Shown here piece by piece: positions 1 to 64,000 of a stretch of 64,000 nucleotides of DNA. The notes under the pieces are model-generated. The model ran no database searches. It worked only from the letters and a program-made list of their open reading frames with translations, and had not been told where the DNA came from. The position numbers were made by a program, and so were the translations under genes. This stretch comes from a virus, in the IMG/VR virus record IMGVR_UViG_3300025687_000024, positions 46,690 through 110,689 of that record, one strand, 5' to 3'. How positions within the stretch are numbered: the first letter of the stretch is position 1; every line of letters begins with the position of its first letter.

Positions 1-12
1 CTCGATGGTCAT
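1..12 (-). CDS. 5' end of a gene running off the left edge
   Basis: Only the first four codons are in the window (Met-Thr-Ile-Glu). An AGGAG ribosome binding site lies at 19-23, six bases upstream of the ATG, and the start sits just beyond the DNA polymerase stop, as expected for the next gene in the leftward replication operon. Nothing can be said about its product. Confidence 0.5.
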
Positions 13-31
13 GGCGGACTCCTGGTGGGCC

Positions 32-1924
32 TTAGCCCTTGGCGGCTCCCCAGTTCTCCACAGCGGCAGGCTCTGCCGGCAGGGGAACGGGGAGGGGTTG
101 ATCGAAGGGACGCTCCATCACGTACTGGACGTACTCCATGGCCTCGGCGTGGGTTTCCCGCGGGCCGCAGAAGACGAGCTCGTCGTGCACCTGCAGGCGC
201 AGGGTCGTACCGAGCTCGTGCACGAGGTAGGCGTCGTTGTTGAGGCGGATCATCGCTTTCTTCACGATGTCCGCAGCGCTGCCCTGGATGGGCGCGTTGA
301 TGGCCTGGTTCTCTGCGTGCCCTCGCAGGCGCCAGTTCTTGGCCTTCGCTTTGGACAGCCGCCGCAGGCGGCCACAGATGGTCTGCACGTACCCCTTCTT
401 GCGCGCGTGCTCGATCATCGAGTCCATGTAGGTCTGCACCCCGGGGTAGATGGCGAGGTACTGGTCGATGTAGCCCTGGGCCTCTTCCCGAGACACTACG
501 CGACCCAGCTTCTGCGTGAGCTGGACAGCCAGGCCCACCGAGGTGATCCCGTAGACGATACCGAAGCCGACGTTCTTGGCTCCCTGACGCATCTGGAGCG
601 CGATGGCGTCCCCGATGGCCTTGAGCGCGACGAACTCGTCGTATTCGATGCCCATCATCATCGCCGCCGTGAACGAGTGCATGTCCAGGCCTTCGTTGAT
701 GGCACGGATCATGGTCGGGTCGTTCGCGAAGCACGCGAGGATGCGCATCTCCAGCTGGGCATAGTCTGCGACGATGAGCAACTGGCTCGGGTCGTCAGGC
801 ACGAAGACGGAGCGGATGCCGTGGGGGTCGTTGTCCGGGCGAGGGACGTTCTGGAGGTTGGGGTCGGACGAGCCGAGACGGCCCGTGAGCTTCGTAGCGG
901 AGTACGTAGTGTGGATGCGCCCGTCGGCCTGAATCCACTTCGCCAGGCCCTCGGCGTAGGTGCCCTTGAGCTTCGACGCCTTTCGGTACTGCAGGATGAG
1001 CTCGCACTCCTTGACTCCCTGGCCCACGAAGTACTTCAGCGTCTTCTCGTCACAGCTCGGGTCCCCTCCGGGGGTCTTGCTTCGCGGCGTCAGGCCGAGG
1101 TCGCGGAACAGCAGTTCGCGCACCTGCTTGGTGCTGTTCGGGTTGAAAGGCTTCCCGACCATGCAGTTGAGCTCGAAGGCGACATCGTCCATCTCCCGCT
1201 GGAGAGAGACTCCCATGTGCTCGAGCCCATCCCGGTCCACGCGGATACCGCGCCGTTCCATGTCGAAGAGGCACAGCAGCTGCGGTTCTTCGGTGTCCCA
1301 GTAGTGGCTGAGCAGGGTGGTGTCGAGGTCAGGCCACAGGCGCACCTGGCCCAGCTTCTCCATGTGGTGCTCGGCCAGCTTGCGGGTCACCCACGGGTCC
1401 AGGGACGCATAGTCGAGGAACTTGGCCCAGAGGGCGTGCCCAGGCTGGACCTCGCGAGGGTCGGCCTTGCCGAACAGCTCCTTGTACTTGCCCATCGGGA
1501 TGCCGAAGTAGTCCCACGAGCACTGGTCGAGGCTGTGGCGGTTCTCCCGCGTGTCCTCGTCGTAGAGGAAGTCCCCCATGAGCGTGTCGAAGGTGTGGCC
1601 CCCCACCGCGATGCCTGCGTTGGCGAAGCGGTGGAAGTCGTACTTCATGTTGTGCATCGCCTTGACGCTGTGCTCGTTCTCCAGCACGGGGGCGAAGTGG
1701 CGCAGGTAGCGGTACGGCACCAGGTAGCGGGTGTACTCGTCCGGACTCAGGCCCGTGTACAGGGCCTGGTCCGTCATGTTGGTGTAGATGGTGGTGCTGA
1801 GGATCTGCAGGGTCTCGGTGTCGGCACCCAGCAGGGTAGCGTCCATGCAGCGCCGTACACTCTCCTCCACAGCTTCGGGGGTGTCCACATAGACGGGCGG
1901 CGGCGCCGCGGTCACGAACTCCAT
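32..1924 (-). CDS. Family A DNA polymerase with 3'-5' exonuclease
   Basis: Replicative phage polymerase of the Pol I type. The exonuclease domain shows D35 and E37 (GADTETLQ), the ExoII segment NMKYDF and ExoIII YASLD. The polymerase domain has motif A (VADYAQLEMR, D387), the O helix AKNVGFGIVYG (K450, F454) and motif C (VHDELVF, H580-D581-E582). At 630 residues it lacks the 5' nuclease domain of bacterial Pol I, as is usual in phages. The residue equivalent to E. coli F762 is Phe, the cellular-type state, rather than the Tyr or Leu found in many phages. Last complete gene of the leftward operon; its ATG overlaps the upstream gene's stop by one base. All catalytic residues are present. Confidence 0.96.
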   Translation of the reverse strand: MEFVTAAPPPVYVDTPEAVEESVRRCMDATLLGADTETLQILSTTIYTNMTDQALYTGLSPDEYTRYLVPYRYLRHFAPVLENEHSVKAMHNMKYDFHRFANAGIAVGGHTFDTLMGDFLYDEDTRENRHSLDQCSWDYFGIPMGKYKELFGKADPREVQPGHALWAKFLDYASLDPWVTRKLAEHHMEKLGQVRLWPDLDTTLLSHYWDTEEPQLLCLFDMERRGIRVDRDGLEHMGVSLQREMDDVAFELNCMVGKPFNPNSTKQVRELLFRDLGLTPRSKTPGGDPSCDEKTLKYFVGQGVKECELILQYRKASKLKGTYAEGLAKWIQADGRIHTTYSATKLTGRLGSSDPNLQNVPRPDNDPHGIRSVFVPDDPSQLLIVADYAQLEMRILACFANDPTMIRAINEGLDMHSFTAAMMMGIEYDEFVALKAIGDAIALQMRQGAKNVGFGIVYGITSVGLAVQLTQKLGRVVSREEAQGYIDQYLAIYPGVQTYMDSMIEHARKKGYVQTICGRLRRLSKAKAKNWRLRGHAENQAINAPIQGSAADIVKKAMIRLNNDAYLVHELGTTLRLQVHDELVFCGPRETHAEAMEYVQYVMERPFDQPLPVPLPAEPAAVENWGAAKG

Positions 1925-3078
1925 CAGGCGACTCCTTCGAGCTGATCGGTGAGTTGTACGAGGGCCGGGAGATCTCCCATGGGGAGGTCCTCGCCGAGCA
2001 GGGCAGATAGGGTCTCGAGGGCGGTGCAGTACAGCCTGGCGTTACGCTGCATGTTCTTGACCCACCAGTCCGCGGGAGGCTCTCGGCGGTGCTGGATGTC
2101 GTCTACGCGGGCAGCGACATTCTCGAGCAGCCGGCGGTGGTTCTCCCGGTAGGCCTCGGGCGCGCGCGCCTCTATCTCCTGCACGATGTCTGCGTCGGAG
2201 ATGCCGTGCCAGCGTAGCGACGAGACGGCGACCTTCATCTCCCAGGAGATCTGCCCGTTCTCCAGGCGCAGCTTCCACGGGTTGTCCTGGTCGAAGCGCA
2301 GGGGATCGTAGGTCTCCAGGCAGGACAGCAGGCGCTCCCAGGACAGCATCTCACCTGCCCAGCAGGCGCGGGAGGCGTGCACCCACAGGGGCCTCCCGTC
2401 TGCCGACGTGGTGCCGCTGTGCGCCTTCGCGTTGCGGTCCCGTTCGGGGTGGAGGTACCCCATGACCTGGTGCTCCGGGTGGAACAGCACGAGGGGAGGT
2501 GGGGCGTCGAGCGGGGGCTCGCTGTCGTAGATCGCTTCGGGGGAGGGCACGAATACCTGGACACCCGCCGCATGCAGGTGGCGGAACACCGGAGCGCTGA
2601 TGCTCGCGTAGATCTCGCCGTCGTTGTAGACGTAGTAGAGCTCCTTGTCGCGCAGGGGAACGGGGGTGTCGCGCTCCTGCTCGGAGTCGTACACCGTCGT
2701 CATCTTGCCCGCGACGTACGCTTCGGTCATCGAAGCGTGCATGTCTCGGCGGGTGAGCACGTCGTAGCGGGGTAGGCCTGCAGTCGCGGCGGTGATGGTG
2801 GGGACGTTGTAGCCCTCGGCCATCACGGGGACGAACTTGCGGCAGTAGGGGGGAAGGAACCTGTCAGGAGTGATGCTGCTGGCGTAGATGACGCGCCAGT
2901 CAACCGGGGCATCGCCCGCCTGGGCCAGGATGTCCCTGGCGTGGGCGGGCAGCAAGCCGCTGTGCGGGAGGAGTAGGCACCACTGCGTGTTGCCCAGGTA
3001 CACCCGCCCGTCGTCGAGCTGCAGCAGCACGACGTTGTCACCCATCTGGCGGGTTGACTCCTTGCTCAAAAAGAACAC
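1924..3078 (-). CDS. Hypothetical protein in replication operon
   Basis: 384 residues, not recognised. It has no P-loop, zinc knuckle or membrane segment. The centre contains acidic, aromatic stretches (DKELYYVYNDGEIYAS) and the C-terminal 100 residues look helical (QEIEARAPEAYRENHRRLL). It lies immediately before the DNA polymerase with a one-base overlap, so the two are probably translated together. The context suggests a replication accessory role, but the sequence does not show one. Confidence 0.75.
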   Translation of the reverse strand: MFFLSKESTRQMGDNVVLLQLDDGRVYLGNTQWCLLLPHSGLLPAHARDILAQAGDAPVDWRVIYASSITPDRFLPPYCRKFVPVMAEGYNVPTITAATAGLPRYDVLTRRDMHASMTEAYVAGKMTTVYDSEQERDTPVPLRDKELYYVYNDGEIYASISAPVFRHLHAAGVQVFVPSPEAIYDSEPPLDAPPPLVLFHPEHQVMGYLHPERDRNAKAHSGTTSADGRPLWVHASRACWAGEMLSWERLLSCLETYDPLRFDQDNPWKLRLENGQISWEMKVAVSSLRWHGISDADIVQEIEARAPEAYRENHRRLLENVAARVDDIQHRREPPADWWVKNMQRNARLYCTALETLSALLGEDLPMGDLPALVQLTDQLEGVA

Positions 3079-3253
3079 TCAGCCTCCTCTTGGGACGCAC
3101 GGCGAGGGTGTGGCACAGGCGGAGGTAGGCCTCGTAGGACCTCCTCGCCTGTGCCACGTCACCGAGCTCGAGTTGTACGAGGGTGTGCATGTGGGCCAGG
3201 GCCAAGCGGTGCCTCAAGCACCGCAGGGCGTCTGACCGCTCATGCCAGCCCAT
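3038..3253 (-). CDS. Small hypothetical protein
   Basis: 71-residue basic, helical protein (ERSDALRCLRHRLALAHMHT). It fills the gap between the zinc-finger gene and the 384-residue gene and overlaps the latter's start by 41 bases in another frame. No clear ribosome binding site precedes the ATG, so translation may depend on coupling. The middle (GDVAQARRSYEAYLRLCHTL) could form a TPR-like helical pair, but that is a weak reading. Confidence 0.5.
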   Translation of the reverse strand: MGWHERSDALRCLRHRLALAHMHTLVQLELGDVAQARRSYEAYLRLCHTLAVRPKRRLSVLFEQGVNPPDG

Positions 3254-3257
3254 CTAT

Positions 3258-4448
3258 CTACTGGGGCCGGCGGAACTGCCGCTGGCCTCCGCCACCGCCC
3301 CAGGGGGCGGAGCGGGTCTGGGTCTGGGCCTGGTAGGGGTTGGGGCGCTTGAGCTGCTTGGCCTGCACGTCCAGCACGGCCGCCACGTACTCGGCGTCGG
3401 AGCTGAACTTGGAGCGGTCCACGCGCTCGGGACGGAAGCGGTGGTGCAGGTCCCAGTGCTGGAGCAGCGCCTTGAGCTCGGCGTCGTCCAGCCCGTAGCC
3501 CTGCAGGTCGTTGTGGATGTTGGAGAAGGGCTGGCTGCGGTCGAAGTTCAGCGTGGTGTACTTCCGCTGACGGCCCGAACGGTCGGTCTTGACCTCGCCC
3601 GCGCAGTTGACCTCGAGGGTCTTGTCGAACACGGTAGCCGGGACGGGGTCATGCGCCTCGCTGGCGCACATCTGGATCTCCTTGGGGTAGCCGCGCTTCC
3701 CGCACTTGGGGCACTCGTGCTCCTGCTCGATGAACTCCAGGATCTTCTCGGGGGGTTCGGTCTGCAGGTGATGCTCCTCGAACCAGGCGTGCATCTGGCA
3801 GTGGGGGCAGACGAACTCGACGGGGAACACGTCCTGACCGCAGACCTGGCCCGTGGCCTGGTCGTAGTGCAGGCAGGTCTGCCCGAGGATGTCGTTGACC
3901 GCGTACAGCTGCTGGAAGTGGGTCTTGCCCATCTCCCAGACCTTGTGCCCGCCCATGAAGCGCTCGGCGACGGAGGGGTCGTGGCTGTTGCAGAAGCGGC
4001 AGCGGTTGCGCTGGGGCAGGATCTCGTCGGACATGCAGCGCTCGAAGGCGATCTTGCCGTCGGAGCCCTTGACCCGGTGGTAGAAGCGCAGGTCGATGAC
4101 CTCGATGGCGTAGACCAGGCGCGGGTACAGCTTGTCGATGTCCTTCTGCTGCTGTTCCGTGAGGCTACCTCCGGCGTTCCGGGCCTGCTGGGCCTGGTGG
4201 AGGTAGTGGCAGTAGACGCAGTGACCCTCGAACCCGGGCCACTCGCTGGTGCAGGTACGGGGCCCGGCGCCGGGCAGCCAGTGACGCTTGAGCACGAGCA
4301 GCTCATCGTTGGCCGGCGCGAGCACGCGCACCATGCCACGCTCGCCCGCAGCGATCTTGTAGATCTCGGCCTCCCACGGATCGTAGGCCGTGGTCGGCGC
4401 GAGCTGCTCCGCCTGGCGGCGGGCATTGCGGAATGCACTCCAGCTCAT
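3258..4448 (-). CDS. Multi-zinc-finger protein, possible ssDNA-binding protein
   Basis: 396 residues with at least four CxxC knuckles: CVYCHY, CRFCNS, CPHCQM and CPKCGK. It begins with a possible OB-like segment (GERGMVRVLAPANDELLVLK) and ends in a Gly/Arg tail (GGGGGQRQFRRPQ). Zinc-containing OB-fold proteins such as T4 gp32 are known phage ssDNA-binding proteins. The tail and the place between primase and polymerase fit that role, but gp32 tails are acidic and this one is basic. It could instead be a zinc-ribbon recombination or primosome factor. The ATG overlaps the primase stop by four bases. Confidence 0.6.
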   Translation of the reverse strand: MSWSAFRNARRQAEQLAPTTAYDPWEAEIYKIAAGERGMVRVLAPANDELLVLKRHWLPGAGPRTCTSEWPGFEGHCVYCHYLHQAQQARNAGGSLTEQQQKDIDKLYPRLVYAIEVIDLRFYHRVKGSDGKIAFERCMSDEILPQRNRCRFCNSHDPSVAERFMGGHKVWEMGKTHFQQLYAVNDILGQTCLHYDQATGQVCGQDVFPVEFVCPHCQMHAWFEEHHLQTEPPEKILEFIEQEHECPKCGKRGYPKEIQMCASEAHDPVPATVFDKTLEVNCAGEVKTDRSGRQRKYTTLNFDRSQPFSNIHNDLQGYGLDDAELKALLQHWDLHHRFRPERVDRSKFSSDAEYVAAVLDVQAKQLKRPNPYQAQTQTRSAPWGGGGGQRQFRRPQ

Positions 4449-5497
4449 GGGGTACTCCTTCTTCGACTTCGTCGTGTCCAGGCAACGCCTGGTAGGGTGG
4501 CCAGCTGACCGATGGTCTTGGCGTTTGTCACGGCAGCTGAGAGGTGAGTGGTGTCAAGGTCATCCGGGCTCGTTCCTTCGGGGGAACCGTCCGGGTAGAG
4601 GCAGACGTAGGCACGCCCACTTCGCGATAGGCGCTGTGCAATCCTTATCGCAGAACACCGCCGGTTTTTGTCCGGGTCGGGGAAGTAGACGCCCTTTCCA
4701 GGCTCGTGATCCAAGAGGACGTAGTAGGGTCCCCGGAGCCGTGTGATGAGGCGCTCCTGCTGCTTGGTCAGCGTGGAGCCCTGCAGGGCTACGGTGTGCG
4801 GGAAGCCGTGCTCTATGCACCACAGGCATCCCTTGTAGCCCTCGACGATGACCAGCGGCGGCCGCGCTCCCTCATCTGCGAAGAAGCGCGCGGCGTAGAT
4901 GCGGTCGAAGGCGTACAGGTGCTTGCGGTTGGCCCCCGTGTAGCCGGGAACGATATCGTGGAACTCCTTCTCGTAGACGTAGTAGCGAGGCTCTACCCAG
5001 TCGTCGTAGGCGCGTCCGCTGATACCCACGAGCCTCCCGAGATAGTCTCGGATGGGGAAGGTGATGCGGTCGCGGCTCGCGTCATACCCGATGAACATCT
5101 CTTGGAGGATGTCTTCGGAGAAGCCCAGGTCGAGCATCTTGAGGGGGCACTGGTTGTAGGCGCCGAGCACGTACTCGGGCAGGACGTGCCACTCCCACCC
5201 CTGCTTCCCCTCCAGCTTCCGCTGGGCCAGTTCGGGCAGGGGAGGCGGGAGCCGCAGCTCCCCGATCTCCTGCTGTACGCGCTCTCCGGAGAGGCCCAGC
5301 TTGTAGAGGAGGTGGTAGACGGACCCGCCCGCGTGGCAGGAGAAGCAGGTCCAGCTCCCTTCCTTGGTGACGTAGAGCGAGCGCGAGGCTGACTTGGACT
5401 TGTGGAACGGGCACTCTGCACGCAGGTTCCCTTCACCAGAAGGGCGCACGTTGCGCAAGTAGCGCTCTGCCAGCCTCCTGATCTTGTCCGAGAGCAT
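4445..5497 (-). CDS. DnaG-like primase
   Basis: The N-terminal CHC2 zinc finger is clear: C29, H32, C51 and C54 (CPFHK and CFSCHAGG). The central core contains a TOPRIM domain with VIVEGYKGCLWC and a second acidic motif, LLDHEPGKG, followed by FPDPDK. At 350 residues it is shorter than cellular DnaG (about 580), mainly because there is no C-terminal helicase-binding domain. It should make RNA primers beside the DnaB-like helicase encoded just upstream. The DHE in place of the usual DxD at the metal site is a small departure from the family. Confidence 0.88.
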   Translation of the reverse strand: MLSDKIRRLAERYLRNVRPSGEGNLRAECPFHKSKSASRSLYVTKEGSWTCFSCHAGGSVYHLLYKLGLSGERVQQEIGELRLPPPLPELAQRKLEGKQGWEWHVLPEYVLGAYNQCPLKMLDLGFSEDILQEMFIGYDASRDRITFPIRDYLGRLVGISGRAYDDWVEPRYYVYEKEFHDIVPGYTGANRKHLYAFDRIYAARFFADEGARPPLVIVEGYKGCLWCIEHGFPHTVALQGSTLTKQQERLITRLRGPYYVLLDHEPGKGVYFPDPDKNRRCSAIRIAQRLSRSGRAYVCLYPDGSPEGTSPDDLDTTHLSAAVTNAKTIGQLATLPGVAWTRRSRRRSTP

Positions 5498-5506
5498 CGG
5501 CTTCGG

Positions 5507-6859
5507 CTATCCTCCAGTCGGCCGGCGAGGGGGCTTGAAGCTGCTCAGGTCCACCTTCGTGGGAATGTCCCCAGCGGGGGCGGCCCCTGTGCGCTTCTTG
5601 CTCTGCTCGGCAGACGTTTCGTTGGCGTTGTACTCTTCGACCCACGAGGTGTTGTCGGCTACGGCCTGGCCGAAGCCGTCACACAGGCGAGCGCTGATGG
5701 TGAGGGAGATCTCCTCGTTCATGCCACGAGCGGCGTTGGGGATGAGGGCGAGGAGGTCCTGTTGCTTGTTGCAGATGATGCGCAGCGCGAGGTCCACCTT
5801 GCGGGCGATGTGGTCCGACCAGGCGTGCTCCACCGAGCTGCGCCCACGGGTCTTGTCCCCTTCCCGGTTGGCGTGCCCGCAGATGATAGCCGGCAGCTTC
5901 GCCTTGGAGATCAGGTAGGCCTTGAGCATGTCGATGGTGCGCGCCACGTAGACGTGCTCGCGTGCGTTGGACTTCTCGGCCATCGCATCGTCGGCCATCG
6001 CCTTCCAGTAGTCGTGGATGATGATGTGCGGCTTGACGTCCTCGACCTTGCCCTTGAACCCGCTCAGCCCACCTTCGACATCGGTGAAGATGAGCTTGCC
6101 TCGCGTCCGGAGGTCGCGGAGGAGCTGCTCTATGCGCTGCATCCCAGCGGGCGAGACGTCTCCCTTGAGCAGGCGCCCGTAGTCGAACTGCCCTCGGATA
6201 GCGATGACACGCCACTCCAGCTCTTCGGCGGTCATCTCCCGCGTGAAGAAGAGCACACGGAGGCCGAGAGCCTCATAGAACAGGGCGAGGAACAGCAGGA
6301 GGAAGGTCTTCCGGGTCTTGTGTCTCCCGTAGATGTAGATGAGGTTGCCAGGACAGAGCCCGGCCGAGTTGTTGTTGAACAGGTCCCAGGGCCAGGGGTA
6401 GCCCAGGAGGCCTTGCCCGGTCTGGAGACGCTCGAGCTTCTTGAAGATGGCGTCCGGATCGGACCCGACCACGAGGTCCGTGCGTCCCCGTTGGTTGAGT
6501 AGGTTGATCCGATCGGCAGCGTCCACCAGGAACTTCTTGGCTGCCCAGGGATCGCCTACGTTGACCTCTGCCGTGCGGTGCAGAGCGTCGTCGATCTCGG
6601 AGCCGAGCTTGTAGGTCTGGAGCTCAGCGATGATGGCCGAGAGGCCGTCGGACGGGGTGTGGTGCTGGTAGGTGGGGCAGAGTCCCTGGAAGTAGGGGAC
6701 GGACGGCACTTCGTGGTGGTTCTCGTAGTGCTCGGTGATCACGTCCCAGAACAGCTTGGCTTCGTCGCCGAGCAGCGAGGGATGCGCCCCCGCTTTCAGC
6801 GCCTCCGCCAAGTCTCTACTTTCCAGCACTGCTGCGACCAGCGCCAGATCGAGGTTCAT
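5507..6859 (-). CDS. DnaB-like replicative helicase
   Basis: 450 residues with a DnaB-type N-terminal helical region, then a RecA core. The P-loop reads YGRHKTRKTF, with Arg where most Walker A motifs have the last Gly. Walker B is IIIHDYWK. An H-loop-like segment, IICGHANREGD, and a downstream Arg-rich segment (DKTRGRSS) follow. The start has a strong GGAGGAGG site in a 113-base leader (6860-6972) that carries no gene. It should unwind the fork together with the neighbouring primase. Confidence 0.85.
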   Translation of the reverse strand: MNLDLALVAAVLESRDLAEALKAGAHPSLLGDEAKLFWDVITEHYENHHEVPSVPYFQGLCPTYQHHTPSDGLSAIIAELQTYKLGSEIDDALHRTAEVNVGDPWAAKKFLVDAADRINLLNQRGRTDLVVGSDPDAIFKKLERLQTGQGLLGYPWPWDLFNNNSAGLCPGNLIYIYGRHKTRKTFLLLFLALFYEALGLRVLFFTREMTAEELEWRVIAIRGQFDYGRLLKGDVSPAGMQRIEQLLRDLRTRGKLIFTDVEGGLSGFKGKVEDVKPHIIIHDYWKAMADDAMAEKSNAREHVYVARTIDMLKAYLISKAKLPAIICGHANREGDKTRGRSSVEHAWSDHIARKVDLALRIICNKQQDLLALIPNAARGMNEEISLTISARLCDGFGQAVADNTSWVEEYNANETSAEQSKKRTGAAPAGDIPTKVDLSSFKPPRRPTGG

Positions 6860-6972
6860 GCCTCCTCCGCGTACTGGACCCTCCCTGCTCTGCGCCGCAG
6901 GGGGTCCGCTGCTTCAGGTGAAGTGAGTGCGCAGCTCGCTGACTCTAGAGGGCTGGGAGGAGACCGTCAACC

Positions 6973-7287
6973 CTATCCCGCAAAGGAGAGCCCCCCGCTG
7001 GGCTGCGGCGGTTCATCGAAGGGGTCGTCGTCGAGGGGCCGGTGGGCCGGCGGCGGGGTGTGCCGCGTCAGGTGTGCGGCCACGTCGTCCTCGATGGACT
7101 CCTTGAGGGCGTGCAGGATCTGCAGGGACCGCTCGCTCCATGCCCCGTAGGTGAGGAAGGAGACGGTGTTGCCGTTTGGGTCCATGAAGGACATCTTGGC
7201 GAGGGGGTTGAGCCCGCCGATGAAGCGAACGCGAAGCTCGCCCACCACGACGTGCGCGATGTCGTTGTTGGGGGGAATCTGGGCCAT
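6973..7287 (-). CDS. Small hypothetical protein
   Basis: 104 residues with a compact N-terminal domain (VVVGELRVRFIGGLNPLAKM) and a Pro/Asp-rich C-terminus (PLDDDPFDEPPQPSGG). GGAGG precedes the ATG. It is the first of three small genes between the helicase and the UDG-like gene. Not recognised; the acidic tail could bind a partner in the replication complex. Confidence 0.7.
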   Translation of the reverse strand: MAQIPPNNDIAHVVVGELRVRFIGGLNPLAKMSFMDPNGNTVSFLTYGAWSERSLQILHALKESIEDDVAAHLTRHTPPPAHRPLDDDPFDEPPQPSGGLSFAG

Positions 7288-7288
7288 G

Positions 7289-7657
7289 TCAGCCTCCGCT
7301 GGAAGCGATGTCCGGGAAGAACTCGGCGACGATCTCGTCGCGCCGAGCGTGCAGCTCCGACTTGACGAAGTCCACGCAGTCTTGAAGGGCCGCGCGCTTC
7401 TCTGGCTCGGTAATCCCGCAAGGGACCGTGCACCAGGCCGTGACCTCGACCTTCTCTCGGGAGAACTCGGTCGAGGTGCCGATAGCGATGGAGATGCCGA
7501 CGCTGGCAGGGTGCGGGGGGAGCGCCTTTCGCGGGTCGAGCGGAGGCGCCTCGGTCGGGCGAGCGATCTGGTGAGGAGGGGAGCCCGGGCGCCGGGCCGT
7601 GGCCACGGAGCCGCGCTTGCCCGAGTCGGGCGGGCGGCGGAACGGAGAGTCACTCAT
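7289..7657 (-). CDS. Small hypothetical protein
   Basis: 122 residues. A Pro/Arg-rich N-terminal half is followed by a folded C-terminal domain (SIAIGTSTEFSREKVEVTAW) ending in a helix (CVDFVKSELHARRDEIVAEF). The ORF overlaps its upstream neighbour by eight bases. Not recognised. Confidence 0.7.
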   Translation of the reverse strand: MSDSPFRRPPDSGKRGSVATARRPGSPPHQIARPTEAPPLDPRKALPPHPASVGISIAIGTSTEFSREKVEVTAWCTVPCGITEPEKRAALQDCVDFVKSELHARRDEIVAEFFPDIASSGG

Positions 7658-8216
7658 CGGAGAGCTCCTTGATACGGATCTGAGGGTGCTTGCGGCGCGA
7701 GGTGCGCTTGAAGGGGGCGACGACGTCTTCCGTCAGGTCGCCCTGGGCCACGAGGCGGTCCACCAGGTCGGCGTCGATGACCTGGCGCACTACGGGGTCG
7801 CCGTCCACCTCGAGCGTGCGCAGCTCGGGGCACTGGACGAGCAGGCCGTCCGAGTAGGAGCTGTCCACCTGGATGCGCGACGAGGTGACCTGCCACGGGG
7901 TGTTGTCAGCCTCGAGGCGGAGGCCTGCGGCCAGGTCGGTGTCCGGGAGGGCGCGGATGTTCTCCTTGATGCGCTCTTCGGTGGCTGCGATCTCTTCGGT
8001 CACGGTGTCGAGGTCCTGGTAGGTGTCCAGTTCCTGCTCGCGCAGAAGGAGCTGCTCTTGAGCGATCTGGCCCTCGAGCAGGGAGATGTGATCGCGGAGC
8101 TCGCGCACCTTCGCCGCTCTGGCGTTGTCCTCCAGGTACTCCTCGATGTCGCGCCGTCTGCGGTGCAGCTTGGCGAGGGCCTGTAGGTCGTGTTCGATGG
8201 AAGTGGTGTCCGGCAC
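7650..8216 (-). CDS. Coiled-coil hypothetical protein
   Basis: 188 residues from a GTG start with GGAGAG five bases upstream. Residues about 5-90 form a long heptad-rich coiled coil (HISLLEGQIAQEQLLLREQE), followed by a small C-terminal domain with a basic end (KRTSRRKHPQIRIKE). Not recognised; its shape suits a scaffold or oligomerisation partner of replication proteins. Confidence 0.72.
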   Translation of the reverse strand: MPDTTSIEHDLQALAKLHRRRRDIEEYLEDNARAAKVRELRDHISLLEGQIAQEQLLLREQELDTYQDLDTVTEEIAATEERIKENIRALPDTDLAAGLRLEADNTPWQVTSSRIQVDSSYSDGLLVQCPELRTLEVDGDPVVRQVIDADLVDRLVAQGDLTEDVVAPFKRTSRRKHPQIRIKELSDE

Positions 8217-8217
8217 G

Positions 8218-8928
8218 TCACTCTCCTCGGGTGGGCAGGGTGGCCCCGGTGTAGATGTGGTGGTACATGTCGGCGGTCTGGAACGCCTTGAGCCAGGTAC
8301 GGAAGGCGTGGTGGCGGTCGCTCCCGTGCTCCATGGCAGCGTTCTCGGGGCGCAGCAGGTACTGCATGGGGAAGCTCACGTAGGCCGTGCGCTTCACGAG
8401 CGTGCATTGGCCCTGCGTGTAGGCGTCGTAGGTGGGTACCGTCGGGTTGCGCGCCATGGAGGTGACGCTGGGGCGCACCTTGAGGAGCGCCTTGATGGCC
8501 GTGTTCCCGAGCACCAGGAGGACGTAGGGGTCGATGATCTCGATGACCCGGTGCAGCCGTGCCTGGCAGGCCTGCACCTCTTCCTTGGCCGCGGGCCTGT
8601 GCCGCAGGTAGCCGTCGTCCTCTGCGCGGGTGGCGCGGCAGCCTACGGCCTTGAGCAGGAACACCTCCGCTCGGCTGGAGTGCACGCCGGCGAGGTAGCT
8701 GTCGAGCAGGGCACCGTCGTTCCCGCTGAAGATCTTGCCCGAGGCGTCCTCGTGCTCGTCGGGAGCCTCGTCGATGATGACGACCTTCGCATCGGGGTTG
8801 CCGCTGCCGAAGACCATGTGACGTCGGTCGCGGCCTTCCGGGTGGGCCAGTGCGCACAGCTCGCAGGCAGCGTACTCTTCCCAGAGGGCCATGAGGAGGT
8901 CTTGCTTCTCCTGGGTGGGCATGGTCAT
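8218..8928 (-). CDS. Uracil-DNA glycosylase superfamily protein, family 4-like
   Basis: 236 residues. Four cysteines (C22, C25, C97, C121) match the iron-sulfur spacing of family 4/5 uracil-DNA glycosylases. The first motif, IIDEAPDEHED (52-61), aligns with the family's GEAPGxxED. The later motif aligns with the family's YHPAALLR but reads SFPMQYLLR, so the active-site His is Phe. The fold assignment is good; the substrate is not, since both catalytic loops have changed. It may be a divergent glycosylase, or a UDG-like protein recruited to replication. The start overlaps the SF2 helicase stop by four bases. Confidence 0.8.
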   Translation of the reverse strand: MTMPTQEKQDLLMALWEEYAACELCALAHPEGRDRRHMVFGSGNPDAKVVIIDEAPDEHEDASGKIFSGNDGALLDSYLAGVHSSRAEVFLLKAVGCRATRAEDDGYLRHRPAAKEEVQACQARLHRVIEIIDPYVLLVLGNTAIKALLKVRPSVTSMARNPTVPTYDAYTQGQCTLVKRTAYVSFPMQYLLRPENAAMEHGSDRHHAFRTWLKAFQTADMYHHIYTGATLPTRGE

Positions 8929-10283
8929 ACTGCGGGTCTCTCCTGAACAGCGTAGGGGTACTGGAAGCCGGCGAGGTGGTGCATGAGCTTGTTGCACATG
9001 TTTCGCGCGGATGGGATCAAGTTGTCGTAGATGACCACGACGACAGGCGGCTTCTTCCCGGCGCATTTGCGCTGGATGCGCCCGATGATCTGGCGGAGGC
9101 GTCCTTCGTCTACGAAGGGCATGCAGATGAAGATGGTGTCGAGGTCCTTGCGGTCGAGACCTTCCTTGGCCAGCGGTGTCGTAGCGAAGACGAGGTCGTA
9201 GCTCTGCAGGATCTCTTCCCGGGCCTCTCCCTTCACGCCGCCGTAGATGAGCCCGTGTGGGGTGGGCCACTGGAAGGACGCCATGAACTTCAGGTGGTTG
9301 ACCCGCTCCGAGAGCACGAGGGGCTTGCGCCCGTCCTGCACAGCGCCCCAGAGCATGTTGCAGATGATGTCGTTGCGCTCGTCGCAGTCGGCCAACCAGT
9401 TGTAGAGCTTGGCCAGGTTCGCCCCAGAGGACGTAGACATCGACGCCAGGTCTTCCTTCGTAGGGTTGATGTCCGTCTTCACGAAGAAGACTTCCGGTAC
9501 GATGTCTGCTTGCATGCTCTCGAACAGCACCCCGCCGATGTGCGCCATGTAGAGCCGGTCGAGGCCATCGGCCCGCAGCGGCGTCCCGGACAGTCCCCAA
9601 CGAACACCTCCGCAGAGGGGAGCCGTCGTGTTGAACCAGGGCGCTCCCAGGTGGTGCACCTCGTCGTAGACCGCGATCCCGAAGTGGTTCCGCATCTCGA
9701 CGGGGAGGTCATCGTACTTGGCTGCGAGGGTCTGAATCATGGCCAGGGTGACAGGCTTCTCCCAGTCCATGGTCGTCCCCTGGACGATGCCGATGTCCTC
9801 GCGCTCCAAGGATGCGTGCTCCGTCAGGCGAGTGATCCACTGGTAGAGCAGGTCCTTGGTATGAACGACCACGAGCGCAGGCATGCCGAGCGCGGCCATG
9901 GCGTGAATGGCGACGACCGTCTTGCCCTTGCCTGGCAGCAAGGCGAGCACACCGTCCCCCTCGTCCACCATCGAGGCGTAGCCCATGCGCTGAATGGGCC
10001 CGCGGAGATCGTAGGTCAGGGGGCCGATCTCCACCTGGGGGAACCTCTTGGGCCGGATATCCACGATCTCGAAGTCGTACTGGTCCTCATCGCTGGGCGG
10101 GATGAATGCACGAGGCACCACGAGGTGCGTGCTGGTGGTTCCCCAGGCACACACAGGCGCCTTGTCGGAGAGCGGGAAGGTCAGGGAGGCTTGGATACCC
10201 GCTCGGTTGGGTACGTGCTCCAGGGGCAGCCAGAGGTAGTCCCCTCGGTAGCCCTTGCGCGGGTCCATGCGGCGGTACTTCAT
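8925..10283 (-). CDS. SF2 DNA helicase
   Basis: 452 residues with motif I LLPGKGKTVVAI, motif II YDEVHH, motif III LSGTP and motif VI RQIIGRIQRK. The order and the DEVH-type box resemble UvsW/XPB-like phage helicases, which remodel recombination intermediates and stalled forks. The N-terminal 100 residues are a separate, unrecognised domain. It sits between an HTH protein and the UDG-like gene with four-base overlaps on both sides. Confidence 0.9.
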   Translation of the reverse strand: MKYRRMDPRKGYRGDYLWLPLEHVPNRAGIQASLTFPLSDKAPVCAWGTTSTHLVVPRAFIPPSDEDQYDFEIVDIRPKRFPQVEIGPLTYDLRGPIQRMGYASMVDEGDGVLALLPGKGKTVVAIHAMAALGMPALVVVHTKDLLYQWITRLTEHASLEREDIGIVQGTTMDWEKPVTLAMIQTLAAKYDDLPVEMRNHFGIAVYDEVHHLGAPWFNTTAPLCGGVRWGLSGTPLRADGLDRLYMAHIGGVLFESMQADIVPEVFFVKTDINPTKEDLASMSTSSGANLAKLYNWLADCDERNDIICNMLWGAVQDGRKPLVLSERVNHLKFMASFQWPTPHGLIYGGVKGEAREEILQSYDLVFATTPLAKEGLDRKDLDTIFICMPFVDEGRLRQIIGRIQRKCAGKKPPVVVVIYDNLIPSARNMCNKLMHHLAGFQYPYAVQERPAV

Positions 10284-10681
10284 GGGCGACTCACTGCGGC
10301 GGTCAGCTTCTGCTCGAGGGCCTCCCGTAGCGCCTTGCGCTCCCGGGCGTCCAGCTGCAGGCGCAGGACGTTCTCGGCTTCGACGGCAGCCAGGGCTGCG
10401 ATGTCTCTGAGCAGAACATCTGGGTGTGGAGAGAGGGTGACGTGGGCACGCACCTCGGGGTCGAGCTGGTGCTCGGCGAGGAGGCGCCAGGCGACCAAGC
10501 GCCTGTCGGGCGGAACCTCGAGGGCGTTGAGCAAGTACTCCAGCAGCTCCCCCGACGGGTAGGACGTTCCGAGGAAGATGCGGCGAATGTGCTCCGGGGA
10601 CACGCCGACCCCGGCCGCTACTTCATGCTGGGCTATCCACGGGGCCTTGGCTGCCGCCAGTAGCTTCCCCAGGGACATCAT
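10280..10681 (-). CDS. Putative HTH DNA-binding protein
   Basis: 133 residues. The segment HEVAAGVGVSPEHIRRIFLG reads as a Cro/C1-type helix-turn-helix, followed by helical sequence rich in Leu and Arg. The first two codons are both ATG, so the start is 10681 or 10678. It is the second gene behind the promoter-like element at 11182 and could regulate the replication operon. Confidence 0.65.
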   Translation of the reverse strand: MMSLGKLLAAAKAPWIAQHEVAAGVGVSPEHIRRIFLGTSYPSGELLEYLLNALEVPPDRRLVAWRLLAEHQLDPEVRAHVTLSPHPDVLLRDIAALAAVEAENVLRLQLDARERKALREALEQKLTAAVSRP

Positions 10682-11139
10682 GACGTGCCCTGGTGGTACT
10701 TGGAGCCGAAGCGCCGACGTGTGAAGAAGTAGGCGACCTCGGCGGCGATCGCCTGCACCCCGGCTTCGACCATGCGTAGGCCGAGGTCCTTCATGATGTC
10801 CCAGAACGAGGGGCGTTTCCACTTGCGCACTTCCCCCGGCTTCTGGGCGGCGACGGGAGCGTAGGCGGAGGGGCGGTCACCGTCGGCTTGACGGGGCGGC
10901 GTGGCGGCCGGCGGCGGGGCGGGGGCGACGTTGGTGCGGACGGTAGGCTGGCGGAGGGTCTGGGTGGTAGTTCTCACGGGAGCCTGCACGGGTGCTGGTG
11001 TGGGAGCGGCGGGAGCAGCTCGCGGGGGACGAAAAGGACTGCTGGAGCTTCCCTGGAAGGAGAACTGCTCTTGCGGAGGGGGCTGCGCCGCCGTGTTACC
11101 CCGGCGGAGCTGCTGGTAGAGCCTGTCGTTCGGTGGCAA
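10678..11139 (-). CDS. Pro/Ala-rich protein with hydrophobic C-terminus
   Basis: 153 residues from a TTG start, chosen because AGGAGG lies eight bases upstream (11148-11153). Upstream ATG candidates would run through the promoter-like element. The N-terminal two thirds are low-complexity Pro/Ala/Thr. The end (GVQAIAAEVAYFFTRRRFGS) is a short amphipathic or membrane-seeking helix. First gene of the leftward replication operon. Function unknown. Confidence 0.6.
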   Translation of the reverse strand: MPPNDRLYQQLRRGNTAAQPPPQEQFSFQGSSSSPFRPPRAAPAAPTPAPVQAPVRTTTQTLRQPTVRTNVAPAPPPAATPPRQADGDRPSAYAPVAAQKPGEVRKWKRPSFWDIMKDLGLRMVEAGVQAIAAEVAYFFTRRRFGSKYHQGTS

Positions 11140-11181
11140 CGGGGGCTCCTCCTGTGCTAATGGTGTTGATGCGACCAGTCT

Positions 11182-11196
11182 CCTTATGCGCGATAT
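11182..11196 (-). promoter_or_regulatory. Promoter-like element of the leftward operon
   Basis: On the minus strand this reads ATATCGCGCATAAGG, about 43 bases upstream of the TTG start of the first replication gene. It belongs to a set of matching elements found only ahead of leftward genes (15552, 57419, 58463, 59025). The CATAAG part could act as a -10 box. An ATG inside it would start a longer form of the divergent rightward gene, but that reading is rejected. Confidence 0.6.
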
Positions 11197-11230
11197 TCGG
11201 CATCCTGTGCCCCCAGCCGAGAGAGTACCC

Positions 11231-12328
11231 ATGGACCTTCGGACCCAGGTGATCGACTTCTACGACGACCGAGAAGGTCGGATCCTCCAAGGCTTCGTTC
11301 CTGACCCCTCGGACCTCCCGCCGCTGGTCAAGACTGCTGCGGTCCTGGCGGAGAGCGCGCACAACAACCAGTACGCCTTGGTGATGAGCGATCAGCAGGG
11401 CACGCTGAGGCGTTTCCCCACCAACGACGTGGGGAACACCTGGTTGTCGGCGCTCTACTTCCACGCCACCCATGACGTGCTGCCGGAAGAGGCGGAGAAG
11501 GTCGCGGCGGCCAACCTCCTGCTCGCCTGCAATCACTTCCAGATCGACCCCCCGCAGAGCTTGGTGGAGGCAGCCTCGAGGCACGACGGACCCCCCACGA
11601 CCAACCTGGTCGACATCACGGGTCAGCGTCGCGAGATCATCAAGGAGGCCGAGGCTCTTCCCGAGGACGACGTCGTCTACGCCCTCGAGGACGAGAAGCG
11701 ATACCCCCTGGCCAGCGCGCAGGACGCCCGCACCGCTATGACCTACCTGGACAGGCACCTGCGGGGCTTTGCCCCCGGCCAGCGACGCGAGTTCGCCACC
11801 AAGGTCGCCAGTGTGGCCGAGCGTGCAGGGCTCCCAGTGGAGGGGGCGGTCGCGCAGTACGCGGGCAACGACTACTCCCCCGGGCTGCAGGGACACCTCA
11901 CCGCCCGCGCCGCGTACCTGGTGGACATCGGGGCCACGCCCAAGGTGCGCGCCGAGTTGACCAAGGTCGCGGCCCAGCGCACCGCGCTCCCGCCCGACGA
12001 GTTCGCCGCGGCGCTGCAGACCTTCGATGAGAGCCACGGGCTGGATCGTCTGTGGGACCAGGGCATCGCGGATCCCTACTACTCCACCTTCGGGTGGACG
12101 GTGAAGACCGCTGCCGACAAGGCGCGCTACGAGGCGGGCATCCTCTCCGTGTCCGAGGATGAGCTCCGCTCGCTGGCGGAGTACGGGCGCAAGGTGCTGG
12201 TCGAGCGCTTCGGAGAGAAGCTCGCCAACGCCTTCTGCAAGAACCCGGTCGCCATCTTCACGTCCATGCCGCTCCCGCAGCGGCAGATCCTGGCCAACAT
12301 GGCCTCCAGCGTCACCGACTTGCAGTAG
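11231..12328 (+). CDS. Candidate virion core protein with repeated KxA motifs
   Basis: 365 residues from ATG 11231, which has GAGAG five bases upstream. Mostly helical, no known domain. It carries several K-[TV]-A sites (LVKTAAV, EAEKVAAAN, FATKVASV, ELTKVAAQ, TVKTAADK), the motif shared by many proteins of the virion blocks. First gene of the rightward block, upstream of the portal. A head-internal, core or scaffold role is inferred from motif and place only. Confidence 0.75.
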   Translation: MDLRTQVIDFYDDREGRILQGFVPDPSDLPPLVKTAAVLAESAHNNQYALVMSDQQGTLRRFPTNDVGNTWLSALYFHATHDVLPEEAEKVAAANLLLACNHFQIDPPQSLVEAASRHDGPPTTNLVDITGQRREIIKEAEALPEDDVVYALEDEKRYPLASAQDARTAMTYLDRHLRGFAPGQRREFATKVASVAERAGLPVEGAVAQYAGNDYSPGLQGHLTARAAYLVDIGATPKVRAELTKVAAQRTALPPDEFAAALQTFDESHGLDRLWDQGIADPYYSTFGWTVKTAADKARYEAGILSVSEDELRSLAEYGRKVLVERFGEKLANAFCKNPVAIFTSMPLPQRQILANMASSVTDLQ

Positions 12329-12332
12329 GAGG

Positions 12333-12394
12333 GCACGTGAAGCCCCTCTTCCAGCCCGCGAGACCGTTCGAGGACGGGATGGGGCTTCACGTGC
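12333..12394 (+). promoter_or_regulatory. Hairpin covering a start codon
   Basis: GCACGTGAAGCCCC at 12333-12346 is repeated as a perfect inverted copy at 12381-12394. The GTG start at 12337 lies in the left arm; an in-frame ATG at 12379, with AGGA upstream, lies at the right arm. In mRNA this 14-bp stem would hide the first start and the second one, so it could control initiation of the 224-residue protein. Confidence 0.6.
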
Positions 12395-13011
12395 AGCCCC
12401 TCACAACGCTGCTTCTGCAGTTGCTCGGCCCCGAGTACATCGACTGGGACTCCGAGGCGCTCTTCCTCGAGTTGGAAGAGCGTGGAGGCGTCCCCGTGGG
12501 TGCGATGACGCAGGAGCGCATCCAGGCGGTGCGTCTGATGCACCGGCAGCCCTCGTTCTGGCACGACTGGGGAGTGTTCGAGAACGTGACGGCGGCCATC
12601 CTCGGACACGGCGCGGTCTTCAGCCACGCTCAGCCCCCCGATGCGCACGAGATCGCGATCGCGTTGGACGTGGCGCGCGTCTTGGACGCCTCGCGTGCCT
12701 ACTCGGCCGAGGTGCTGCAGTACATCGTCAGTGCGCTGCTCTACGACGGCGTGTGGTACCTCGAGGAGCCTCTCGACCTTGCACAGGCGACCTTGGCGGA
12801 CCACGATAGCACCAAGGGCATCCTTCGGGACGTAGGTCAGGTGGCTGCCGTGCTACAGCGTGTTGGGAACCGCTACATCACGACGCCTTCGACAGCGGCC
12901 GAGGTGCAGGCCAACCACGTCATAGAGGTCAGGAAGGCACGAGCGGAGTACAATCAGCAGGTGCAGGCGCAGTTGCGCCAACTTCCGCAGATCCTCCAGG
13001 AGCTACGATGA
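12337..13011 (+). CDS. Hypothetical virion-block protein
   Basis: 224 residues if the GTG at 12337 is used (AGGAGGG just upstream), or 210 from the in-frame ATG at 12379. No family recognised. The C-terminal 50 residues are an Arg/Gln-rich helix (ARAEYNQQVQAQLRQLPQIL). It lies two genes ahead of the portal, where head-assembly proteins are common. The stop overlaps the next start by four bases. Confidence 0.72.
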   Translation: MKPLFQPARPFEDGMGLHVQPLTTLLLQLLGPEYIDWDSEALFLELEERGGVPVGAMTQERIQAVRLMHRQPSFWHDWGVFENVTAAILGHGAVFSHAQPPDAHEIAIALDVARVLDASRAYSAEVLQYIVSALLYDGVWYLEEPLDLAQATLADHDSTKGILRDVGQVAAVLQRVGNRYITTPSTAAEVQANHVIEVRKARAEYNQQVQAQLRQLPQILQELR

Positions 13012-13379
13012 GCCAGTACGACACCGTCAGGGAACAGATCATCCTCATGGCGTTCGAGGAAGAGCTCGAGAAGATCGCCGCCGGCTGGTTCACCCCCATC
13101 AAGAAGGGGCTGAAGTCGGCGGGCCACCGCATCATCTCCAAGGCGGCGCCCACGGGCAGCGGGGCGGCTACCGCTGGCATCCGCGGCCTGCGGAAGGGCG
13201 TGAAGCAGGGCAAGCGTGGCTACTGGAAGGCCGGCAAGAAGGCCAGCTTCAAGACGCGGGCGCGGGTCTTCGGAGCCAACGCCATGAACTTCGCCGCGCG
13301 GAACCCCGGTACCGCTGCTGCGGGCGTCGGCCTGGGAGCGGTCGGTGCGGGTGCTGTGGGCGCCAAGGTCCTGAGCTAA
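13008..13379 (+). CDS. Small basic internal-head candidate with ELEKIA leader
   Basis: 123 residues, or 110 from an ATG at residue 14. EELEKIAAGW lies near the N-terminus, the motif shared across the virion blocks. The body is rich in Lys/Arg/Gly and the C-terminus is a glycine-zipper stretch (AAAGVGLGAVGAGAVGA). Inferred as a packaged protein whose leader is removed and which may enter membranes at ejection. Directly upstream of the portal. Confidence 0.7.
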   Translation: MSQYDTVREQIILMAFEEELEKIAAGWFTPIKKGLKSAGHRIISKAAPTGSGAATAGIRGLRKGVKQGKRGYWKAGKKASFKTRARVFGANAMNFAARNPGTAAAGVGLGAVGAGAVGAKVLS

Positions 13380-13383
13380 GCCT

Positions 13384-15315
13384 ATGTCGGGTAGCGGCTT
13401 CGGTCCATCCTCCGGGTACCGCATGAGCGGCAGCAGCAGCTACGCCTTCGGTTCACTGGATGGGAGGAACAACAGCTTCAAGTACCCCTCGGCCTGGTGG
13501 GATGCGGCTCACATGGAGCTGCCCACCACGGTCAAGCACCTCTTCAAGTGGTGCCGCTACCATGCCGTCGCCAACCCGCTCATCAGCTCGACGACCCGCA
13601 AGATGGCGTCGTACCCCATCACGCGGCTCATCATCGAAGACGAGCCCATGGAGGGGTTCGGCAAGAACAAGGAGCGCTGGGAGGACTTGCTCTTCCGGGT
13701 GCTGAACATCCAGCGGTTCATGTTCGAGGGTGGACTGGACTACCACACCTACGGCAACTGCATCGTCAGCCTGCTCTACCCCTTCCACAAGTACCTCGGG
13801 TGCCGCTCTTGCGGCTTCCGCGAGCGCATCAAGCGGCTGAAGTACCAGCAGGAGTGGACGTTCCGCAACTTCAGCTACGAGCTCAACTGCCCGAAGTGCG
13901 GCACCACGGCGCCGGCCGAGGTCAAGGATGAGTGGTACCTCTCTTACAGAGGCATCAAGATCATCCGCTGGGACCCCTCGTCGATCTCCATCGAGTTCAA
14001 CCCCATCACCCAGGCATCCGAGTACGCCTACACGATCCCCGAGCGCATCCGGGCCAAGATCGTGAACAAGCACAAGCCCTACCTCGAGGAGATGCCGCAC
14101 ACCTTCATCCGGGCGGCGCGTCACCGGCGCCCTGTGCAGCTCGTGGCGGGCAACGTCTTCCACTTCCGAGCGCCGACACCCTCCGTCAGCGGGAACGACT
14201 CCGGTTGGGGCTACCCGCCCATCCTGCCTGCGCTCAAGGACAGCTTCTACCTGCAGGTGCTCAAGAAGGCGAACGAAGCCATCATGCTCGAGCACCTGGT
14301 CCCGCTGGACATCCTGTTCCCCAGCACGGCCGACGCCCACGCCAACCCCTACCTGCACGTCAACCTCTCCGACTGGAAGCGGCGCATCGAGACCGAGCTG
14401 GTCAAGTGGCGCATGGACCCCAACCACAAGCCGATCCTGCCGCTCCCCGTGGGGTACCAGCGTGTGGGCGGCACGGGGCGCAGCTTGATGCCTGTGCAGG
14501 AGATCCGAGCCTGGTCCGAGCACATCGTCGTGGGCATGGGGGTTCCTCAGGAGTTCGCCTTCGGGGGCTTGACCTGGTCAGGTTCGAGCGTCTCCATGCG
14601 CATGCTGGAGAACCACTTCCTGATGTACCGGGACATGCTGCACCACTTCATCCAGCACTTCCTGATCCCGAGCGTCTCCCGGTTCATGAACTGGCAGCCA
14701 GTCTCGGCCCGGATGAAGTCCTTCAAGATGGCCGACGACATGCAGATGAAGCAGCTGCTGCTGTCGCTCAACCAGATGAAGAAGCTGTCGGACAAGAGCT
14801 TGTTGGCCGACTTCGACAAGGACTCCCTCGAGGAGCTGCGCCTCATCGAGCAGGAGCAGCGACGCGCGCACGATGTGCAGCGGCAGGACCAGCTGGCCCA
14901 GGCGGAGGCACAGGGCGAGTCCCAGCAGGTCGCCACCAAGTTCCAGATCCGCGCCGAGGAGATGATGCGGAAGCATCAGGAGAGCCTGCAGCGGGAGCAG
15001 ACGCAGGTGATGGGGAGCCAGCCCCCGGCACCCGGGCAGGATCCCGCACTGGCAGCAGGCCAGCCCCAGGCTCCCGGTCGACCGCCTGCCCAGCAGCACG
15101 TCAGCAACGTCAACGTCATCGAGCTGGCCGATGCTTGGGCCAAGCGCCTGCTCGGCCTGGAGCAGCACGAGCAGTCCCGGGTCCTCCAGGACATGGCTCG
15201 CCAGAGCCCCTCCCTGCACAAGCTCATCCTGCAAAAGATGAGCGAGGTGAGGGCGGCGACGCAGGAGCCGCTGCCAGAGCAGAGGCCCCCACGTCGCCAG
15301 AACGCGGTGATCTGA
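13384..15315 (+). CDS. Portal protein with zinc-ribbon insertion
   Basis: 643 residues. The core has the shape expected of a portal: a conserved N-terminal wing, a central segment including SGWGYPPILPALKDSFYLQV and ANEAIMLEHLVPLD, then PQEFAFGGLTWSGSSVSMRM, where residues that line the channel usually lie, and a Gln-rich helical crown/C-terminus. An unusual zinc-binding pair, CRSCGF and CPKCG, interrupts the wing at about residues 140-178. This is an uncommon addition to portals. The gene lies directly upstream of the RNA polymerase gene. The assignment rests on overall pattern and context rather than a short signature. Confidence 0.82.
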   Translation: MSGSGFGPSSGYRMSGSSSYAFGSLDGRNNSFKYPSAWWDAAHMELPTTVKHLFKWCRYHAVANPLISSTTRKMASYPITRLIIEDEPMEGFGKNKERWEDLLFRVLNIQRFMFEGGLDYHTYGNCIVSLLYPFHKYLGCRSCGFRERIKRLKYQQEWTFRNFSYELNCPKCGTTAPAEVKDEWYLSYRGIKIIRWDPSSISIEFNPITQASEYAYTIPERIRAKIVNKHKPYLEEMPHTFIRAARHRRPVQLVAGNVFHFRAPTPSVSGNDSGWGYPPILPALKDSFYLQVLKKANEAIMLEHLVPLDILFPSTADAHANPYLHVNLSDWKRRIETELVKWRMDPNHKPILPLPVGYQRVGGTGRSLMPVQEIRAWSEHIVVGMGVPQEFAFGGLTWSGSSVSMRMLENHFLMYRDMLHHFIQHFLIPSVSRFMNWQPVSARMKSFKMADDMQMKQLLLSLNQMKKLSDKSLLADFDKDSLEELRLIEQEQRRAHDVQRQDQLAQAEAQGESQQVATKFQIRAEEMMRKHQESLQREQTQVMGSQPPAPGQDPALAAGQPQAPGRPPAQQHVSNVNVIELADAWAKRLLGLEQHEQSRVLQDMARQSPSLHKLILQKMSEVRAATQEPLPEQRPPRRQNAVI

Positions 15316-15316
15316 G

Positions 15317-15385
15317 CTACGAGTCGCTGACGCCCAGGAGAGCTCCCCAGGCGATGGCGCAGGTACAGAAGGCGGTGAACAGCAT
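15317..15385 (-). CDS. 22-residue hydrophobic peptide
   Basis: The reading frame encodes MLFTAFCTCAIAWGALLGVS and two more residues, enough for one membrane span. Its ATG overlaps the stop of the acidic gene upstream (TGATG), which suggests coupled translation. It ends two bases from the portal stop. Function unknown; small phage membrane peptides often act in lysis or exclusion, but nothing here proves that. Confidence 0.45.
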   Translation of the reverse strand: MLFTAFCTCAIAWGALLGVSDS

Positions 15386-15513
15386 CAGTCGGTGTCCTCT
15401 TCGTCATCGACGTCGAAGTCAGGGTCGTCGTAGTCGTCTTCGTCGTCGTAGGGGTTCAGGCCGAACTCCAGGTCATCCCAGAGCTCATCAGTGTGGGTAC
15501 GGGGACCGTGCAC
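15385..15513 (-). CDS. 42-residue highly acidic protein
   Basis: GTG start with GGAGG eight bases upstream. The C-terminal half is almost all Asp/Glu (DDEDDYDDPDFDVDDEEDTD), resembling DNA-mimic or RNA-polymerase-binding phage proteins. It is the first gene behind the promoter-like element at 15552 and lies opposite in direction to the portal and RNA polymerase genes on either side. A DNA-mimic role is inferred from composition only. Confidence 0.55.
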   Translation of the reverse strand: MHGPRTHTDELWDDLEFGLNPYDDEDDYDDPDFDVDDEEDTD

Positions 15514-15551
15514 GCGGGTTACCTCCAAGTCGTGGTAGTTGGCGTCATAGT

Positions 15552-15566
15552 CCTTATGCGAGAATG
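15552..15566 (-). promoter_or_regulatory. Promoter-like element for the leftward acidic gene
   Basis: Minus strand reads CATTCTCGCATAAGG, 39 bases upstream of the GTG start. It matches the leftward-gene element seen at 11182, 57419, 58463 and 59025. Its presence supports the two tiny genes as real and gives them a transcription unit of their own inside the virion block. Confidence 0.6.
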
Positions 15567-15590
15567 TGAGCGCTTCCGTAGGAGCCCCTC

Positions 15591-18500
15591 ATGCCGTACC
15601 TGAGCCCTGACGAACAGTTCGCTGACCTCAAGAGCAAGGTCTCGTCCACCCTGATGGAGCTCTTCCCCGTGGAGGGGCGCGGCGGCCGCGTCGTCCTCAA
15701 GAACGTGGAGGTCGACGACAACCTCGACACGCATGACCTGCGCTCGCAGCGGGTAGCTCTGCAGGAGGGGAAGACCTGGGCGGTGCCCGTGTACGGGGAT
15801 GCTGTGCTCGAGCGCGAGGGCCAGGAGATCGACCGCAAGCGCGTCCTGCTGATGCACCTGCCCAAGACCACGGACAGGTTCGGCTACATCGTCAAGGGGC
15901 GGGAGTACCAGGCGCTCACCCAGTTCCGGCAGAAGTCCGGCGTGTACCACCGCACGGCGAGCAACGGCGCGCTGTTGGCCGAGTTCAACCTGGCCAACAG
16001 GGACCAGTTCGCCAACGGGCGTACCTTCAAGGTGCGGTTCGATCCCGAGGAGGCGGTCTACTACCTGCAGCACGGCAACTCCAACATCCCGCTGTACCAC
16101 CTGTTGAAGGGTGCCGGGGTCTCCGACCGGGAACTCGAGCAGCGCTGGGGAGCTGCCATCGTGCAGAAGAATCGAGAGCGGGCCTCGGCCGAGCAGGTCT
16201 ACTCCCGCTTCTACAAGGCGGTGAACAAGAAGCAGCCCGCGGATCCCATGAGGCACGCTGGGCTGTTCCGCGAGCTGCTCGGTAAGACCCGGCTGCGGGC
16301 GGACACGACCAAGAAGACGCTGGGCGCCGAGTTCGAGACTGTCGACAACGAGGTCCTCCTGCGCGCGACCGAGAACCTCCTCGACATGTCGAAGGGGCGC
16401 CGGGAGGATGACCCGAAGACTTCGCTGGAGTTCCAGTCCGTTCACACCATCGACGACTTCATCGACGGCCGCTTGAAGCGTGCGGCGCCGAGCATTCGCC
16501 GGAAGCTGGCCAACGCTCTGGCCAGCGGGCGCACGCGCAACGTACGCCGCGTGGTGAAGGCCGATCCGTTCGACCGGGCAGTGCAGGGCTACTTCACCTC
16601 TGACCTGACGGTGAACCCCGAGCAGACCAACCCCTTGGAGATGCTCGCCGGCCAGCTCAAGACCACCATCATGGGCGAGCAGGGAGGCTACAAGTCGGCG
16701 CACGTGGTGTCCGAGGAGTCCAAGCTCATCAGCCCGTCGCACCTCGGCTTCCTCGACCCCATCCACACCCCGGAGAGCGACAAGACGGGAGTGACCCTCT
16801 CGCTGCCGCTCGGTGTGAAGAAGGTCGGCAACGAGCTCGAGACGCTGCTGGTGGACGCCCGGACGGGGAGGACGCGGCGCATGCAGCCCGCGGACGTGCT
16901 CGACCAGACGGTGGCCTTCCCCGATCAGTACGAGCGGAAGGGGAAGAAGCTGGTAGCCCGTCACGCCAAGGTCAAGGCTACTCGTGGTGGAGAGGTCGTC
17001 ACGGTCCCTGCGAGCGAGGTCGACTACGTACTCCCCAGCCCACGCAGCCTGTTCGGCGTAGCGTCCAACCTGGTGCCCTTCCTGCAGAACAACCAGGGCA
17101 ACCGCGCCATGACCGCGGCCAAGCAGCAAGAACAGGCCGTGCCCCTGGAGCACCGGGAGGCTCCCCTGGTGCAGGTCGAGATGGACCGCGGGGGTACCTT
17201 CGAACAGGCTCTTGGCCTGTACGCCTCTCGCCGGGCCCCCGTAGCCGGGGTCGTCAAGACGGTGAAGAAGGACGCGGTGATCATCAACGACGGGGACAAG
17301 GACCACGAGGTCCAGATCTACCGCAACTTCCCGCTGAACGGGACCTCCCTCTACGACATGGACGTCCAGGTCAAGAAGGGTGACCAGGTCGAGAAGGGGC
17401 AGCTCCTCGCGGACTCCACCTTCACCAAGGACGGGACGCTGGCGCTCGGAACCAACCTGCGGACCGCCTACATCCCCTTCATGGGGTACAACTTCGAGGA
17501 CGGCATCGTCATCTCGGAGGCCGCTGCGAGGAAGCTGGCGTCGCGCCACCTCTACAAGAAGTCCACAGCGCGGGATGCCGACACGATCCTCAGCCGGAAG
17601 ACCTTCCTGGCAGAGTACCCCTACGTCTTCGGCAAGGGGCAGCTGAGCGGTGTGGGGGAGGACGGCATCGTGAAGCCCGGCACCATCCTCAACGAGGGTG
17701 ACCCGCTCATCATGGTGCTGCGGAAGCCCCCCATGACCAAGGCACGCAAGCAGATCCGGGAGTTCCGCCGAGGGCGGCCTGACAAGTACCGGGACCGCTC
17801 CGTCGTGTGGGACAAGCCCTACCAGGGCGAGGTCACCGAGGTCGTGCGCAAGGGCAAGGACGTCACGGTCTACGTCAAGACCCGAGAGCCCGCCCAGATC
17901 GGCGACAAGGTCGTCGGGCGGCACGGCAACAAGGGCGTCATCACGCGCATCATCCCGGTGTCCGAGATGCCCTGGAAGGAGGGAGAGAACGGCGAGAAGG
18001 AGCACGTCGAGATCGCGCTGAACCCCCTGGGCGTGCCCGGGCGCATCAACCTCGGGCAGATCCTGGAGACCGCGGCGGGTAAGGTGGCCGAGAAGCGCGG
18101 GAAGCCCTACGGCGTGCGCAACTTCGAGGCCGAGAAGGACTACCTGGCGATGGTCAAGGAGGACCTGGCCGCCGAGGGTCTGCAGGACCGCGACGAGCTC
18201 ATCGACCCTCGGACGGGGAAGCCCTTCCCCAACCGCATCCTGGCGGGCAACCAGTACATCGTCAAGCTGAAGCACCAGGTGGGCAAGAAGGTCTCTGCCC
18301 GTGCCGGCGGTCCCGGCGCGCCCTACGACATCAACCACGCGCCGGCCGGGGGCGCTCCCCACGGGGGGCAGGCTCTGGGGGAGCTCGGGATGTACTCCAT
18401 GCTGGCGCACGGAGCCCGGGAGAACCTCCACGAGATGTTCGCCTACAAGTCGTCCCGCAACCACGAGCTGTGGGATGCCCTGCGAGAAGGGACGCCGCTA

Positions 18501-21500
18501 CCGCCCCCGAAGGTGCCCTTCGCCTACGAGAAGTTCCTCTCCTACCTGAACGCCATGCGCGTCGACGCACGGAAGCACGGGAACAGCCTGACCTTGGTCC
18601 CGTTCACCGAGGAGCAGGTGAAGTCGATGTCGGCCGGGGAGCTCAAGGATCCCGGGCTGGTGGTGCGCGGCAAGGACTTGCGTCCGCTCAAGGGCGGGCT
18701 GTTCGACGAGGACATCACGGGCGGCATGCTCGGGGACAAGTGGGCACACTTCAAGCTCGCCGAGCCCATGCCGAACCCGCTCTTCGAGGACGCGGTCAAG
18801 AAGCTCCTCAACATCACCCGCAAGCGCTACGCGGACATCGTCGCGGGACGGGTGGAGGTCAAGGGCAAGCGGGGCGGGGAGGCCATCAAGGCCCTGCTGG
18901 AGGACGTCAACGTCGCGGAGCAGCGGGAAGCCATCACTGCGAAGCTCGCGACTGCGAAGGGAGCCACGCGGAGCAAGCTGCACAAGCAGCTGCGCATCCT
19001 CAAGGCCCTGGAGGCCAACAACCTCGACCCCACGGTCTACATGATGGAGTCCGTGCCCGTCGTCCCGCCGATCATGCGCCCCGTAACGGTCAAGGACGAC
19101 GGCTCCCTCTCGTCCAACGACTTGAACTACCTCTACAAGGGCATCGCGGCCTCCAACGACGTGCTCCGGAGCAACAAGCGGGCAGGCCTGCCCGCAGCCC
19201 ACATGGAGACGGTGCGCTCCGAGCTGTACGATGGCGTCAAGGCCCTGATGGGTGTCGGCGCCGCGGCTGCGCCGGGCCCGCGCGACTACCAGGGAGTGCT
19301 CAAGATCATCTCGGGGGATCAGCCCAAGGAGGGCTACTTCCAGAAGCGCGTGATGAAGCGCCGCCAGGACTTCTCGGCCCGGTCCATCATCATCCCGGAG
19401 CCGGGCATGGACCTCGACGAGCTCGGGGTGCCCGAGAAGGTGGCCTGGTCGCTGTACCAGCCCTTCATCGAGCGCGACCTCGCCCGGGCGGGCTGGAAGA
19501 TGCTCGACGCCATCAACGAGGTCAAGGCCCGCGGTCCCGCGGCCGAGAAGGCGTTGGAGCGTGCGGTGCAGGAGCGCCCCATTCTACTGAAGCGCGACCC
19601 CGCTCTGCACATGTTCAACGTGATGGCCTTCAAGCCCAGGCTGGTGAAGGGCAGCGCCATCGAAATCCACCCCCTCGTCGTCTCGGGCTACAACGCTGAC
19701 TTCGACGGCGACGCCATGAGCGTGTACCTGCCCCTCACCTCGAAGGCGGTGAAGGAAGCGCATGGCATGTACCCGTCCAAGAACTTGTTCAGCTCGAGCA
19801 CGGGTGCCGTGATGCACACGCCCGGGCACGAAGCGTTGCTCGGCCTCTACCTGGCGTCGAAGCCCGGGAAGCGCACGCGGCACACGTTCAAGACGGGAGA
19901 AGACGCGCGGGCGGCCTGGCGTCGGGGACGTATCGACCGGACGGACATCATCCACGTGGCTGGGCACGAGACTACGGTGGGCCGGCTGGACATCGAGCGG
20001 CACCTGCCGCCGGAGCTGCGGGAGACCGGGAAGAAGCCTGTCTCCCAGATGCGGGTCTACGACAAGGGGACCACCAAGAAGGTGCTGACGGCCATCGCCA
20101 AGAAGAACCCTGACCACTACGGCAAGGTGGCCAACGCCTTCAAGGACATCGGCAACGAGCACACCTTCGACGTAGGGTTCTCCATCGGCCTCGACGACTT
20201 CGAGGTCATCAACCGGAAGGAGCGGGACTCCATGATGCAGGCGGCCGAGGCCCAGGCGGACCGCATCCGGCAGGGTCCCGGGAGCAAGCAGCGGAAGGAC
20301 GAGCGGGTCGTCAAGATCTTCCAGGACCTCGATGACTCCCTCGACCGCCTCAACACCGAGCACCTGGCCCAGAACCCCACCAACATCTCCCGCATGGTGG
20401 AGTCCGGGGCGCGCGGCAAGCCCTCGCAGCTCAAGCAGATCATCAGCAGTCCCGTGTTGGTGATGGACGCGAAGAACCGGGTGGTGCCGAGCCTCATCCC
20501 GCGGTCGTACTCCGAGGGCATGGACGTGGCGTCCTACTGGACCACGCTGCACGGTGCGCGGAAGGGCACCATCCAGAAGGTGCAGGGCGTGAAGGACCCC
20601 GGGTACATCTCCAAGCAGGTGATGAACTCCACCATGAACCAGCTCGTCACGGAGCGAGACTGCGGGACGACCGAGGGCATCTTCATGTCCGTCGATGACT
20701 CGGACATCCTGGACAGGTACACGGTGCAGGGGACGCTCATCACGCCGAAGGTGGTGGCTGATGCGCGGAAGCGCCGACAGCGCTCCCTCAAGGTGAGGTC
20801 CCCCCTGCGGTGCAAGTCGTCGCACGGCATCTGCCAGAAGTGCATGGGGCTGAGCGTGAACGGACACCACCACGATGTGGGGACCAACGTGGGGGTGCTC
20901 GCTGGGCAGGCCATCGGAGAGCCCGCGACGCAGCTCTCCCTCAACGTCTTCCACACGGGAGGCTTGGCCAAGGGGCGCGGCTCGAAGAGCGTCAACGCCT
21001 TCCACCGGCTCACCGAAATCTTGCGGCTCCCCAAGAACCTGCCGGACGCAGCGCCGCTGGCCCTGGAGTCGGGGACGGTCACCAAGGTCGAGCGCGCGCC
21101 GCAGGGCGGCGAGTACGTGACCGTCGGCCGGACGCGCCACTACCTCCCGGCGGCTCAGGCCAGGGCGGTGAAGCGCGGGCAGCCTGTGCGCAAGGGCGCT
21201 CCGCTGACGGATGGCGTGGTGGACCCGCGCAACCTGCTGTCCCTGCGGGGCCTCGAGGCTGTGCAAGACCACCTCACCGACGAGCTCGCCGACGTCATGG
21301 GTACGGTGGCTCCGGTGAAGCGACGCAACCTCGAGGTCGTCGTCAAGTCGCTCACGAACGTCACGCACATCGACGATGCGGGAGACCACCCGGAGTGGGT
21401 TCCGGGCGATGCGCAGCCCTACAGTGCCGTGCAGGCGTACAACCGGAAGCCCGGCACGAAGCCGGTCAAGCATACGCCCTACCTCAAGGGAGTCAACGTC

Positions 21501-21701
21501 CTGCCCCACGAGATGCAGGAAGACTGGATGGCGCGCCTGAACTACACCGACCTCTCGCGCACGCTGACCGAGGCGGCCCGCGAGGGCTGGCGGTCCAACA
21601 TCCACGGCTTCCATCCGGTACCCGGGGCGGCCTACGCTGCCGAGTTCGGGCAGAAGCAGAAGGCCGTCAAGCCCGGTGAGCCCTGGAGAGGTGAGTATTG
21701 A
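15591..21701 (+). CDS. Single-chain RNA polymerase, beta and beta-prime fused
   Basis: 2036 residues joining both catalytic subunits of a multisubunit RNA polymerase. Beta part (about 1-1003): H384 region GFLDPIHTPES, GNRAMTAAKQQEQAVPL (from 503), GYNFEDGIVISE (632), GRHGNKG (776), LNPLGVPGRINLGQILE (810) and GELGMYSMLAHGA (about 930). Beta-prime part: GLFDEDITGG (1036), clamp coiled coil (1177-1221), RRQDFSARS (1257), the catalytic loop NADFDGD (1368-1374), trigger loop (1654-1680) and second zinc site C1691, C1741, C1748, C1751. The first zinc domain is absent and the chain is well below the combined E. coli length. No alpha, omega or sigma gene is visible. AGGAG lies six bases before the ATG. 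Its place between portal and spike suggests late expression and possibly a virion polymerase. Confidence 0.96.
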   Translation: MPYLSPDEQFADLKSKVSSTLMELFPVEGRGGRVVLKNVEVDDNLDTHDLRSQRVALQEGKTWAVPVYGDAVLEREGQEIDRKRVLLMHLPKTTDRFGYIVKGREYQALTQFRQKSGVYHRTASNGALLAEFNLANRDQFANGRTFKVRFDPEEAVYYLQHGNSNIPLYHLLKGAGVSDRELEQRWGAAIVQKNRERASAEQVYSRFYKAVNKKQPADPMRHAGLFRELLGKTRLRADTTKKTLGAEFETVDNEVLLRATENLLDMSKGRREDDPKTSLEFQSVHTIDDFIDGRLKRAAPSIRRKLANALASGRTRNVRRVVKADPFDRAVQGYFTSDLTVNPEQTNPLEMLAGQLKTTIMGEQGGYKSAHVVSEESKLISPSHLGFLDPIHTPESDKTGVTLSLPLGVKKVGNELETLLVDARTGRTRRMQPADVLDQTVAFPDQYERKGKKLVARHAKVKATRGGEVVTVPASEVDYVLPSPRSLFGVASNLVPFLQNNQGNRAMTAAKQQEQAVPLEHREAPLVQVEMDRGGTFEQALGLYASRRAPVAGVVKTVKKDAVIINDGDKDHEVQIYRNFPLNGTSLYDMDVQVKKGDQVEKGQLLADSTFTKDGTLALGTNLRTAYIPFMGYNFEDGIVISEAAARKLASRHLYKKSTARDADTILSRKTFLAEYPYVFGKGQLSGVGEDGIVKPGTILNEGDPLIMVLRKPPMTKARKQIREFRRGRPDKYRDRSVVWDKPYQGEVTEVVRKGKDVTVYVKTREPAQIGDKVVGRHGNKGVITRIIPVSEMPWKEGENGEKEHVEIALNPLGVPGRINLGQILETAAGKVAEKRGKPYGVRNFEAEKDYLAMVKEDLAAEGLQDRDELIDPRTGKPFPNRILAGNQYIVKLKHQVGKKVSARAGGPGAPYDINHAPAGGAPHGGQALGELGMYSMLAHGARENLHEMFAYKSSRNHELWDALREGTPLPPPKVPFAYEKFLSYLNAMRVDARKHGNSLTLVPFTEEQVKSMSAGELKDPGLVVRGKDLRPLKGGLFDEDITGGMLGDKWAHFKLAEPMPNPLFEDAVKKLLNITRKRYADIVAGRVEVKGKRGGEAIKALLEDVNVAEQREAITAKLATAKGATRSKLHKQLRILKALEANNLDPTVYMMESVPVVPPIMRPVTVKDDGSLSSNDLNYLYKGIAASNDVLRSNKRAGLPAAHMETVRSELYDGVKALMGVGAAAAPGPRDYQGVLKIISGDQPKEGYFQKRVMKRRQDFSARSIIIPEPGMDLDELGVPEKVAWSLYQPFIERDLARAGWKMLDAINEVKARGPAAEKALERAVQERPILLKRDPALHMFNVMAFKPRLVKGSAIEIHPLVVSGYNADFDGDAMSVYLPLTSKAVKEAHGMYPSKNLFSSSTGAVMHTPGHEALLGLYLASKPGKRTRHTFKTGEDARAAWRRGRIDRTDIIHVAGHETTVGRLDIERHLPPELRETGKKPVSQMRVYDKGTTKKVLTAIAKKNPDHYGKVANAFKDIGNEHTFDVGFSIGLDDFEVINRKERDSMMQAAEAQADRIRQGPGSKQRKDERVVKIFQDLDDSLDRLNTEHLAQNPTNISRMVESGARGKPSQLKQIISSPVLVMDAKNRVVPSLIPRSYSEGMDVASYWTTLHGARKGTIQKVQGVKDPGYISKQVMNSTMNQLVTERDCGTTEGIFMSVDDSDILDRYTVQGTLITPKVVADARKRRQRSLKVRSPLRCKSSHGICQKCMGLSVNGHHHDVGTNVGVLAGQAIGEPATQLSLNVFHTGGLAKGRGSKSVNAFHRLTEILRLPKNLPDAAPLALESGTVTKVERAPQGGEYVTVGRTRHYLPAAQARAVKRGQPVRKGAPLTDGVVDPRNLLSLRGLEAVQDHLTDELADVMGTVAPVKRRNLEVVVKSLTNVTHIDDAGDHPEWVPGDAQPYSAVQAYNRKPGTKPVKHTPYLKGVNVLPHEMQEDWMARLNYTDLSRTLTEAAREGWRSNIHGFHPVPGAAYAAEFGQKQKAVKPGEPWRGEY

Positions 21702-23272
21702 GTGCCCCCAAGCCCGGGTTCCCGCCTGCCTGGACCGCCTACGGCGGTGTGAGGGTACTGGCGGGCACCATCATCTCGGTCAACAAGGTGAAGTGGACCT
21801 GCACGGTCAACTGCGGGAAGGGAGAGCACTACGAGGACGTCCCCGTGATGCCCGGGTTCGTGGGGGCCGAAGGGCAGGGCGAGTTCAAGATGCCGGAGAC
21901 CAACTCTCCGGTCTGGGTCTGCAAGCCTTCGCAGGAGGGGAAGGTGTTCGTGCTGGGCGGCGCCGCGCTCCCTACCCAGATGGACGAAGGGGACGCATAC
22001 GAGGACCCCACGGACTACCGCATGAACCGTCCGGTGCTCGGCGAGGGGGACCAGGGGATGATGGGCCCTGGCGGGAGTCCGCACGTCATCCTGCGCAAGG
22101 GCGGCATGCTCGAGCTCGGTGCCGACCAGGCATGCCGCTCCTGGTACTTCCCGCTCAAGGGACTGCTGCAGCACTTCTGTCAGCGGTACGAGCTCTACGG
22201 TGCGGCCGGGTCCTGGGAGTATGGCGCGCGCCTCGAGGACCAGTCACACGGGACGGCGCGGACTCCGGTCGAGTTCAACCTGCAGCTCAAGGAGTTCGCC
22301 CAGGACGACCCCATCATCCAGCTGGGCCTAGGGCGCATCGCTGACGAGGATGACCAGCGACTGTTCCACGGCACTACGGGCGACATCGTCGCCCGGCTCA
22401 TCATCAACAACCGCTACCGCTTCTGGGTGGACAAGGCCGGCAACGTGCAGTCCTACGTGCACGGAGGCGTGGTGCGGTCCCACAACGGCCCCGTCGTGGA
22501 GTACTACCACTCTACGCTGATGCGCGAGGTCAAGGAGCTGTTCCGCCAGCGTCTCGGGAAGCGCGCCGTGGAGGTTAGCGGGAACGATGCCCTCGAGGTC
22601 ACGGGAGACCGCACAGTCCGCGTGGGCGGAAACGTCTCCGAGGAGGTCACCGGCACGGTAGCCCGTCAGCTCGGCGGGGTCGCCGACGAGGTCCGCGGGA
22701 GTGTGGAGCGGAAGGTGCAGGGAAGCCTCTCCGACGAAGTGGGCGGGTCCGTCTCCCAGTCGGTAGGGGGCACGCACGAGATGTCGGTGCAGGGGGGAGC
22801 ATCCGAGCTGGTGGGAGGCAAGAAGGTCACCAAGGTCCTCAACAGCCAGGCCGACGGCAACGGCTACGAGATCTACGTCTACTCGGGCAAGCTCGAGATC
22901 CACGATGCGCTGGGCAACGTGGAGTTGTCGTCGGGCGGAGGGTCCGACCCTGCGGCAGCTCTTGCGCGAGTCACGATCACGCCTGCTGGAGCCATCCAAC
23001 TGAGCAGCTCCGGAGGCCTGGCTACCGTCGAGGTCAACAGCAGCGGCATCCAGATCAGCACCGCGGGCGGGGTCATCGAGCTCGACCAGGCCGGCTTGGT
23101 GCTTCTCGGAGGGGCAGTGCCCCCGCGGGGCGCTGTGGTCACCACCCTGACGCACCCGGTGGACCTCGTGACAGGCACGCCGATCCTCGGGAGTGCCACT
23201 GTGGCGGCCGGCGGGATCGCGTCCCCCGCCGCGGTACCGGCTACCAGCTTCGCCTCGGCCTTCCTGGTATGA
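21698..23272 (+). CDS. gp5-like baseplate spike protein
   Basis: 524 residues from a TTG start that overlaps the polymerase stop, with GGAGAGGTGAG upstream. The N-terminal part resembles an OB-fold baseplate-assembly domain (VRVLAGTIISVNKVKWTCTV). A long run of VxVxG-type repeats follows (ALEVTGDRTVRVGGNVSEEV, VRGSVERKVQGSLSDEVGG), typical of the triple-stranded beta-helix needle of T4 gp5/VgrG. No lysozyme domain is evident. It should form the membrane-piercing tip of the contractile tail. Confidence 0.82.
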   Translation: MSAPKPGFPPAWTAYGGVRVLAGTIISVNKVKWTCTVNCGKGEHYEDVPVMPGFVGAEGQGEFKMPETNSPVWVCKPSQEGKVFVLGGAALPTQMDEGDAYEDPTDYRMNRPVLGEGDQGMMGPGGSPHVILRKGGMLELGADQACRSWYFPLKGLLQHFCQRYELYGAAGSWEYGARLEDQSHGTARTPVEFNLQLKEFAQDDPIIQLGLGRIADEDDQRLFHGTTGDIVARLIINNRYRFWVDKAGNVQSYVHGGVVRSHNGPVVEYYHSTLMREVKELFRQRLGKRAVEVSGNDALEVTGDRTVRVGGNVSEEVTGTVARQLGGVADEVRGSVERKVQGSLSDEVGGSVSQSVGGTHEMSVQGGASELVGGKKVTKVLNSQADGNGYEIYVYSGKLEIHDALGNVELSSGGGSDPAAALARVTITPAGAIQLSSSGGLATVEVNSSGIQISTAGGVIELDQAGLVLLGGAVPPRGAVVTTLTHPVDLVTGTPILGSATVAAGGIASPAAVPATSFASAFLV

Positions 23273-23949
23273 GCCTGAGCGCTCCCGCGATCGCTGCCCT
23301 GGTCTTCCGAGACCACTTGGCGCAGTTCCCGCTCGCGGCGGACGCCTGTCGCGAGAACGCTGCCACCGGGGTAGCGCTCCATTGTGTGCCCGAGGCCTTC
23401 ATCGAGGCGCTGTGCGCTGGGCTGGTGACCGCGGTGCAGCAGGTGCGTGTTCGCGGGGTGCTCACCGGCATCGCCATCCCCCCGGCAACGGCTTCCCCCG
23501 TCCCCTACACCCTGACGACCGTTCCCGCTGCGGCTTCCCAGTTCCTCGCGGCGCAGGGATGGACGGGTTCTGGCGCTGCGGGGGCAGTCGCTACCTTCAT
23601 CACGTCCGTACTGACGCACCTGGTGGCGACGTCCTGGCTTCAGCTCGCTCCCAGCAAGGTAGCGGGTACCGGGACCGCCCTTGTCTCCCTCGCATCGAAC
23701 CCCACGCTGCAGGCCGAGCTGGAGACCCTGCTGCAAGGGACCCTCCCTGCAGCGTTCACTGCAGCAGGGGTCTTCGGGGAAGGCGATGTCCCGGGTGCCC
23801 CCGTCAATGCTACTCTGGCAGCGCAGCTGCCCAACTACGCCGCGGCCTACTCCATGGCGTTCGCCGGGATCGTGGCTTCGGTTCCCTACGTCGGCGGCAC
23901 CGGCACCTCGGTCTTGGTTACAGAGCCCGTATCGGGCAGCATCTTGTAG
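23269..23949 (+). CDS. Hypothetical baseplate-region protein
   Basis: 226 residues, rich in Ala, Thr and Val with few charges in its C-terminal half. The sequence alternates hydrophobic helices (AGAVATFITSVLTHLVATSW) and small turns. It overlaps the spike gene by four bases. Not recognised; tail tip or baseplate is the likely location by position. Confidence 0.7.
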   Translation: MSLSAPAIAALVFRDHLAQFPLAADACRENAATGVALHCVPEAFIEALCAGLVTAVQQVRVRGVLTGIAIPPATASPVPYTLTTVPAAASQFLAAQGWTGSGAAGAVATFITSVLTHLVATSWLQLAPSKVAGTGTALVSLASNPTLQAELETLLQGTLPAAFTAAGVFGEGDVPGAPVNATLAAQLPNYAAAYSMAFAGIVASVPYVGGTGTSVLVTEPVSGSIL

Positions 23950-23957
23950 GAGAGCGC

Positions 23958-25163
23958 GTGGCGAGTTGGGTTCAGTTCGAGACGATGCCGGAGCAGGCGT
24001 CCCAGATCGCGGCCGCGGTCGATGAAGGGCAGGCCGCACTGAGTACGGTGGCTACGGTGCTCGACGGCGTGGCTACGGTGCTCAACGTCATCTCGGCCTT
24101 CGCCGTGAGCGACGTCAACGCGGCGCGCGCCATCTCCCTGGCTCTCGTAGCGCTCATCGACTCCTTGATCATGGATGTGCTCCAGAACAACGTGGGGCTC
24201 TGTCTCCACCTGAACCTGGAGTGGGATCCCGACTGGACCTACGACGAGTCCTGGCTGGAGAACTCCCAGCTTCCGTGGAAGGCCCGCGGGGTGACCAACT
24301 GGCTGGCCGATGTCGCCGCCTCCACGCGGGATGAGTCGGACCCCCTGCGCCCCCTGACGGACGACGACACCTACGTGGGTGGCTTCATCCTGCTGCAGGG
24401 CGTCTCCAGCCACGAGGAGCTCGAAGACCTCAAGGCGCTCTTCGACATGTTCACCAACATGTCCGCGTTCCGCGAGACGCTCGACACCTACGATCGCCTG
24501 GGGAACGTCACCGAGGCCAACAAGCCCCTCACCAGGCTGGGCCCTGCCATGGCGAGCTCGCTCATGCACGCGCTGGTCTGTGACCCCGAGCAGGAGGGAG
24601 CAGCTGTGCTGGAGCAGATCGGGGCCACCACGGTCGAGGACTTCCTCCCTCTGCGAGGCAACTACCCGAAGTGGGCGTCGTTGCCCATGGCGGCCACGGT
24701 CCCTGCGATGAAGCAGCTCATCGACAAGCTGCGCCAGCTGCGCGAGTCCATCAAGCCCTCGCTGGACAAGGCCGAGCAGATCGCCCTGCTTGCCAGCCTC
24801 ATCGCGAACAAGGCAGCTCTGCTCTCCGACTCGCTGGACGAGGTGGGGGAGCTGCTCGAGAGCATCGAGAGCCTGATCGCCTTCTTGCGCAGTGGAAACG
24901 TGCATTTCATCTGGATTCCCGACGACGAGCCAGGCGGGATGGCCAACTTCATCAACCGGGCCGTTACCGCCGAGAACCTGCCTGACTTCGGATCAGATGG
25001 TATTGTTGTGGGTGTCGTCGGTATCGTGACCGGAGATGATATGGCCAACCACATGCAGCGCTTCTGGGAGATGCTGGGCCTCCAAGCCGACGCTTTCGTC
25101 ACCGGAACCGACACCCTGGCTGCGAACATCGACGCGGCCTTCGCAGACATCTTCCCCGAGTAG
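23958..25163 (+). CDS. Helical hypothetical baseplate-region protein
   Basis: 401 residues from a GTG start with TAGGAGAG upstream. It is almost entirely helical, with coiled-coil stretches (SLDEVGELLESIESLIAFL), and a Trp-rich segment (EWDPDWTYDESW) near residue 95. The KxA motif of the virion blocks is absent. It may be a baseplate hub, tape-measure-like or wedge component; it is too short for a tape measure of a myovirus tail. Confidence 0.68.
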   Translation: MASWVQFETMPEQASQIAAAVDEGQAALSTVATVLDGVATVLNVISAFAVSDVNAARAISLALVALIDSLIMDVLQNNVGLCLHLNLEWDPDWTYDESWLENSQLPWKARGVTNWLADVAASTRDESDPLRPLTDDDTYVGGFILLQGVSSHEELEDLKALFDMFTNMSAFRETLDTYDRLGNVTEANKPLTRLGPAMASSLMHALVCDPEQEGAAVLEQIGATTVEDFLPLRGNYPKWASLPMAATVPAMKQLIDKLRQLRESIKPSLDKAEQIALLASLIANKAALLSDSLDEVGELLESIESLIAFLRSGNVHFIWIPDDEPGGMANFINRAVTAENLPDFGSDGIVVGVVGIVTGDDMANHMQRFWEMLGLQADAFVTGTDTLAANIDAAFADIFPE

Positions 25164-25173
25164 GAGCCCCTCC

Positions 25174-27192
25174 ATGTCTCACCAGCCCCTCTTCCACTCC
25201 GCTGAGATCAAGCTCGAGAAGCGCGCCAGCGGCTTCGGCCTCAAGCTGGAGGGCGATGCCGACGAGTGGCCCACGGAGATCACCAAGGGGGCCTACTCCC
25301 AGCTCCCGTACCTGCACCAGACCCAGATCGATGTCGCTCTCGAGCGCGTCGACGAGGCCCGGGGCTACGCTATCGGCAAGCTCATGGCCTACCCTCCGGG
25401 CATGACCAAGAAGGCGGCGGCCAGCAACAAGCAGCTGCTCATCTTCCCCCTGGTCGTCCGGGAGCGGGAAGTGGCTCCCCTGGACGTGATGTTCCACAAG
25501 GGGGACGCGCACTCGGTCAACGAGGAGAAGGTGGCCAGTGCTCTGCAGAACCCCGACGTGTTCGCCGGCACGGCCAAGCCCGACAGGTTCAAGGGCACCG
25601 ACATCGGCAGCCAGATGCAGCCCCCGACGAATCAGGGGTCGCCCGATGCCAGCTCGGTCATCAAGACGGGCTCCGTGCTGCTGGAGAAGGTGGCTTCGAC
25701 GCTCCGTGCAGCCGACGTGGAGCGGTTCAGGGCCCAGCTCCGCGAGGACACCCCGGTGCGCGCGGCGCTCCTGCAGGATGGGGAGATGCGGCAGTCCCTC
25801 CTGTCCCTCACCACGGCCAAGGAGAAGACCGCGGCCGAGGTCGGGCAGCTGCGGCGCGCGCTGACCCGCCCCACGGTGGTCCAGCTCCGGGAGCACGGGA
25901 TGGGCTACAAGGTCAAGACGGCCAACCACGCCTGCTTCGCTCCCGTGGAGAACGAGATCACGCGCTTCGAGGCCGAGTCGATGCTCTCGGGCGAGAGCAT
26001 GAAGGTGCTGCGCGAGCGCGGCTTCGTCACCTTCGCCACCGACGCGGTGGATACGGCGTCCAAGGTCAAGGTGGCCCAGGTCGCTGATCGCGTGGGGGTC
26101 TACACGACCTACGCTGGGGGGAAGGAAGTGCAGGGTGTGGTGGTCCCCGCGGTGATGTCCATCGAGGGAGTCCCGATGAGCGGGCACATGTTCCTGGGCG
26201 GGAACGAGCACGCGCTTCAGGAGAAGGTCGCCGGCGTGTTCGAAGCCGACCTCACGCTTCAGGGGGCGCACCCCCGCGGCCGCGGGGTCTTCGTGTACCA
26301 GGTCGGGCGTCAGGCCATCGCCACCGAGCCGGTGGACATCCAGCACGAGTACGAGCTCCCGGTCGGTGACGGCAAGACCAAGACCGCGTCGCTGCAGGCA
26401 GTCCGCCTCGGGTCCGGCCAGCCGGTGCGCATCACGCTGGTCCCGGGCATCGACAAGATCGCGGCCCTCGGGGGAGCCGAGGTGGCCGTGCCCGACTCCT
26501 TCGTCTTCGTGCCGCTGCGGGGCTCCCAGGTGGGCGTGGCGGAGGATCCACGCGACGTGGACGGGCGTGAGATGCTCAAGGTCGCCGGCGTGGACTCCGT
26601 GGAGCTGCTCTCCGACGGCGCCGCCTTCTCCCTGCGCGGGCAGAACGCGGCGTCCTTCCACGGGCAGTTCCTCTCCGAGTCCGGGGCCGAGTTCGCCCTC
26701 GGCGCCTTGGGCGTCCGGGGAAGCAGCGCCCGGCACTTCATCGAGAAGGCAGCGTCGGCCCAAGCCCCCGTGACGGTGCCCCACACGCGCCCCGTGGTCA
26801 AGGAGACCGAGCTGAAGGCGCGCACCATGATGAAGGTCGCCTCGGCCTTCCGCGAGGTGGACCGCGGGCTGCAGCGGAACCTGGTGCCCGAGCTGGCCGT
26901 TCTGCGGCGTCAGCCGTCCGAGCACTCCTCGCTCTCCAAGCATGCCTCTGTCATCATCGACCGCGAGACGGCGGACGCCATCCTCTCGCTCAACTTCGTG
27001 ACCCCCGAGAACGTGCAGGCCTACGTGGACGCCATCCCCCAGCTGGAGAAGGTCTCCAGCAAGCTGGCCGAGATCCTGGTGGCGTCCAGGCTCGGCATGG
27101 ACGACGTACGGGAACAGGCGGCGCGCAACGCGCTGAGGAACGTGGACGAGGTCCTCGACGGACTGCACGAGCTGAGGGCCAAGACCCAGTAG
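25174..27192 (+). CDS. Large virion-block protein full of EKxA motifs
   Basis: 672 residues, ATG with TAGGAG upstream. No known domain. It starts with KLEKRAS (13-19) and carries at least ten more K-[ITV]-A sites, among them NEEKVAS, LLEKVAS, KEKTAAE, QEKVAGV, KTKTASL, DKIAALG, LKVAGVD and MKVASAF. Spread over the whole chain, they divide it into pieces of roughly 30-90 residues. If the motif is a protease site this would be a core or scaffold polyprotein; otherwise a large internal head protein. Confidence 0.75.
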   Translation: MSHQPLFHSAEIKLEKRASGFGLKLEGDADEWPTEITKGAYSQLPYLHQTQIDVALERVDEARGYAIGKLMAYPPGMTKKAAASNKQLLIFPLVVREREVAPLDVMFHKGDAHSVNEEKVASALQNPDVFAGTAKPDRFKGTDIGSQMQPPTNQGSPDASSVIKTGSVLLEKVASTLRAADVERFRAQLREDTPVRAALLQDGEMRQSLLSLTTAKEKTAAEVGQLRRALTRPTVVQLREHGMGYKVKTANHACFAPVENEITRFEAESMLSGESMKVLRERGFVTFATDAVDTASKVKVAQVADRVGVYTTYAGGKEVQGVVVPAVMSIEGVPMSGHMFLGGNEHALQEKVAGVFEADLTLQGAHPRGRGVFVYQVGRQAIATEPVDIQHEYELPVGDGKTKTASLQAVRLGSGQPVRITLVPGIDKIAALGGAEVAVPDSFVFVPLRGSQVGVAEDPRDVDGREMLKVAGVDSVELLSDGAAFSLRGQNAASFHGQFLSESGAEFALGALGVRGSSARHFIEKAASAQAPVTVPHTRPVVKETELKARTMMKVASAFREVDRGLQRNLVPELAVLRRQPSEHSSLSKHASVIIDRETADAILSLNFVTPENVQAYVDAIPQLEKVSSKLAEILVASRLGMDDVREQAARNALRNVDEVLDGLHELRAKTQ

Positions 27193-27199
27193 GCCGCCC

Positions 27200-28084
27200 T
27201 TGAAGTACCCCCACCGCCTCTACTTGGTCTACCTTCTGACCAAGAAGATGACCGTCTACGACGTGCAGCAGGCCTGCACGGCGCGGGAGCTGGTACCTCC
27301 GAACGAGGACGTGCTGCGTGAGATGGCCGAGGGGTTGGGGAGTGTGCCGAAGGCCTGGCGCGCCTCGCTCAAGGGGGCGCCCGCGTCCTTCCGTCGGTGG
27401 CTGCGCCAGCAAGGGGTGCTGGCTCTGTGGAAGGACACGGGGACGGTCCAAGAGGCGAAGGACTTCCTGTTCCGGGGGCAGGTGCGCAAGGACTTCGAGG
27501 GGCTGATGCTCATGCGGGGTGACGCGGAGGCGGCGCGCACCGAGCTGCTGGTGAAGTACCCCGAGAGCTACGTACCGGACCTCCCTGTGCTCGAGCTCTT
27601 CTGCGAGTACTTCTGGAACCTCGGGGCGCTGACTGCCCGGGAGCTGTTCGAGTACCTGCAGGTGGCCCAGAACCGGGACGAGCTGGTGGCGGCAGCCAAG
27701 GGCGACTTGGCTACCACCTACGGCAAGCTCGGGCTGCGAGAGCGCGTCTCCAAGGAGAACTTCCTCGACAACGTCATCGCGTTGGCCAACCAGCAGGTGG
27801 TCGAAGCGCGCAAGGTGGGCGGCGCCTTGTCCGGGGCGACTCTCATGGGCTTGGCAGCGATCAGCCGCCAGGGTATCGACGCCATGCGTGAGCGCGACGA
27901 GATGGACCAGCTGTCGGAGGGCAACGACGAGGACCTCCGCGAGAAGGCGTTGGCCTTCAAGCTGGGGAAGATCGAAGCGCCTGCGCGTTTCCCCACTATC
28001 GATGAACTCAGCAGTGACCCCCTACAGGGAGCCGAAGATGTGCCCAACGAGCGCGGACACCTACGCCTCATCGAGGGTTCGTAG
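27200..28084 (+). CDS. Hypothetical virion-block protein
   Basis: 294 residues from a TTG start, which is poorly supported because only AGG precedes it; the ATG at 27248 is an alternative. Helical throughout (AQNRDELVAAAKGDLATTYG). No family recognised. The last 47 bases overlap the next gene. Location between the EKxA polyprotein candidate and tail-like genes suggests head or tail assembly. Confidence 0.68.
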   Translation: MKYPHRLYLVYLLTKKMTVYDVQQACTARELVPPNEDVLREMAEGLGSVPKAWRASLKGAPASFRRWLRQQGVLALWKDTGTVQEAKDFLFRGQVRKDFEGLMLMRGDAEAARTELLVKYPESYVPDLPVLELFCEYFWNLGALTARELFEYLQVAQNRDELVAAAKGDLATTYGKLGLRERVSKENFLDNVIALANQQVVEARKVGGALSGATLMGLAAISRQGIDAMRERDEMDQLSEGNDEDLREKALAFKLGKIEAPARFPTIDELSSDPLQGAEDVPNERGHLRLIEGS

Positions 28085-28553
28085 CCCTCTCGCCCTCACC
28101 TTCACCCACCGCGACTACGAGACGTTTCACGTCGAGTACGTCGTGCAGGGGAAGGACTTCATCTACCACTTCTGGCCGGCAGAGGGGCGCGATGCGTTCT
28201 GCCCCAACTTCCACCGGATCCTCGAGGACGGGTTCAAGGAGGTCCTACCCGAGTCCGCGCAGGTCGCTGCGGAGTTCTTCGACAAGGTGGACTGCGCCCG
28301 CAACGAGCTGATGCGATCGGACAAGGCCATCTTCGTCCCGATGCCCAGCTTCTACGTCCGCGTGATAGGATGGGCCGGTAAGCCCATGGCAGACCAGTTC
28401 CTCACCACGACGGTCTTCGAGTTCGTCAACAACAAGGCCCGGGAGCTCACCGATGATCATCAGCCGGAAGTTCGACAGCTACAAGGCGCTGACCCAGGCC
28501 CTCAACGGGCAGCTGATCGCCGAAGGCACCGGCGGCGTCCTCGCCGCCGCTGA
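28038..28553 (+). CDS. Hypothetical protein with long overlap at both ends
   Basis: 171 residues. The first 135 or so look like a folded domain (RDYETFHVEYVVQGKDFIYH, FYVRVIGWAGKP). The last 34 residues are Arg/Gln/Pro-rich and lie over the start of the next gene in another frame, so they look like out-of-frame sequence. GGGAG precedes the ATG at 28038. The true stop may differ if there is a sequencing error or a frameshift near 28450. Confidence 0.6.
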   Translation: MCPTSADTYASSRVRSPLALTFTHRDYETFHVEYVVQGKDFIYHFWPAEGRDAFCPNFHRILEDGFKEVLPESAQVAAEFFDKVDCARNELMRSDKAIFVPMPSFYVRVIGWAGKPMADQFLTTTVFEFVNNKARELTDDHQPEVRQLQGADPGPQRAADRRRHRRRPRRR

Positions 28554-28851
28554 CGAGACCTTCACCGACGCCGAGGCCACCTTCGAGGCAGACCTCGTGG
28601 CGGCGGGAGATGTGCTGTACATCGGGGGGTCCGACGGCGAGGCGGGGGTAGGCACCTTCGCGGTTGACTCGGTCACCGATGAGACCAACCTGGAGATGAC
28701 CGAGGTGGGCGGCGTCGACCGTACCGGCCTGTCTTGGCGCATCTGCCGGAACCCCATCGCCATGGACGACGTGCACTTCCTGGGGCAGTGTGCCCAGTCG
28801 CTCAAGTGGGTGCTCATCTACGAGACCGACACCTTCTACGTCAGCGGGTAG
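28453..28851 (+). CDS. Small beta-rich hypothetical protein
   Basis: 132 residues with alternating beta-strand pattern (DVLYIGGSDGEAGVGTFAVD, SVTDETNLEMTEVGGVD). GGGAG lies upstream of the ATG. Could be a tail or head decoration protein by composition; no family recognised. It abuts the stop of a leftward gene. Confidence 0.68.
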   Translation: MIISRKFDSYKALTQALNGQLIAEGTGGVLAAADETFTDAEATFEADLVAAGDVLYIGGSDGEAGVGTFAVDSVTDETNLEMTEVGGVDRTGLSWRICRNPIAMDDVHFLGQCAQSLKWVLIYETDTFYVSG

Positions 28852-29232
28852 TCAGCGCTTCCGCTTCGGGCTGTGCATAGGCCTTGGCGTCTCGTCCTCG
28901 TCGTCTTCCTCGTCCTCGCTCTTCTCGGGCTTCGCCCACCAGGTGATCTCGATCTGGGCAACGACGGGGTACTCCTCCCCCGCGTGGTAGAAGGACACGC
29001 CGACTCCGAGCTCGACGAATCGGGCTTCCACCCCCACCCGACCGGGGGCGTTCCGCTTCACCCAGTCCTTGGCGAAGCGTCGCATGGCGACGTCCTTCAT
29101 GTCCCCCGAGTTCTGCCGAGCTACGGGGATCAGTACCTTGGTCACGTCATCTTCGGTGGTCTGCTCGCAGTGAGGTAGGATGCGTCCACCGGAGACAGAG
29201 GCCAGGCTACGGAGTAGACTATCGAGCTGCAC
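28852..29232 (-). CDS. Leftward small protein with charged tail
   Basis: 126 residues from a GTG start (AGGGA upstream), 13 bases from the divergent terminase ATG. The body is a compact domain (RVGVEARFVELGVGVSFYHA, then VVAQIEITWWAKPEK), followed by an acidic run (SEDEEDDEDE) and a basic end (HSPKRKR). Its codons show the strong third-position GC of its neighbours, which supports it over the opposite frame. Not recognised. It is a single leftward gene inside the virion block. Confidence 0.68.
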   Translation of the reverse strand: MQLDSLLRSLASVSGGRILPHCEQTTEDDVTKVLIPVARQNSGDMKDVAMRRFAKDWVKRNAPGRVGVEARFVELGVGVSFYHAGEEYPVVAQIEITWWAKPEKSEDEEDDEDETPRPMHSPKRKR

Positions 29233-29244
29233 GAGGTTCCCTGC

Positions 29245-30942
29245 ATGAGTACAGCGGCCGCCGAGAAGTACGACGCCCTGGAGTTCTCGCCCTACGAGTT
29301 CACGGAGTTCGCGATTCGGCTGAAGGGCGAGCCCATCGACTTGTCGCGTCGTCCGTGGCTCCAGGGCATCTACACCATACCCATCAGGCACTTTCCCGGC
29401 GAAGAAATCATGCGCCGGAAGCTGATGCTCATGTTCGGGCGCCAGTCCGAGAAGTCAACGACTCTCGGGAACGCTCTGATTTCCTACTCCAACCTCATCC
29501 CCTACCTGCGCTCGCTCTACGTCACGGCATCCAACGTGCAGATGCGTGAGTTCTCTGACGAGCGCCTCCGCGCCGTAGTGCAGGACAGCCCGGTGTTGAT
29601 GCGCCTGGCGGGGATGACCGGCCCTGGCGTCCGCCACACGCAGAACGTCCTGACGAAGCGCTGGAGGAACTTCTCCAAGATCACGCTGCGCTCGGTGTAC
29701 AAGAACGCCGACCGTGCTCGCGGTATCCCGGCCGACCTGCTGTGCATCGACGAGATTCAGGACATCCACATCGACGACCTCCCGGTCATCGAGGAGACGC
29801 TCTTCCACTGCGAACTGGACGACGGGCCGATCTCGGTCTACTCCGGCACGCCCAAGACGTTCGACAACCCCATCGAGGAGTACTGGGGGAGGTTCTCGAC
29901 CCAGAACGAGTGGCTTCCTCGCTGCAGCTGTGGCGAGTGGGTCCTCCCGGACATGCGCAACATCGGAGAGCGGGGCCTCATCTGCCACCACTGCAGCCGT
30001 GAGCTCAATCCGGTGGACGGCGTGGCGCAGTGGGTCACCTACGGCAGGCAGAGTGCCGAGTGGGAAGGGTTCCACCTCTGTCAGCCCATCGTCGTCTACG
30101 CGTACAAGAACAAGCCCCGGGTGTTCAACCGGCTCTGGCAGGAGATCCTCCAGAAGAAGAAGCGCTACCCCCGTCCCCGTTTCATGAACGAGGTCATGGG
30201 GCGCAGCTACGATGCAGGCACCAAGCCGGTCACGCTCGATGAGGTTCGGCGTTGCTGCCTCAGCGAGTACGACTGCGTCTACGAGCCTGACCGGCGTATC
30301 CAGTCTACGAAGACCTGGGCTGGCGTGGACTGGGGGACCGGCGACGCGTCCTACACGGTGCTCTCCATCTTCCGCTACGACTCCAAGGGAAGGTTCAGCC
30401 TGGTCTTCGCCAAGCGGTACGAAGGCGAAGAGAGCGACGGCGACTACGCCGTGCGGGACATCGCCAACTGGTGCCGGCGCTTCAAGGTCAACCGGGTGGG
30501 GGCCGACTGGGGATTCGGCTTCGGCAGCAACGCCGAGCTGCGGCGCATTCTAGGCGCGGGGCAGGTGGTGCTGTTCAACCACGTGGGGAAGCAGAAGGAG
30601 AAGATCAAGGTCGACAAGCTCGGCGGGAAGTTCACTACGCACAGGTCCCGCGTACTCCAGGACGTCTTCACCCTCATCAAGAAGGGACCGCGTTCGGGGG
30701 GCATGGCCTTCTTCAACTGGGACGAGGCCGAGACCTTCATGAACGACATCCTGTGCGTGTCGATGGAGCTGTCGGAGACCAAGGGCGAGATCGTCTACAA
30801 CCACCCGCGTGGGGTCCCCGACGACTTCCTCCACACGGTCTGCTACGCTCTTCTGGTGAGCCAGTTCGATGTCCGCCGGCCCGACCTGCACGCCCCGGAC
30901 CCGGCTACGGACTTCACTCGATCACGGCGGCGGAAGCGCTGA
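29245..30942 (+). CDS. terL: Terminase large subunit
   Basis: 565 residues. The ATPase has a Walker A variant GRQSEKSTT (65-73) and Walker B LLCIDEIQD (D169, E170), then the coupling region VYSGTP. The RNase H-like nuclease shows D362 (GVDWGTGD), D421 (GADWGFG) and D526/D527 (PDDFLH). Two zinc-binding pairs, CSCGEW and CHHCSRE, sit between the domains at about 230-252. It drives DNA packaging through the portal. The small terminase subunit is not recognisable nearby. Confidence 0.94.
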   Translation: MSTAAAEKYDALEFSPYEFTEFAIRLKGEPIDLSRRPWLQGIYTIPIRHFPGEEIMRRKLMLMFGRQSEKSTTLGNALISYSNLIPYLRSLYVTASNVQMREFSDERLRAVVQDSPVLMRLAGMTGPGVRHTQNVLTKRWRNFSKITLRSVYKNADRARGIPADLLCIDEIQDIHIDDLPVIEETLFHCELDDGPISVYSGTPKTFDNPIEEYWGRFSTQNEWLPRCSCGEWVLPDMRNIGERGLICHHCSRELNPVDGVAQWVTYGRQSAEWEGFHLCQPIVVYAYKNKPRVFNRLWQEILQKKKRYPRPRFMNEVMGRSYDAGTKPVTLDEVRRCCLSEYDCVYEPDRRIQSTKTWAGVDWGTGDASYTVLSIFRYDSKGRFSLVFAKRYEGEESDGDYAVRDIANWCRRFKVNRVGADWGFGFGSNAELRRILGAGQVVLFNHVGKQKEKIKVDKLGGKFTTHRSRVLQDVFTLIKKGPRSGGMAFFNWDEAETFMNDILCVSMELSETKGEIVYNHPRGVPDDFLHTVCYALLVSQFDVRRPDLHAPDPATDFTRSRRRKR

Positions 30943-30956
30943 GAGGGCAAAAGAAG

Positions 30957-30973
30957 AAGGGGGTGTCCCCCTT
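30957..30973. terminator. Hairpin terminator between convergent genes
   Basis: AAGGGGG and CCCCCTT form a perfect 7-bp stem around a TGT loop, 15 bases after the terminase stop. It has no long T tract, but sits between convergent units and could stop transcription from either side. Confidence 0.5.
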
Positions 30974-31000
30974 GCTTCCTGTGCCCCCCTCGGAGTACGC

Positions 31001-31071
31001 GCTCCGGTGAGTCCCTACGACCGCCCGTGAGGTGCTGCCTCTTGGGGATGGGTCTGCGGACTCACCGGAGC
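31001..31071. repeat. 14-bp inverted repeat after terminase gene
   Basis: GCTCCGGTGAGTCC at 31001-31014 recurs inverted and perfect at 31058-31071. The 43 bases between them hold no ORF. Together with the hairpin at 30957 it makes the 170-base intergenic stretch a structured element; a small RNA, a terminator or a packaging site are all possible. Confidence 0.55.
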
Positions 31072-31112
31072 CTCCTGTTCCGGGGGCTCTGTAGTGTGAC
31101 GCTCGCCGAGTG

Positions 31113-31547
31113 CTACAGCGCCTGGAGCTCGGCCTGGGCCTCGGGGGCCTCCTCGGCCTTGGCGTTGGCCTTGGCCTTGCCGACCTTGGAGCCGACCGCG
31201 AAGCCGATGCCGCCGCCGATGACCAGCGCCGTGGCGCCGACCAGGTAGGTGGCGGGCTCGTTGCGGGGGGTCCAGGAGCGCTTGCCGTTCTTCCAGCGCT
31301 TCACGTCGCCCTCGGTGGGGACGATCTCGATGGCCTCGCCGGCCTTGAGCTCGGCGGGGATGCCCGTGGTGTTCTTCTTGTCGCTCATGTTGGAGTCTCC
31401 GTGGGTGGTCCCCTGGTTCTCGAGCAGATGGATGATGCGGTCCAGCTTCGCGACCGACTGCGGGAGCGCCCGCAGTGCGGCAGGAAGATGCTCCGCCATC
31501 AACCGATCCACCTGGGCAGCCGGGGGGACGTTGGTCTTGTCGGACAT
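31113..31547 (-). CDS. Membrane protein with two in-frame starts
   Basis: 144 residues as one frame. The first ATG has GGAGG; a second in-frame ATG at 31388, residue 54, also has GGAG eight bases upstream. Both begin MSDK. The short form, 91 residues, contains the membrane span (YLVGATALVIGGGIGFAVGS) and an Ala/Lys-rich tail (KANAKAEEAPEAQAE). The first half is a soluble helical segment. Two products, full-length and membrane-only, are plausible, as in holin/antiholin pairs, but the role is not shown. Confidence 0.68.
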   Translation of the reverse strand: MSDKTNVPPAAQVDRLMAEHLPAALRALPQSVAKLDRIIHLLENQGTTHGDSNMSDKKNTTGIPAELKAGEAIEIVPTEGDVKRWKNGKRSWTPRNEPATYLVGATALVIGGGIGFAVGSKVGKAKANAKAEEAPEAQAELQAL

Positions 31548-31594
31548 GCTGCCTCCGTGCAGCTCGAGCGTGGGTGTTCTTCCTCGCTCACAGA

Positions 31595-31611
31595 GCTTAT
31601 AGAGGCAAAGC
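31595..31611 (-). promoter_or_regulatory. Weak match to the leftward promoter-like element
   Basis: Minus strand GCTTTGCCTCTATAAGC, 48 bases upstream of the membrane-protein start. TATAAG replaces CATAAG and the upstream part matches only loosely. Preceded on the minus strand by an A-rich run (GAAAAAAATC). Confidence 0.35.
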
Positions 31612-31622
31612 GTTGATTTTTT

Positions 31623-32333
31623 TCAGTTTTCCCGCGATTCCCCGTAGGCGCGGACGTAGCGCGCCACGAAGCGGTCGATCTCGGTTGGCGTCAGCTCGAG
31701 CTGCGCGTGCAGGCTGGTTGCAAGGGTCGCAGGCACCTCCGTAGCGACCACGGTGGAGGCGTGGAGCATTCCAAGCATGCGATCCCGGGCGCGGATGAGG
31801 CGCTGGTGCAGTGTGTCCAGTCCGTGCTCGGGAAAGGCGTCCTGGTGCTCGACCCAGGTGACCATGCGCTTCACCAGGTCGAAGAGCGGAGCCCACGCAG
31901 TAGGTCCCACCGCGTCGCAGAGCGTCGTGATCTCCTCTTCGGTCAAGGAGAGCATCTCGTCAGCCACCTCGGCTATGCGCCGGGTAGCCCAGCCTGGCTT
32001 GGCCAAGTCGTCGAGGTACAGCGCGCGGAGAGTCAACAGCTCGGCCTCGTCTCGGTTTCTGGCTGGGGCGCCGACGCCGAGGCCGAGCTTGATGACTTCG
32101 ACCTCCGACTGGAGCTTGGCGACCATCTGCTCGAGCCGGCGGAACTCCACCCGGCTCGGAGCAACCCCCTTGGTCTTGCTGTCGTACAGGTTGTGCACGT
32201 CGGCTTTGGGGATCCAGACCTTCCCTGCGTGCGGTACACGTCGCAGAAGGCCCTCGCTCAAGTAGTTGGTCACCTGCCTGGGTGTTACTCCCAGGACAGA
32301 CGCCGCTCCGTTCTTGTCGTAGAATCCTTCCAT
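31623..32333 (-). CDS. MerR/excisionase-type HTH regulator
   Basis: 236 residues from ATG 32333; an ATG ten codons upstream is possible, and neither has a strong ribosome binding site. The N-terminus is a winged-helix of the MerR/excisionase type (GAASVLGVTPRQVTNYLSEG, then VWIPKADVHNLYD). A short coiled coil (FRRLEQMVAKLQSEVEVI) and a helical C-terminal domain follow. It is divergent from the second virion block, so it could regulate its own gene and that block. Confidence 0.78.
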   Translation of the reverse strand: MEGFYDKNGAASVLGVTPRQVTNYLSEGLLRRVPHAGKVWIPKADVHNLYDSKTKGVAPSRVEFRRLEQMVAKLQSEVEVIKLGLGVGAPARNRDEAELLTLRALYLDDLAKPGWATRRIAEVADEMLSLTEEEITTLCDAVGPTAWAPLFDLVKRMVTWVEHQDAFPEHGLDTLHQRLIRARDRMLGMLHASTVVATEVPATLATSLHAQLELTPTEIDRFVARYVRAYGESREN

Positions 32334-32415
32334 GGACCGACGATAACACGAAGCTCGGGTCACTCACAGAGCCCCGTTGACGTAAAATCCAGTCGGCCAC
32401 TACACTGGAGACACC

Positions 32416-33300
32416 ATGCAGGACTTCCTCACCAAGCTCGCCGAGGGCACCACCGGCGGGACTACCTCCGAGCATCTCTCCCTGTTGGGCAAGCGAGCGG
32501 CCAGTCGCTTCATGACCAAGGAGGCGGACTCGCTGAGTGCGGCTGTGCGGAGCGTGGTCGGCGAGGAATCGCTGAACCGTGACCAGGTGGAGCGCGTCAC
32601 CCAGGCCGCAAACCAGGCTGCCTGGCGCGGACTGTTCCACGAGGGTGAGCAGGACCCCAACATCGAATTCTCCCCGGCCAAGATCGACGAGGTGATCCAG
32701 CAGCCCGAGGCTTCGCCGGCTCCCCTTCAGCAGAGCATGGACTTCCTGGAGCCCCCGGTGGGGGAGCAGCTGCCGTCGGATGTCTCTCTGGAGGAGGCCT
32801 TCGGGGTGGACAAGACGGCCTCCCAGGACGAGTACCCCGAGCTCAACCCCGCGGCCGGGGCGGCGGCGCTGCACACCAAGACGGCTGCGGCGGAAGGCTT
32901 CCTGCGCTCTGACGCGGACCGGCTGGAGATCGAGGTGGGGCGCCTCGAGGACACCTTCTACGAGCTGGTCAAGCAGGCGCACCTGCAGCACGGGCACGGC
33001 ATCCTCCAGATCGCCGGCGCCGTCGGTGAGATCTGCGAGGAGCCCCCCTTCGCTCGGGCGGCCATGGAGAAGGTGGCCCAGCGTCTTCAGCGCAACGGGG
33101 TGATCATCAACCGCGCCAGCGAGATGCAGAAGCTCGCGATGGCGGTCACGGTCGATACCGAGCACCCCATCCTGACCACCTACGCCTCTCTCGAGAAGAC
33201 CGCGCATGCGGCTCGGGTGGCGCGCAGCGCGGCCCAGCAGGCCGCCGACGCCCGCAAGCTCTCCGGAGACTACCTGCGGGACAAGCTCAGGACGGCCTGA
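32416..33300 (+). CDS. Candidate head core protein with KxA motifs
   Basis: 294 residues. The N-terminus is MQDFLTKLAEG, and further motif copies are VDKTASQ, HTKTAAAEG, AMEKVAQ, MQKLAMA and SLEKTAHAA. The middle is acidic and Pro-rich; the end is helical and basic. First gene of the second rightward block. Motif density resembles the proteins at 11231 and 25174, so a protease-processed core or internal protein is inferred. Confidence 0.73.
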   Translation: MQDFLTKLAEGTTGGTTSEHLSLLGKRAASRFMTKEADSLSAAVRSVVGEESLNRDQVERVTQAANQAAWRGLFHEGEQDPNIEFSPAKIDEVIQQPEASPAPLQQSMDFLEPPVGEQLPSDVSLEEAFGVDKTASQDEYPELNPAAGAAALHTKTAAAEGFLRSDADRLEIEVGRLEDTFYELVKQAHLQHGHGILQIAGAVGEICEEPPFARAAMEKVAQRLQRNGVIINRASEMQKLAMAVTVDTEHPILTTYASLEKTAHAARVARSAAQQAADARKLSGDYLRDKLRTA

Positions 33301-33845
33301 TGAACGTGGTGCTCGCCCTGGCGTTCCAGCAGGAGCTGGAGAAGATCGCAGACGCGACGGCCGACTCGTGGTTCGGGCAGTACCGAAGCCACTGGCGGGG
33401 GGCGGCTGAATCGTCGCGGCCCGGAGCCAAGCGCTTCAACAAGGCGCTGGACATGCTCTGGAGCGGCAAGGAAGTTCAGACGCCCGGCATCGGGGGGAAG
33501 CTCGGGAAGCTTCCCTTCATCGGAGGTCCGTCGACGGTCCGTGTGGGCGGCATCGGCGGGGGCATCCAAGCTGGCGGCGAGGGCGTAGGCCGCGCCTTGC
33601 GCACGCCTGCCAGGATGCTCGTGGGTGTTCCGGCCAAGGCCGTGTGGCAGGGCACGAAGGCGGTCACCAAGGGAGTCGCCCGTACCGCGGGGACGGTCAT
33701 CCGCAAGCAGCCCCTCGGCGCCGCGATGACGGGCTACTTCGCCTACGCCGGAGCTGGGCACGGCGCCAGTGCGCTCCGACGAGGGACCGCACAAGCGAGA
33801 ACGGCTACCAAGCGATACATGGGGCAAGTCAGGAGGCCGACGTGA
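33300..33845 (+). CDS. Basic internal-head candidate with ELEKIA leader
   Basis: 181 residues. FQQELEKIADA lies at residues 9-19. The rest is Lys/Arg/Gly-rich, with a glycine-rich stretch (VRVGGIGGGIQAGGEGVG) and a hydrophobic AMTGYFAYAGAGHGA near the C-terminus. It fits a packaged, DNA-associated or membrane-inserting protein. Start overlaps the previous stop (TGATG). Confidence 0.7.
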   Translation: MNVVLALAFQQELEKIADATADSWFGQYRSHWRGAAESSRPGAKRFNKALDMLWSGKEVQTPGIGGKLGKLPFIGGPSTVRVGGIGGGIQAGGEGVGRALRTPARMLVGVPAKAVWQGTKAVTKGVARTAGTVIRKQPLGAAMTGYFAYAGAGHGASALRRGTAQARTATKRYMGQVRRPT

Positions 33846-34450
33846 GCCACATCTACGAAAGCGACCTGCAACGAGCCATGGCGGTGAGGTCCATCCTCTC
33901 CGCTCGCCCGCTGGAGAAGACCGCGGGGCCCTTCCGCCTCCCCAAGAGCCTGCTGCTCGGGTCTGGAAGTGGCGTCGGGGCCGCGGCTGGGCAAGCGGCC
34001 CAGGAGGGAGCCAAGCAGGGCAAGCGGAAGGCCAAGATGAGCGTGGGGCGCTGGGCACTCACCGTGCTCGGCCTGGCGGCGCTCGGTACCGGGCTCGGCG
34101 CTGGGCAGCAGCTGGCGGGGCACGGCGTGGGTCGGGTGATGGACAAGATGCGGAAGAACCGCATGGGGACGGACTACCAGGCCATGCTCAAGGCCGATCC
34201 GTCGCTGGACAACACGCCCCACACCCAGGCCTACTTCCGCGTGCTCCATCGGGCCAGCCCCTACCTGGCAAGCGAGCCGGTCATCGCCGCGGCTACCGTG
34301 CGCTCCATGGTCGACTCCGCGGCCATCGACGAGCGGAAGGTGAAGAGCATCCTCGACACCGAGCGGGCCGCTCAGGAGACGCGCTACCCCTTCCTGCGCA
34401 AGGTGACGGACAGCGGCAAGATGATCGCGATGCCGCCGTTCCCTGGCTGA
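33842..34450 (+). CDS. Internal-head candidate with PLEKTAG motif and membrane span
   Basis: 202 residues from a GTG start with AGGAGG five bases upstream, overlapping the previous stop by four bases. RPLEKTAGPF (22-31) marks the end of a short leader. A hydrophobic span (WALTVLGLAALGTGLGAG) follows, then a helical C-terminal domain. Function unknown. Directly upstream of the prohead protease, as internal head proteins often are. Confidence 0.7.
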   Translation: MSHIYESDLQRAMAVRSILSARPLEKTAGPFRLPKSLLLGSGSGVGAAAGQAAQEGAKQGKRKAKMSVGRWALTVLGLAALGTGLGAGQQLAGHGVGRVMDKMRKNRMGTDYQAMLKADPSLDNTPHTQAYFRVLHRASPYLASEPVIAAATVRSMVDSAAIDERKVKSILDTERAAQETRYPFLRKVTDSGKMIAMPPFPG

Positions 34451-34453
34451 GAC

Positions 34454-36139
34454 ATGTCCGACTTCCCAGGCATCCCCAAGACGCTTCCCGTCACCGTCGG
34501 CGGCTCCGATCCGCTGGGGCGGTGCTTCGCCGAGGCGGTCGACGTCACGCGCGCGGGCGGTGGGGGCCTGGAGAAGATCGCCGGCGTGCGCGAGCTGCAT
34601 CCCGAGATCGACGCCTACCTGAAGCAGCTGCGGCCGGATCCGGCCTACCAGTTCGTGCTCATGACCCCGCTGGGGGCCTACGAGTACTGGGGGATGAACG
34701 TCAACGGGGACATCTTCCCCGAGATCGCGCTGGCGCACGACCACCTCAAGCAGAACCCCCGAGACGTCATCAGGCGCCTCGAGGCACGCTGGGTGACCCC
34801 GCACGGGCGACGCCTCCCCCCGGGCAACTACCACGAGTTCGGGCACAAGACGTTCCTGAACGCCAAGCGCTACCTGCACCACGTCAACAAGAACCCCGAG
34901 ATCGCCTACGGGGACATCGTGGTGGCGGTCTACAACCCCGCGATGCACCGCGTGGAGGTCATCGTCCGGCACGACCGGGAGATGGCCAAGAAGGTGGGGG
35001 CGCAGGATGTCATCGACGACATCGACGAGCGCAAGCCTCGCCAGATCTCGATGGGGTGCAAGGTTCCCTTCGACGTCTGCACCAAGTGCGGCTCCATCTC
35101 GAAGACCACGCGCGACTACTGCGAGTGCCTGCTCACGCAGCGGGCACAGATCCTGCCTGACGGGCGGATCGTCGGCATGGTCAACCTCTTCCCCCGCTTC
35201 TTCGACCTCTCGGACGTCTTCGTTCCGGCAGCGAAGGAGTCCGGGGTACTGCTCAAGGTGGCCTCGGCGGCAGGGACCCGCTTCTTCGTGCCGCACTCCT
35301 ACTTCGAGCGCATTGGTACGCGGCCGCCAGCGGACGCCATCGAGGTGACGCGCGAAGGCGTGCTGGTCAAGGTGGCGCACGACAAGCAGGCCGAAGCTGC
35401 CAAGAGCGCCGAAGTGACCAAGGAGATCCTCCCCAACGCTGGCCCGAATGTGGAGCGCCTGACTGCGCGCGAACCCGACATTCCAACCGGCCTGTTGGGG
35501 GGCGACTTCGAGCAGCTCGTCAACACGCTGGCGCTGCTGGGGATCGTGCTCAAGCCACACGAGTTCCAGCACGGAGCGCTCACAGGCGCGGGCCTGGGTG
35601 ACCTGGCGTCCCAGCTGAGCGCGAAGCGCCAGGTGTTCACGCCGGCTACCTCCGAGAGTGCGCTTCGCCTGAGCTGCGAGAGCTACAGTCCGAACCTCGC
35701 GCGCCTGTTGGCGTCCTTGCTGGCGTCCCGGTCTGCCTTCCATCCGCACCTTCCCGCGCGCTCGTTGCAGCTCGTCGTGGTGAAGTCTCCCAAGCTCCCG
35801 CCCAAGCGAGAGCAGGTCGAGAACACGCCACCTCTGCAGAAGGTTGCGGAGGCCTACGACGCCTACAGGAAGGCACTTGTCTACCTTCCAGGCCTGCTAC
35901 CGCAGGCTATCGACAACGACCCGGCCTTCTACCGGGAGCACTATCTGGGAGAACTCTTCGAGAACTCCTGGGAGAAGCTCGCGTCGGGGAGTACCGAGAA
36001 GGGGTTGTCTCCGCCCCCCGTATCGGTATACCTTACGGCTGCGCACCGTGATCGCGGTGGTGTTCCTTCTTCGTGGGATCGGGTACTACCTCCACACACA
36101 GCCGCACGGGCACTGCTCGGAATCGAGGATCTCTCATGA
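34454..36139 (+). CDS. Prohead protease, gp21-like
   Basis: 561 residues. The N-terminal third fits the phage prohead protease family: GMNVNGDIFPE, then LHHVNKNPEIAYG with H142/H143 and QISMGCKVPFD with S199, the expected His and Ser. A zinc-like group, CTKC with DYCEC, follows the serine as in several large-phage homologues. The C-terminal 300 residues are an extension carrying further KxA motifs (LLKVASA, LVKVAHD, LQKVAEAY, WEKLASG) and GLEKIAG occurs at 39-43. It should cleave capsid and internal proteins during head maturation; the EKxA sites in it suggest it also cuts itself. Confidence 0.85.
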   Translation: MSDFPGIPKTLPVTVGGSDPLGRCFAEAVDVTRAGGGGLEKIAGVRELHPEIDAYLKQLRPDPAYQFVLMTPLGAYEYWGMNVNGDIFPEIALAHDHLKQNPRDVIRRLEARWVTPHGRRLPPGNYHEFGHKTFLNAKRYLHHVNKNPEIAYGDIVVAVYNPAMHRVEVIVRHDREMAKKVGAQDVIDDIDERKPRQISMGCKVPFDVCTKCGSISKTTRDYCECLLTQRAQILPDGRIVGMVNLFPRFFDLSDVFVPAAKESGVLLKVASAAGTRFFVPHSYFERIGTRPPADAIEVTREGVLVKVAHDKQAEAAKSAEVTKEILPNAGPNVERLTAREPDIPTGLLGGDFEQLVNTLALLGIVLKPHEFQHGALTGAGLGDLASQLSAKRQVFTPATSESALRLSCESYSPNLARLLASLLASRSAFHPHLPARSLQLVVVKSPKLPPKREQVENTPPLQKVAEAYDAYRKALVYLPGLLPQAIDNDPAFYREHYLGELFENSWEKLASGSTEKGLSPPPVSVYLTAAHRDRGGVPSSWDRVLPPHTAARALLGIEDLS

Positions 36140-36567
36140 GCGACATGGCCTCCCTCCTGGACTCCATCTACAACTCCGACCAGCGGGTGAGCCCCCTCGA
36201 GAAGACCGCCGAGGCGGCCATGCTCGAGCAGCTGGGGCAGTCCGGACAGACCGCCGGCGCGCTGCGCGACATGAGCACCGCCGAGCTCATCGCCCTGGCC
36301 ACGCAGCTCGAGGCCGACGAGGGCACCGAGAAGACGGCCTCCGCCCAGCCGGCCGCGGCGGAGCCCGAGGACACCTCCGAGCTCGAGAAGGTGGCCTACG
36401 ACACCTTCGGCGGGCAGCTGATGGCCCACGCCTTCACCCACGAGCTGGGGCTCATGAAGGTCGCCATGATCAACGGCAAGTGCCGCGTGTGCAAGGAGAA
36501 CGCCATGGACATCCAGGGCAGCTCCATCTGCAGCGCCTGCCACGCCGAGGCAGACAGCGCCGAATAG
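36136..36567 (+). CDS. Small zinc protein with three EKxA motifs
   Basis: 143 residues. Three motif copies: PLEKTAE (20-26), GTEKTAS and ELEKVAY. The C-terminus holds a zinc ribbon, CRVC and CSAC. The layout suggests a leader and linker cut away from a zinc-binding product of about 65 residues. Starts inside the protease stop (ATGA), so the two are co-translated. Confidence 0.7.
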   Translation: MSDMASLLDSIYNSDQRVSPLEKTAEAAMLEQLGQSGQTAGALRDMSTAELIALATQLEADEGTEKTASAQPAAAEPEDTSELEKVAYDTFGGQLMAHAFTHELGLMKVAMINGKCRVCKENAMDIQGSSICSACHAEADSAE

Positions 36568-36571
36568 CGCT

Positions 36572-36871
36572 ATGCTGGAATCCTTCGCCACGGAGCTCGA
36601 GAAGTTGGCCAACACCGCCACCAAGAACGTCCCTCAAGTCGGCCTGGGCATGACCCTGCCGTCTGGGAACAGCGGTGCTGGTGTGCGAACTTCGTCGGCG
36701 CGCGGCCTGGGAATCAAGCACCAGCCTCCGATGCCTCGACCGCCGCGGGGAATGAGCAGCAAGGCGGTCAAGACCCCCAGCACGGGACGGCTTGGCACCA
36801 AGATCGACCCCGCTCGCGGGATCAAGACTGTACCAACCCCGCTCCGAGGTGATACCTTGGTGCGTGCGTGA
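36572..36871 (+). CDS. Small basic protein with ELEKLA leader
   Basis: 99 residues. FATELEKLANT at 5-15 is the shared leader motif. The remainder is low-complexity Gly/Pro/Arg/Lys without a fold signature (RPPRGMSSKAVKTPSTGR). It suits an internal DNA-associated protein. Confidence 0.68.
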   Translation: MLESFATELEKLANTATKNVPQVGLGMTLPSGNSGAGVRTSSARGLGIKHQPPMPRPPRGMSSKAVKTPSTGRLGTKIDPARGIKTVPTPLRGDTLVRA

Positions 36872-36887
36872 CCTACGAGGACCACCC

Positions 36888-37577
36888 ATGCTCTCTCTGA
36901 ACGACATGATCCGTCAGGCCATCGGGGACGCGGAAGAGGCCGAGCAGTCGGCCCCGACCACTCCCGAGGTGCAGGCGGCTCCCCCCGCCTCTTCCGGTGC
37001 GAGCATCGACCACGGTGAGCTGAGCAAGCTCGCCAGCGCGCTGGAGTTCGTCGGTACCCGCGGTGTCGAGTCCCTGCTGGTGCTCGAGAAGGACGCCAGC
37101 GCCGCCGCGCCGCCCGCGGGCACCAACGCCGGGCAGACGCACGGCGAGAAGAAGCAGTCCCAGGTGCAGCCGCACAAGGGCGCTCCTCCCATGAAGCCCA
37201 AGGCCACGGGTGCTCCCGACGACAACGAGCACCAGCGCCCGGGCGGCAACGCCCCCTCGCCCGACACCTCGAGCACCCAGAAGGGCGCCAGCCACCCCGG
37301 CCTCAAGAGCAACGAAGCCGCCATCGGCGTCACCAAGGCCGACAAGGCCAAGCTCGTCGCCCCCGCGCTCTCCAAGCTGCTCTCCGCCACCCCCTTCGCG
37401 GACCCCAAGGTGAAGGAGAACCTGCGCAACGCGGGCAAGGCCGGCGAGCGCAACATCAACGCGGGCAAGGCCAAGACCGCCTCGGGCGAGGCCGCTCCCC
37501 AGCTCCCCCCGGGGGTCAACCTCGAGCAGGTGCGCGAAGAGCTCGCGCGCCGCGTCAACGACGGAGGGCAGGCCTGA
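36888..37577 (+). CDS. Scaffold or core candidate
   Basis: 229 residues, ATG with GAGG upstream. The N-terminus is acidic and helical, the middle is disordered Pro/Ala/Lys, and the C-terminus has a short helical region (LEQVREELARRVNDG). Motif copies: ELSKLASAL, VLEKDASA, KAKTASGE. Its place two genes upstream of the decoration and capsid genes is typical of a scaffold. Confidence 0.65.
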   Translation: MLSLNDMIRQAIGDAEEAEQSAPTTPEVQAAPPASSGASIDHGELSKLASALEFVGTRGVESLLVLEKDASAAAPPAGTNAGQTHGEKKQSQVQPHKGAPPMKPKATGAPDDNEHQRPGGNAPSPDTSSTQKGASHPGLKSNEAAIGVTKADKAKLVAPALSKLLSATPFADPKVKENLRNAGKAGERNINAGKAKTASGEAAPQLPPGVNLEQVREELARRVNDGGQA

Positions 37578-37963
37578 TGCTCACCAAGATCGGATCCGCC
37601 GAGCTCAACGGGCTCCTCATCAAGTCCGCCGCCGCCATCCGCGACCTCTCCGCCGAGAACGAGCAGCTGCGTGCTCAGCTCGCCAAGAAGGACCGGCGCG
37701 AGCACGCCGTCAAGATCGCCAGCGTGGCGGTCGAGCGCGGCATCGTGGCCGAGGACGCGCAGGCCGAGTACGCGCAGACCCTCGCTTCCGGCTCCCGGAA
37801 CCTCGATGACGTCGAGGAACTGGTCAGCCACGCCGCCGCTGGACTCCCCCTGGGCGAACTCACCAAGGAGGCTGCCGACGGCGACGGCGCTTCCGGAGTC
37901 GTCCCGGGCGCCGCCGAGCAGAAGTTCGCCTCCTTCCTCACGAACAGTGGCATCGTCCACTAG
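37577..37963 (+). CDS. Small coiled-coil protein, scaffold candidate
   Basis: 128 residues. An N-terminal helix and coiled coil (IRDLSAENEQLRAQLAKKDR) is followed by motif-like KIASVAVE and LTKEAAD. Overlaps the preceding gene's stop by one base. The size, coiled coil and place before capsid genes fit an assembly core component. Confidence 0.65.
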   Translation: MLTKIGSAELNGLLIKSAAAIRDLSAENEQLRAQLAKKDRREHAVKIASVAVERGIVAEDAQAEYAQTLASGSRNLDDVEELVSHAAAGLPLGELTKEAADGDGASGVVPGAAEQKFASFLTNSGIVH

Positions 37964-37990
37964 ACCGCTTTCCCTCCGCAGGAGCATCCC

Positions 37991-38461
37991 ATGCTGAACC
38001 TCATCAGCTCCGTGAGCGACAACTTCCGTCGCGACATCCCCGTGGCGGACGAGACCTACCTCAACCCGACCGAGGCCGAGGCCTACGACCAGGGCGAGTG
38101 GCTCGTGCGCGATTCCTCCGGCAACCTCGAGCGCGTGGGCGCGGACTCGGTGTCCGACGCCATGCAGATCTGGACCCAGAAGGGCGACACCGCCGCCCAG
38201 GCCATCTCCAAGATCGCCGTGATCCAGCTGCACGAGTACGAGGCCGAGACCGACATGTTCGAGGACGGCGGCGCCGGCTTCGCCCCCGGCACCAAGCTCA
38301 CCGTGAAGACCCTCTCCGACGTCGATGGCGAGGACTTCCGCACCGGTCTCACCCAGGCCGCCGCGGGTGAGTACGTCTACGGCGTGGTCATCACCGACCC
38401 CGACGACAACGGCGGGCTGATCAAGTACCGTCGCTCCCCCGCCTACCTCTGGGTCAGCTGA
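37991..38461 (+). CDS. Head decoration protein candidate
   Basis: 156 residues, GGAG upstream. Beta-rich (AISKIAVIQLHEYEAETDMF, GEYVYGVVITDPDDNG), and the length and position immediately before the major capsid gene match capsid decoration or head-fibre proteins. No catalytic residues. The assignment is from context and composition. Confidence 0.6.
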   Translation: MLNLISSVSDNFRRDIPVADETYLNPTEAEAYDQGEWLVRDSSGNLERVGADSVSDAMQIWTQKGDTAAQAISKIAVIQLHEYEAETDMFEDGGAGFAPGTKLTVKTLSDVDGEDFRTGLTQAAAGEYVYGVVITDPDDNGGLIKYRRSPAYLWVS

Positions 38462-38481
38462 CGGGTAGCTCCCCGTCAGCT
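38456..38481 (+). terminator. Hairpin upstream of the capsid gene
   Basis: AGCTGACGGG and CCCGTCAGCT form a perfect 10-bp stem with a 6-base loop; the decoration-gene stop lies in the left arm. No T tract follows. It could be a partial terminator or a processing/stability element that sets capsid mRNA level. The rest of the 75-base gap holds the capsid ribosome binding site. Confidence 0.5.
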
Positions 38482-38536
38482 TGACCTCCACCCTGCTCTC
38501 TCCACCTTCCGGAGAACCTCCCACCAGGAGACCAAC

Positions 38537-39565
38537 ATGAGCACCGACGCTGCCACCCTGAACCAGCTCTTCCTGGCCCATCTGGAGCACCCCGAGGGCA
38601 AGGAGAAGCTCGCGGCCGTGGGCCGTACCTACGTGCGTGACAAGCTGCGCGAGAACAGCTTCGCCCGCAAGATCCTCCCGCCCCAGATGGTCACCAAGGC
38701 CGACATGCAGGTGTCCGTGAACCACGACACCCTCGTCTACATCGACGAGATCGAGCCCAACTCCAGGGCCATGTCGCTGACCTTCCGCGGCCAGCCCACC
38801 GCGCGCTACATCCGCGCCTCCCGCTACGAGATCCCCATCTTCACCATCTCGAGCGAGCGCTTCGAGAAGACGGAGCAGGAGCTCCTCGCCTACCGGATGC
38901 CCATCACCCGGGTGATCGAGGACAACTCGGTCAAGGACATCCAGGAGATCGAGGACTACCGCTTCCTGGTCTACGTCGATGCGGCCATCTCCAACACCGA
39001 GCAGATCGTCAAGGGCACCCAGGCCCAGGACGATATCGAGGCCAACGGGCTGAACTCCGGCTTCCGCGGCACCCTCGAGCGCGCCGACCTGGTCCTGCTG
39101 TTCAAGGAGCTCGACTCCCGTCGTCGCCGCCTGGCCACGGTGCTGATGAACGAGGAGAACTGGGACGATGTCCTGAACTGGACCATCGAGGACTTCGGCG
39201 ACAAGCAGGCCTCGGTGACCGTCGACGGCTACACCTACGACCGCCTGATGGGTCGGAAGATCATCCGTACCATCAAGACGGACATCCTCCAGACCGGCAA
39301 CATCTACGGCTTCTGCGCGCCCGAGTGGCTCGGCAAGTTCCTCATCCTGAACGCCACCAAGTTCTACATCGACAAGGTGTACAACCTGGTCATGTGGCAG
39401 GCCTGGGAGGACATCGGCATGGGCATCGGCAACATCGCCAGCATGGCCAAGCTCGAGCTCTACAACGACACCACCGACGTCCTGATCTCCGAGGATGAGG
39501 TCGGCACCACGGTCTACAACGAGGCCGACGATGGTCTGACCTTCCCGCAGGTCAGCCACTACTAG
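38537..39565 (+). CDS. Major capsid protein
   Basis: 342 residues, AGGAG upstream. The sequence has the alternating pattern and length of an HK97-fold capsid protein: a charged N-terminal arm, an E-loop-like region (IEPNSRAMSLTFRGQPTARY), a spine helix (ELLAYRMPITRVIEDNSVKD) and P-domain segments (TLERADLVLLFKELDSRRRR). GKEKLAAVG at 21-29 matches the EKxA motif, so the first 26 or so residues may be cut off by the prohead protease. Preceded by scaffold, protease and decoration candidates in the usual head-gene order. Confidence 0.82.
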   Translation: MSTDAATLNQLFLAHLEHPEGKEKLAAVGRTYVRDKLRENSFARKILPPQMVTKADMQVSVNHDTLVYIDEIEPNSRAMSLTFRGQPTARYIRASRYEIPIFTISSERFEKTEQELLAYRMPITRVIEDNSVKDIQEIEDYRFLVYVDAAISNTEQIVKGTQAQDDIEANGLNSGFRGTLERADLVLLFKELDSRRRRLATVLMNEENWDDVLNWTIEDFGDKQASVTVDGYTYDRLMGRKIIRTIKTDILQTGNIYGFCAPEWLGKFLILNATKFYIDKVYNLVMWQAWEDIGMGIGNIASMAKLELYNDTTDVLISEDEVGTTVYNEADDGLTFPQVSHY

Positions 39566-39585
39566 GCCCGGACGGAGGCTGAGCG

Positions 39586-40083
39586 ATGCCTGTGATGGTG
39601 ACCATCAGGAACCGGCGCCCGCGCAAGACCGTCAAGGTCTGCGGGCGCTACCTCGCCTGTACCCGCGTCCAGAAGGCCGCGGGGAAGGGCGGTACCCTGG
39701 ACATCACCGAGGAGCAGCTCGCCTCCAGCACCGTGCAACGCCTGCTCGCGCTGAAGCGCATCGAGATCGTCGGGCGGTCCGGGACGGCGGTGACGCCGCC
39801 TCGCGACGAGCCCCCAGCTCCTGCAGCAGCGTCGGAGGAGCCGACGCCCGTCGAAGAGGAGCCCGCCCCCGAGCCGCCTGTCGATCCCGAGCCGGAGCCC
39901 GAGCCGGAGCCTGCACCTGCGCCAGAACCCTCTCCCCCGCCCAAGCAGTGGACGCGGGATGAGCTCGAGGGCAAGACCCTCCCCGAGCTTCGCCCGCTCT
40001 ACACGCGCCTGACCGACGCCAGCCCGAGCGGTCTCCGCAAGGCTGACATCATCGACGGCATCATCGGCGCCCAGGAGGCCTGA
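39586..40083 (+). CDS. Pro/Glu-repeat protein with SAP-like C-terminus
   Basis: 165 residues. An N-terminal basic beta-rich domain (IRNRRPRKTVKVCGRYLACT) is joined by a PEPEPEPEP linker to a C-terminal segment, WTRDELEGKTLPELRPLY then LRKADIIDGIIG, which looks like a SAP/HeH helix-extension-helix. Similar proteins next to capsid genes are known in other phages and bind DNA or the head. Stop overlaps the next start by one base. Confidence 0.7.
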   Translation: MPVMVTIRNRRPRKTVKVCGRYLACTRVQKAAGKGGTLDITEEQLASSTVQRLLALKRIEIVGRSGTAVTPPRDEPPAPAAASEEPTPVEEEPAPEPPVDPEPEPEPEPAPAPEPSPPPKQWTRDELEGKTLPELRPLYTRLTDASPSGLRKADIIDGIIGAQEA

Positions 40084-40283
40084 TGTCCAAGCTCTCGTCT
40101 CCTCTGCGCACCAAGCGGCCCGACTCCGTCTCGGTGTGCGGCAAGCTGCTGCGCAAGGGGCAGTCCACCACCGTGGATGAGTCCGCTGTCGGCCCCTCCG
40201 AGCGTCGGAAGGAAGCCAACGGCCTCATCAAGATCCGCAGGGCACGCGAGCGTGGCAAGCTCAAGGTGACCTGCGTCAAGTGA
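40083..40283 (+). CDS. Small basic protein
   Basis: 66 residues with Lys/Arg-rich ends (SPLRTKRPDSVSVCGKLLRK). Its N-terminal half resembles the start of the 165-residue neighbour in the VCGxx(L/Y)L pattern, so the two may be related by duplication. Function unknown. Confidence 0.62.
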   Translation: MSKLSSPLRTKRPDSVSVCGKLLRKGQSTTVDESAVGPSERRKEANGLIKIRRARERGKLKVTCVK

Positions 40284-40287
40284 GCCT

Positions 40288-40752
40288 GTGGCAACTCCTA
40301 TCTCCGAGGACCAGTTCATCTCCGAAGTCCGCGGCTTCATGCGGGACCACCCGGACCTGAACCAGCTGATCTACGGCGAGGAGAGTACCAACAGGCAGAT
40401 TCGCTTCGCCGCCTGGCTGGCCATCGACGAGTGGAACGTGCGGCCTCCGGTCAGCTCGGCCACCTTCGCGACGTTCCCGTCGCGGTTCATCCTTCTCTTT
40501 CTCACCATCATCCACCTCCTCACGTCCGTCGGGCTGCTGAAGGCCAGGAACTCCATCACCTACAACGATGGCGGCTTCTCGGTGCAGGACAACGAGGCCC
40601 AGGAACGTCTCTACAAGCAGTGGATTCAGGTCCTGCGCGCTCAAGTCGACCCTGTGATGCGGGACCTCAAGATCTCGCTGAACATTGCAGGCGGTTGGGG
40701 AGCCGGAGTGGGCTCTACCTACGGGCAACTCCACGGGTGGTATGGTAGTTGA
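40288..40752 (+). CDS. Hypothetical neck/connector candidate
   Basis: 154 residues, GTG start. An acidic N-terminal helix, then a strongly hydrophobic middle (FILLFLTIIHLLTSVGLL) and a polar C-terminus. The hydrophobic part could be a membrane span or a buried helix. Position after the capsid gene is where head-completion proteins lie, but no family was recognised. Confidence 0.6.
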   Translation: MATPISEDQFISEVRGFMRDHPDLNQLIYGEESTNRQIRFAAWLAIDEWNVRPPVSSATFATFPSRFILLFLTIIHLLTSVGLLKARNSITYNDGGFSVQDNEAQERLYKQWIQVLRAQVDPVMRDLKISLNIAGGWGAGVGSTYGQLHGWYGS

Positions 40753-40813
40753 CTCGTCTTCCTTTTCCCCATACGCTGCAAGCGTGCCGACCAATCCTCC
40801 CCCGGAGTTCCTC

Positions 40814-41746
40814 ATGGCCATCCACGACGTCCTCGCCCGCATCTACGGCCTCGACAAGACCGCCTCCGAGCAGGAGACGGAGCTCGACCTCGACAACATG
40901 AGCGCCGTCGACTTCCTCGCCGGCATCGAGAGCGGCGAGATCGTCTACGTCGACGGTGACGAGCCCGAGGCCGAGAAGACCGCCGGCGACGAGGGAGAGC
41001 TCGACCTCGACAACATGAGCGCGACCCAGCTCCTGCAGGGGCTCGAGAGCGGCGAGATCGTGTTCGACGACGGCAGCGATCCCGAGGCCGAGAAGACCGC
41101 GGGCTTCGACCTCGACAGCCTCACCCAGGAGCAGCTCGAGAGCATGTCGGCCGAGGAGCTCATCGAGCTGGCCAACTCGCTCGACGAGGATCCCGGGGAG
41201 CAGGAGAAGGTCGCCGCCGAGCAGCAGTACTGGCTCGACGCCGGGGCCCTGATGGCGCGCGGCTACGCCTCCGAGCTGGAGAAGCTGTCCTCCGAGCAGA
41301 TGCCCGACGAGCTCGAGATCGACATGAGCAAGATCACCGGCGCCGATCTCGTGGAGCTCATGGAGCACTACGAGTTCGTCGAGGACGACGAGCCCCAGGT
41401 GGAGAAGACCGCCGGCGGGCTGGGCAGCCTCCTGAAGTTCAAGGGCGCCCGGAAGGCCTTCAAGGGCTCCCGGAAGGCCGGCGAGACGGCCGAGGAGGCC
41501 CTGAAGGCGCGCAAGAGCGCCGCCAAGGACGCCGCCAAGGCGGCGGGCAAGGGCGACGACAAGGCCGTCGTCGATGCCTTCAAGCGCGGCCGCGACGCCC
41601 ACAAGGCCGGCAAGGCCGCCAAGAAGGAAGCCCGCAAGCTGCGCCGCAAGGGCTACAAGAAGGCCGGGCAGAGCGCCGCGGTCTACGGCGGTGGCCTGGC
41701 CGCCGCTGGCGGACTCGCCGCGGGCACCAAGGCCGCGCTGGACTAG
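40814..41746 (+). CDS. Acidic-repeat precursor with basic C-terminal domain
   Basis: 310 residues, CGGAG before the ATG. Three acidic repeats (ELDLDNMSAVDFLAGIESGE, ELDLDNMSATQLLQGLESGE, ELEIDMSKITGADLVELMEH) each end in EKTAG; an additional LDKTAS is at 13-18 and QEKVAAE lies between repeats. After the last EKTAG, at about 204, comes a 100-residue Lys/Arg/Ala-rich domain (RKAFKGSRKAGETAEEALKA). The reading is a precursor in which acidic segments mask a DNA-binding domain until cleavage at EKTA. Not seen in families I know. Confidence 0.75.
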   Translation: MAIHDVLARIYGLDKTASEQETELDLDNMSAVDFLAGIESGEIVYVDGDEPEAEKTAGDEGELDLDNMSATQLLQGLESGEIVFDDGSDPEAEKTAGFDLDSLTQEQLESMSAEELIELANSLDEDPGEQEKVAAEQQYWLDAGALMARGYASELEKLSSEQMPDELEIDMSKITGADLVELMEHYEFVEDDEPQVEKTAGGLGSLLKFKGARKAFKGSRKAGETAEEALKARKSAAKDAAKAAGKGDDKAVVDAFKRGRDAHKAGKAAKKEARKLRRKGYKKAGQSAAVYGGGLAAAGGLAAGTKAALD

Positions 41747-41771
41747 GCCCCTACCCCTACCCCCCACGACT

Positions 41772-41815
41772 GGGTGCCTGCGTCAAGGGCACCATGCCCC
41801 AAGCAGGAGGCACCC
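41772..41815 (+). promoter_or_regulatory. Hairpin over a ribosome binding site
   Basis: GGGTGCC at 41772-41778 can pair with GGCACCC at 41809-41815, and CCTGC with GCAGG inside it. The right arm includes part of AGGAGG, the ribosome binding site of the next gene. Translational control is possible but the stem is short and interrupted. Confidence 0.35.
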
Positions 41816-41816
41816 C

Positions 41817-42200
41817 ATGAACGAACTGCTCGCAGGCATCTACGGCACCGGCGACATGGAGAAGGTCGCCTCCCCCGTGGACCCGACCCGCCAGATGACC
41901 CTCGACGACCTGGCCACCGTCATCGTCGTCGACAGTCTCGGTGACGGCGCGGACATGGAGAAGGTCGCCGAGGCGCACCAGGAGGTCTTCGCCGACCTGG
42001 TGTCCTTCGATCGCGCCGGACGCGCCATGGCCCACCACGAGTTCACCGAGATGGAGAAGATGGCGGCCGCGGGTGACACGGAGGCCCTCGAGGCCTTCTT
42101 CGCCGATGTCGAGTTCGACGACGGCGGTGAGCCCGACCCCCGTCACGCCGCGCGCGAAGCCATCGCCGCGGAGCTGCAGCGCCGCGCCGGCCTGCAGTAG
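41817..42200 (+). CDS. Small acidic protein with three MEK[VM]A motifs
   Basis: 127 residues, AGGAGG upstream. DMEKVASP (13-20), DMEKVAEA and EMEKMAAA divide an acidic chain. The start (LLAGIYGTGDMEKVA) resembles that of the 310-residue precursor (VLARIYGLDKTA), so the two leaders are related. Likely another processed head-internal protein. Confidence 0.7.
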   Translation: MNELLAGIYGTGDMEKVASPVDPTRQMTLDDLATVIVVDSLGDGADMEKVAEAHQEVFADLVSFDRAGRAMAHHEFTEMEKMAAAGDTEALEAFFADVEFDDGGEPDPRHAAREAIAAELQRRAGLQ

Positions 42201-42209
42201 GAGGGCGGC

Positions 42210-42848
42210 GTGCACCGCCCCGGCGCCTTCGTCCGGGTTGCGGGCACCCTGGAGAAGGTCGCTCGCATCTACGGCAACATCCCCCTGACTCCTGGGGAGT
42301 ACTCCTGGTCTGATCGCTACAAGGGCACCCCCTTCTACCGGGAGGCCCTGGAGATCGAACGCCAGGAGGCTCTCGAGGAGGCGCAGGAGGCCCGCGAGCA
42401 CGTCGAGCAGGAGTCCTCGCACGCGGCCGAGTCTGCTCTCCGAGTCGAGATCGCCCAGCTGGAGGCCGCTCTCGTGGAGTGGCGCTACCAGAACATGGGG
42501 CTCTCCAAGGGGCAGGCCACCGCGCTGGCCAAGACCGCGGCCCTGTGCGGTCACGTGGCCAAGTGCGTCGAGGGTGGCGGTCCCGTCGAGTGGTCTGACG
42601 CCTTCAAGGGGTCGCCCTACTACCAGCAGGCCATCGAGCTGGAGAAGCGCGACGCCGAGATGGAGGCTGCTCGTGCAGCCAAGCAGGCGGCCAGGCCGGT
42701 GTCCAACCGCTGGGCCGTTCGTCGAGCGCGCCGCACGGCCCTCGAGGCCAAGTACCTGGCCTGGAAGCAGCAACAGCAGGGCGGCGCCCCCACCCAACCT
42801 CAACGGGAGGCGGAGCCGGCGGTTCAGGTCTCCGTCCCACGCGAGTAG
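42210..42848 (+). CDS. Helical protein with internal duplication
   Basis: 212 residues, GTG start after GGAGGG. GTLEKVARI lies at 12-20. A motif is repeated: YSWSDRYKGTPFYREALEIE and VEWSDAFKGSPYYQQAIELE, each followed by Glu/Arg/Ala helix. The C-terminus is basic and Gln-rich. Unrecognised; probably a packaged protein. Confidence 0.7.
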   Translation: MHRPGAFVRVAGTLEKVARIYGNIPLTPGEYSWSDRYKGTPFYREALEIERQEALEEAQEAREHVEQESSHAAESALRVEIAQLEAALVEWRYQNMGLSKGQATALAKTAALCGHVAKCVEGGGPVEWSDAFKGSPYYQQAIELEKRDAEMEAARAAKQAARPVSNRWAVRRARRTALEAKYLAWKQQQQGGAPTQPQREAEPAVQVSVPRE

Positions 42849-42851
42849 ATC

Positions 42852-43442
42852 ATGAGCCACTCCTTGCCCCCCGAGCTCGCCCGCGGGTTCTTCTCCGAGC
42901 TGGAGAAGGTTGCCATCCTCCTCGGTGCCGGCACCGGAGCGGTCGCTGCCGGTCAAGGGAACCGGGGCGAGGGTGCGCTGTACGGAGGTGCCGGAGGCAT
43001 CTTGGGCGCCATGGCTGGCGCGACCCCGGGCGCTCTCGCTCAGATGGCGCGCGACACTCCCAAGAAGGCACGCCGTGGGCGAGGGAAGATCTCGGCCCTG
43101 ACCGCTCTCGGCGTCCTCACTGGAGAGGCTCTGGGCGGCGTCGCCGGCGGGCGCCTGGCCAAGAAGCACGCCCAGGAGCGCCGGGCAAAGCACCGGGAAG
43201 CCACCAAGAAGGCCGTGCGCGAAGCCCTCGCCGAGCAGAAGGAGAAGAAGGGCTCGGTCGAGAAGGTCGCTATCTCCGTCGCCGGTCCGGCGCAGCCGGG
43301 GGGCGCTGCGTTCGTGTTCCAGCTGGCCCGGAGTTCCCAGCGAGAGACCCAGCGCAACCTGCTGCGCCGCACCGGCAAGAAGGCGGTCAAGCTGCGCAAG
43401 AAGATCCCGGCTCCCCAGCAGGTGCCCGCCGCCGCCAAGTAG
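42852..43442 (+). CDS. Glycine-zipper protein with ELEKVA leader
   Basis: 196 residues. FFSELEKVAILL at 13-24 precedes a long glycine-zipper region (LLGAGTGAVAAGQ, YGGAGGILGAMAGATPGAL), typical of proteins that insert in membranes. A second motif, SVEKVAIS, lies at about 137. The C-terminal part is very basic. A packaged, ejected, membrane-active protein is the favoured reading. Confidence 0.7.
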   Translation: MSHSLPPELARGFFSELEKVAILLGAGTGAVAAGQGNRGEGALYGGAGGILGAMAGATPGALAQMARDTPKKARRGRGKISALTALGVLTGEALGGVAGGRLAKKHAQERRAKHREATKKAVREALAEQKEKKGSVEKVAISVAGPAQPGGAAFVFQLARSSQRETQRNLLRRTGKKAVKLRKKIPAPQQVPAAAK

Positions 43443-43449
43443 GTGACCC

Positions 43450-43938
43450 ATGCTCTCTGCGCCGCTACAGGATGCCTTCATCGCCGAGCTGGAGAAGATC
43501 GCCTTCCTCAAGACCCTCCGGCGGGCCAAGCCCAAGACGCCGCCGAAGCGCGTACGTCGCTTCCGGGTGAAGGCCAACTCCGGGCACCAGCCCGGGGTCG
43601 TGCGCAACGGCTACCTCGAGGCACCGCCCTCCCAAGCGGAGACCAACCGCATCGCTCGGCAGTTCCTCAAGGACCTCGAGAAGCGGTCCTTCGCCAAGGT
43701 GGTCACGAAGAACACCACCCGCGTGGCCCGTAGTGGTTGGGAGAAGGCAGTGCGCCCCAATCCGTCCGGGATGATCAACCAGACACGCGCCTGGACCATC
43801 CGCCCGCGTGGAGCCCCCGCCGCATCCCAGCGCGCCACCTCCAAGCCCACCAAGCTGAAGGGGTGGGTGCGTCGCAGCACCAAGGAAGAGGTCCGTGCGG
43901 GGCCGCGCCCCGCGCTGGCGCGGGGCGCAGTCAGCTGA
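43450..43938 (+). CDS. Very basic protein with ELEKIA leader
   Basis: 162 residues. FIAELEKIAFL at 10-20, then a strongly cationic, Pro-containing chain (RAKPKTPPKRVRRFRVKANS) with no hydrophobic core. It resembles phage internal DNA-binding proteins in composition. Ends just before the 303-residue gene. Confidence 0.7.
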   Translation: MLSAPLQDAFIAELEKIAFLKTLRRAKPKTPPKRVRRFRVKANSGHQPGVVRNGYLEAPPSQAETNRIARQFLKDLEKRSFAKVVTKNTTRVARSGWEKAVRPNPSGMINQTRAWTIRPRGAPAASQRATSKPTKLKGWVRRSTKEEVRAGPRPALARGAVS

Positions 43939-43957
43939 CGTGGGGTAGTATGGGGCC

Positions 43958-44869
43958 ATGCTCGTTCCCGTCAACATCCGGGTCTGGACCCTCTCCCGCG
44001 ACTCCCTGACCATCTCCTGGGCGTTCCGCAACACCACGGCAGCGCTGGGCGACTACAGCATCACGGTGCTGCGGTCTGGTTCCGCTGCGGGAGGGTACGA
44101 GGAGATCTCGAGCGCCTTCGCGGCAGACGCGACCGTGGAGTTCGTGGACTCCGAGGTAGTCCTGCACTCCAAGTGGCGGGAGTATTTCTACCGGCTGCGG
44201 GTCACGGCGCCCGATGGCTCGACCACGGACTTCGGCTCGGTGGACTACAAGAGGGTCCTGGCTGGAGACGACGCCGGCGGCGTCGTGCTGGAGAGCTTGC
44301 CCGACCTGGTGGCCCTCGAGGCCATCCGGCGTTTCGACATGCTCCTGCAGACCAAGATCGGGCGGGAGCTCCTGGTGCTCAACCACAGGTCCACTGGGCA
44401 GCGCTGTGCCGAGTGTTGGGACAACTTGAAGAGGCGACGTACCAAGAGCAAGTGCCTGACCTGCTACGGCGTGGGGGTCTCCGGGGGGTACTACTTCCCC
44501 AAGCAGGCCTGGGCCGCCAAGGTACCCCACCGGGCATCCGTACAGCTCACCCCGCTGTTCGAGATGCAGAACAACGACGCGCTCCTGTGGATGTCGTCGC
44601 GTCCACGGGTGGTCCCGCGTGACCTGGTCATCGATGCTGATGGGCGGCGCTGGCGCGTCATCGACATTCAGCGGCACGAGAAGCTGTGGGCTCTCACCCG
44701 ACAGACCGTGCAGGTGCGCGAGCTGTCCAAGGACCAGGTGGAGTACGACATCCCGATCTCGGCTGACGAGTGGGACATCGACCCGGTGGCGGCCACGCCC
44801 TACAGGCAGTACATCAATGCTACGAACCTCGACAGTCACCGTCGAGCGAAGCGGGAGCTTGGCCTATGA
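43958..44869 (+). CDS. Neck or tail-completion candidate with zinc pair
   Basis: 303 residues. The N-terminal 100 residues read as an Fn3/Ig-like beta sandwich (VWTLSRDSLTISWAFRNTTA). Two CxxC pairs, CAEC and CLTC, lie near residues 149-170. The C-terminal third is beta-rich. It is flanked by leader-bearing small genes and followed by the tail sheath region, so a head-tail joining role is plausible. No leader motif is present, as in other structural components here. Confidence 0.65.
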   Translation: MLVPVNIRVWTLSRDSLTISWAFRNTTAALGDYSITVLRSGSAAGGYEEISSAFAADATVEFVDSEVVLHSKWREYFYRLRVTAPDGSTTDFGSVDYKRVLAGDDAGGVVLESLPDLVALEAIRRFDMLLQTKIGRELLVLNHRSTGQRCAECWDNLKRRRTKSKCLTCYGVGVSGGYYFPKQAWAAKVPHRASVQLTPLFEMQNNDALLWMSSRPRVVPRDLVIDADGRRWRVIDIQRHEKLWALTRQTVQVRELSKDQVEYDIPISADEWDIDPVAATPYRQYINATNLDSHRRAKRELGL

Positions 44870-45417
44870 TCATGCCCACCCTCTCCGTCGCAACCGTCCG
44901 CGCCTTCCAAGGCGAGCTGGTCAAGATCGCGAAGGTGACCCCAGCTACCGTGGCCCTCGGGGCGCTCGCGGGAGGCAGCGCTGGGGCACTGGCGCACAAG
45001 CACTACACCAAGGACGAGCGGTCGAAGGACGAACTGCTGCGGGACCTGAAGCGCATGCCCGAGAAGACCTACCAGGCTCGGCGCAAGGAGCGGGGTGCGC
45101 GCACGGCAGGCGCGGCGGCGCTCGGCGCCATGACGGGCGCGGGGGCTCCCGTGCTCTACAGGGAGGCGGCCCGAGCTGTTGGGCGCGCAGTGGACCGCAC
45201 GGTCAAGCCCACGCTGCAGACGGCCAAGAGCGGGATCGACGACTCCGTTGAGAAGGGCGTCGCCGAGTACGACCGCATGCTGCAGCGCCAGGCCGACTAC
45301 CTGCTCGACCAGCTCCGCGGTCCGCGGGGGGCACGCGCCGCCGAGACCCTCGGGGAGAGTGCGCGCAAGGGCTTCCTGCCCAGGTTCCTCCGCCGGCGGA
45401 GGGCCAACCCGCAGTGA
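44866..45417 (+). CDS. Internal-head candidate with ELVKIA leader
   Basis: 183 residues (ATG 44866, or 44872). FQGELVKIAKV at 14-24, a short glycine-zipper (VALGALAGGSAGALAH) and a basic helical body with a second Gly/Ala segment (GAAALGAMTGAGAP). Same architecture as its neighbours. GGGAG is nine bases upstream. Confidence 0.68.
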   Translation: MIMPTLSVATVRAFQGELVKIAKVTPATVALGALAGGSAGALAHKHYTKDERSKDELLRDLKRMPEKTYQARRKERGARTAGAAALGAMTGAGAPVLYREAARAVGRAVDRTVKPTLQTAKSGIDDSVEKGVAEYDRMLQRQADYLLDQLRGPRGARAAETLGESARKGFLPRFLRRRRANPQ

Positions 45418-46007
45418 GCCTCTCCCTGACCAGACACGCCTTCGAGGTCGAGCTCACCAAGATCGCCCAGCACAAGTGGCGCAAGGTGGAGAAGCCTCCT
45501 GTCGCCCTCGATGCCGCGGCGGCCATCGCTACCGGGCTCGGGCTCGGCGCGACGGGCTACATGGGCGCGCGTTTCGGGTACCCGAAGCTGATGAAGCTCC
45601 TCGGACGGCCGGTGGAGCGCCCCTCCAAGAAGGCTCGCGCCATCGCTGCCCTCTTGGCAGGGCTGGCAGGAATGGGCACACTGGAACTCGGCAGGAGATG
45701 GGTGAATGACAAGACCCGGCCAGCAAGCGGCATACGAGCTCGTCGAGCAGTACAACCCGATCACGGGCAACTGGCTCGCGGACACGAAGGACATCCTGCT
45801 CAGGTTCCTCCAAGACTTCTTCTATCAGATGCCGGCGGGGATGGACCTGTTCCACTTCGAACCGGGGGAGGAGGACTACAGCACGGCGGAGACGGAGACG
45901 GAGCTGATCGTTTCCGACGCCGGAGCGGTAGGTACCGATACCGTGGAGACGCGCCCGGCGATCTTGATTTCGCGGGGCCCATTCGCCTACGGCAACGTCA
46001 GTCTTGA
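45414..46007 (+). CDS. Internal-head candidate with ELTKIA leader, long overlap
   Basis: 197 residues as read, but only the first 100 or so look genuine: FEVELTKIAQH at 10-19 and two Gly/Ala-rich helices (AIATGLGLGATGYMGARFG, AIAALLAGLAGMGTLEL). From base 45706 on, this frame lies over the next gene and yields Gly/Arg/Asp-rich sequence with no pattern. The expected stop near 45720 is missing. The start overlaps the previous stop by four bases. Confidence 0.6.
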   Translation: MSLSLTRHAFEVELTKIAQHKWRKVEKPPVALDAAAAIATGLGLGATGYMGARFGYPKLMKLLGRPVERPSKKARAIAALLAGLAGMGTLELGRRWVNDKTRPASGIRARRAVQPDHGQLARGHEGHPAQVPPRLLLSDAGGDGPVPLRTGGGGLQHGGDGDGADRFRRRSGRYRYRGDAPGDLDFAGPIRLRQRQS

Positions 46008-46479
46008 CCAGCTGCTCGAGCAGGACCTCGCCTCTGGAAATCGCACGCACACGGATCTGCTCTCGGGCTCCTTCGTGGTAAACTGCGTCTCGAAGATCGG
46101 CCTGGAGGCCGAGAAGCTGGCGTTGCTGGTGGCCAAGGCCATCCGCATGTACCGGCGTCAGCTGCAGGTGGCTGGGTTCTTCTACATCGGTCACATGATC
46201 CAGGTCGGCCAGGAATCGCCCGCCGGCACCCTCGTCTCCGGTGACTCCGAAGAGGATTTCGTCACCGTCTCCGTCACCTTCCCTGTCTACTACCAGGAGT
46301 CCTGGACCGTCACACAGGATGCAGAAACCCTCGCGAGGATCCGCTTCATCGTGGCCCACCTCGCGCGAAAGATGGACGGCTCCCTCGTCTACCCCGACTC
46401 GGTGGATGACAACGGAGATCCCATCGAGGGCGCTGATGGCGTTATACTGACCACCTGGACCTACCCGGAAGAGTCCTAG
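45706..46479 (+). CDS. Tail terminator or tail-completion candidate
   Basis: 257 residues, AGGAGA eight bases upstream. Mixed alpha/beta sequence (FVTVSVTFPVYYQESWTVTQ) with a length in the range of myovirus tail terminators or neck proteins. It lies directly upstream of the sheath gene, the normal place for such genes. No specific family motif recognised. Confidence 0.62.
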   Translation: MTRPGQQAAYELVEQYNPITGNWLADTKDILLRFLQDFFYQMPAGMDLFHFEPGEEDYSTAETETELIVSDAGAVGTDTVETRPAILISRGPFAYGNVSLDQLLEQDLASGNRTHTDLLSGSFVVNCVSKIGLEAEKLALLVAKAIRMYRRQLQVAGFFYIGHMIQVGQESPAGTLVSGDSEEDFVTVSVTFPVYYQESWTVTQDAETLARIRFIVAHLARKMDGSLVYPDSVDDNGDPIEGADGVILTTWTYPEES

Positions 46480-46497
46480 CCCTCCGAAGGAGCCCTC

Positions 46498-49400
46498 ATG
46501 TCCATCACCCGCCCCGGCATCCAGGTCAGCACGACCGAGACCACGTCCAGCCCCACCATCGTCCAGCCCACGCTGAGGGCCTGCCTCATCGGCCCCTGCT
46601 TCCGGCTCATCGATGCCTTCGACGACGAGGGTGCGCTGGACAGCGATGCCTACGCCGGGACCTACCGTGACGGGTACGGCACCATCGCCTACGACCTCCC
46701 CTCCTTCGGGGCCGAGGACGACCTGACCGGCTTCGACGACGAGGTCCGGGTGTTCCTGGTCAACTCGGACGACAGCTACACCGAGCTCAACAGCTCGTCC
46801 GACGAGGAGACCCTCGAGGCCGGCACGGGGGACTACACCCAGGCATCGGGCGTGTTCGAGGATGGAGCGGCGCTGTTCGAGAGCGAAGGCGTCGAGGCCG
46901 GCGACGTGGTGCGGCTCGCCTACATGGGCGTGACCTACGACATCGTGATCGAGTCGGTCGATGGCGAGACCCTGCTCACCATCGACAACACCGGGGTACC
47001 CGAGAACCTCAGCAACGTCGCCTACACGGTGGTGCGCAACCCTGCGCAGTTCGCCTACCAGTCCTCGGCGCAGCAGTCCTACGTCCTGCTCGGCGAGGAG
47101 GGGGACTACCTCTCCATCCAGACCCAGCCGTTGGGCGACTACGCCGGCTCGACCGGCGACGGCCTCTCCTTGACCCTGCAGGAGACCTCGGCCTACACCT
47201 CCGGTGCAGACCTGGCCTACGGCGACTGCGTCTTCTACGACTCCGACGCGGACAAGTCCTTCGAGACCGCGGTGGACCTCGAGGACACCAACTACCTGTT
47301 CATCGGGGCAGGCCCCGGAACGACCCTCACCGCCATCACCGCGGTCTACGACGACAACACCCTGATCGTGGCCACGGGCGAAGGCGCGGACCAGACCGGG
47401 CTGAGCTACGTGGTCGGCAAGCAGACCGACAGCGGCGACAACGGCGCCACCGCGGGCGGGGACGAGACCGCCTTCTCTGCCGCGGGGCAGAACTTCCTGA
47501 CCTCCATCCCCCAGGTCGGTGGGGCGGGCACGGCCCCGCTGGCGGACACCTTCCTCTACATCAGCGGCGTCGGCGTGTACCAGATCACCGAGGTGACCAG
47601 CGACGAGGCGCTGGTCATCGCGGCGGGCGCCGGAGCGGGCCTGTCGGGCAAGGACTTCGAGACCGTCGAGGTCATCCAGGCCGACACCACGGGCTGCTTC
47701 TTCGACGACGATGAGCTGCTCTCCCCGTCCGACGACTTCTCCGACGTCCCGGCCGAGGTGACCGACTACGACGTGGTCGTGGGCGGTGTGGGCTACACCA
47801 TCGCCTCCATCGCCGCGGGTAAGGTCACCGTCGATGCGGCCCTGCCCGGGGACGGCGGAGCCGCGCAGAGCTACGGGGTCTACATCACCGACGCGGACCT
47901 GCTGGTGCAGTGGGATGCCACGGCCGAGACCCTGACCGTGACCCTCGCCCGGGCCGACGGCCTGAGTGTCGGCACTCTGGACAGCCTCTACGATGCGCTC
48001 ACCAATGACGAGGCCGAGGGCTACGATGCGGACGTGGCCGAGGTGTTCACCGCGGCCGAGGAGGTCGGAAGCGGTGACCTGACCGACTACCTGGGCACCT
48101 ACACCTTCGACGGCGGCGCCGACGCGGACCAGCTCCTGCTCGATGCCGATCTGATGGGGTCCACGGTCCCCACCGGGCGGGTCTACGTCAGCTACAAGGC
48201 GCTGCGCCTGGACGTCACCCCGGCGGCCGAGGAGCCGCAGCTGCTGTCCTACGAGAGCACCACCGAGTCGGTGGCTGCTCTGGGCGCGGCCAACGCCGAG
48301 AACCCCCTCTCCCTGGCCTTCTACAAGGCGCTGCAGAACGCCACCGGCAAGAGCGTGGCGGGCATCGGCGTCGATGACGTCTCGGCCGCGCGCCCCATGG
48401 GCACCGCCGAGGCCTACGACGCCGCCTTCTCGTTCCTCGAGGGCGAGAGCGTGTACTTCCTGGTACCGCTCACCCAGGACGTGGTGGTCCAGCAGGCCCT
48501 GCAGGTCCACGTCGAGGCCATGTCGGAGCCGGAGAACAAGGCGTTCCGCTGCTGCCTCATCAACCAGGTGCTCCCCGAGTACTCCTCGGCCACCCTGGTC
48601 AGCTCGGGCACCGACCTGAACACCGAGGCGGACTTCGCCACCACCGGGACCATGACGGCCAGCGTGGACTTCGTGGCCGCGGGGGTCGAGGCGGGCGACA
48701 TCGTCATCGTGGCGGCGTTGGCCGACTCCGCCAGCTCCCCGGACGTGGCCTACGGCACCCAGGGGCCGCTGTACGGCTTCGTGGTCGAGGAGGTCGGTCC
48801 GGACGACGACAACTTCACCCTCACCCTGGACGTCGCGGACCACGCTGCATTGGCGGCGCTCTGGGCTTCCCAGGTGGACGTCAGCTTCTCCATCTACCGC
48901 AGTGGGTCGGCGATCTCCACGGCGTCCGCCCAGGCCACCGCGCTGGCCGAGATCGGCCCCAACTTCGACTCCGCTCGCGTGGTCCTGGTGTGGCCCGACG
49001 AGGTCCTGGCCAGCATCGACAGCACCGAGCAGGCCATCGAGGGCTTCTACCTGGCGGCCGCGGTCGCCGGCAAGAAGTCCAGGCTGCCTCCGCAGCGCGG
49101 GCTGACCAACTCCACCGTGGCGGGCTTCACCGGCCTGCGGCACTCCAGCGGGTACTTCAGCAGCAGCCAGCTCGACGAGATCGCGGGCGGCGGTACGATG
49201 ATCTTCATGCAGGAGACGGCTGGGGGTGCGCTCAAGTGCCGCCACCAGCTGACCACCGACGTCGCCAGCATCGAGCGGCGTGAGTGGTCCATCCGGACGA
49301 CCATCGACTACACGGCCATGTTCTTCCAGCAGTCGCTGGCACGGCAGGTCGGCGTGAACAACATCACGCAGTCCTACCTGGACAGCCTGGCCACCCAGAT

Positions 49401-49560
49401 CCAGGGCCTGGGCCGCTACCTGGTCGAGGCGGGGGTGCTCTCCACCTTCTCCATCTCCAGCATCGGCGTGGACCCGGATGCCTCCGACACCGTGAACGTC
49501 ACCGTCGTCATCTCGGTGCCCTACCCCTGCAACTACATCGCCATCGAGCTCCAGGTCTGA
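46498..49560 (+). CDS. Tail sheath protein
   Basis: 1020 residues, about one and a half to two times usual sheath length. The C-terminal 130 residues are the conserved sheath core: RHQLTTDVASIERREWSIRT, TAMFFQQSLARQVGVNNITQ and ETAGGALKCRH. The N-terminal segment (SITRPGIQVSTTETTSSPTI) is also sheath-like. The centre contains long Asp/Gly/Thr-rich beta domains, with related blocks at EAGDVVRLAYMGVTYDIVIE and EAGDIVIVAALADSA. These are probably surface domains inserted into the core. It defines the phage as a myovirus. Confidence 0.9.
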   Translation: MSITRPGIQVSTTETTSSPTIVQPTLRACLIGPCFRLIDAFDDEGALDSDAYAGTYRDGYGTIAYDLPSFGAEDDLTGFDDEVRVFLVNSDDSYTELNSSSDEETLEAGTGDYTQASGVFEDGAALFESEGVEAGDVVRLAYMGVTYDIVIESVDGETLLTIDNTGVPENLSNVAYTVVRNPAQFAYQSSAQQSYVLLGEEGDYLSIQTQPLGDYAGSTGDGLSLTLQETSAYTSGADLAYGDCVFYDSDADKSFETAVDLEDTNYLFIGAGPGTTLTAITAVYDDNTLIVATGEGADQTGLSYVVGKQTDSGDNGATAGGDETAFSAAGQNFLTSIPQVGGAGTAPLADTFLYISGVGVYQITEVTSDEALVIAAGAGAGLSGKDFETVEVIQADTTGCFFDDDELLSPSDDFSDVPAEVTDYDVVVGGVGYTIASIAAGKVTVDAALPGDGGAAQSYGVYITDADLLVQWDATAETLTVTLARADGLSVGTLDSLYDALTNDEAEGYDADVAEVFTAAEEVGSGDLTDYLGTYTFDGGADADQLLLDADLMGSTVPTGRVYVSYKALRLDVTPAAEEPQLLSYESTTESVAALGAANAENPLSLAFYKALQNATGKSVAGIGVDDVSAARPMGTAEAYDAAFSFLEGESVYFLVPLTQDVVVQQALQVHVEAMSEPENKAFRCCLINQVLPEYSSATLVSSGTDLNTEADFATTGTMTASVDFVAAGVEAGDIVIVAALADSASSPDVAYGTQGPLYGFVVEEVGPDDDNFTLTLDVADHAALAALWASQVDVSFSIYRSGSAISTASAQATALAEIGPNFDSARVVLVWPDEVLASIDSTEQAIEGFYLAAAVAGKKSRLPPQRGLTNSTVAGFTGLRHSSGYFSSSQLDEIAGGGTMIFMQETAGGALKCRHQLTTDVASIERREWSIRTTIDYTAMFFQQSLARQVGVNNITQSYLDSLATQIQGLGRYLVEAGVLSTFSISSIGVDPDASDTVNVTVVISVPYPCNYIAIELQV

Positions 49561-50408
49561 TGTACGCCTTCCTCGGCTTTCGCAGCGAACTGAACAAGAT
49601 CGCTGCCTCGGACAACCCAGACGTCACGCGAATGCTCGCGGCGGCGCTGGACTCCCAGGATCGAGCCGAGCGTCTCGAAGGCTTGCTGGACGCCTCCAAG
49701 AAGTCCGCCTACCCCAAGGCCATTGCCGCCGGGGCGCTGGCGGGCTTCGGGATGCCCTTCCTCTACGGCGTCCTGCCGACTCTCCAGGGACGCAAGGCGC
49801 TGGAGGAGGCGGTACAGCAGCGTGTCAACGAGAAGTACCTGACCGCGGCCGTCGAGGACATCCTCGGGCTGTCCGGCAAGGATGCCCGCGGGACCGCCCA
49901 GTCCATCATGGGCTTCATGAAGTCCAAGCCAGCCGCTTGGACTTCGGCTGGCGAGGAGGCGTTGAAGTCGCTGCGGCTGGCCCGAGGCACCCAACCCGCC
50001 CAAGGCGCCTTTGCTCTGATGGGGCAGGGCGGGACTCCCATCGTCGGGCAGATGGGCTTCCGCACCTCGGGCGAAGGCCTGGCGCAGACCCTGCGCCAGG
50101 CTGGGATGGGAGGGGACGTCGCGCGGCGCTACGTCATGGAGTCCTCCCCCTCGGTGGTCCACGCCTTCCCCGAAGGGATGGAGTGGCGCAACATCATCGA
50201 GGACTCGCGTGAGGTCTACAAGCGCAAGCACGGCAAGTTGCCGAAGTCCGGTGCCCGTCTGAAGATCCTGAGCAAGATCCTGGCCGAGAAGAGCGTGGGC
50301 GCGGCGCGCAGCGCGCTTCCCTTTGCTCTCTTGGGCGGCGGACTCGCCGCGCTTCGGGTACGTTCGAAGCGCCAGCAAGCCGAAGACCTCCGACGGAGAA
50401 TCGGATGA
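49560..50408 (+). CDS. Internal-head candidate with ELNKIA leader
   Basis: 282 residues. FRSELNKIAAS at 7-17 follows a short N-terminus. A hydrophobic Gly/Ala segment (AIAAGALAGFGMPFLYGVLP) and a helical basic body follow; a second hydrophobic segment (SALPFALLGGGLAALRV) ends the chain. It lies between the sheath and tube genes, an unusual place. Start overlaps the sheath stop by one base. Confidence 0.68.
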   Translation: MYAFLGFRSELNKIAASDNPDVTRMLAAALDSQDRAERLEGLLDASKKSAYPKAIAAGALAGFGMPFLYGVLPTLQGRKALEEAVQQRVNEKYLTAAVEDILGLSGKDARGTAQSIMGFMKSKPAAWTSAGEEALKSLRLARGTQPAQGAFALMGQGGTPIVGQMGFRTSGEGLAQTLRQAGMGGDVARRYVMESSPSVVHAFPEGMEWRNIIEDSREVYKRKHGKLPKSGARLKILSKILAEKSVGAARSALPFALLGGGLAALRVRSKRQQAEDLRRRIG

Positions 50409-51451
50409 GCACCTCCATGACCGATCGTGAAGCCCTGATCCGCTTCCTGCAGCTCCCTGCCTCACAGCGGCAGGAGGTGGCGCAGTCCGTGCGCAAGGCC
50501 GGGAAGGCTGGCAGGGTCGCAGGCGGCGCTGCGGGCTTCACCGCGGGTGCCGTGGCCACCAGCCCGCTCATCCGAGCCATCGCCAAGGTGAAGAACCCCG
50601 TCACGCAGACCCTGCTGCTCTCCGCCACGGTGGGAGCGGGGCACGTGGCCCCCACCATGGCAGGCGCCCGACTCGGCAAGCGAGTGGCCGAGAAGCGCCA
50701 CTTCAAGGGGAAGCTGAAGCGCCTGCAGGCGCCGGCTCTCATGCAGTCGGGGTACCCCCTGCAGAAGGCAGCCCAGGACAGCCGGGAGGACATCGTACTC
50801 CGCGGCCGAACGATGGCGCATGCCTTCTACGACGAGATCGAGAAGTTGGCGGAAGCCGCCGTGCGCCGTGAGCGCTTGATGCCCAAGGAGTCTCCCGTGC
50901 AGGGTGTCCTGGGTGCCGATGTGGAGCAGGAAGACGACAAGAACGCGCGCGCGGTCCCTGTGCTGGACCCGCCGCCTGGCTACGTGTTCTCCCCCGAGCT
51001 CGGAGCCTTCACGCCCGACCCCGCCAACCCTGGCTGGATGACGCCTGAGCAGGCCGAAGAGGCCCGCAAGCACAAGCTCTACTACGATGAGGGCTACCAG
51101 GCGGCCGCGCAGAACCAGGAAGAGGTGGCCCAGATGGAGCAGCAGGGCGCCCAGATGTCACCGCAGCCCGGGATGCCGGGTACGCCTGGCGACATCGCGG
51201 GCTCTGGTCAGGGGCCTGCAGCGATGCAGCCCGGTGCCGATCCTGCTGCCGGTCAGGCCGCAGCCGCGGGCCAGCCCGCACAACCCGGGGGCCAGGCGGC
51301 AGCGCCTGCTCCCGGCACGGAGGCGGCAGCGCAAGCTGCGGGACAGCCCACGCCTCCCCCTGCCCCGGAGGCTGAGCAGCCGGCCTCTTCCCCGTCGCCC
51401 AAGAACAAGAAGCCTTCGTCCCGGGACATCACCATCAAGGTGAGCCGGTAG
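50405..51451 (+). CDS. Possible two-part protein with internal FYDEIEKLA motif
   Basis: 348 residues. The N-terminal 135 have a glycine zipper (VAGGAAGFTAGAVATSPLIR) and a basic helix. At about residue 138 MAHAFYDEIEKLAEA begins, exactly like the N-terminus of the other leader proteins. The C-terminal half is Pro/Ala/Gln-rich and disordered. It looks like a fusion of two leader-type genes, or one frame with an internal start; no clear ribosome binding site precedes the internal ATG. Confidence 0.65.
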   Translation: MSTSMTDREALIRFLQLPASQRQEVAQSVRKAGKAGRVAGGAAGFTAGAVATSPLIRAIAKVKNPVTQTLLLSATVGAGHVAPTMAGARLGKRVAEKRHFKGKLKRLQAPALMQSGYPLQKAAQDSREDIVLRGRTMAHAFYDEIEKLAEAAVRRERLMPKESPVQGVLGADVEQEDDKNARAVPVLDPPPGYVFSPELGAFTPDPANPGWMTPEQAEEARKHKLYYDEGYQAAAQNQEEVAQMEQQGAQMSPQPGMPGTPGDIAGSGQGPAAMQPGADPAAGQAAAAGQPAQPGGQAAAPAPGTEAAAQAAGQPTPPPAPEAEQPASSPSPKNKKPSSRDITIKVSR

Positions 51452-51463
51452 AGGAGACCCCCC

Positions 51464-52219
51464 ATGGCCACGATGTCCGACTGGAACTTCTTCAACCGCA
51501 ACGTACAGAGCGGCATGCTCGAGGGGCGGTTCATGAATGCGGCCTTCACGCTGGTGGCCGCGGGGCCGCCACGGCTCGCCGCAGCCGGCGTGGACGTGGA
51601 GAGCGGCGAGCTCACGGAGCTGGGCAACATCGCCTACCCCATCGGCGTGCTGCAGAGCATCAACCTGGGCCAGAACTCCAACATCGTCCGGCTGTGGGAG
51701 ATCGGCTCCATGCGGAGCTACTTCGCCCGCGGGCGGACCATGGGTCAGGTCGGGCTCGGCCGCATCATGTACCACGGCCCCTCCCTGCTGCGCGTGATGT
51801 ACGCCTACCTGGGCGGGCGGCTCGACACGGGCGAGGAGTTCCTCGCGCTGTACGAGAACTCGGCCAAGGCCAAGCTCAACACCAGCGGTGAGGAGGGAGG
51901 CAAGCAGGTCTACCGGCTCCCGCCGGGCTACGAGAACCTGTGGCTGGACCTGGCCTCCGACGTCTTCGACCAGCCCATCGGCCTGCTGGTCTACATGCGC
52001 GACTCCAACGAGGACACCATCGGCGCGTTCTACCTGGAGTACTGCATGATCGCCAACCACGGGTGGATGGCGGACGCCTCCGGCACCATCATGTCCGAGA
52101 ACGTCGGCGTGATGTACGAGCGCATCATCCCCATCGACATCCGTGCCGTGGAGCTCATCCGGTCCAGCGAGGACGTGGAGAGCATCGTGGGCGCGAACGT
52201 GATCGGCAGCGCGGCCTAG
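51464..52219 (+). CDS. Tail tube protein
   Basis: 251 residues, GGAG upstream. Beta-rich sequence of tube-protein length (LQSINLGQNSNIVRLWEIGS, FYLEYCMIANHGWMADASGT), with the Gly-rich RTMGQVGLGRIMYHGP. It is the first structural gene downstream of the sheath without a leader motif, the usual order being sheath then tube. The assignment is from position, size and beta content. Confidence 0.7.
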   Translation: MATMSDWNFFNRNVQSGMLEGRFMNAAFTLVAAGPPRLAAAGVDVESGELTELGNIAYPIGVLQSINLGQNSNIVRLWEIGSMRSYFARGRTMGQVGLGRIMYHGPSLLRVMYAYLGGRLDTGEEFLALYENSAKAKLNTSGEEGGKQVYRLPPGYENLWLDLASDVFDQPIGLLVYMRDSNEDTIGAFYLEYCMIANHGWMADASGTIMSENVGVMYERIIPIDIRAVELIRSSEDVESIVGANVIGSAA

Positions 52220-53313
52220 GCTACGCGAGGTACCGCGGGAGCCGCTCCGGCAGCGCCCGGGGCAGCGGGCTGAGGGATGCGCCGGTGGCGGAAGTTCCCG
52301 GCGGCGGGCTGCAGCTCTGCACGCATGGCGGGGTTCTGCGGGCGGTCCTCCAGGTGACGCTTGAGGGCCACCGCGCCCGTCAGGCCCGCAAGGGCTCCGC
52401 CTCCGATCATGGCCGGAACGCCGGCGAGGTGCTTCAGTCGGAAGTACCTGTAGGCCGAGGGGGCCCGCGGGACCTTCCCCGTGGCCGCGGTGATGGCTGC
52501 CTTCTCACGCGACATCGCCTTGGACTTGGCCTCGCCCACGGCGTGCTCGGCCTGGCGGAACACGCCCTGGCGGTCGAAGCCCCGCTGTGGGGCGAAACGA
52601 GCCTCGACGCCCGTGTCCACCTTGAGCTTGTCCCCGCCCAACCCGTCGAAGGCCGACCGGATGCTCTTGGACATCCGGTCGTAGTCGTAGACGTCCATCT
52701 GCCAGGCGCCGCGCTTCCGCCGCTCGAGCTGCTTCCGGATCTGGGCGGTGGGCTTCTCCAGCCGGATGGCCACATCGAAGTGACCCGGGTTGGCCTTGGT
52801 GAAGATGTGGCTCTGGTCCATGACGATGCCCTTGCGGCCCTTCAGCCCAGCGCTCTCGATGTACTTCTCGACCTGGCGCCCCTTGGTGAGGTGCTTGCCA
52901 GCCGCGTCCAGGTCGCGATGCTCCAGGCCGAGCTGCCTGGCGAGCTCGCGCGCCAGCGTGGTCTTGCCCGTGCCTCCCGTGGCGCCGATTGCGATGTTGA
53001 TCTTCTTCGGATCCAGGCCTCGGCGTCGAATCTCCTTGGCGATGGCCTTGGCCTGCGCGATGACCTGGGGAGGGGTGCCCCGCTTGGCCGCTTCCTGGGC
53101 CTCTATCGCCCGGGCGCCTCCCTTGCCGATGCTGGCGAGGTGGGCGCCGAGCTCGATGCGCAAGCCCTTGTACCTGCCCAGCACCCCGGCGGTACCCGCG
53201 GCCGTTCCGGCAGCCGCGCCGCCGGCTCCGGCCATCACGTCACCCTCGTCCACACGGGGAGCAGCGATCTTCTCGAGCTCGTCACAGAAGGCGTAGTAGG
53301 TCGTGCCGGACAT
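52216..53313 (-). CDS. P-loop kinase with ELEKIA leader
   Basis: 365 residues. FCDELEKIAAP at 9-19 is the virion-block leader. A Gly/Ala stretch (MAGAGGAAAGTAAGTAGVLG) follows, then a kinase-like domain with Walker A IGATGGTGKTT (about 109-119), the acidic VMDQSH region and a basic lid-like ERRKRGAW. A second glycine-rich span (VPAMIGGGALAGLTGAVAL) lies near the C-terminus. The substrate is unknown. It is the only leader-bearing gene on the minus strand, convergent with the tube gene with four shared bases. A virion-packaged, injected enzyme is inferred. Confidence 0.78.
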   Translation of the reverse strand: MSGTTYYAFCDELEKIAAPRVDEGDVMAGAGGAAAGTAAGTAGVLGRYKGLRIELGAHLASIGKGGARAIEAQEAAKRGTPPQVIAQAKAIAKEIRRRGLDPKKINIAIGATGGTGKTTLARELARQLGLEHRDLDAAGKHLTKGRQVEKYIESAGLKGRKGIVMDQSHIFTKANPGHFDVAIRLEKPTAQIRKQLERRKRGAWQMDVYDYDRMSKSIRSAFDGLGGDKLKVDTGVEARFAPQRGFDRQGVFRQAEHAVGEAKSKAMSREKAAITAATGKVPRAPSAYRYFRLKHLAGVPAMIGGGALAGLTGAVALKRHLEDRPQNPAMRAELQPAAGNFRHRRIPQPAAPGAAGAAPAVPRVA

Positions 53314-53330
53314 GGTACCTCCGAAGCACT

Positions 53331-53349
53331 CCTATCATAGCGAAAAGGG
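53331..53349 (-). promoter_or_regulatory. Promoter-like element of the kinase gene
   Basis: Minus strand CTTTTCGCTATGATAGGAG, 17 bases upstream of the kinase ATG. It matches the leftward element with one extra base between TTTCGC and the -10-like part. A second, weaker copy (TTTCGGGGATAAG) lies about 100 bases further upstream at 53432-53444. Confidence 0.45.
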
Positions 53350-53358
53350 AGATGGGCC

Positions 53359-53396
53359 GCTCCGCGCCCCCTCGACCATGCGAGGAGGCGCGGAGC
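53359..53396. terminator. GC-rich hairpin upstream of kinase promoter
   Basis: GCTCCGCGCCCCCTCG and CGAGGAGGCGCGGAGC pair over 16 bp with one mismatch, loop ACCATG. It lies between the stop of the leftward zinc gene and the kinase promoter-like element, matching the hairpin-then-promoter order seen at 57.4, 58.5 and 59.0 kb. Confidence 0.55.
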
Positions 53397-53457
53397 AGCG
53401 GGTGGAGGCAGTGTTCTCCCGACTCAAGAGGCTTATCCCCGAAACCCGGGGCTGATT

Positions 53458-54096
53458 CTACAGCTCGAAGCCCTTCAAGAAGTCGTCGATCTCATCGTCC
53501 TCGAGGCCGAGCTCGTCCTCGGCCGGCGTGGCGACCTTCTCCTTGCCCTTCGGCTTGTCCACCTGGCACTCTCCCAGCCCCAGCGGGTCGCAGTCAGCGT
53601 GCTCGCAGTCGCGGCAGAGGTCCTCGTTGTAGTCCGAGGCGGTCAGGTCGTGCACGGTCGAATCGGCCGGACCCATGGGGCGGGCGCAGCAGGCGCAGGG
53701 CTTCAGGTCTTCCTCGAGGTCACCTCGGCTGGGCTTGGGGGTGCCGCGGGGGCGCTTGGTCTTCTTGGGGGCCAGGATGACCGGGTGGATGCTGCGCCAC
53801 AGCCTGGGGAGTTCCGGGGCAGGGTGCATCGTCCAGGCGCCCAGGTGGTCGCCCAAGGCGATGAGGATCTTGGCGTACAGTCCGTTGTTGCTCGTGTGGG
53901 CGCGCACCTGGCGCCAGCTCAGCCCCTGATCCGCTCCGGGCAGGCCGGCGCAGAAGGCCAGGATCTCACCCTTGCGCTGCTCGACAGCCTCTCGGTCGAG
54001 CTCGACGGCGTCTGTGACCTCGGGACCGTACCGCAGGCGCAGGCAGGGGGCACGGTCACCGGCGAGCAGCTCGCCTACGCTGAACGTGCGAGCCAT
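53458..54096 (-). CDS. Zinc-knuckle hypothetical protein
   Basis: 212 residues. The centre is basic (KKTKRPRGTPKPSRG). It is followed by a cysteine cluster (CACC, then CRDCEHADC) that could bind one or two zincs, and an acidic C-terminus (DELGLEDDEIDDFLKGFEL). Directly downstream of the nucleotidyltransferase gene with no gap. Not recognised; nucleic acid binding is likely. Confidence 0.7.
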   Translation of the reverse strand: MARTFSVGELLAGDRAPCLRLRYGPEVTDAVELDREAVEQRKGEILAFCAGLPGADQGLSWRQVRAHTSNNGLYAKILIALGDHLGAWTMHPAPELPRLWRSIHPVILAPKKTKRPRGTPKPSRGDLEEDLKPCACCARPMGPADSTVHDLTASDYNEDLCRDCEHADCDPLGLGECQVDKPKGKEKVATPAEDELGLEDDEIDDFLKGFEL

Positions 54097-54912
54097 CTAC
54101 ACCTCCCCGATCTCCACCATCAAGGGATCCACCTCGCGGAGCTTGGCGGTGATGATGGGGGCGATCTCGGCTTCGTCCCATGCGGGGAGCGCCTCGGGGT
54201 GGACCTCCTGCACCACGCGGGACATCACCATCGCCAGGTGATCGGGGGCGATGTTGTAGCCCCGCCGGAGGAACTTCACGACGCGGAGCAGGGAGCCGCC
54301 AGCTTCCTCCTCACGCATCGGCCGCATGTAGGCCAGGCGTTTGGCGGCCAGGTCGGCGTAGTACCGGGGGTGGCACATGGAGGTCCATCCCGGTTGGCGG
54401 CGCAGGGCAGCATGCGAGGCGCGCTCGCGCTTCTGGAAGTCGTCCGCGGGGCCGCCGAACAGGGCTGCCTGCTCGCCCTCGGTATGACGCATCCACAGCC
54501 CCGCGGAGGCGATGGTGAAGTCGAAGGACAGCAGCATCTTGGTGGGGTTGCTGTAGGTCCAGCGGTGGACCACCTGCACCGCCGTTCGCCAGCGGCGGAC
54601 GGTGTAGGCGTTGTCGGTGACCCAGATGTGGCCCTTGTCCACACCGGCCTCGAAGCTCTCTTCGAGCAGGAAGGCCGTCACGGTCTGCGCCAGTTCCTTG
54701 TCGTCGACGATGAGGTCGATGTCGTTGACCGGCGTGCCCGAGATGGTGGAGCGGATGAACCCGCCGGCGACGAACACGCGCCCGGGGTACTCACAGAGTA
54801 CCTCGAGGATGCGCTGGGGCAGGACGCGCAGGCAGAACTGGAGGTCTTCCCACAGCAGCTGGCCCATAGGCTGGGCAGCCGTGGTGCAGGGGTCGAGCGG
54901 CTCTTGGGTCAT
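54097..54912 (-). CDS. Nucleotidyltransferase of the polymerase-beta/CCA type
   Basis: 271 residues. FVAGGFIRSTISGTPVNDID carries the GG...R...DxD signature of the superfamily head domain, and FDFTIASAG supplies the third acidic position. The C-terminal half is helical. It is too short for a complete CCA-adding enzyme. RNA end modification or a toxin-like NMP transfer to tRNA are possible; the sequence does not distinguish them. Confidence 0.78.
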   Translation of the reverse strand: MTQEPLDPCTTAAQPMGQLLWEDLQFCLRVLPQRILEVLCEYPGRVFVAGGFIRSTISGTPVNDIDLIVDDKELAQTVTAFLLEESFEAGVDKGHIWVTDNAYTVRRWRTAVQVVHRWTYSNPTKMLLSFDFTIASAGLWMRHTEGEQAALFGGPADDFQKRERASHAALRRQPGWTSMCHPRYYADLAAKRLAYMRPMREEEAGGSLLRVVKFLRRGYNIAPDHLAMVMSRVVQEVHPEALPAWDEAEIAPIITAKLREVDPLMVEIGEV

Positions 54913-55208
54913 CCGGCACTCCGCCCGGGGTAGCCGGGGATCGGCTCGCGCGGCTTGAGGCCCACGCAGACCCAGGCCTCGTTCTCGGGGACGTTGAGCT
55001 GCTTGGCGGTCTCGATGTTCATGGAGAGCACCTGGGGGCCCGTGGCGCCCTGGAGCTGCACGCAGAAGCGCTTGGGAGGCCTGCCAGAGCGGTGGGGGAT
55101 GACCTGGGCGGGCACTTCGTCGCCCGACTTGCCGCCAGGCGGCATCAGGAGGACCCGGTCACCGACCTTGAGCGGGCCGATGGGGGTGTTGATGTGTTCG
55201 GAAGGCAT
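54909..55208 (-). CDS. Small hypothetical protein
   Basis: 99 residues, GAGAGGT before the ATG. A beta-rich, SH3-like pattern (KVGDRVLLMPPGGKSGDEVP) and a C-terminal Pro-rich end. Stop overlaps the nucleotidyltransferase start by four bases. Not recognised. Confidence 0.68.
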   Translation of the reverse strand: MPSEHINTPIGPLKVGDRVLLMPPGGKSGDEVPAQVIPHRSGRPPKRFCVQLQGATGPQVLSMNIETAKQLNVPENEAWVCVGLKPREPIPGYPGRSAG

Positions 55209-55210
55209 GA

Positions 55211-55846
55211 CTACCTCTCGTTGAGTGCCCGAAGTCGAGTTTTCTGCTCTTCGGACATGGGGGTGGACTTCACGTCGACGGGCTTGAAGGCGTAGGGCAG
55301 GGAGCGGAACACGTTCTCGCGGAACCACATGTGGATGCACATCCCACCGTCGACGTCGGTGTTGAGGTCGTAGCCGAGCAGGCCTGCGCCGGCGCGGCGA
55401 AGAAGTTCGGCTGCGTAGGCCCCGTGCGTGGCCCACACGGGGATCTGTCCGGTGGCCTCCACGAGCTCTGGGCAGACGGTGAGGTTGATCTCATCCCACT
55501 TGCCGCCGCGACCGGCGAGCTCATCGATGAGGGAGGCCACCTGGGGGTCGCTACCCTGCCCCACGGGCTTGAAGGCGTAGGCGAGCGAGCGGAAGGCTCG
55601 CGCATCCACGCGGATGCGCCCGCTGCGGGTGCGGGCATCGAGTTGGTGCGCCACGAGACGTGACCCGCAGCGACGGAGGACCTGCGCAAGCAGGTTCCCG
55701 TAGGTGGCGGCTACCTCCACGTAGCCTTTCTCGAGCTCTCCCCGGGACACGGTCATGCTGACCTCGTCGGAGGGCGAGCCGTACCTGTTGACGACAGCCA
55801 GGGCATCCCTGGCTTGCTGAGCTGTCTCTACGTTGTGCCAATTCAT
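55211..55846 (-). CDS. Tandem-duplicated domain protein
   Basis: 211 residues made of two related halves, about 90 residues each: SDEVSMTVSR... to RAFRSLAYAFKP, and WDEINLTVCP... to NVFRSLPYAFKP. Both share a helix ending in LRR(C/A)G. Function unknown. An intergenic stretch of 146 bases upstream (55847-55992) holds a GCATAAGC near 55990 that might be a weak promoter element; nothing else is seen in it. Confidence 0.75.
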   Translation of the reverse strand: MNWHNVETAQQARDALAVVNRYGSPSDEVSMTVSRGELEKGYVEVAATYGNLLAQVLRRCGSRLVAHQLDARTRSGRIRVDARAFRSLAYAFKPVGQGSDPQVASLIDELAGRGGKWDEINLTVCPELVEATGQIPVWATHGAYAAELLRRAGAGLLGYDLNTDVDGGMCIHMWFRENVFRSLPYAFKPVDVKSTPMSEEQKTRLRALNER

Positions 55847-55992
55847 GTGTCACCTGTTTCGGCGGGTGGCTCCGCATTCCCGTGCTCCCCGGACGGCCCT
55901 GTCCCTCTCGGGCAGTCGACCTCCTCCCCCATTCGACGGTTCACCGCACGGGCACGCGCTTCCACTCCACACTGGCCGGTTGACCATGCTGC

Positions 55993-56217
55993 TTATGCCC
56001 GTTTCCGGCCGCGGTTCTCGGTCGTCAGGGCGCGGTCCATGGCCATCCAGAAGGCGAGGATGCCCTGGATGATCGTGGAGTTGGAGATGTGCTTGCGGAA
56101 GGGGCGGACGATGCTACTGCGCTGTAGCTCGCTCTTCTTGCGCTCGATGAACGCTGCCTGCTCGGGAGGGATGCGGATGGTCATCTGCACCATCCCCTTC
56201 GACTTCTTGCGGGTCAT
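55993..56217 (-). CDS. Ribbon-helix-helix DNA-binding candidate
   Basis: 74 residues. An N-terminal basic strand (MVQMTIRIPPEQAAFIERKK) followed by two helices fits the Arc/MetJ ribbon-helix-helix fold, and the ends are rich in Lys/Arg. GGAGAGGCGA precedes the ATG. It could repress the operon downstream of it. Its first 104 bases lie inside the previous gene in another frame. Confidence 0.68.
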   Translation of the reverse strand: MTRKKSKGMVQMTIRIPPEQAAFIERKKSELQRSSIVRPFRKHISNSTIIQGILAFWMAMDRALTTENRGRKRA

Positions 56218-56767
56218 TCGCCTCTCCTTGCTGCAGCGTCGCGATGTACGCCTTCCAGGCTTCTACGTCTCTTCTTTGTACCCAGACTTGCCGCGGGTTG
56301 CCAGCGTTCCACCGGGCAGTGCCTCGACTTCCCGGGAACTTGAAGGTGACGTAGCCTCCGGTTTCCTCGACCCCGGGGGAGACGTCAGTGACGGTGGCCT
56401 GGGGCCAGCGACGGCGCACTTCGGCTTCGGCGTGCTCGGCTCGTTCGCGGGAGCGCTCCTTCAGCTCGAGGAACTCGCACGTGTGCGCATGCGTCACGGC
56501 GAAGCGCCCGTTGCCTGGCGAGCTGTAGACGCGCAGAGCGTGCGTGCAGCCCTCGGGGAGGTCCGAGGCGAAGACCCAGCGCGCGTAGTAATAGCGGAGG
56601 GGCCCCATGTACGGGACGGCCGCGTCTTCGTCGCACTCGAACTCTACGAGGTAGTCGGCGAGCGCCTCGAGGTAGGTCCCGCGGTCCACGTGCCCCCGCA
56701 CGTAGTACTCGACGGGATCCCCGTCCCACACCAGGGGGAGGACCTCTCCCACGGCAGCGGACGGCAT
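56114..56767 (-). CDS. Hypothetical protein
   Basis: 217 residues. Tyr/Arg-rich N-terminal domain (GPLRYYYARWVFASDLPEGC) and a C-terminal region (RGTARWNAGNPRQVWVQRRD) that resembles a small DNA-contact or recombination-accessory fold but matches no family I know. The last 35 residues overlie the ribbon-helix-helix gene and are low-complexity, so the native stop may be earlier. Confidence 0.6.
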   Translation of the reverse strand: MPSAAVGEVLPLVWDGDPVEYYVRGHVDRGTYLEALADYLVEFECDEDAAVPYMGPLRYYYARWVFASDLPEGCTHALRVYSSPGNGRFAVTHAHTCEFLELKERSRERAEHAEAEVRRRWPQATVTDVSPGVEETGGYVTFKFPGSRGTARWNAGNPRQVWVQRRDVEAWKAYIATLQQGEANDPQEVEGDGADDHPHPSRAGSVHRAQEERATAQ

Positions 56768-57189
56768 CAGAACCTCGTGGACGGGCGCCTGGAGTCGGGC
56801 CACCCGTCGAACAGCTCGACGATGCGCATGCCAGCGGACTGAGGATACTCGCGAAACTCGGGGTCCTCGAGGGTGCCGTCCGCCTGGCGCGCGGCCCACT
56901 CTTGCTGCATCAGCTTGTCGTTCGCCCAGTTGGGGAAGCCCTGCGCGTAGTCGATGGCGAACCCGAGCATCGCGTCGGTGACGCGGCCGCGACGGAGTGC
57001 CAGGTCCGTGTGCCCCAGGGCATCCAGACGCTCCGAGAGGACGTACAGGTGGTCGCCGGCGTCCGTGGAGTCCTTCGTCTGCACGAGCATCGAAGCCACG
57101 CGGCGTACCTCCTCGGCTGTCGGGGAGGTCTCGAAGTCGTCATGGGCGATGGCGAACGCCTTGAGCGACGTATGCTGGGTCAGTTCCAT
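56767..57189 (-). CDS. Hypothetical protein
   Basis: 140 residues, helical (EEVRRVASMLVQTKDSTDAG, FAIDYAQGFPNWANDKLMQQ). One-base overlap with the next gene. Not recognised. Confidence 0.68.
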   Translation of the reverse strand: MELTQHTSLKAFAIAHDDFETSPTAEEVRRVASMLVQTKDSTDAGDHLYVLSERLDALGHTDLALRRGRVTDAMLGFAIDYAQGFPNWANDKLMQQEWAARQADGTLEDPEFREYPQSAGMRIVELFDGWPDSRRPSTRF

Positions 57190-57380
57190 CGTTCAACGCT
57201 CTCCCGGATGCTCTCCAGCGTCTCCCACATCTTGTCGGTAACGCGGTTCGTGGCGCGGGCGGTCTCGCTCATCCCCTCCACGAGCTGCGCCCAGCGTCCG
57301 GACGCGCGGCAGGATGAGGGGAGGTCGGCAATGTCTTGGAGCAGGTCGTCGGCCTGCTCGAGGAAGGAGTCGGAGTCCAT
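57180..57380 (-). CDS. Small helical protein
   Basis: 66 residues beginning MDSDSFLEQADDLLQDIADL, all helical and acidic at the N-terminus. The start at 57380 has GAGGT upstream and lies 39 bases from the promoter-like element; longer forms would run through that element. First gene of its operon. Confidence 0.65.
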   Translation of the reverse strand: MDSDSFLEQADDLLQDIADLPSSCRASGRWAQLVEGMSETARATNRVTDKMWETLESIRESVERWN

Positions 57381-57418
57381 GGGTACCTCACGTAGGGAGT
57401 CACGAGGGGGAGTACTAC

Positions 57419-57434
57419 CCTTATGCGCGAAAGA
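57419..57434 (-). promoter_or_regulatory. Promoter-like element
   Basis: Minus strand TCTTTCGCGCATAAGG, the clearest copy of the leftward motif, 39 bases upstream of the 66-residue gene's ATG and just after a terminator-like hairpin. Confidence 0.65.
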
Positions 57435-57449
57435 GAGCGCGAACGCCAG

Positions 57450-57473
57450 CCCCCTCTGGCAGGCCAGAGGGGG
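57450..57473. terminator. Terminator-like hairpin
   Basis: CCCCCTCTGGC and GCCAGAGGGGG form a perfect 11-bp stem with an AG loop, 13 bases past the stop of the 319-residue gene. There is no T tract, so it may block by structure or protect the 3' end. Confidence 0.6.
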
Positions 57474-57486
57474 CCGGGGGAGAGTC

Positions 57487-58446
57487 CTACTCGATGGGCA
57501 GCGACTCACGGGCGGGTTCGGGCTTCTCGATGTCGTCCGGCGTGTCCGTGCCCTTCACGGGCTCCGGGGGCGGATACCCCGCGGCGACGAAGAGCTGGGT
57601 CACCAGGTCGGTGTCGCGGCCGGCTTCCCACTCACGCTGCAGGATGGTGATGATGTCCTCGAGCTTGGTCTCGGCGAGGTCCGCGCGCTTGGTGAGCGCG
57701 ACGTACTGCGCCGCGAGCCACTCCAGCCCGTCGAAGACCGGCTCGAAGACGGAGAAGTCCTCGGGCGAGGCCAGGTGGTTGGTCAGCCCGATCACGACGG
57801 CCTTGGCCTTGTCGGTGAACTCCAGGTGGTTGTAGTCCAGGAAGAAGGGGTGGGTGTGCAGACCTTCCACGACGCGGATGATCGTGGTGGCGAGGATGTG
57901 CTTGGGGCGCATGGAGACCTCTCGGGCGGGAGTGCGTTCACGGGCAGAAGCCCCGTGGGCGGTGGGTGTGGGGTTCAGGCGAAGTGCGCAGTCCAGCGCG
58001 TGGTAGGTGGAGTGCGGGCAGTACTTGGCGATGGTGCGCTCGAGGGACATGCGAAGCTGGTCGCTGTTGAGCAGCACGGGCGAATCTTCGACGTAGGGGA
58101 CGGTCACCTGCAGGATGGCGTTCTGGAACGCCTCGTGGAAGTGGCTGCGCGGGCTGTTGGCGAAGTAGGGCCAGAGCCCGGCGAGGGTCACAGCGGCAGC
58201 GCGTGGATCCTGCAGCTTGCGGCGGGTAGCGAGCACGGTGGATGCCCGCGCAGTGCGCATCCAGCGCCAGAACTCCCGAACAGCAGGAGGGGAGTGCATC
58301 TCGCCCAGGGCATACTCGACGCGCGCGTCGTAGAGGGACTTGTGCATGGACTCTCCAGGGCCGAGCGACGGGTGCACGTTCGACGGTGGGGGCACGGGCA
58401 GACGGAAGGCCTGCCCCGTAGCCTCGAGGGAAGGAATGGTGGACAT
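57487..58446 (-). CDS. Hypothetical protein with nested in-frame starts
   Basis: 319 residues. Three in-frame ATGs each follow a GAGAG-type site: 58446 (start), residue 34 (MHKSLYDARVEY) and residue 179 (MRPKHILATTII). The last part, 141 residues, has its own domain look (DYNHLEFTDKAKAVVIGLTN). Either one fused protein or several products from one frame. No family recognised. Confidence 0.66.
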   Translation of the reverse strand: MSTIPSLEATGQAFRLPVPPPSNVHPSLGPGESMHKSLYDARVEYALGEMHSPPAVREFWRWMRTARASTVLATRRKLQDPRAAAVTLAGLWPYFANSPRSHFHEAFQNAILQVTVPYVEDSPVLLNSDQLRMSLERTIAKYCPHSTYHALDCALRLNPTPTAHGASARERTPAREVSMRPKHILATTIIRVVEGLHTHPFFLDYNHLEFTDKAKAVVIGLTNHLASPEDFSVFEPVFDGLEWLAAQYVALTKRADLAETKLEDIITILQREWEAGRDTDLVTQLFVAAGYPPPEPVKGTDTPDDIEKPEPARESLPIE

Positions 58447-58462
58447 GTGTACCTCTCACCTA

Positions 58463-58478
58463 CCTTATGCGTGAAAGT
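58463..58478 (-). promoter_or_regulatory. Promoter-like element
   Basis: Minus strand ACTTTCACGCATAAGG, only 17 bases before the ATG. If CATAAG acts as a -10 box the leader would be about ten bases and still include the GAGAGG ribosome binding site. Confidence 0.62.
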
Positions 58479-58488
58479 GTGGGGCGGT

Positions 58489-58518
58489 GCCCCCGCCCGC
58501 CTACTGGCGGGCGGGGGC
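58489..58518. terminator. Terminator-like hairpin overlapping a stop codon
   Basis: GCCCCCGCCCGC and GCGGGCGGGGGC form a perfect 12-bp stem; the six-base loop holds the TAG stop of the 72-residue gene, and one arm encodes its last residues (APAR). Confidence 0.6.
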
Positions 58519-58719
58519 TTCGAAGACGCCGGGGGCGCTCTCGACCATCGGGATCACCACGGTACCCTCGGGGGGTTGGTAGCGCGGCTGCGCCTTGCGG
58601 GCGTCGGGGGGCACCTCGTAGGTGAACTCGATGTCAGCGGTGTCTCGTCGAGCCTTGGCCTGCCCGCGTGCGATTCCGACGCGGATGTTGCGGGTCAGGA
58701 CTTCCAGCAGGACGCTCAC
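58501..58719 (-). CDS. Small hypothetical protein
   Basis: 72 residues from a GTG that overlaps the previous stop (GTGA). Basic N-terminus (VLTRNIRVGIARGQAKARRD), Pro-rich C-terminus. Not recognised. Confidence 0.66.
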   Translation of the reverse strand: MSVLLEVLTRNIRVGIARGQAKARRDTADIEFTYEVPPDARKAQPRYQPPEGTVVIPMVESAPGVFEAPARQ

Positions 58720-58973
58720 TGCGCGAGCTCGCGCTTGTGCTCCGGGTGGACGATGGCGACGGCGCCGGCGGCGCGCAGGAGCTCCTGCGGGTCCACCGAG
58801 ACGGTCACCGTCAGGGGCTGCCCCGGCTGCCACTTGAGGAGCTGCCCATCGAAGCGGGCGTTGAGCTGCAGCGTGACCAGGGGGTTCCCGGACTCACAGC
58901 GGACGCGCATCTCCCCATCGGGGAGGCGCTTGCCCTCTTTGTTCCGGAGCTTGACGGCGGTAGAGATCTGCAT
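58716..58973 (-). CDS. Small beta-rich hypothetical protein
   Basis: 85 residues beginning MQISTAVKL, AGGAGG upstream. Beta pattern (EMRVRCESGNPLVTLQLNAR, QPLTVTVSVDPQELLRAAG). Not recognised. First gene of the two-gene unit behind the element at 59025. Confidence 0.68.
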   Translation of the reverse strand: MQISTAVKLRNKEGKRLPDGEMRVRCESGNPLVTLQLNARFDGQLLKWQPGQPLTVTVSVDPQELLRAAGAVAIVHPEHKRELAQ

Positions 58974-59024
58974 GGCTGCCTCCTGAGTGTGACTGGAGAG
59001 GCGTCTCTCTGTCCTCTCCAAGCC

Positions 59025-59040
59025 CCTTATGAGCGAAAGC
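59025..59040 (-). promoter_or_regulatory. Promoter-like element
   Basis: Minus strand GCTTTCGCTCATAAGG, 51 bases upstream of the 85-residue gene and just after the next hairpin. Confidence 0.6.
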
Positions 59041-59052
59041 AGCGTGGGATTG

Positions 59053-59084
59053 CTCCCTCCTCCCGCCGAAGCAGGAGGAGGGAG
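59053..59084. terminator. Terminator-like hairpin
   Basis: CTCCCTCCTCC and GGAGGAGGGAG form a perfect 11-bp stem with a 10-base loop, 14 bases beyond the stop of the 351-residue gene. It would end the long rightmost leftward operon. Confidence 0.58.
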
Positions 59085-59098
59085 ACTTCCGTGACGGG

Positions 59099-60154
59099 TC
59101 AGTCGGTCAAGCTGGAGCTGAAGTCGTACTCGGCGTGGGTCCGGAGGAACAGCAGCACCTGGTCGAGGGCGGCTTCGCTGAGCACGAGGGGGCCGAACTT
59201 CTCTCCGGTGAGCGTGTCCATCAGCCAGAACAGGAGGTCGATGTGCCCATCGTCAGCACTCGGCCGGAAGGACACCCCGAGCCGCTGGTGGTTGTCGTGC
59301 TTCTCGCTGCCCAGTTGGACGACGGTCACCGTGATGAGGGCCTGCTCGCCGAAGACGTCGCCCTCGGTGGCCCGCACCAGCCTCTCGGCCAGCTGCTCGT
59401 TGATGTGCTTGGCCTGCTGCAGCGGGGCGCACGCCTGCATGCGCGCATAGAGCCTGGACTGCTCGACGTGGAGAGGCCGGGGGCGCTGCTTCTTGCCGAA
59501 GATGCGACGGACCTCCTCGGGGTCCACGCCGTTGGGGTCCGCCGAGATGTCAGCGACGGAGATGCCTCCGTCCAGCAGCTGCTCGAGCCTCTCCATCTTC
59601 TCGAGGACCAGCTGCATCTGCGCCGGCTCGATGCCGTGGTTCCTGCGCAGGGCCGCCTCGATGCTGCTCAGCTTGGCCGCGAGGTCCCGGTGGTGGGGGC
59701 CCGCTCCCTTGTTGATGGCGTCCAGCAGGTTGTGCAGCGCGGCCCGCGCCTGGTTGGCCGAGGACAGCCGGCGCGTCAGCGTGGTCATCTGCGTCTCGAG
59801 CGCCTTGTCGATGTGGGCCTCGAGGCGCGTGACCGCGTCGAAGATGCTGGGGTGCGTCTGGTCCTCGCCCTCCTCGATGCCGATGTCGACGGCGAGGAAG
59901 GTACGGATGAGGGTGTCAGCGTCGGGCGCCGTGTCGCTCATCTTCTCGAGGCGGATGGCTCGCATCATGCCGGCGAGGGCCGCGGTCTGCCAGGTCGCGA
60001 AGCCGCGGCCGGTCTCCTGCTCGAGGAGCTGCAGGGCCCTGGCCATTCGGCTCCGCACGTGGTTGTGGTGGGCCTGCTCGTTGTCGAGATCGGGGTCGAT
60101 CTCGCCGGCGAGGTACCTGTCGATGTAGTCCATGAGATCGTGCCAGTTGATCAT
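59099..60154 (-). CDS. Coiled-coil hypothetical protein
   Basis: 351 residues. Long helical middle with heptads (VTRLEAHIDKALETQMTTLT, LAAKLSSIEAALRR, LVLEKMERLEQLLDG) and a beta-rich C-terminal domain (ALITVTVVQLGSEKHDNHQR). Last gene of the rightmost operon. Function not recognised; the shape suggests a structural or tethering protein. Confidence 0.7.
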   Translation of the reverse strand: MINWHDLMDYIDRYLAGEIDPDLDNEQAHHNHVRSRMARALQLLEQETGRGFATWQTAALAGMMRAIRLEKMSDTAPDADTLIRTFLAVDIGIEEGEDQTHPSIFDAVTRLEAHIDKALETQMTTLTRRLSSANQARAALHNLLDAINKGAGPHHRDLAAKLSSIEAALRRNHGIEPAQMQLVLEKMERLEQLLDGGISVADISADPNGVDPEEVRRIFGKKQRPRPLHVEQSRLYARMQACAPLQQAKHINEQLAERLVRATEGDVFGEQALITVTVVQLGSEKHDNHQRLGVSFRPSADDGHIDLLFWLMDTLTGEKFGPLVLSEAALDQVLLFLRTHAEYDFSSSLTD

Positions 60155-60169
60155 GGTGGTCTGCTTCCT

Positions 60170-60478
60170 CTACTGCTTGGGAGGCGCGGGACGCTGCCCT
60201 GCCTCGTTAGGGTTGTGCTGGAGGACGGACTCCTCCAGGTCAGTCACGAGCGCCTGAAGGTGGTGCTCGAAGTCTTGCCAGGTGTCCAGGGGGACGTAGC
60301 CGAGCACCTCGACATCGGCATGGACGGAGCCGATGCCGAAGCGCGTGTGTGGCGAGGTGAGGTGCACACCTACGCCGGCGTTGGCGTAGGCATCCTCGGG
60401 AGGTCCCTCGGCGGGCTTGGTGGCGTCATCCAGCTCCCAGGGGGCGGGAGGGCTCGTGACGCCGCGGTCTTTGCTCAT
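60170..60478 (-). CDS. Small hypothetical protein
   Basis: 102 residues with a Pro/Ala-rich N-terminus and a helical C-terminus (TWQDFEHHLQALVTDLEESV). Overlaps the next gene upstream by four bases. Not recognised. Confidence 0.66.
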   Translation of the reverse strand: MSKDRGVTSPPAPWELDDATKPAEGPPEDAYANAGVGVHLTSPHTRFGIGSVHADVEVLGYVPLDTWQDFEHHLQALVTDLEESVLQHNPNEAGQRPAPPKQ

Positions 60479-60906
60479 GGATTTCCTCGCACGACCCAGA
60501 TGAGCGGGTAGGGCGCTGCTGGGTCCATCTGCCTGGCCGTCGGGTCGACGTACCAGTGGTCATCTCCGTGGTCGATGCGGACGATGGTGTGGCCTTCGAA
60601 GGCACGTGCGCAGTCGCGGGCGTTCCGGTAGTAGCGCATGGCCTCGGCCGGCGGGAGATCCATCTCCTCGCAGTCGTTCGCGTAGAACGAGACGGGACTC
60701 TCATCGTCGTCATCGTCGTCCAGGTAGACCCCGTAGTGGATGGTGTCCACCTCGTGGCCGCAGTCGGCCAGCTCGAGGGTCAAGTCGTCGGAAGCGAAGG
60801 CGCAGTTCCCGCGGGCCTTCGCAGGCACTACGTACTCCGGGTGGCAGCCCACCCAGTTCTCGATGATGCACGCCAGCATGGCTGGCATGTCCGAGATGCT
60901 CAGCAT
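60475..60906 (-). CDS. Hypothetical protein, member of a local family
   Basis: 143 residues with an Asp run (LDDDDDDES). The C-terminal segment (WYVDPTARQMDPAAPYPLIW) matches that of the 157-residue protein at 62955 (VDLTARQFDKRLPFPFIW), showing the two are paralogues. Function unknown. Confidence 0.7.
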   Translation of the reverse strand: MLSISDMPAMLACIIENWVGCHPEYVVPAKARGNCAFASDDLTLELADCGHEVDTIHYGVYLDDDDDDESPVSFYANDCEEMDLPPAEAMRYYRNARDCARAFEGHTIVRIDHGDDHWYVDPTARQMDPAAPYPLIWVVRGNP

Positions 60907-61179
60907 CTACGCTGCTCCTCGCTGCTGCTTGTTGTAGGCGTCCGCCTCGAGGACATCGACAGCGGTGCCGTAGTCCCCTGCGGGGAAGATGGTGGTGGGA
61001 GCGCGGCCGCGGCAGCGGCACACCTTGGCCACCGCATCCTTGACGGACACCTCCCAGAGCTGCCCGTCCGGGTCGCCGACGCGGCCGTCGAACCAGTAGT
61101 TCCACAGCACGTCGTTCTTCGTCTTGCTCCCGGAGGTCTTCATGCTCTGCCCGACGCGGGGCTCGGAAGCCGAGGTCAT
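60907..61179 (-). CDS. Small hypothetical protein
   Basis: 90 residues, ATG. Contains CRCRGRAP, perhaps half a metal site, and a helical end (TAVDVLEADAYNKQQRGAA). Abuts both neighbours. Not recognised. Confidence 0.66.
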   Translation of the reverse strand: MTSASEPRVGQSMKTSGSKTKNDVLWNYWFDGRVGDPDGQLWEVSVKDAVAKVCRCRGRAPTTIFPAGDYGTAVDVLEADAYNKQQRGAA

Positions 61180-61731
61180 CTACTCCTCCAGTGGGGAGCA
61201 CCGCCCGAAGGGGACGGTGTCCTCCTTCACGATGACCGAGCCATCGTCGAAGTGGACTTCGTGGTGCATGACGACCAGGTCGTTGTCCTCGAACTGATCG
61301 GCCATCAGCTCGGCGAAGACGTTCCCCTGCTCGCGAGGCGTGCTGTCCATCGTGAAGATGGCGCCCGAGGGCATGGGGTAGGGTTCGATGGTGGCCTGCT
61401 CGAAGAAGAGGGGCGGCTCGGCCGTGAGCCTGTCGGCGTCGGACTTGATGCCTCGAGGGCCTTCAGCGTGCACAGTCCTTGCGGGCCCCGGGCGGAACAG
61501 GCCAGTGATGGCCTCCCTCAGCGGCAGCATCGCCTTGTTCATCTTCCGTAGGCGAGCTGCTGTTTCCTTGGACACGAGCTGGGTGCTTGGGTCCACCGGC
61601 TTCCCGCATGCGGGGCAGTGGAACTCCGGGCTCTTCACACCCCGCATGCGCATGCGAGAGCAAGGGTGATGGTGGTGCGGGATGAGGAACTCGTGCCCAC
61701 AGCTGCAGGTGTAGGGTCCGGGCCTCGGCAT
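61180..61731 (-). CDS. Zinc-ribbon hypothetical protein
   Basis: 183 residues. CSCGHEFLIPHHHHPC and CPACGKP form an N-terminal zinc ribbon that resembles the start of the 115-residue protein at 63431 (CACGHEYTVPLIPC, CAECGKY). The C-terminus is acidic. A local pair of paralogues; function unknown. Confidence 0.7.
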   Translation of the reverse strand: MPRPGPYTCSCGHEFLIPHHHHPCSRMRMRGVKSPEFHCPACGKPVDPSTQLVSKETAARLRKMNKAMLPLREAITGLFRPGPARTVHAEGPRGIKSDADRLTAEPPLFFEQATIEPYPMPSGAIFTMDSTPREQGNVFAELMADQFEDNDLVVMHHEVHFDDGSVIVKEDTVPFGRCSPLEE

Positions 61732-61929
61732 CTACTCCCAGCCTCCATCGGCGCAGATGCACTGAGCACGGCCGACGACCGTGTGGCCTTCGGCGTCCTT
61801 CTTCTTGATGCCTCCGCACTCGGCGCACTTCGGGGGAGGCTCCTTGCCGAGCATCATCGCGAAGAGGTCGGCGACTCCTGCCTGGCTCTTCCGCGTCTTG
61901 TCGAAGCGGAGCTCGATCTCCTTGCTCAT
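61732..61929 (-). CDS. Small zinc-knuckle protein
   Basis: 65 residues from ATG 61929 (MSKEIELRFDKTRKSQ). CAECGG and CICADGG make one probable zinc site. An ATG six codons upstream is possible but has a poorer ribosome binding site. Confidence 0.65.
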   Translation of the reverse strand: MSKEIELRFDKTRKSQAGVADLFAMMLGKEPPPKCAECGGIKKKDAEGHTVVGRAQCICADGGWE

Positions 61930-62138
61930 CGAGGTACTCTCATACACACAGCGGCGCCGGGCTCGACGACGACTGTGGCGGTGACGCTCACCTCGCCTTC
62001 GATGGCGGCGTTGTCCTGCGCGCGGCGCGCCTGCAGCTTCACGTCGGCTGCGGAGGTCTCGTGGCCTGCGACGCTCTCGAGGTAGCGGGAGATGGCGAGA
62101 CGGATCTCGCAGTCGGTCAGGGCGTAGGTGATCTTCAT
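61926..62138 (-). CDS. Small hypothetical protein
   Basis: 70 residues: helical N-terminus (LTDCEIRLAISRYLESVAGH), then beta strands (EVSVTATVVVEPGAAVCM). Start overlaps the previous stop by four bases. Not recognised. Confidence 0.65.
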   Translation of the reverse strand: MKITYALTDCEIRLAISRYLESVAGHETSAADVKLQARRAQDNAAIEGEVSVTATVVVEPGAAVCMRVPR

Positions 62139-62344
62139 GGCGTTCTCGTCTCGATGAAGTAGCGACCCTCGTCGTGCTGCAGGCCGACCGTGTCGCCTGG
62201 CTTCGCCGGAGGGGGGCCGATGTGGATCTCGCCGGCGCGCAGCTTCGCGACCACGTCGTCGTAGCTGAAGCCGTAGGCTCGGTAGTAGGCGGCCGCGGCG
62301 TCGAGGCTGCGGAAGTGGCTGGTGCCTGTGCGGACGCGGCTCAT
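62135..62344 (-). CDS. Small hypothetical protein
   Basis: 69 residues, GGAGG upstream. A short helix (AAAAYYRAYGFSYDDVVAKL) resembles tiny KTSC- or HTH-like phage proteins, but not clearly. Four-base overlaps with both neighbours. Confidence 0.65.
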   Translation of the reverse strand: MSRVRTGTSHFRSLDAAAAYYRAYGFSYDDVVAKLRAGEIHIGPPPAKPGDTVGLQHDEGRYFIETRTP

Positions 62345-62553
62345 GGGCGCCTCCGGGGGATGCCCAGCTGGCATGCGAGGCACTCGATCGGTTCCTCGAT
62401 ACGATGGGGGCGATCCTTCTCGATGCGGTAGTAGGTGACGGGGTAGGAGCGCGCTTCGACAACGACTGCGACGTTGCTCACCCTGGGCAGCTCGTCGCTG
62501 AAGCGGCGGCGGATGCGCTGCACGTTCGGCTCGCTGCACTTCAGCTTCGCCAC
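62341..62553 (-). CDS. Small hypothetical protein
   Basis: 70 residues from GTG 62553. Basic N-terminus (CSEPNVQRIRRRFSDELPRV) and a CLAC pair near the end. Not recognised. Confidence 0.63.
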   Translation of the reverse strand: MAKLKCSEPNVQRIRRRFSDELPRVSNVAVVVEARSYPVTYYRIEKDRPHRIEEPIECLACQLGIPRRRP

Positions 62554-62954
62554 GGGAACATCCCCTTCAGGCGCGCGGCGAGCTTGGAGAAGAAGAGCTC
62601 GATGCGCCCTTCGACGAGCACGGGCTCCCGACGTGGAGGTTGCACCTCGTGGAAGGCTGGCTCGCCGTAGGTGTGGAAGACGACGTTCTCGTACATGTAG
62701 GTGCGCGTGAGCCTCGAGTCGTCGGACGCATGGGTCTCGGTGGCGAAGGCCACGAGGTAGCAGTCGTGCCAGCGACGCTCGTTGGGCGCGTCGATGATGC
62801 GCAGGTTCTCGCTGAAGTACAGCTTCCCGTCAGCTATGATGCGGGAGCAGTGGAACTCCCAGTGACCGTCGGGATGGCGCTGCGGTACCTGGGACAGCGA
62901 CCCGACGGCGAAGGCGATGCTGTTCGGTCCGCGTGCGATGGTGATGGGGTGCAT
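62541..62954 (-). CDS. Hypothetical protein with MHPIT start
   Basis: 137 residues. The start MHPITIARGPNSIAFAVGSL resembles that of the next gene upstream (MHPITCAEGPAADVLAVLPD), suggesting duplicated genes. Beta-rich, ending in a basic helix (LFFSKLAARLKGMFPWRS). Function unknown. Confidence 0.68.
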   Translation of the reverse strand: MHPITIARGPNSIAFAVGSLSQVPQRHPDGHWEFHCSRIIADGKLYFSENLRIIDAPNERRWHDCYLVAFATETHASDDSRLTRTYMYENVVFHTYGEPAFHEVQPPRREPVLVEGRIELFFSKLAARLKGMFPWRS

Positions 62955-63428
62955 CTACGTCTCCGAAGCGGCGGGTACGGGCCGCCAGATGAAGGGGAAG
63001 GGCAGGCGCTTGTCGAACTGGCGTGCCGTGAGGTCGACCATCCACCCGCGGTAGAAGAGGACGCAGTGGTCGTTGGCGGGCACGAGCTCCCCAGCGGCGT
63101 CCCGCGAGTACTCCCCGTTGTCGTCCATGTGGAAGTAGGGGTAGCGCGCGGGCAGCGGGCCTTCGATGTAGCGCCCGAGCTCGGCGGTCATGTTCTCGAT
63201 GTGCTTGATGCCGCGGCTACAGTCGTTGAGGCAGATCCAGGTGACGTGACCTTCGCCAAGCAGCGCGCGCAGCTCGCGAGCTACCCAGTCGCAGATGCCC
63301 TGACCTCCGGTGTCCTCGAGGATGCGGACGAACGAGCCTCGGGCATAGCCATCAGACTCGACGAAGAGGTCAGGCAGGACGGCGAGCACGTCGGCAGCAG
63401 GGCCCTCGGCGCAGGTGATGGGGTGCAT
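62955..63428 (-). CDS. Hypothetical protein, paralogue of two neighbours
   Basis: 157 residues. Its N-terminus matches the protein at 62541 and its C-terminus (VDLTARQFDKRLPFPFIW) the one at 60475. Longer starts would overlap the zinc-ribbon gene. Function unknown. Confidence 0.7.
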   Translation of the reverse strand: MHPITCAEGPAADVLAVLPDLFVESDGYARGSFVRILEDTGGQGICDWVARELRALLGEGHVTWICLNDCSRGIKHIENMTAELGRYIEGPLPARYPYFHMDDNGEYSRDAAGELVPANDHCVLFYRGWMVDLTARQFDKRLPFPFIWRPVPAASET

Positions 63429-63430
63429 GG

Positions 63431-63778
63431 CTACTTCCCGGAGTGGTAGGCGAGGTTGACGAAGCCGTTGTCCTTCGGCGTGACGACGACGGCAGGCGGC
63501 ACGACCTCTTCGTCGGGCCCGATGATGGCGATGTCGGGGATACGGTCGTCCTTGTTGGAGGCGCACAGCTCGAGCCTCGCGAGGCTCCGCGGATTGTAGA
63601 GGCCCGGGCCGATCTCTTCGTGCACTCCCTTGCGCAGGTCGATGCCGTTGTACTTGCCGCACTCGGCGCAGACGTAGTCCTCGGTGCGCGTGTGGGCGAC
63701 GAGGCAGCCCTCGATGCCGTCAGGGCAGGGGATGAGCGGCACGGTGTACTCGTGGCCGCAGGCGCAGGTGATGTGCAT
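63431..63778 (-). CDS. Zinc-ribbon hypothetical protein
   Basis: 115 residues. CACGHEYTVPLIPC and CAECGKY form an N-terminal ribbon related to that at 61180. The C-terminal half is Val/Pro-rich. Function unknown. Confidence 0.68.
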   Translation of the reverse strand: MHITCACGHEYTVPLIPCPDGIEGCLVAHTRTEDYVCAECGKYNGIDLRKGVHEEIGPGLYNPRSLARLELCASNKDDRIPDIAIIGPDEEVVPPAVVVTPKDNGFVNLAYHSGK

Positions 63779-63780
63779 GA

Positions 63781-63996
63781 CTACTTCCCGCTCACGAGGT
63801 GGATGCTGGCGTCGATGGTGGGCGCGTCCTTCTGGCGCTGCGAGTCCTTCTTCATCAGCTTGGCCTCGATGAAGCGGTCGTAGGCACGCTGGTGGTCGGC
63901 AGGCAGCTTCCCGCTGCTCGTGCGCGTGTGCGCATCGAAGACGAGGCGCTCGGTGATGTCGGCTCCTTCGAAGAAGCGGTAGACGATGAACGGCAT
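63781..63996 (-). CDS. Small hypothetical protein
   Basis: 71 residues (MPFIVYRFFEGADITERLVF), helical and basic. A TGA overlapping its ATG at 63996-63998 suggests the stop of a further upstream gene outside the window, so this operon continues to the right. Confidence 0.63.
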   Translation of the reverse strand: MPFIVYRFFEGADITERLVFDAHTRTSSGKLPADHQRAYDRFIEAKLMKKDSQRQKDAPTIDASIHLVSGK

Positions 63997-64000
63997 CAGG

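Follow-up and report, generated by a model that had tools for sequence, protein, structure and literature searches.

A K-x-A motif enriched in putative head proteins is a likely recognition motif of the predicted prohead protease in a lineage of large phages

The scissile bond of herpesvirus assemblin lies between Ala and Ser, and to our knowledge Lys at P3 is not required. In phage T4, gp21 cuts after Glu at L/I-x-E (PMC9026906). Glu is also the residue after which the SPN3US protease gp245 and the phiKZ protease cut, at A-x-E or S-x-E (PMC5694885, PMC10052503). Self-processing is described for SPN3US gp245, which removes its C terminus, and supposed for T4 gp21, at its ends (PMC5694885, PMC9026906). 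T4 also has capsid-targeting sequences, N-terminal propeptides of 10–20 residues that are removed by gp21 (PMC5694885) and hold both targeting and cleavage information (PMC9026906).

The window analyzed here is a stretch of 64,000 nucleotides, bases 46690–110689 of the 110,689-base virus record IMGVR_UViG_3300025687_000024, with a GC content of 66.5%. Its virion gene block occupies roughly 11–52 kb on the plus strand, and features below are on this strand unless marked. The block encodes a portal, a single-chain RNA polymerase beta/beta', TerL (phrog_675), a protease, the major capsid protein (MCP, phrog_2522) and a tail sheath (phrog_279). The polymerase is one 2036-aa ORF (15591–21701) that combines beta and beta' domains and has NADFDGD. 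Of 12 relative records, 9 encode a single-chain homologue (2051–2180 aa), whereas Salmonella phage Arash has separate beta and beta' genes. The sheath (46498–49560, 1020 aa) is long for a sheath, and its profile match covers mainly the C-terminal part. Directly 3' of the capsid gene, 39586–40083 encodes a 165-aa protein rich in Pro/Glu repeats.

The ORF at 34454–36139 (561 aa) was modeled with AlphaFold 2 from 44 sequences. The model contained a confident core at residues ~50–270, the predicted catalytic core, plus a second helical domain; confidence was low for residues 1–45, 273–329 and 505–518. VIA-align of the model placed T4 gp21 (5jbl_A) first (Z 9.4, 131 residues, 2.9 Å). The next rows were about 30 herpesvirus proteases, and the best unrelated rows, MCE proteins, had a Z of 4.4. 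Foldseek alone gave no significant match for this model. His143 and S199-M-G-C were invariant in the 44 sequences and contain the putative catalytic His and Ser. The gene adjoins the core/capsid region, with the capsid gene 2.4 kb downstream and small K-x-A-rich genes between. The ORF thus models as a prohead protease of the T4 gp21/herpesvirus type. Two homologues in related loci (L063:9929–12721, 931 aa; L064:8153–11044, 964 aa) have ~350–400 extra residues that break the catalytic part and are possibly inteins. In the Bxz1-like phage MoMoMixon (L108:19810–23670), the homologue makes up the N-terminal portion of a 1286-aa protein without K-x-A enrichment.

Motif counts were compared with shuffled sequences. 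The 32 genes of the virion block contain 51 K-[ITV]-A sites against 10.2 expected, and the highest of 5000 shuffles was 25. K..A at distance 2 was the top enriched residue pair of the block. With the wider pattern K[ITVLM]A, 68 sites were found against 18.4 expected. The mirrored pattern A[ITVLM]K (17 vs 18.6 expected), R[ITVLM]A (23 vs 23.9) and E[ITVLM]A (23 vs 25.0) were all at chance, indicating that neither composition nor helix periodicity accounts for the K-x-A excess. Q-x-A showed no excess over chance either. K-[ITVLA]-A is absent from the TerL, portal and sheath of the window, and the capsid protein has one KLA. Outside the block, the rest of the record contained 28 K-[ITVLMA]-A sites, summed over stretches, against ~34 expected, which is background. 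The genes carrying the motif mostly cluster around the protease and capsid genes, and they include most putative internal-head genes (those starting at 34454, 36136, 36888, 37577, 40802, 41817, 42210, 42852 and others). The original prediction had named three K-x-A-rich proteins and proposed a count against shuffled sequences. All three were far above the shuffles, and the observation was right but understated the spread of the motif.

The residues around the motif were also selective. Lys was strict, and Ala was preferred, with Ser tolerated in relatives. The middle residue was I, T, V, L or M, with E and Q also enriched in relatives, while D, N, G, P, S and H were not enriched at this position. 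Pooled over 1387 sites, the favored neighbors were L, M or F at −2 and E at −1, with S, then A, following the motif Ala; Ser immediately after this Ala occurred 339 times against 94 expected. The fuller motif is approximately [LMFI]-E-K-[ITVLM]-A-[SA], which, judged from the sequences, reads as the recognition profile of an enzyme.

The same shuffle test was applied to T4 for [LI]-x-E as a positive control. Among the known gp21 substrates, enrichment was found in gp22 (16 vs 5.7, p 0.0005), gp21 (7 vs 2.5, p 0.0055), gp68 and gp23 (both p 0.03), and none in the T4 tail proteins. IPI, gp67 and gp24 fell short of significance, indicating that the test misses some true substrates. The T4 signature is analogous to K-x-A in the window but weaker. 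K-x-A itself was not enriched over the T4 virion proteins as a set, nor in a 50-kb stretch of SPN3US.

The predicted protease has K-x-A at residues 41, 268, 306, 463 and 508, and its family contains 383 K-x-A against 85.9 expected. The site at residue 41 was conserved in 41 of 43 sequences, that at 268 in 36 of 44, that at 306 in 27 of 36 and that at 508 in 24 of 44. The 25-residue bins with sites 41, 268 and 306 had 45–64 K-x-A per 1000 residues, compared with 0.9–7 in the core. The sites thus bracket the core, as self-processing of the kind described for SPN3US gp245 and supposed for T4 gp21 predicts.

The main protein of the original prediction, 672 aa, is encoded at 25174–27192; an in-frame ATG at 25036 would extend it to 718 aa. 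K-[ITV]-A is found at residues 119, 172, 218, 248, 299, 351, 403, 428, 469 and 554, and KAA at 80 and 525 and KLA at 630 bring the number to 13. Shuffling its residues 20,000 times gave 0.77 K-[ITV]-A on average and never more than 6 (p = 5e-5). Eight of the ten sites are followed by A, S or G (0.20 expected), as had been described. In homologues from relatives' loci, the family has 237 K-x-A against 42.6 expected; columns 16, 248 and 589 are conserved and the others variable. The family models as a folded alpha/beta multidomain protein (pLDDT 77) rather than as an extended, mainly helical core protein of the gp22 type, and many of the sites sit in confidently modeled structure, not in disorder. 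No Pfam, PHROG or tblastn phage match was found for it, and none of its PDB fold matches exceeded Z 6.8. Sliding clamps, the top Foldseek rows, were not credible as its fold, with rmsd above 30 Å. By hhalign, it is a homologue of Arash gp218 (96.4%, E 1.3e-9). Arash gp218 was one of the better covered proteins in mature virions (36 unique peptides, 1149 spectra), so the 672-aa family is, by homology, a virion component. Arash gp218 has only one K-x-A site; its abundance therefore does not exclude cleavage of the 672-aa protein.

The other two proteins named at the outset, said to have about five sites each, have five and four, and both are enriched. The 380-aa protein at 11186–12328 (counted from 11231 in the original prediction) has five K[TV]A sites (K-[ITV]-A 0.26 expected, p = 5e-5); BLASTP gave no support for its homology to Arash gp242. 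The protein at 32416–33300, upstream of the protease, has four K-[ITV]-A sites (0.27 expected, p = 2e-4) and six K[ITVLM]A (0.48 expected). It matched Arash gp220 in profile comparison (97.2%, E 3.2e-11), its family has 151 K-x-A against 28 expected, and it is the best candidate for a digested core protein. Directly 3' of the protease, the 143-aa protein at 36136–36567 has four K[ITV]A (0.12 expected; family K-x-A 41 vs 4.6). The 229-aa protein at 36888–37577, between the protease and the capsid protein, belongs to a family with 37 K-x-A against 11.4 expected, and the count in the window's own copy was not significant. A 128-aa scaffold candidate with a coiled-coil-looking sequence follows at 37577–37963 (family K-x-A 50 vs 6.9); its homology to Arash gp225 was weak (prob 10.8%, E 0.003) and is kept as a positional guess. 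Farther downstream, the protein at 40802–41746 has acidic segments separated by five EK[TV]A/DKTA sites. The 127-aa protein at 41817–42200 has EKVA N-terminally and again internally, and the 212-aa protein at 42210–42848 has LEKVA near its N terminus and one internal site. In the MCP (38537–39565), GKEK[ILV]A near residue 24 is conserved in most relatives and may mark a short propeptide. A second K-x-A of the MCP, YIDK[IV]AN, is conserved inside the fold and is probably not a cleavage site.

A longer form, F-x-x-E-L-x-K-[IV]-A, was found at about residues 8–20 of otherwise unrelated proteins. In five genomes, it occurred 20 times N-terminally and once internally; at least one of the 20, on a deaminase-like protein in one relative, is probably a chance match. 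The bearers in the window are 13008–13379 (FEEELEKIA), 33300–33845 (FQQELEKIA), 42852–43442 (FFSELEKVA, plus an internal EKVA), 43450–43938 (FIAELEKIA), 44866–45417 (FQGELVKIA), 45414–46007 (FEVELTKIA), 49560–50408 (FRSELNKIA) and 52216–53313 on the minus strand (FCDELEKIA; weak, sub-threshold P-loop ATPase matches). T4 capsid-targeting propeptides are short, N-terminal and common to unrelated head proteins, with a protease site at the end; the bearers here would be putative head proteins, with a putative cleavage site closing the tag. In one relative, two bearers close to each other recall T4 Alt. The first (L095:16377–17153) looks like an ADP-ribosyltransferase, with a sub-threshold PARP profile match (E 0.034) and a SWIM-like Cys/His end seen by eye, and the nearby one (L095:17718–18626) is Ser/Thr-kinase-like (StkP, E 1.7e-4). 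A 611-aa protein in another locus (L072:9317–11152) has the N-terminal tag FAAELTKIA and weak zinc-peptidase similarity.

To see how far the motif extends, we used 65 loci with protease relatives (27–52% best-segment identity, plus one locus that is a 100% match to the window itself); the family counts given here take in a few near-duplicate loci. K-x-A recurs in relatives down to ~20–30% protein identity, while the TerL family, as a control, had 29 K-x-A against 36.4 expected. In two near-copy loci (L013 and L056), the TerL ORF has 1046 aa compared with ~600 in relatives, a possible insertion such as an intein. Some relatives had no K..A enrichment at first scan, and no alternative motif stood out in them. 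The shortfall came partly from the longest-ORF caller, which took antisense ORFs in GC-rich loci. Family-based counts recovered K-x-A in low-scoring relatives; one protease (L058) has 11 sites. In the more distant Bxz1-like mycobacteriophages and Gordonia phage Skog, there was no comparable excess over the head genes tested, and the Skog protease fusion alone has five K-x-A against 1.45 expected. Isolates with protease relatives are Arash, Vibrio phage D69 and Bacillus phage G. All three have a homologous protease (gp222 in Arash) with K-x-A-rich proteins around it, as in the window, and K..A was again the top residue pair in the phage G head block. Arash and D69 have several neighboring families in common with the window. 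Unlike the window phage, Arash has fewer sites in the gp218 family and a capsid protein without the N-terminal site.

Published unique peptides from Arash virions (PMC10585845) were compared post hoc with expected tryptic peptides for 36 proteins; the coverage column of that table looks unlike ordinary sequence coverage. The lowest unique/expected ratios were those of gp225 (0.17; five K-x-A sites) and gp220 (0.30; seven sites), the two proteins densest in K-x-A. The latter, with six unique peptides, was poorly covered in virions. Over all 36 proteins, K-x-A density and peptide coverage showed no rank correlation (Spearman 0.09, p 0.59), and gp242 (four sites) and gp4 (ten, mostly KAA-type) were well-covered exceptions. 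The low coverage of gp225 and gp220 is in line with cleavage but suggestive only.

We consider it probable that the prohead protease of this lineage, encoded at 34454–36139, recognizes K-x-A, in full [LMFI]-(E)-K-[ITVLM]-A-[S/A]. The original prediction had raised cutting by the prohead protease at these sites as a condition, and this part is supported by inference from the gp21-type fold in the block, the bracketing sites and the analogous T4 signature. Points that weigh against it are the nil rank correlation in Arash with its well-covered gp242 and gp4, the many sites of the 672-aa protein in confidently modeled structure, the MCP site inside the fold, the Arash capsid protein without an N-terminal site and the lack of a significant Foldseek match for the protease. 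The probabilities given to the readings do not add to one, and the next concerns a sub-claim. In the original proposal as weighed here, the 672-aa protein is a gp22-like core that would be cut at all its sites into peptides of 25–80 residues, which then exit the head or persist next to the DNA. The 10–13 sites would yield 14 fragments of 25–82 residues, and in this family the site number is high and most columns are variable, as expected if selection acted on how many sites there are and not on where they lie. Against it stand the folded multidomain model, the abundance of the one-site Arash gp218 in mature virions and the position of the gene upstream of TerL, not adjoining the capsid gene. 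The proposal is not supported as stated, and we regard it as rather unlikely; the protein at 32416 and the small K-x-A-rich proteins between the protease and the capsid protein are better candidates for a shredded core.

Two other readings do without cleavage at K-x-A. The motif could be a docking motif that binds core and internal proteins to the capsid lining, the scaffold or the protease, its number setting avidity or copy number. Docking would fit the repeated sites, the sites in folded regions and the N-terminal tags, and in T4 one sequence serves targeting as well as cleavage (PMC9026906). Docking would predict neither that sites flank the catalytic domain of the protease and are depleted within it nor that a small residue, Ser, is strongly favored right after the Ala, and we give it a low probability. 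The motif might also be a by-product of amphipathic helices rich in Ala, Lys and Glu. Some carriers are helical, and K-x-A is mildly enriched in T4 gp22 as well (6 vs 1.4). As the sole cause, helix or composition is ruled out by the mirror and substitution controls, with the mirrored pattern and R-, E- and Q-x-A all at chance. The relatives have ~640 sites against 105, with one column conserved in 41 of 43 sequences, and we consider a by-product very improbable.

Under the protease-site reading, Lys would occupy P3, Ala would be the P1 residue, and the bond cut would be the one following Ala, often an Ala-Ser bond; this assignment is modeled on T4 ([LI]-x-E|) and on SPN3US (A-x-E|). Once the prohead is assembled, the protease would free itself by cuts on both sides of its catalytic domain. 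It would also trim a short propeptide, near residue 24, off the N terminus of the capsid protein. Small internal proteins may first be targeted into the head by their F-x-x-E-L-x-K-[IV]-A propeptides, which would be trimmed as well. Multi-site core proteins (32416, 36136, 37577 and 40802) would be cut into pieces. The 672-aa protein may be an internal head protein that is processed at some of its sites, and not certainly a disposable scaffold. What the data show is that the motif is enriched, specific, conserved and placed around the protease core, and that a predicted model of the protease has the expected fold. That cleavage occurs, at which bond and at which of the sites, we infer from these patterns.

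Such a system would resemble that of T4 gp21 and its substrates (gp22, gp67, gp68, the IPs and Alt) in the protease fold, the clustering of protease, core and capsid genes, the multi-site core proteins, the short N-terminal propeptides, the sites near both protease ends and the P3-x-P1 style of the motif. It differs from T4 in the K-x-A motif, in the 561-aa protease with its second helical domain and in the spread of the motif over more proteins, including the folded 672-aa protein. SPN3US and phiKZ are also large myoviruses with a self-cutting protease and many head proteins cut at a three-residue motif, but they have long propeptides and cut after Glu. The assemblins (HCMV, VZV and HSV proteases) share the fold of the protease model, and their Ala-Ser bond resembles A-[S/A] of the motif, whereas the herpesvirus scaffold is one protein and here many proteins carry sites.

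A literature search, which did not take in many subscription papers, returned no prior description of a K-x-A specificity. Such a cutting rule would be unlike the established ones of T4 and of phiKZ-type giant phages. With K-x-A as the cut site, the lineage would have a prohead protease specificity in which Ala takes the scissile position instead of Glu; at this position, it would be nearer to herpesvirus assemblin than to T4 or phiKZ. Arash, D69 and phage G are recorded isolates, which makes existing material available for a test of the claim. If true, sequence alone would reveal in-head proteins, trimming points and targeting propeptides in many uncharacterized large phages. We also propose, tentatively and at slightly less than even odds, that a widespread lineage of large phages with their own RNA polymerase uses one K-x-A code for head maturation and, in the form of the N-terminal tag, for loading unrelated cargo proteins into the head for delivery. 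If so, its injected cargo could be listed from sequence alone.

Follow-up and report, generated by a model that had tools for sequence, protein, structure and literature searches.

The product of gene 40814..41746 is very probably the precursor of an internal head (core) protein of a large myophage, which would be cut together with other head proteins at Lys-x-Ala (K-x-A) sites by a protease of the gp21 fold; sequence comparison and structural modelling both point to this. The gene lies in a 64,000-nucleotide stretch of viral DNA, here called the window, which covers positions 46690–110689 of a 110,689-base virus record. The best reading of the sequences is a T4-like head proteolysis whose sites are K-x-A, where those of T4 and SPN3US end in Glu. 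The computations establish the motif and how widely it occurs, show it concentrated in proteins of the head and in tagged ones, and identify the protease as well as the sites that flank its domain. The coordinates are collected in Table 1.

Table 1. Features of the window that bear on the proposed head proteolysis (aa, amino acid positions; a slash in a site marks the predicted cut)
Feature	Coordinates	Strand	Remarks
Protein with N-terminal tag FEEELEKIA	13008..13379	+	
Basic protein, N-terminal tag FQQELEKIA	33300..33845	+	body +20
Head maturation protease, 561 aa	34454..36139	+	C-terminal extension; conserved H142/H143, S199
Site EKIA just before protease catalytic domain	34571..34582	+	K41, A43; K-x-A 31/34, K-x-S 3/34
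Site LKVA just after protease catalytic domain	35252..35263	+	K268, A270; K-x-A 29/34
Small acidic protein, three sites	36136..36567	+	core-like; upstream of major capsid protein
Major capsid protein	38537..39565	+	N-terminal site EKLA, aa 23-26 (38603-38614)
Acidic multi-site head precursor with basic C-terminal tail	40814..41746	+	310 aa
Predicted site 1, DKTA/S	40853..40864	+	aa 14-17; K15, A17, S18 invariant in 6 homologues
Acidic repeat 1	40877..40984	+	EKTA/G at end, aa 54-57
Acidic repeat 2	40994..41101	+	EKTA/G at end, aa 93-96; tandem copy of repeat 1
Predicted site EKVA/A	41204..41215	+	aa 131-134; K132, A134 invariant in 6 homologues
Degenerate site EKLS	41306..41317	+	aa 165-168; EK[TVILM]S variant enriched 3.3x family-wide
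Acidic repeat 3, diverged	41315..41413	+	EKTA/G at end, aa 197-200
Basic tail, predicted mature fragment	41414..41743	+	aa 201-310, net +19, pI 10.5
Small acidic protein, three sites	41817..42200	+	adjoins 40814..41746; similar N-terminus LLAGIYGTG..EKVAS
Basic protein, N-terminal tag FFSELEKVA	42852..43442	+	body +24
Basic protein, N-terminal tag FIAELEKIA	43450..43938	+	body +29, pI 12
Protein with N-terminal tag FQGELVKIA	44866..45417	+	
Protein with N-terminal tag FRSELNKIA	49560..50408	+	
P-loop (kinase/AAA-like) protein, N-terminal tag FCDELEKIA	52216..53313	-	

The gene begins with ATG. The original prediction described three acidic repeats, each closed by EKTAG, and a basic domain starting right after the last of them. 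Both features were borne out: the repeats occupy aa 22–57, 61–96 and 168–200, and the basic region begins directly past the last EKTAG. Its inventory of sites was right for the three EKTAG but incomplete, as DKTAS at aa 14, EKVAA at aa 131 and the degenerate EKLS had been overlooked. There are five predicted sites in all (DKTAS14, EKTAG54, EKTAG93, EKVAA131 and EKTAG197), with EKLS at aa 165 as an extra degenerate one. Repeats 1 and 2 are a clear tandem duplication and repeat 3 has diverged; EKTAG54 and EKTAG93 are not independent of each other because both sit in the duplication, and the K-x-A signal is strong because the motif recurs in unrelated proteins. When the protein was cut in silico after the Ala of each [DE]K[TVILM]A, the computed pieces were 1–17 (net 0), 18–57 (−12), 58–96 (−11), 97–134 (−11), 135–200 (−14) and 201–310 (+19, pI 10.5), among them four acidic pieces (net −11 to −14) and the 110-aa basic tail. 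The predicted model of the protein was poor (mean pLDDT 52.8), and all five sites lay in its lowest-confidence stretches (chance about 0.008). A known family for the protein was rejected, there being no PHROG or meaningful Pfam match and no tblastn match in 50,697 phage records. Sequence homology to the core and internal proteins of T4 (gp22, gp67, IPs) was not detected, and the protein is likened to them by analogy only.

A near-identical copy of the gene is present in locus L002, and loci L003–L007 hold homologues at the same position with 29–37% identity; a wider search with the protein returned only five loci, every one from already known contigs. In an alignment of six homologous proteins the acidic parts align, including the invariant residues listed in Table 1, and the basic tails hardly align. 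The switch from acidic to basic coincides with a K-x-A site in four of the six, three residues off in the fifth and about 8 residues past the site in the sixth (that of L005). A long basic tail (+9 to +22) after the last switch is kept in all six, and K-x-A sites are retained in homologues that lack the duplicated repeats. Because the switch tracks the K-x-A site in homologues whose tails cannot be aligned, the sequences support release of a basic fragment from the precursor.

The spread of the motif was determined in the virion module of the window (11–54 kb, 42 proteins) and in the 34 other proteins called there. [DE]K[TVILM]A occurred 36 times in the module, against 2.6 ± 1.4 expected from within-protein shuffles (maximum 7 in 200), and 0 times in the other 34 proteins; the version with Arg for Lys was found 0 times in the module (3.3 expected). 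Using the major capsid protein as query, we found 80 relatives, and motif counts were taken from their forward genes. In the 56 longer loci, with related sequences pooled, 627 motifs were counted against 67 expected, and the Arg version stayed at chance level (48 against 55). The consensus in these loci was E/D-K-[TVILM]-A-[S/E/A]. An artefact of composition is rejected by the shuffles and the Arg control.

Head and tail genes were compared using a wider pattern, K[TVILMASEQN]A[ASGE], and each gene was labelled head or tail by its position, family matches and the annotation of Salmonella phage Arash, which together with Vibrio phage D69 is the nearest cultured relative (capsid protein 30–34% identical). 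The pattern occurred in head genes 26 times in the window (4.8 expected), 31 times in Arash (4.5) and 29 times in D69 (5.7); the corresponding counts in tail genes were 4 (3.7), 4 (3.3) and 2 (3.0). Sites in Arash and D69 often have no Glu before Lys (x-K-x-A, as in LVKEAG and LTKEAS), and their x is more often E, Q, S or A than in the window. Since this Glu is not kept, Lys and Ala are the constants of the site, and the residues flanking them differ between phage groups; a T4-like cut after Glu (L/I-x-E) was rejected as a general rule for the same reason. We also noted a 672-aa protein of the tail region (25174–27192) with five EK[TV]A/DKIA sites and no family match, a candidate exception to the head-only rule or else a candidate misplaced head or cargo protein.

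Gene 34454..36139 can be identified, from sequence and model together, as a gp21-fold head maturation protease. The order terminase (29245), protease (34454) and capsid protein (38537) is the same in relatives. The protease homologues of Arash and D69 match the PHROG "head maturation protease" (2e-6 and 7e-7), and phrog_18299 is matched by 10 of the 34 family members (best 6.6e-7); the window copy itself does not reach this head maturation protease PHROG and matches only phrog_2774, which is also matched by other members of the family. An AF2 model built from 29 sequences had a mean pLDDT of 72.6. Foldseek alone found no significant match to it in the PDB, and a PDB sequence search with the protease profile gave nothing useful. 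When the model was re-aligned to PDB structures with a second-look aligner, T4 gp21 (5jbl) came top (Z 10.1, rmsd 2.9 Å, 142 of 164 residues) and herpesvirus proteases came next (Z up to 5.9), in a list in which the absence of other folds carries no weight. Residues H142, H143 and S199, the candidate catalytic residues, are invariant in the 34 sequences. D221, which is E in Arash and D69, is a candidate third catalytic residue, and the candidate His-Ser-Asp order is the same as that reported for SPN3US gp245 (H77-S153-D178).

In all 34 proteases a K-x-A (31) or K-x-S (3) stands directly before the catalytic domain. The density of sites per 100 aa is 4.8 before the domain, 0.07 inside it and 3.5 in the linker after it, and both flanks are of low model confidence, as expected of disordered linkers. 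The C-terminal region of the protease (aa 330–500) is mostly confidently modelled and is kept in relatives. A homologue at L035:4431-6593 has an apparent large insert in the C-terminal linker, and other homologues are 940–1340 aa long. Among the 34 members scanned, one matches an inorganic pyrophosphatase domain (PF18823, E 8e-40), and the insert of L035 is consistent with PF18823. The linker may be a slot for cargo domains, cut out by the flanking K-x-A sites.

Among the loci with an intact capsid protein N-terminus, all 81 have K-x-[AS] just before the conserved N-arm of this protein (79 Ala, 2 Ser), although these sequences are related and not independent. The site also forms part of a longer tag: the pattern [FY]..[EDQ][LIM].K[ILVTM]A was found in 8 window proteins against 0.03 expected, in 7 of them within the first 16 residues, and in 3 more genes in the remaining 47 kb of the genome. 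This F..ELEKIA-type tag on otherwise unrelated proteins looks, from its sequence, like a combined sorting and cleavage signal. The P-loop protein of 52216–53313, encoded on the minus strand outside the head module, starts with YYAFCDELEKIAAP and is a candidate for an enzyme that travels in the head and is delivered together with the DNA. A small basic protein of D69 (L083:23181-23636; MDNVDTLLEKIAAKSKKPRKKK) has an N-terminal LLEKIA site and a basic body, like the window protein at 43450. A second common stretch, G[RQ]xMAHA[FY]xxE (GRTMAHAFYDEIEKLA, GRAMAHHEFTEMEKMA, GGQLMAHAFTHELGLMKVA), occurs in the proteins of 40814–41746, 41817–42200, 36136–36567 and 50405–51451, and links otherwise different acidic proteins, also in relatives (GRVMAHAYADE). 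The stretch leads into a K-x-A site and could be an internal form of the N-terminal tag.

Arash gp220–gp226 and their D69 homologues comprise the same capsid and protease families, with K-x-A dense in head and not in tail genes; a homologue of the 40814..41746 protein was not detected in either phage. Virion mass spectrometry in the Arash paper covered 86.6% of the capsid protein and 100% of the core-like Gp221 and Gp223. Because of this coverage (86.6–100%), parts of the precursors are still detected in the virions, a point against the proposed cleavage, and the published table cannot show cut ends; the paper reports the proteins found in virions and mentions no protease, cleavage or processing.

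As an out-of-sample test, bacterial genome contigs were scanned with the protease alignment alone. Three new loci were found, in bins named Deltaproteobacteria, Bilophila and Dependentiae, which are perhaps phage contigs. All three have K-x-A before the protease domain (FEKTAA, LVKTAS, FEKSAS) and after it (MKIASA, LDKLAS, FKIAKT), and the motif was counted 32, 18 and 31 times against 5.0, 5.5 and 6.8 expected; a capsid-like protein in one of them carries GLEKEA at its N-terminus. Two phages were considered as possible wider members. Gp19 of Bacillus phage G is a distant homologue of the protease with LVKTAA before and LEKVAS after the domain, but unlike the window this phage has a capsid protein N-terminus without a K-x-A site and a weak enrichment of the motif in head genes, and so fits at the protease only. 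Mycobacteriophage LinStu, in which a distant protease homologue is present and the motif was not evident, does not clearly fit. The LinStu homologue, gp97 (L088:9410-13270; 1286 aa, annotated as hypothetical), has an N-terminal domain homologous to the window protease; a gp97-type protein stands upstream of the capsid gene in Bxz1-like mycobacteriophages, and about 195 mycobacteriophage records match.

The proposed processing resembles known systems in several respects. T4 gp21 cuts at L/I-x-E, the core proteins of T4 are cleaved into numerous fragments, most of which exit the head, and its capsid targeting sequences direct internal proteins into the head before being cut off (PMC9026906). Gp245 of SPN3US cuts at A-x-E with Ser preferred after the cut (PMC10052503), and head proteolysis in phiKZ (gp175) also occurs after Glu (PMC9026906). 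With T4 the window shares a serine protease of the gp21 fold that is encoded in the head module, several sites in each core protein (gp22, gp67 and gp68 in T4), a short three-residue site, N-terminal tags on internal proteins (IPI–III and Alt in T4) and an N-terminal propeptide of the capsid protein, which is predicted here. The tag resembles the T4 targeting sequences by function, not by shared sequence. The two differ in the site, L/I-x-E in T4 and K-x-A followed by Ser, Ala, Glu or Gly here, and the window protease has a long C-terminal extension, unlike T4 gp21. The 40814..41746 precursor joins serial acidic repeats to a basic tail, and we know of no T4 protein that does so. SPN3US and phiKZ have a large virion, a self-trimming gp21-related protease, multiple propeptide cuts and, in SPN3US, a preference for Ser after the cut, all of which would hold for the phage of the window too; the P3-x-P1 layout is shared with T4 and SPN3US, whereas P1 is Glu in SPN3US and phiKZ and Ala is predicted here. 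The phiKZ site is S-x-E, and the assemblins of herpesviruses have Ala before the cut and Ser after it. The assemblins are the second-best fold match of the window protease (Z up to 5.9 against 10.1), and they come from eukaryotic viruses and differ at P2–P4.

The proposal that EKTA is a cleavage site is strongly supported at the level of sequence: K-x-A recurs across head proteins, the module also encodes the protease, and sites stand on both sides of the protease domain and ahead of the conserved part of the capsid protein. That the scheme was not recognised from known phages held for the K-x-A site, of which we found no description in the open literature, and did not hold for the processing logic, already known from the heads of T4 and SPN3US. 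Our search covered the open-access literature; within it neither a K-x-A nor an ELEKIA site had been described, and searches there on capsid targeting in jumbo phages and on the head of phage G gave no earlier account. The proposed K-x-A specificity is new to the literature searchable in this way.

We envisage that the acidic multi-site proteins (36136, 40814 and 41817) and the tagged basic proteins would gather with the protease in the prohead core, the acidic part of the 40814 precursor most likely holding it in the scaffold or core. This part may also keep the basic domain off the DNA until the head matures. Such shielding of a DNA-binding domain is plausible, and a scaffold/core or core-anchoring role, by analogy with the T4 core proteins, fits equally well. 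On activation during prohead maturation the protease (34454..36139) would free itself and then cut sites of the form (acidic or hydrophobic)-K-x-A/(S/A/G/E), with x mostly T, V, I, L or M. We infer that the scissile bond follows Ala; it may instead lie one residue away, or after Lys. The 40814 precursor would then yield a short N-terminal peptide, four small acidic peptides, which would leave the head or stay as filler, and a strongly basic C-terminal fragment; basic fragments probably remain with the packaged DNA.

The motif could instead serve for docking or capsid targeting, as a peptide that binds the capsid interior or the scaffold, and be no protease site, or be cut only incidentally. 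The form [FY]..[ED][LIM].K[IV]A near the N-terminus of 7 unrelated window proteins, and of others elsewhere in the genome, is what one would expect of a sorting tag, and the targeting sequences of T4 unite the sorting and cutting roles (PMC9026906). A docking peptide accounts poorly for short, tagless K-x-A sites that lie on both flanks of the protease domain and in series in the acidic proteins and avoid the folded catalytic domain; moreover, K and A are constant and the residues around them vary between groups, which resembles protease subsites. We therefore regard docking without programmed cleavage as improbable. It is still less credible, to a degree that we scarcely entertain it, that the 40814 protein binds DNA in the manner of a histone and stays uncut, its acidic domain tuning or inhibiting that binding and its repeats being plain tandem duplications. 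Two-part acidic/basic proteins do occur without cleavage, and repeats 1 and 2 are clearly duplicated, but homologues without the duplication still keep the sites and the same site is present in non-homologous head proteins.

A third possibility concerns the fate of the products and is a sub-case of cleavage, so that its probability overlaps that of the preferred reading: the sites would be cut, but the whole 40814 protein would be a sacrificial scaffold, all pieces including the basic tail leaving the head and no DNA-binding product remaining. The T4 core proteins, whose fragments mostly exit the head, are a precedent (PMC9026906), and the basic tails of the homologues differ strongly. Against this, every one of the six retains a long basic tail of +9 to +22 beyond the last switch, and several neighbouring basic proteins have an N-terminal site only, or nearly so, which is the layout of the internal proteins retained in the T4 head. 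We consider complete loss of the pieces unlikely, if a good deal less so than the two alternatives above, and continue to prefer a core precursor whose cleavage at K-x-A leaves a basic fragment.

Numerous head proteins in a large and little-studied phage group share the K-x-A site. In the characterised gp21-related phage head proteases that we checked (T4, phiKZ and SPN3US) the cut follows Glu; cutting at Lys-x-Ala, with Ala as the last residue before the scissile bond, would, if true, represent a new branch, nearer to the herpesvirus rule. We would give even chances to the fuller picture of a large group of myophages, most of them uncultured, that combines this new specificity of a gp21-fold protease with a portable sort-and-cut signal, [FY]xx[ED]LxK[IV]A, and with serial acidic units that silence a DNA-condensing basic domain until its release in the prohead. 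In barely annotated genomes the K-x-A site would serve as a reading key that flags head-bound unknown proteins, mature ends and removable tags. The head content and cargo loading of this phage group can thereby be tested directly, Arash being one example: it is grown in Salmonella, and mass spectrometry of its virions has been published.

Follow-up and report, generated by a model that had tools for sequence, protein, structure and literature searches.

An orphan P-loop gene on the non-structural strand of an uncultivated phage encodes a family-wide N-terminal leader that points to packaging in the virion

The window, which is the entire 64 kb stretch of DNA analyzed here, comprises the last part of a virus record of 110,689 bp that contains 119 genes. 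An open reading frame on its minus strand (52216–53313) begins with an ATG start codon preceded by the Shine-Dalgarno sequence GGAGG, and encodes a 365-aa protein with an N-terminal leader and a P-loop domain. The gene is present in a single copy in the record. Codon usage supports the minus strand as the coding strand and resembles that of neighboring genes, as does the GC3 value of 0.877; a long antisense ORF lies opposite the gene. Directly 3′ of the gene, with a 4-bp overlap, is a conserved gene that probably encodes the tail tube protein (51464–52219, +); its homologues follow the sheath gene in eight relatives. The neighboring gene at 49560–50408 (+), identified in our leader profile survey, encodes a protein with the leader FRSELNKIA and glycine-rich spans.

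The leader of the 52216–53313 product is YYAFCDELEKIAAP, in which residues 9–17 (53263–53289, −) constitute the core FCDELEKIA. N-termini were scored with a nine-column profile that was trained on 45 leaders, all of which came from other viruses. The core scored 23.9 bits, the second-highest value among the 119 genes of the record, in which true leaders scored at least 14.3 bits. None of 96,000 shuffled leftward N-termini attained 23 bits. The first-pass annotation had reported the leader as DELEKIAAP, and had also stated that no other leftward gene carries it. We confirmed the presence of the leader and found that the second statement is true of the whole record, as the other leftward candidates, FSDELPRVS (62341–62553) and WEAEIYKIA (3258–4448), scored only 10.4 bits each. 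The 3258–4448 gene was rejected as a leader gene; its look-alike sequence is absent from its homologues. Hence 52216–53313 is the sole clear leader gene off the capsid strand. Its leader is close to the consensus rather than decayed, and is a genuine, family-wide tag.

A P-loop NTPase domain of kinase-like type extends from about residue 103 to 236 (52606–53007, −). When searched alone, the domain scored just above the Pfam cut-offs for SKI (22.9 bits, cut-off 22.1) and AAA (21.5 bits, cut-off 21.2), and weak PDB matches to cytidylate and shikimate kinase were obtained. The Walker A motif GATGGTGKTT (residues 110–119; 52957–52986, −), which conforms to GxxGxGK[ST], and the helix that follows it were recognized by several P-loop models, such that the P-loop claimed by the first-pass annotation is real. 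Its further claim that the protein is a kinase is only probable. The Pfam, NCBIfam and PDB matches were to P-loop kinases (shikimate, cytidylate and AAA_18), limited to about residues 106–150, whereas a DxD motif, a Walker-B-like strand (GIVMDQSHIF, residues 162–171; 52801–52830, −) without HMM support and a lid-like segment (RKQLERRKRG) were identified by eye. The P-loop with its following helix, the DxD motif, the Walker-B-like Asp and the lid-like arginines resemble those of shikimate, cytidylate and AAA_18-like small-molecule kinases. Unlike in those enzymes, the matches cover the P-loop region only, the domain has glycine-rich flanks and there is no family assignment. Zeta-toxin was absent among the Pfam matches of the domain up to an E value of 0.1, and PADLOC matches were to the P-loop only. 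The protein contains one recognizable domain; no second enzymatic or effector domain was identified with Pfam, PHROGs, NCBIfam or PADLOC.

The glycine-rich spans that had been described on both sides of the domain were also present. Span 1 (GAGGAAAGTAAGTAG, residues 27–46; 53176–53235, −) is rich in glycine and alanine, as judged from sequence, hydropathy and glycine-zipper count. Span 2 (VPAMIGGGALAGLTGAVAL, residues 296–317; 52363–52428, −) is a transmembrane-like glycine zipper with a Kyte-Doolittle value of 1.63 over 19 residues.

The 52216–53313 gene is an orphan without a detectable homologue. Full-length and domain queries identified no homologue in viral contigs, and none was identified in bacterial genomes or INPHARED phages, or in 47 records of relatives, many of which are fragments. 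The searches returned only similarity in the leader region (G030, residues 5–130) and one chance match. AlphaFold models of the full-length protein and of the domain were unusable because they were made without an alignment (mean pLDDT of 43 and 38, respectively).

A search with the major capsid protein drew in a large uncultivated family in which the long records are about 185–193 kb. Its distant relatives with public genomes are Salmonella phage Arash and three Vibrio phages. Among 2,054 non-redundant genes from the survey loci, the strict pattern F..EL.K[ILVM][AS] occurred 31 times at the N-terminus and never internally. All 54 loose N-terminal leaders in these loci, as well as all clear leaders in seven further records, were encoded on the capsid strand; one opposite-strand match to the pattern, at residue 38 in two near-identical records, appeared to be due to chance. 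The leader proteins are mutually unrelated: no column of their alignment was invariant, and only one glycine and the tag's F, E and K came close. In the relatives, leader genes are small accessory genes set amid conserved structural genes. Most of them have no homologue in relatives, whereas their structural neighbors do. Glycine-zipper patterns were found in 48% of the leader proteins compared with 18% of the other capsid-strand genes (p = 4e-6). The survey also identified a head-to-tail block of leader genes in the window (42852–43442, 43450–43938 and 44866–45417, all +), in which the intervening gene at 43958–44869 lacks a leader. In the 50405–51451 product (+), a full leader (MAHAFYDEIEKLA) is internal (residues 141–149), as if two leader proteins had been fused or an internal start were used. 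The literature that was searched contained no description of this tag or of such an N-terminal packaging motif in phages, and no publication on phage Arash.

The EKxA portion of the tag was also found in proteins of the head. The gene at 34454–36139 (+) encodes a candidate head-maturation protease that contains GGLEKIAG. Five of the nine members of its family matched phrog_18299 (head maturation protease; best E value 2.1e-6), and HH.NK and S-M are invariant in the family; a PDB profile search with the family returned nothing relevant. A gene at position 141237 of one relative (G035) encodes a homologue of the head-maturation protease with an intein-like insert directly after the conserved HH motif. 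The major capsid protein (38537–39565, +; phrog_2522) has KEKLA in its N-arm, where relatives have KEKIA, and the alignment showed EKxA in the N-arm of those relatives that have a complete N-terminus. In the acidic, scaffold-like protein encoded at 40814–41746 (+), EKxA/EKLS recurs six times; the C-terminus is basic, and the whole resembles a scaffold that is cut at many sites. In phage Arash, the core [LMIVF]xK[QEVASTIL]A[SAGEH] was about 3-fold denser in proteins labeled structural (34 per 22,420 aa) than in the rest (15 per 30,716 aa), the label being the depositors' own and given without a basis in the record. One Arash protein so labeled, gp96c, is encoded on the leftward strand (L089:5250–5927, −) and has a stretch, HHGTS...GL, that on visual inspection is reminiscent of ADP-ribosyltransferases; the protein had no Pfam or NCBIfam match.

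The distribution of the leader is reminiscent of phage T4, whose internal proteins are highly diverse and have only a conserved capsid-targeting sequence (CTS) in common (PMC3012670). The CTS of the T4 internal proteins and of Alt consists of 10–20 N-terminal residues that are removed by gp21 (PMC7411985). In both cases a short N-terminal tag is present on otherwise unrelated proteins, the core of the tag recurs in head precursors and a protease homologue, and that homologue is encoded in the head block. Enzyme-bearing cargo, which is a predicted feature here, is a further similarity. The tag itself differs from that of T4 (F-x-D-E-L-x-K-I-A), and cleavage and ejection are predictions here. 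Because the leader and EKxA pattern matches that of the T4 capsid-targeting sequence, packaging into the head is favored. Our inference is that it serves as a signal for capsid targeting and perhaps also for processing.

The first-pass annotation had proposed that the 52216–53313 product may be an enzyme delivered with the DNA that could modify host targets ahead of phage gene expression, as T4 Alt does by ADP-ribosylation. The packaging part of this proposal is favored by a genuine tag otherwise found on structural-block proteins, by the CTS-like use of that tag and by the enzyme domains of other leader proteins; the position off the capsid strand, the promoter element of the non-structural strand and the orphan status count against it. 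On balance, we consider it fairly probable that the leader makes this protein virion cargo. Delivery with the DNA is the best-supported reading of the gene, with the chance of injection itself falling slightly short of even. The proposed Alt-like modification of host proteins did not hold up as the likeliest activity, since the shikimate, cytidylate and AAA_18-like class of P-loop proteins usually phosphorylates small molecules or nucleotides; such a substrate is therefore likelier than a host protein for the predicted kinase. Whereas Alt is an ADP-ribosyltransferase, the candidate cargo combines a P-loop with membrane-like segments, and Pfam, PHROGs and NCBIfam revealed no homology to Alt or the T4 internal proteins.

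In the mechanism that we propose, the gene is an accessory one that encodes cargo, located where the structural block ends and served by a promoter region of its own. The amphipathic N-terminal leader, F-x-D-E-L-E-K-I-A, would act as the T4 capsid-targeting sequence does, binding the prohead core alongside many other proteins that have only the tag in common. The head-maturation protease might then cut the leader at or near EKIA, a step that we judge evenly balanced between occurring and not. Upon exit from the head with the DNA, the protein would become anchored in or inserted into the inner membrane of the host through its two glycine-rich segments. The ATP-using domain would thereby reach the cell as infection begins, with a small molecule or nucleotide as its most likely substrate; catalysis on a host-side substrate is a more tentative prediction than injection.

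The region upstream of the gene has features of a separate transcription unit. A promoter-like element, TTTCGGGGATAAG, is located 131 bp upstream of the gene (53432–53444, −) and occurs nowhere else in the record. This form of the element was also found in five relatives (G013, G015, G019, G022 and G031), where it was associated with non-structural-strand genes only. The pattern TTTCGG[GA]GATAAG occurred 11 times in 23 records, each time on the non-structural strand and in 10 cases in an intergenic region, mostly 17–51 bp ahead of a start codon. The related element TTTCGCNCATAAGG precedes several other leftward genes (window positions 57432, 58476, 59038, 11195 and 15565, all −), and comparison with it by eye suggested a possible second element beside the start codon, TTTTCGCTATGATAGG (53331–53346, −), which is degenerate and weak. 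Between the promoter-like element and the gene, folding of the region predicted a perfect 19-bp hairpin (53356–53399, −; z = −3.6). This hairpin has no U-tract, and similar hairpins precede the promoter elements of the genes at 57180 and 58716. Scans for sigma-70 promoters and intrinsic terminators at the gene found none. As for the transcription apparatus, a single 2,036-aa protein encoded in the window (15591–21701, +) combines domains of the beta (Rpb2_6) and beta-prime (Rpb1) subunits of RNA polymerase, and a gene for a sigma-factor-like protein of 241 aa is present at L002:13219–13944.

The junction lacks the kinase gene in one relative (G005), in which the homologue of 53458–54096 directly adjoins the probable tube gene. 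Because it is off-strand, has its own promoter element and hairpin, and is absent at the junction in G005, the gene appears to be an inserted, separately transcribed accessory gene. Its partners in the leftward block include a nucleotidyltransferase-like gene, with genes for a primase, a DnaB-like helicase and a UDG further off. Since their content includes primase, helicase and UDG, we take the leftward genes to be early. This arrangement suggests that the kinase gene is expressed together with replication-type genes. As the sole off-strand leader gene, and one that lies behind a leftward promoter element, it may in addition provide an early enzyme that is expressed in the ordinary way.

These features raise the alternative that the protein is only an early P-loop kinase made in the cell, with a role in nucleotide or nucleic-acid metabolism or in counter-defense, and that it gained its leader by recombination with a neighboring structural gene. 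The leader would then tie the protein to assembling heads or membranes, with packaging being a side effect or absent. The strand, the non-structural promoter element, the block partners and an insertion junction that adjoins leader genes are all consistent with this explanation. However, the leader is not decayed, and the two glycine-rich segments fit the architecture of the other leader proteins; soluble metabolic kinases are not known to have such segments. We consider this explanation unlikely. A structural or assembly ATPase, brought to the prohead or tail by its leader so that ATP binding would aid assembly with no effector being injected, is far less likely still. Although the gene adjoins the sheath and tube genes and the domain alone exceeded the Pfam AAA cut-off, its absence at the G005 junction and from the records of relatives that were searched, fragments included, argues against a general assembly factor, and the lid-like RxxxxRRKR and the DxD are kinase-like. 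The orphan status and the antisense ORF might suggest that the leader arose by chance or that there is no gene here at all, but this is exceedingly improbable given the shuffling result, the start site, and codon usage and GC3 values like those of its neighbors.

In a more far-reaching reading, this phage family would use one capsid-targeting tag to fill its heads with a rapidly changing set of proteins. In the present phage the set would include a membrane-anchored P-loop kinase, both made early from its own promoter and delivered with the DNA, with a nucleotide or metabolite as its target from the very beginning of infection; this complete scenario is possible but rather doubtful. Should the tag be a packaging signal, sequence alone would suffice to mark any tagged gene as head cargo, and candidates for ejection, enzymes among them, could be listed for testing across a whole, mostly uncultivated phage family. 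The kinase would then be a clear example of small-molecule kinases that are injected, which so far have been mostly predicted.

Head proteins of phage SPN3US have N-terminal propeptides that were proposed to function in prohead targeting, and in this respect its ejection proteins resemble the leader proteins; unlike the leader described here, these propeptides exceed 100 residues and have another cleavage motif (PMC7411985). InPase domains and zeta-like kinases were predicted in phage polyvalent proteins judged likely to be packaged, and zeta-toxin-like kinases are fused to phage MuF domains (PMC5512222). As with those effectors, the 52216–53313 gene encodes an enzyme near late genes that is predicted to be packaged. 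Unlike the polyvalent proteins, its product has only one catalytic domain and matched neither zeta-toxin nor MuF, and the gene lies on the opposite strand. The polyvalent InPase domain is present in a leader protein of one relative (G013, L120:14693–16273, −), a tagged 526-aa protein that also contains DUF5661 and a C92 papain-like amidase domain. A gene in another relative (G022) encodes a similar N-terminal sequence. Because of this InPase-bearing leader protein and the MuF-fused kinases, a packaged P-loop kinase is not without predicted parallels. The clearest second leader-tagged enzyme predicted for the phage studied here is encoded to the left of the window in the same record (L002:9317–11152). 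This 611-aa protein contains glycine-rich segments and a zinc-peptidase motif, AHELGH (HExxH), and gave weak metallopeptidase matches.
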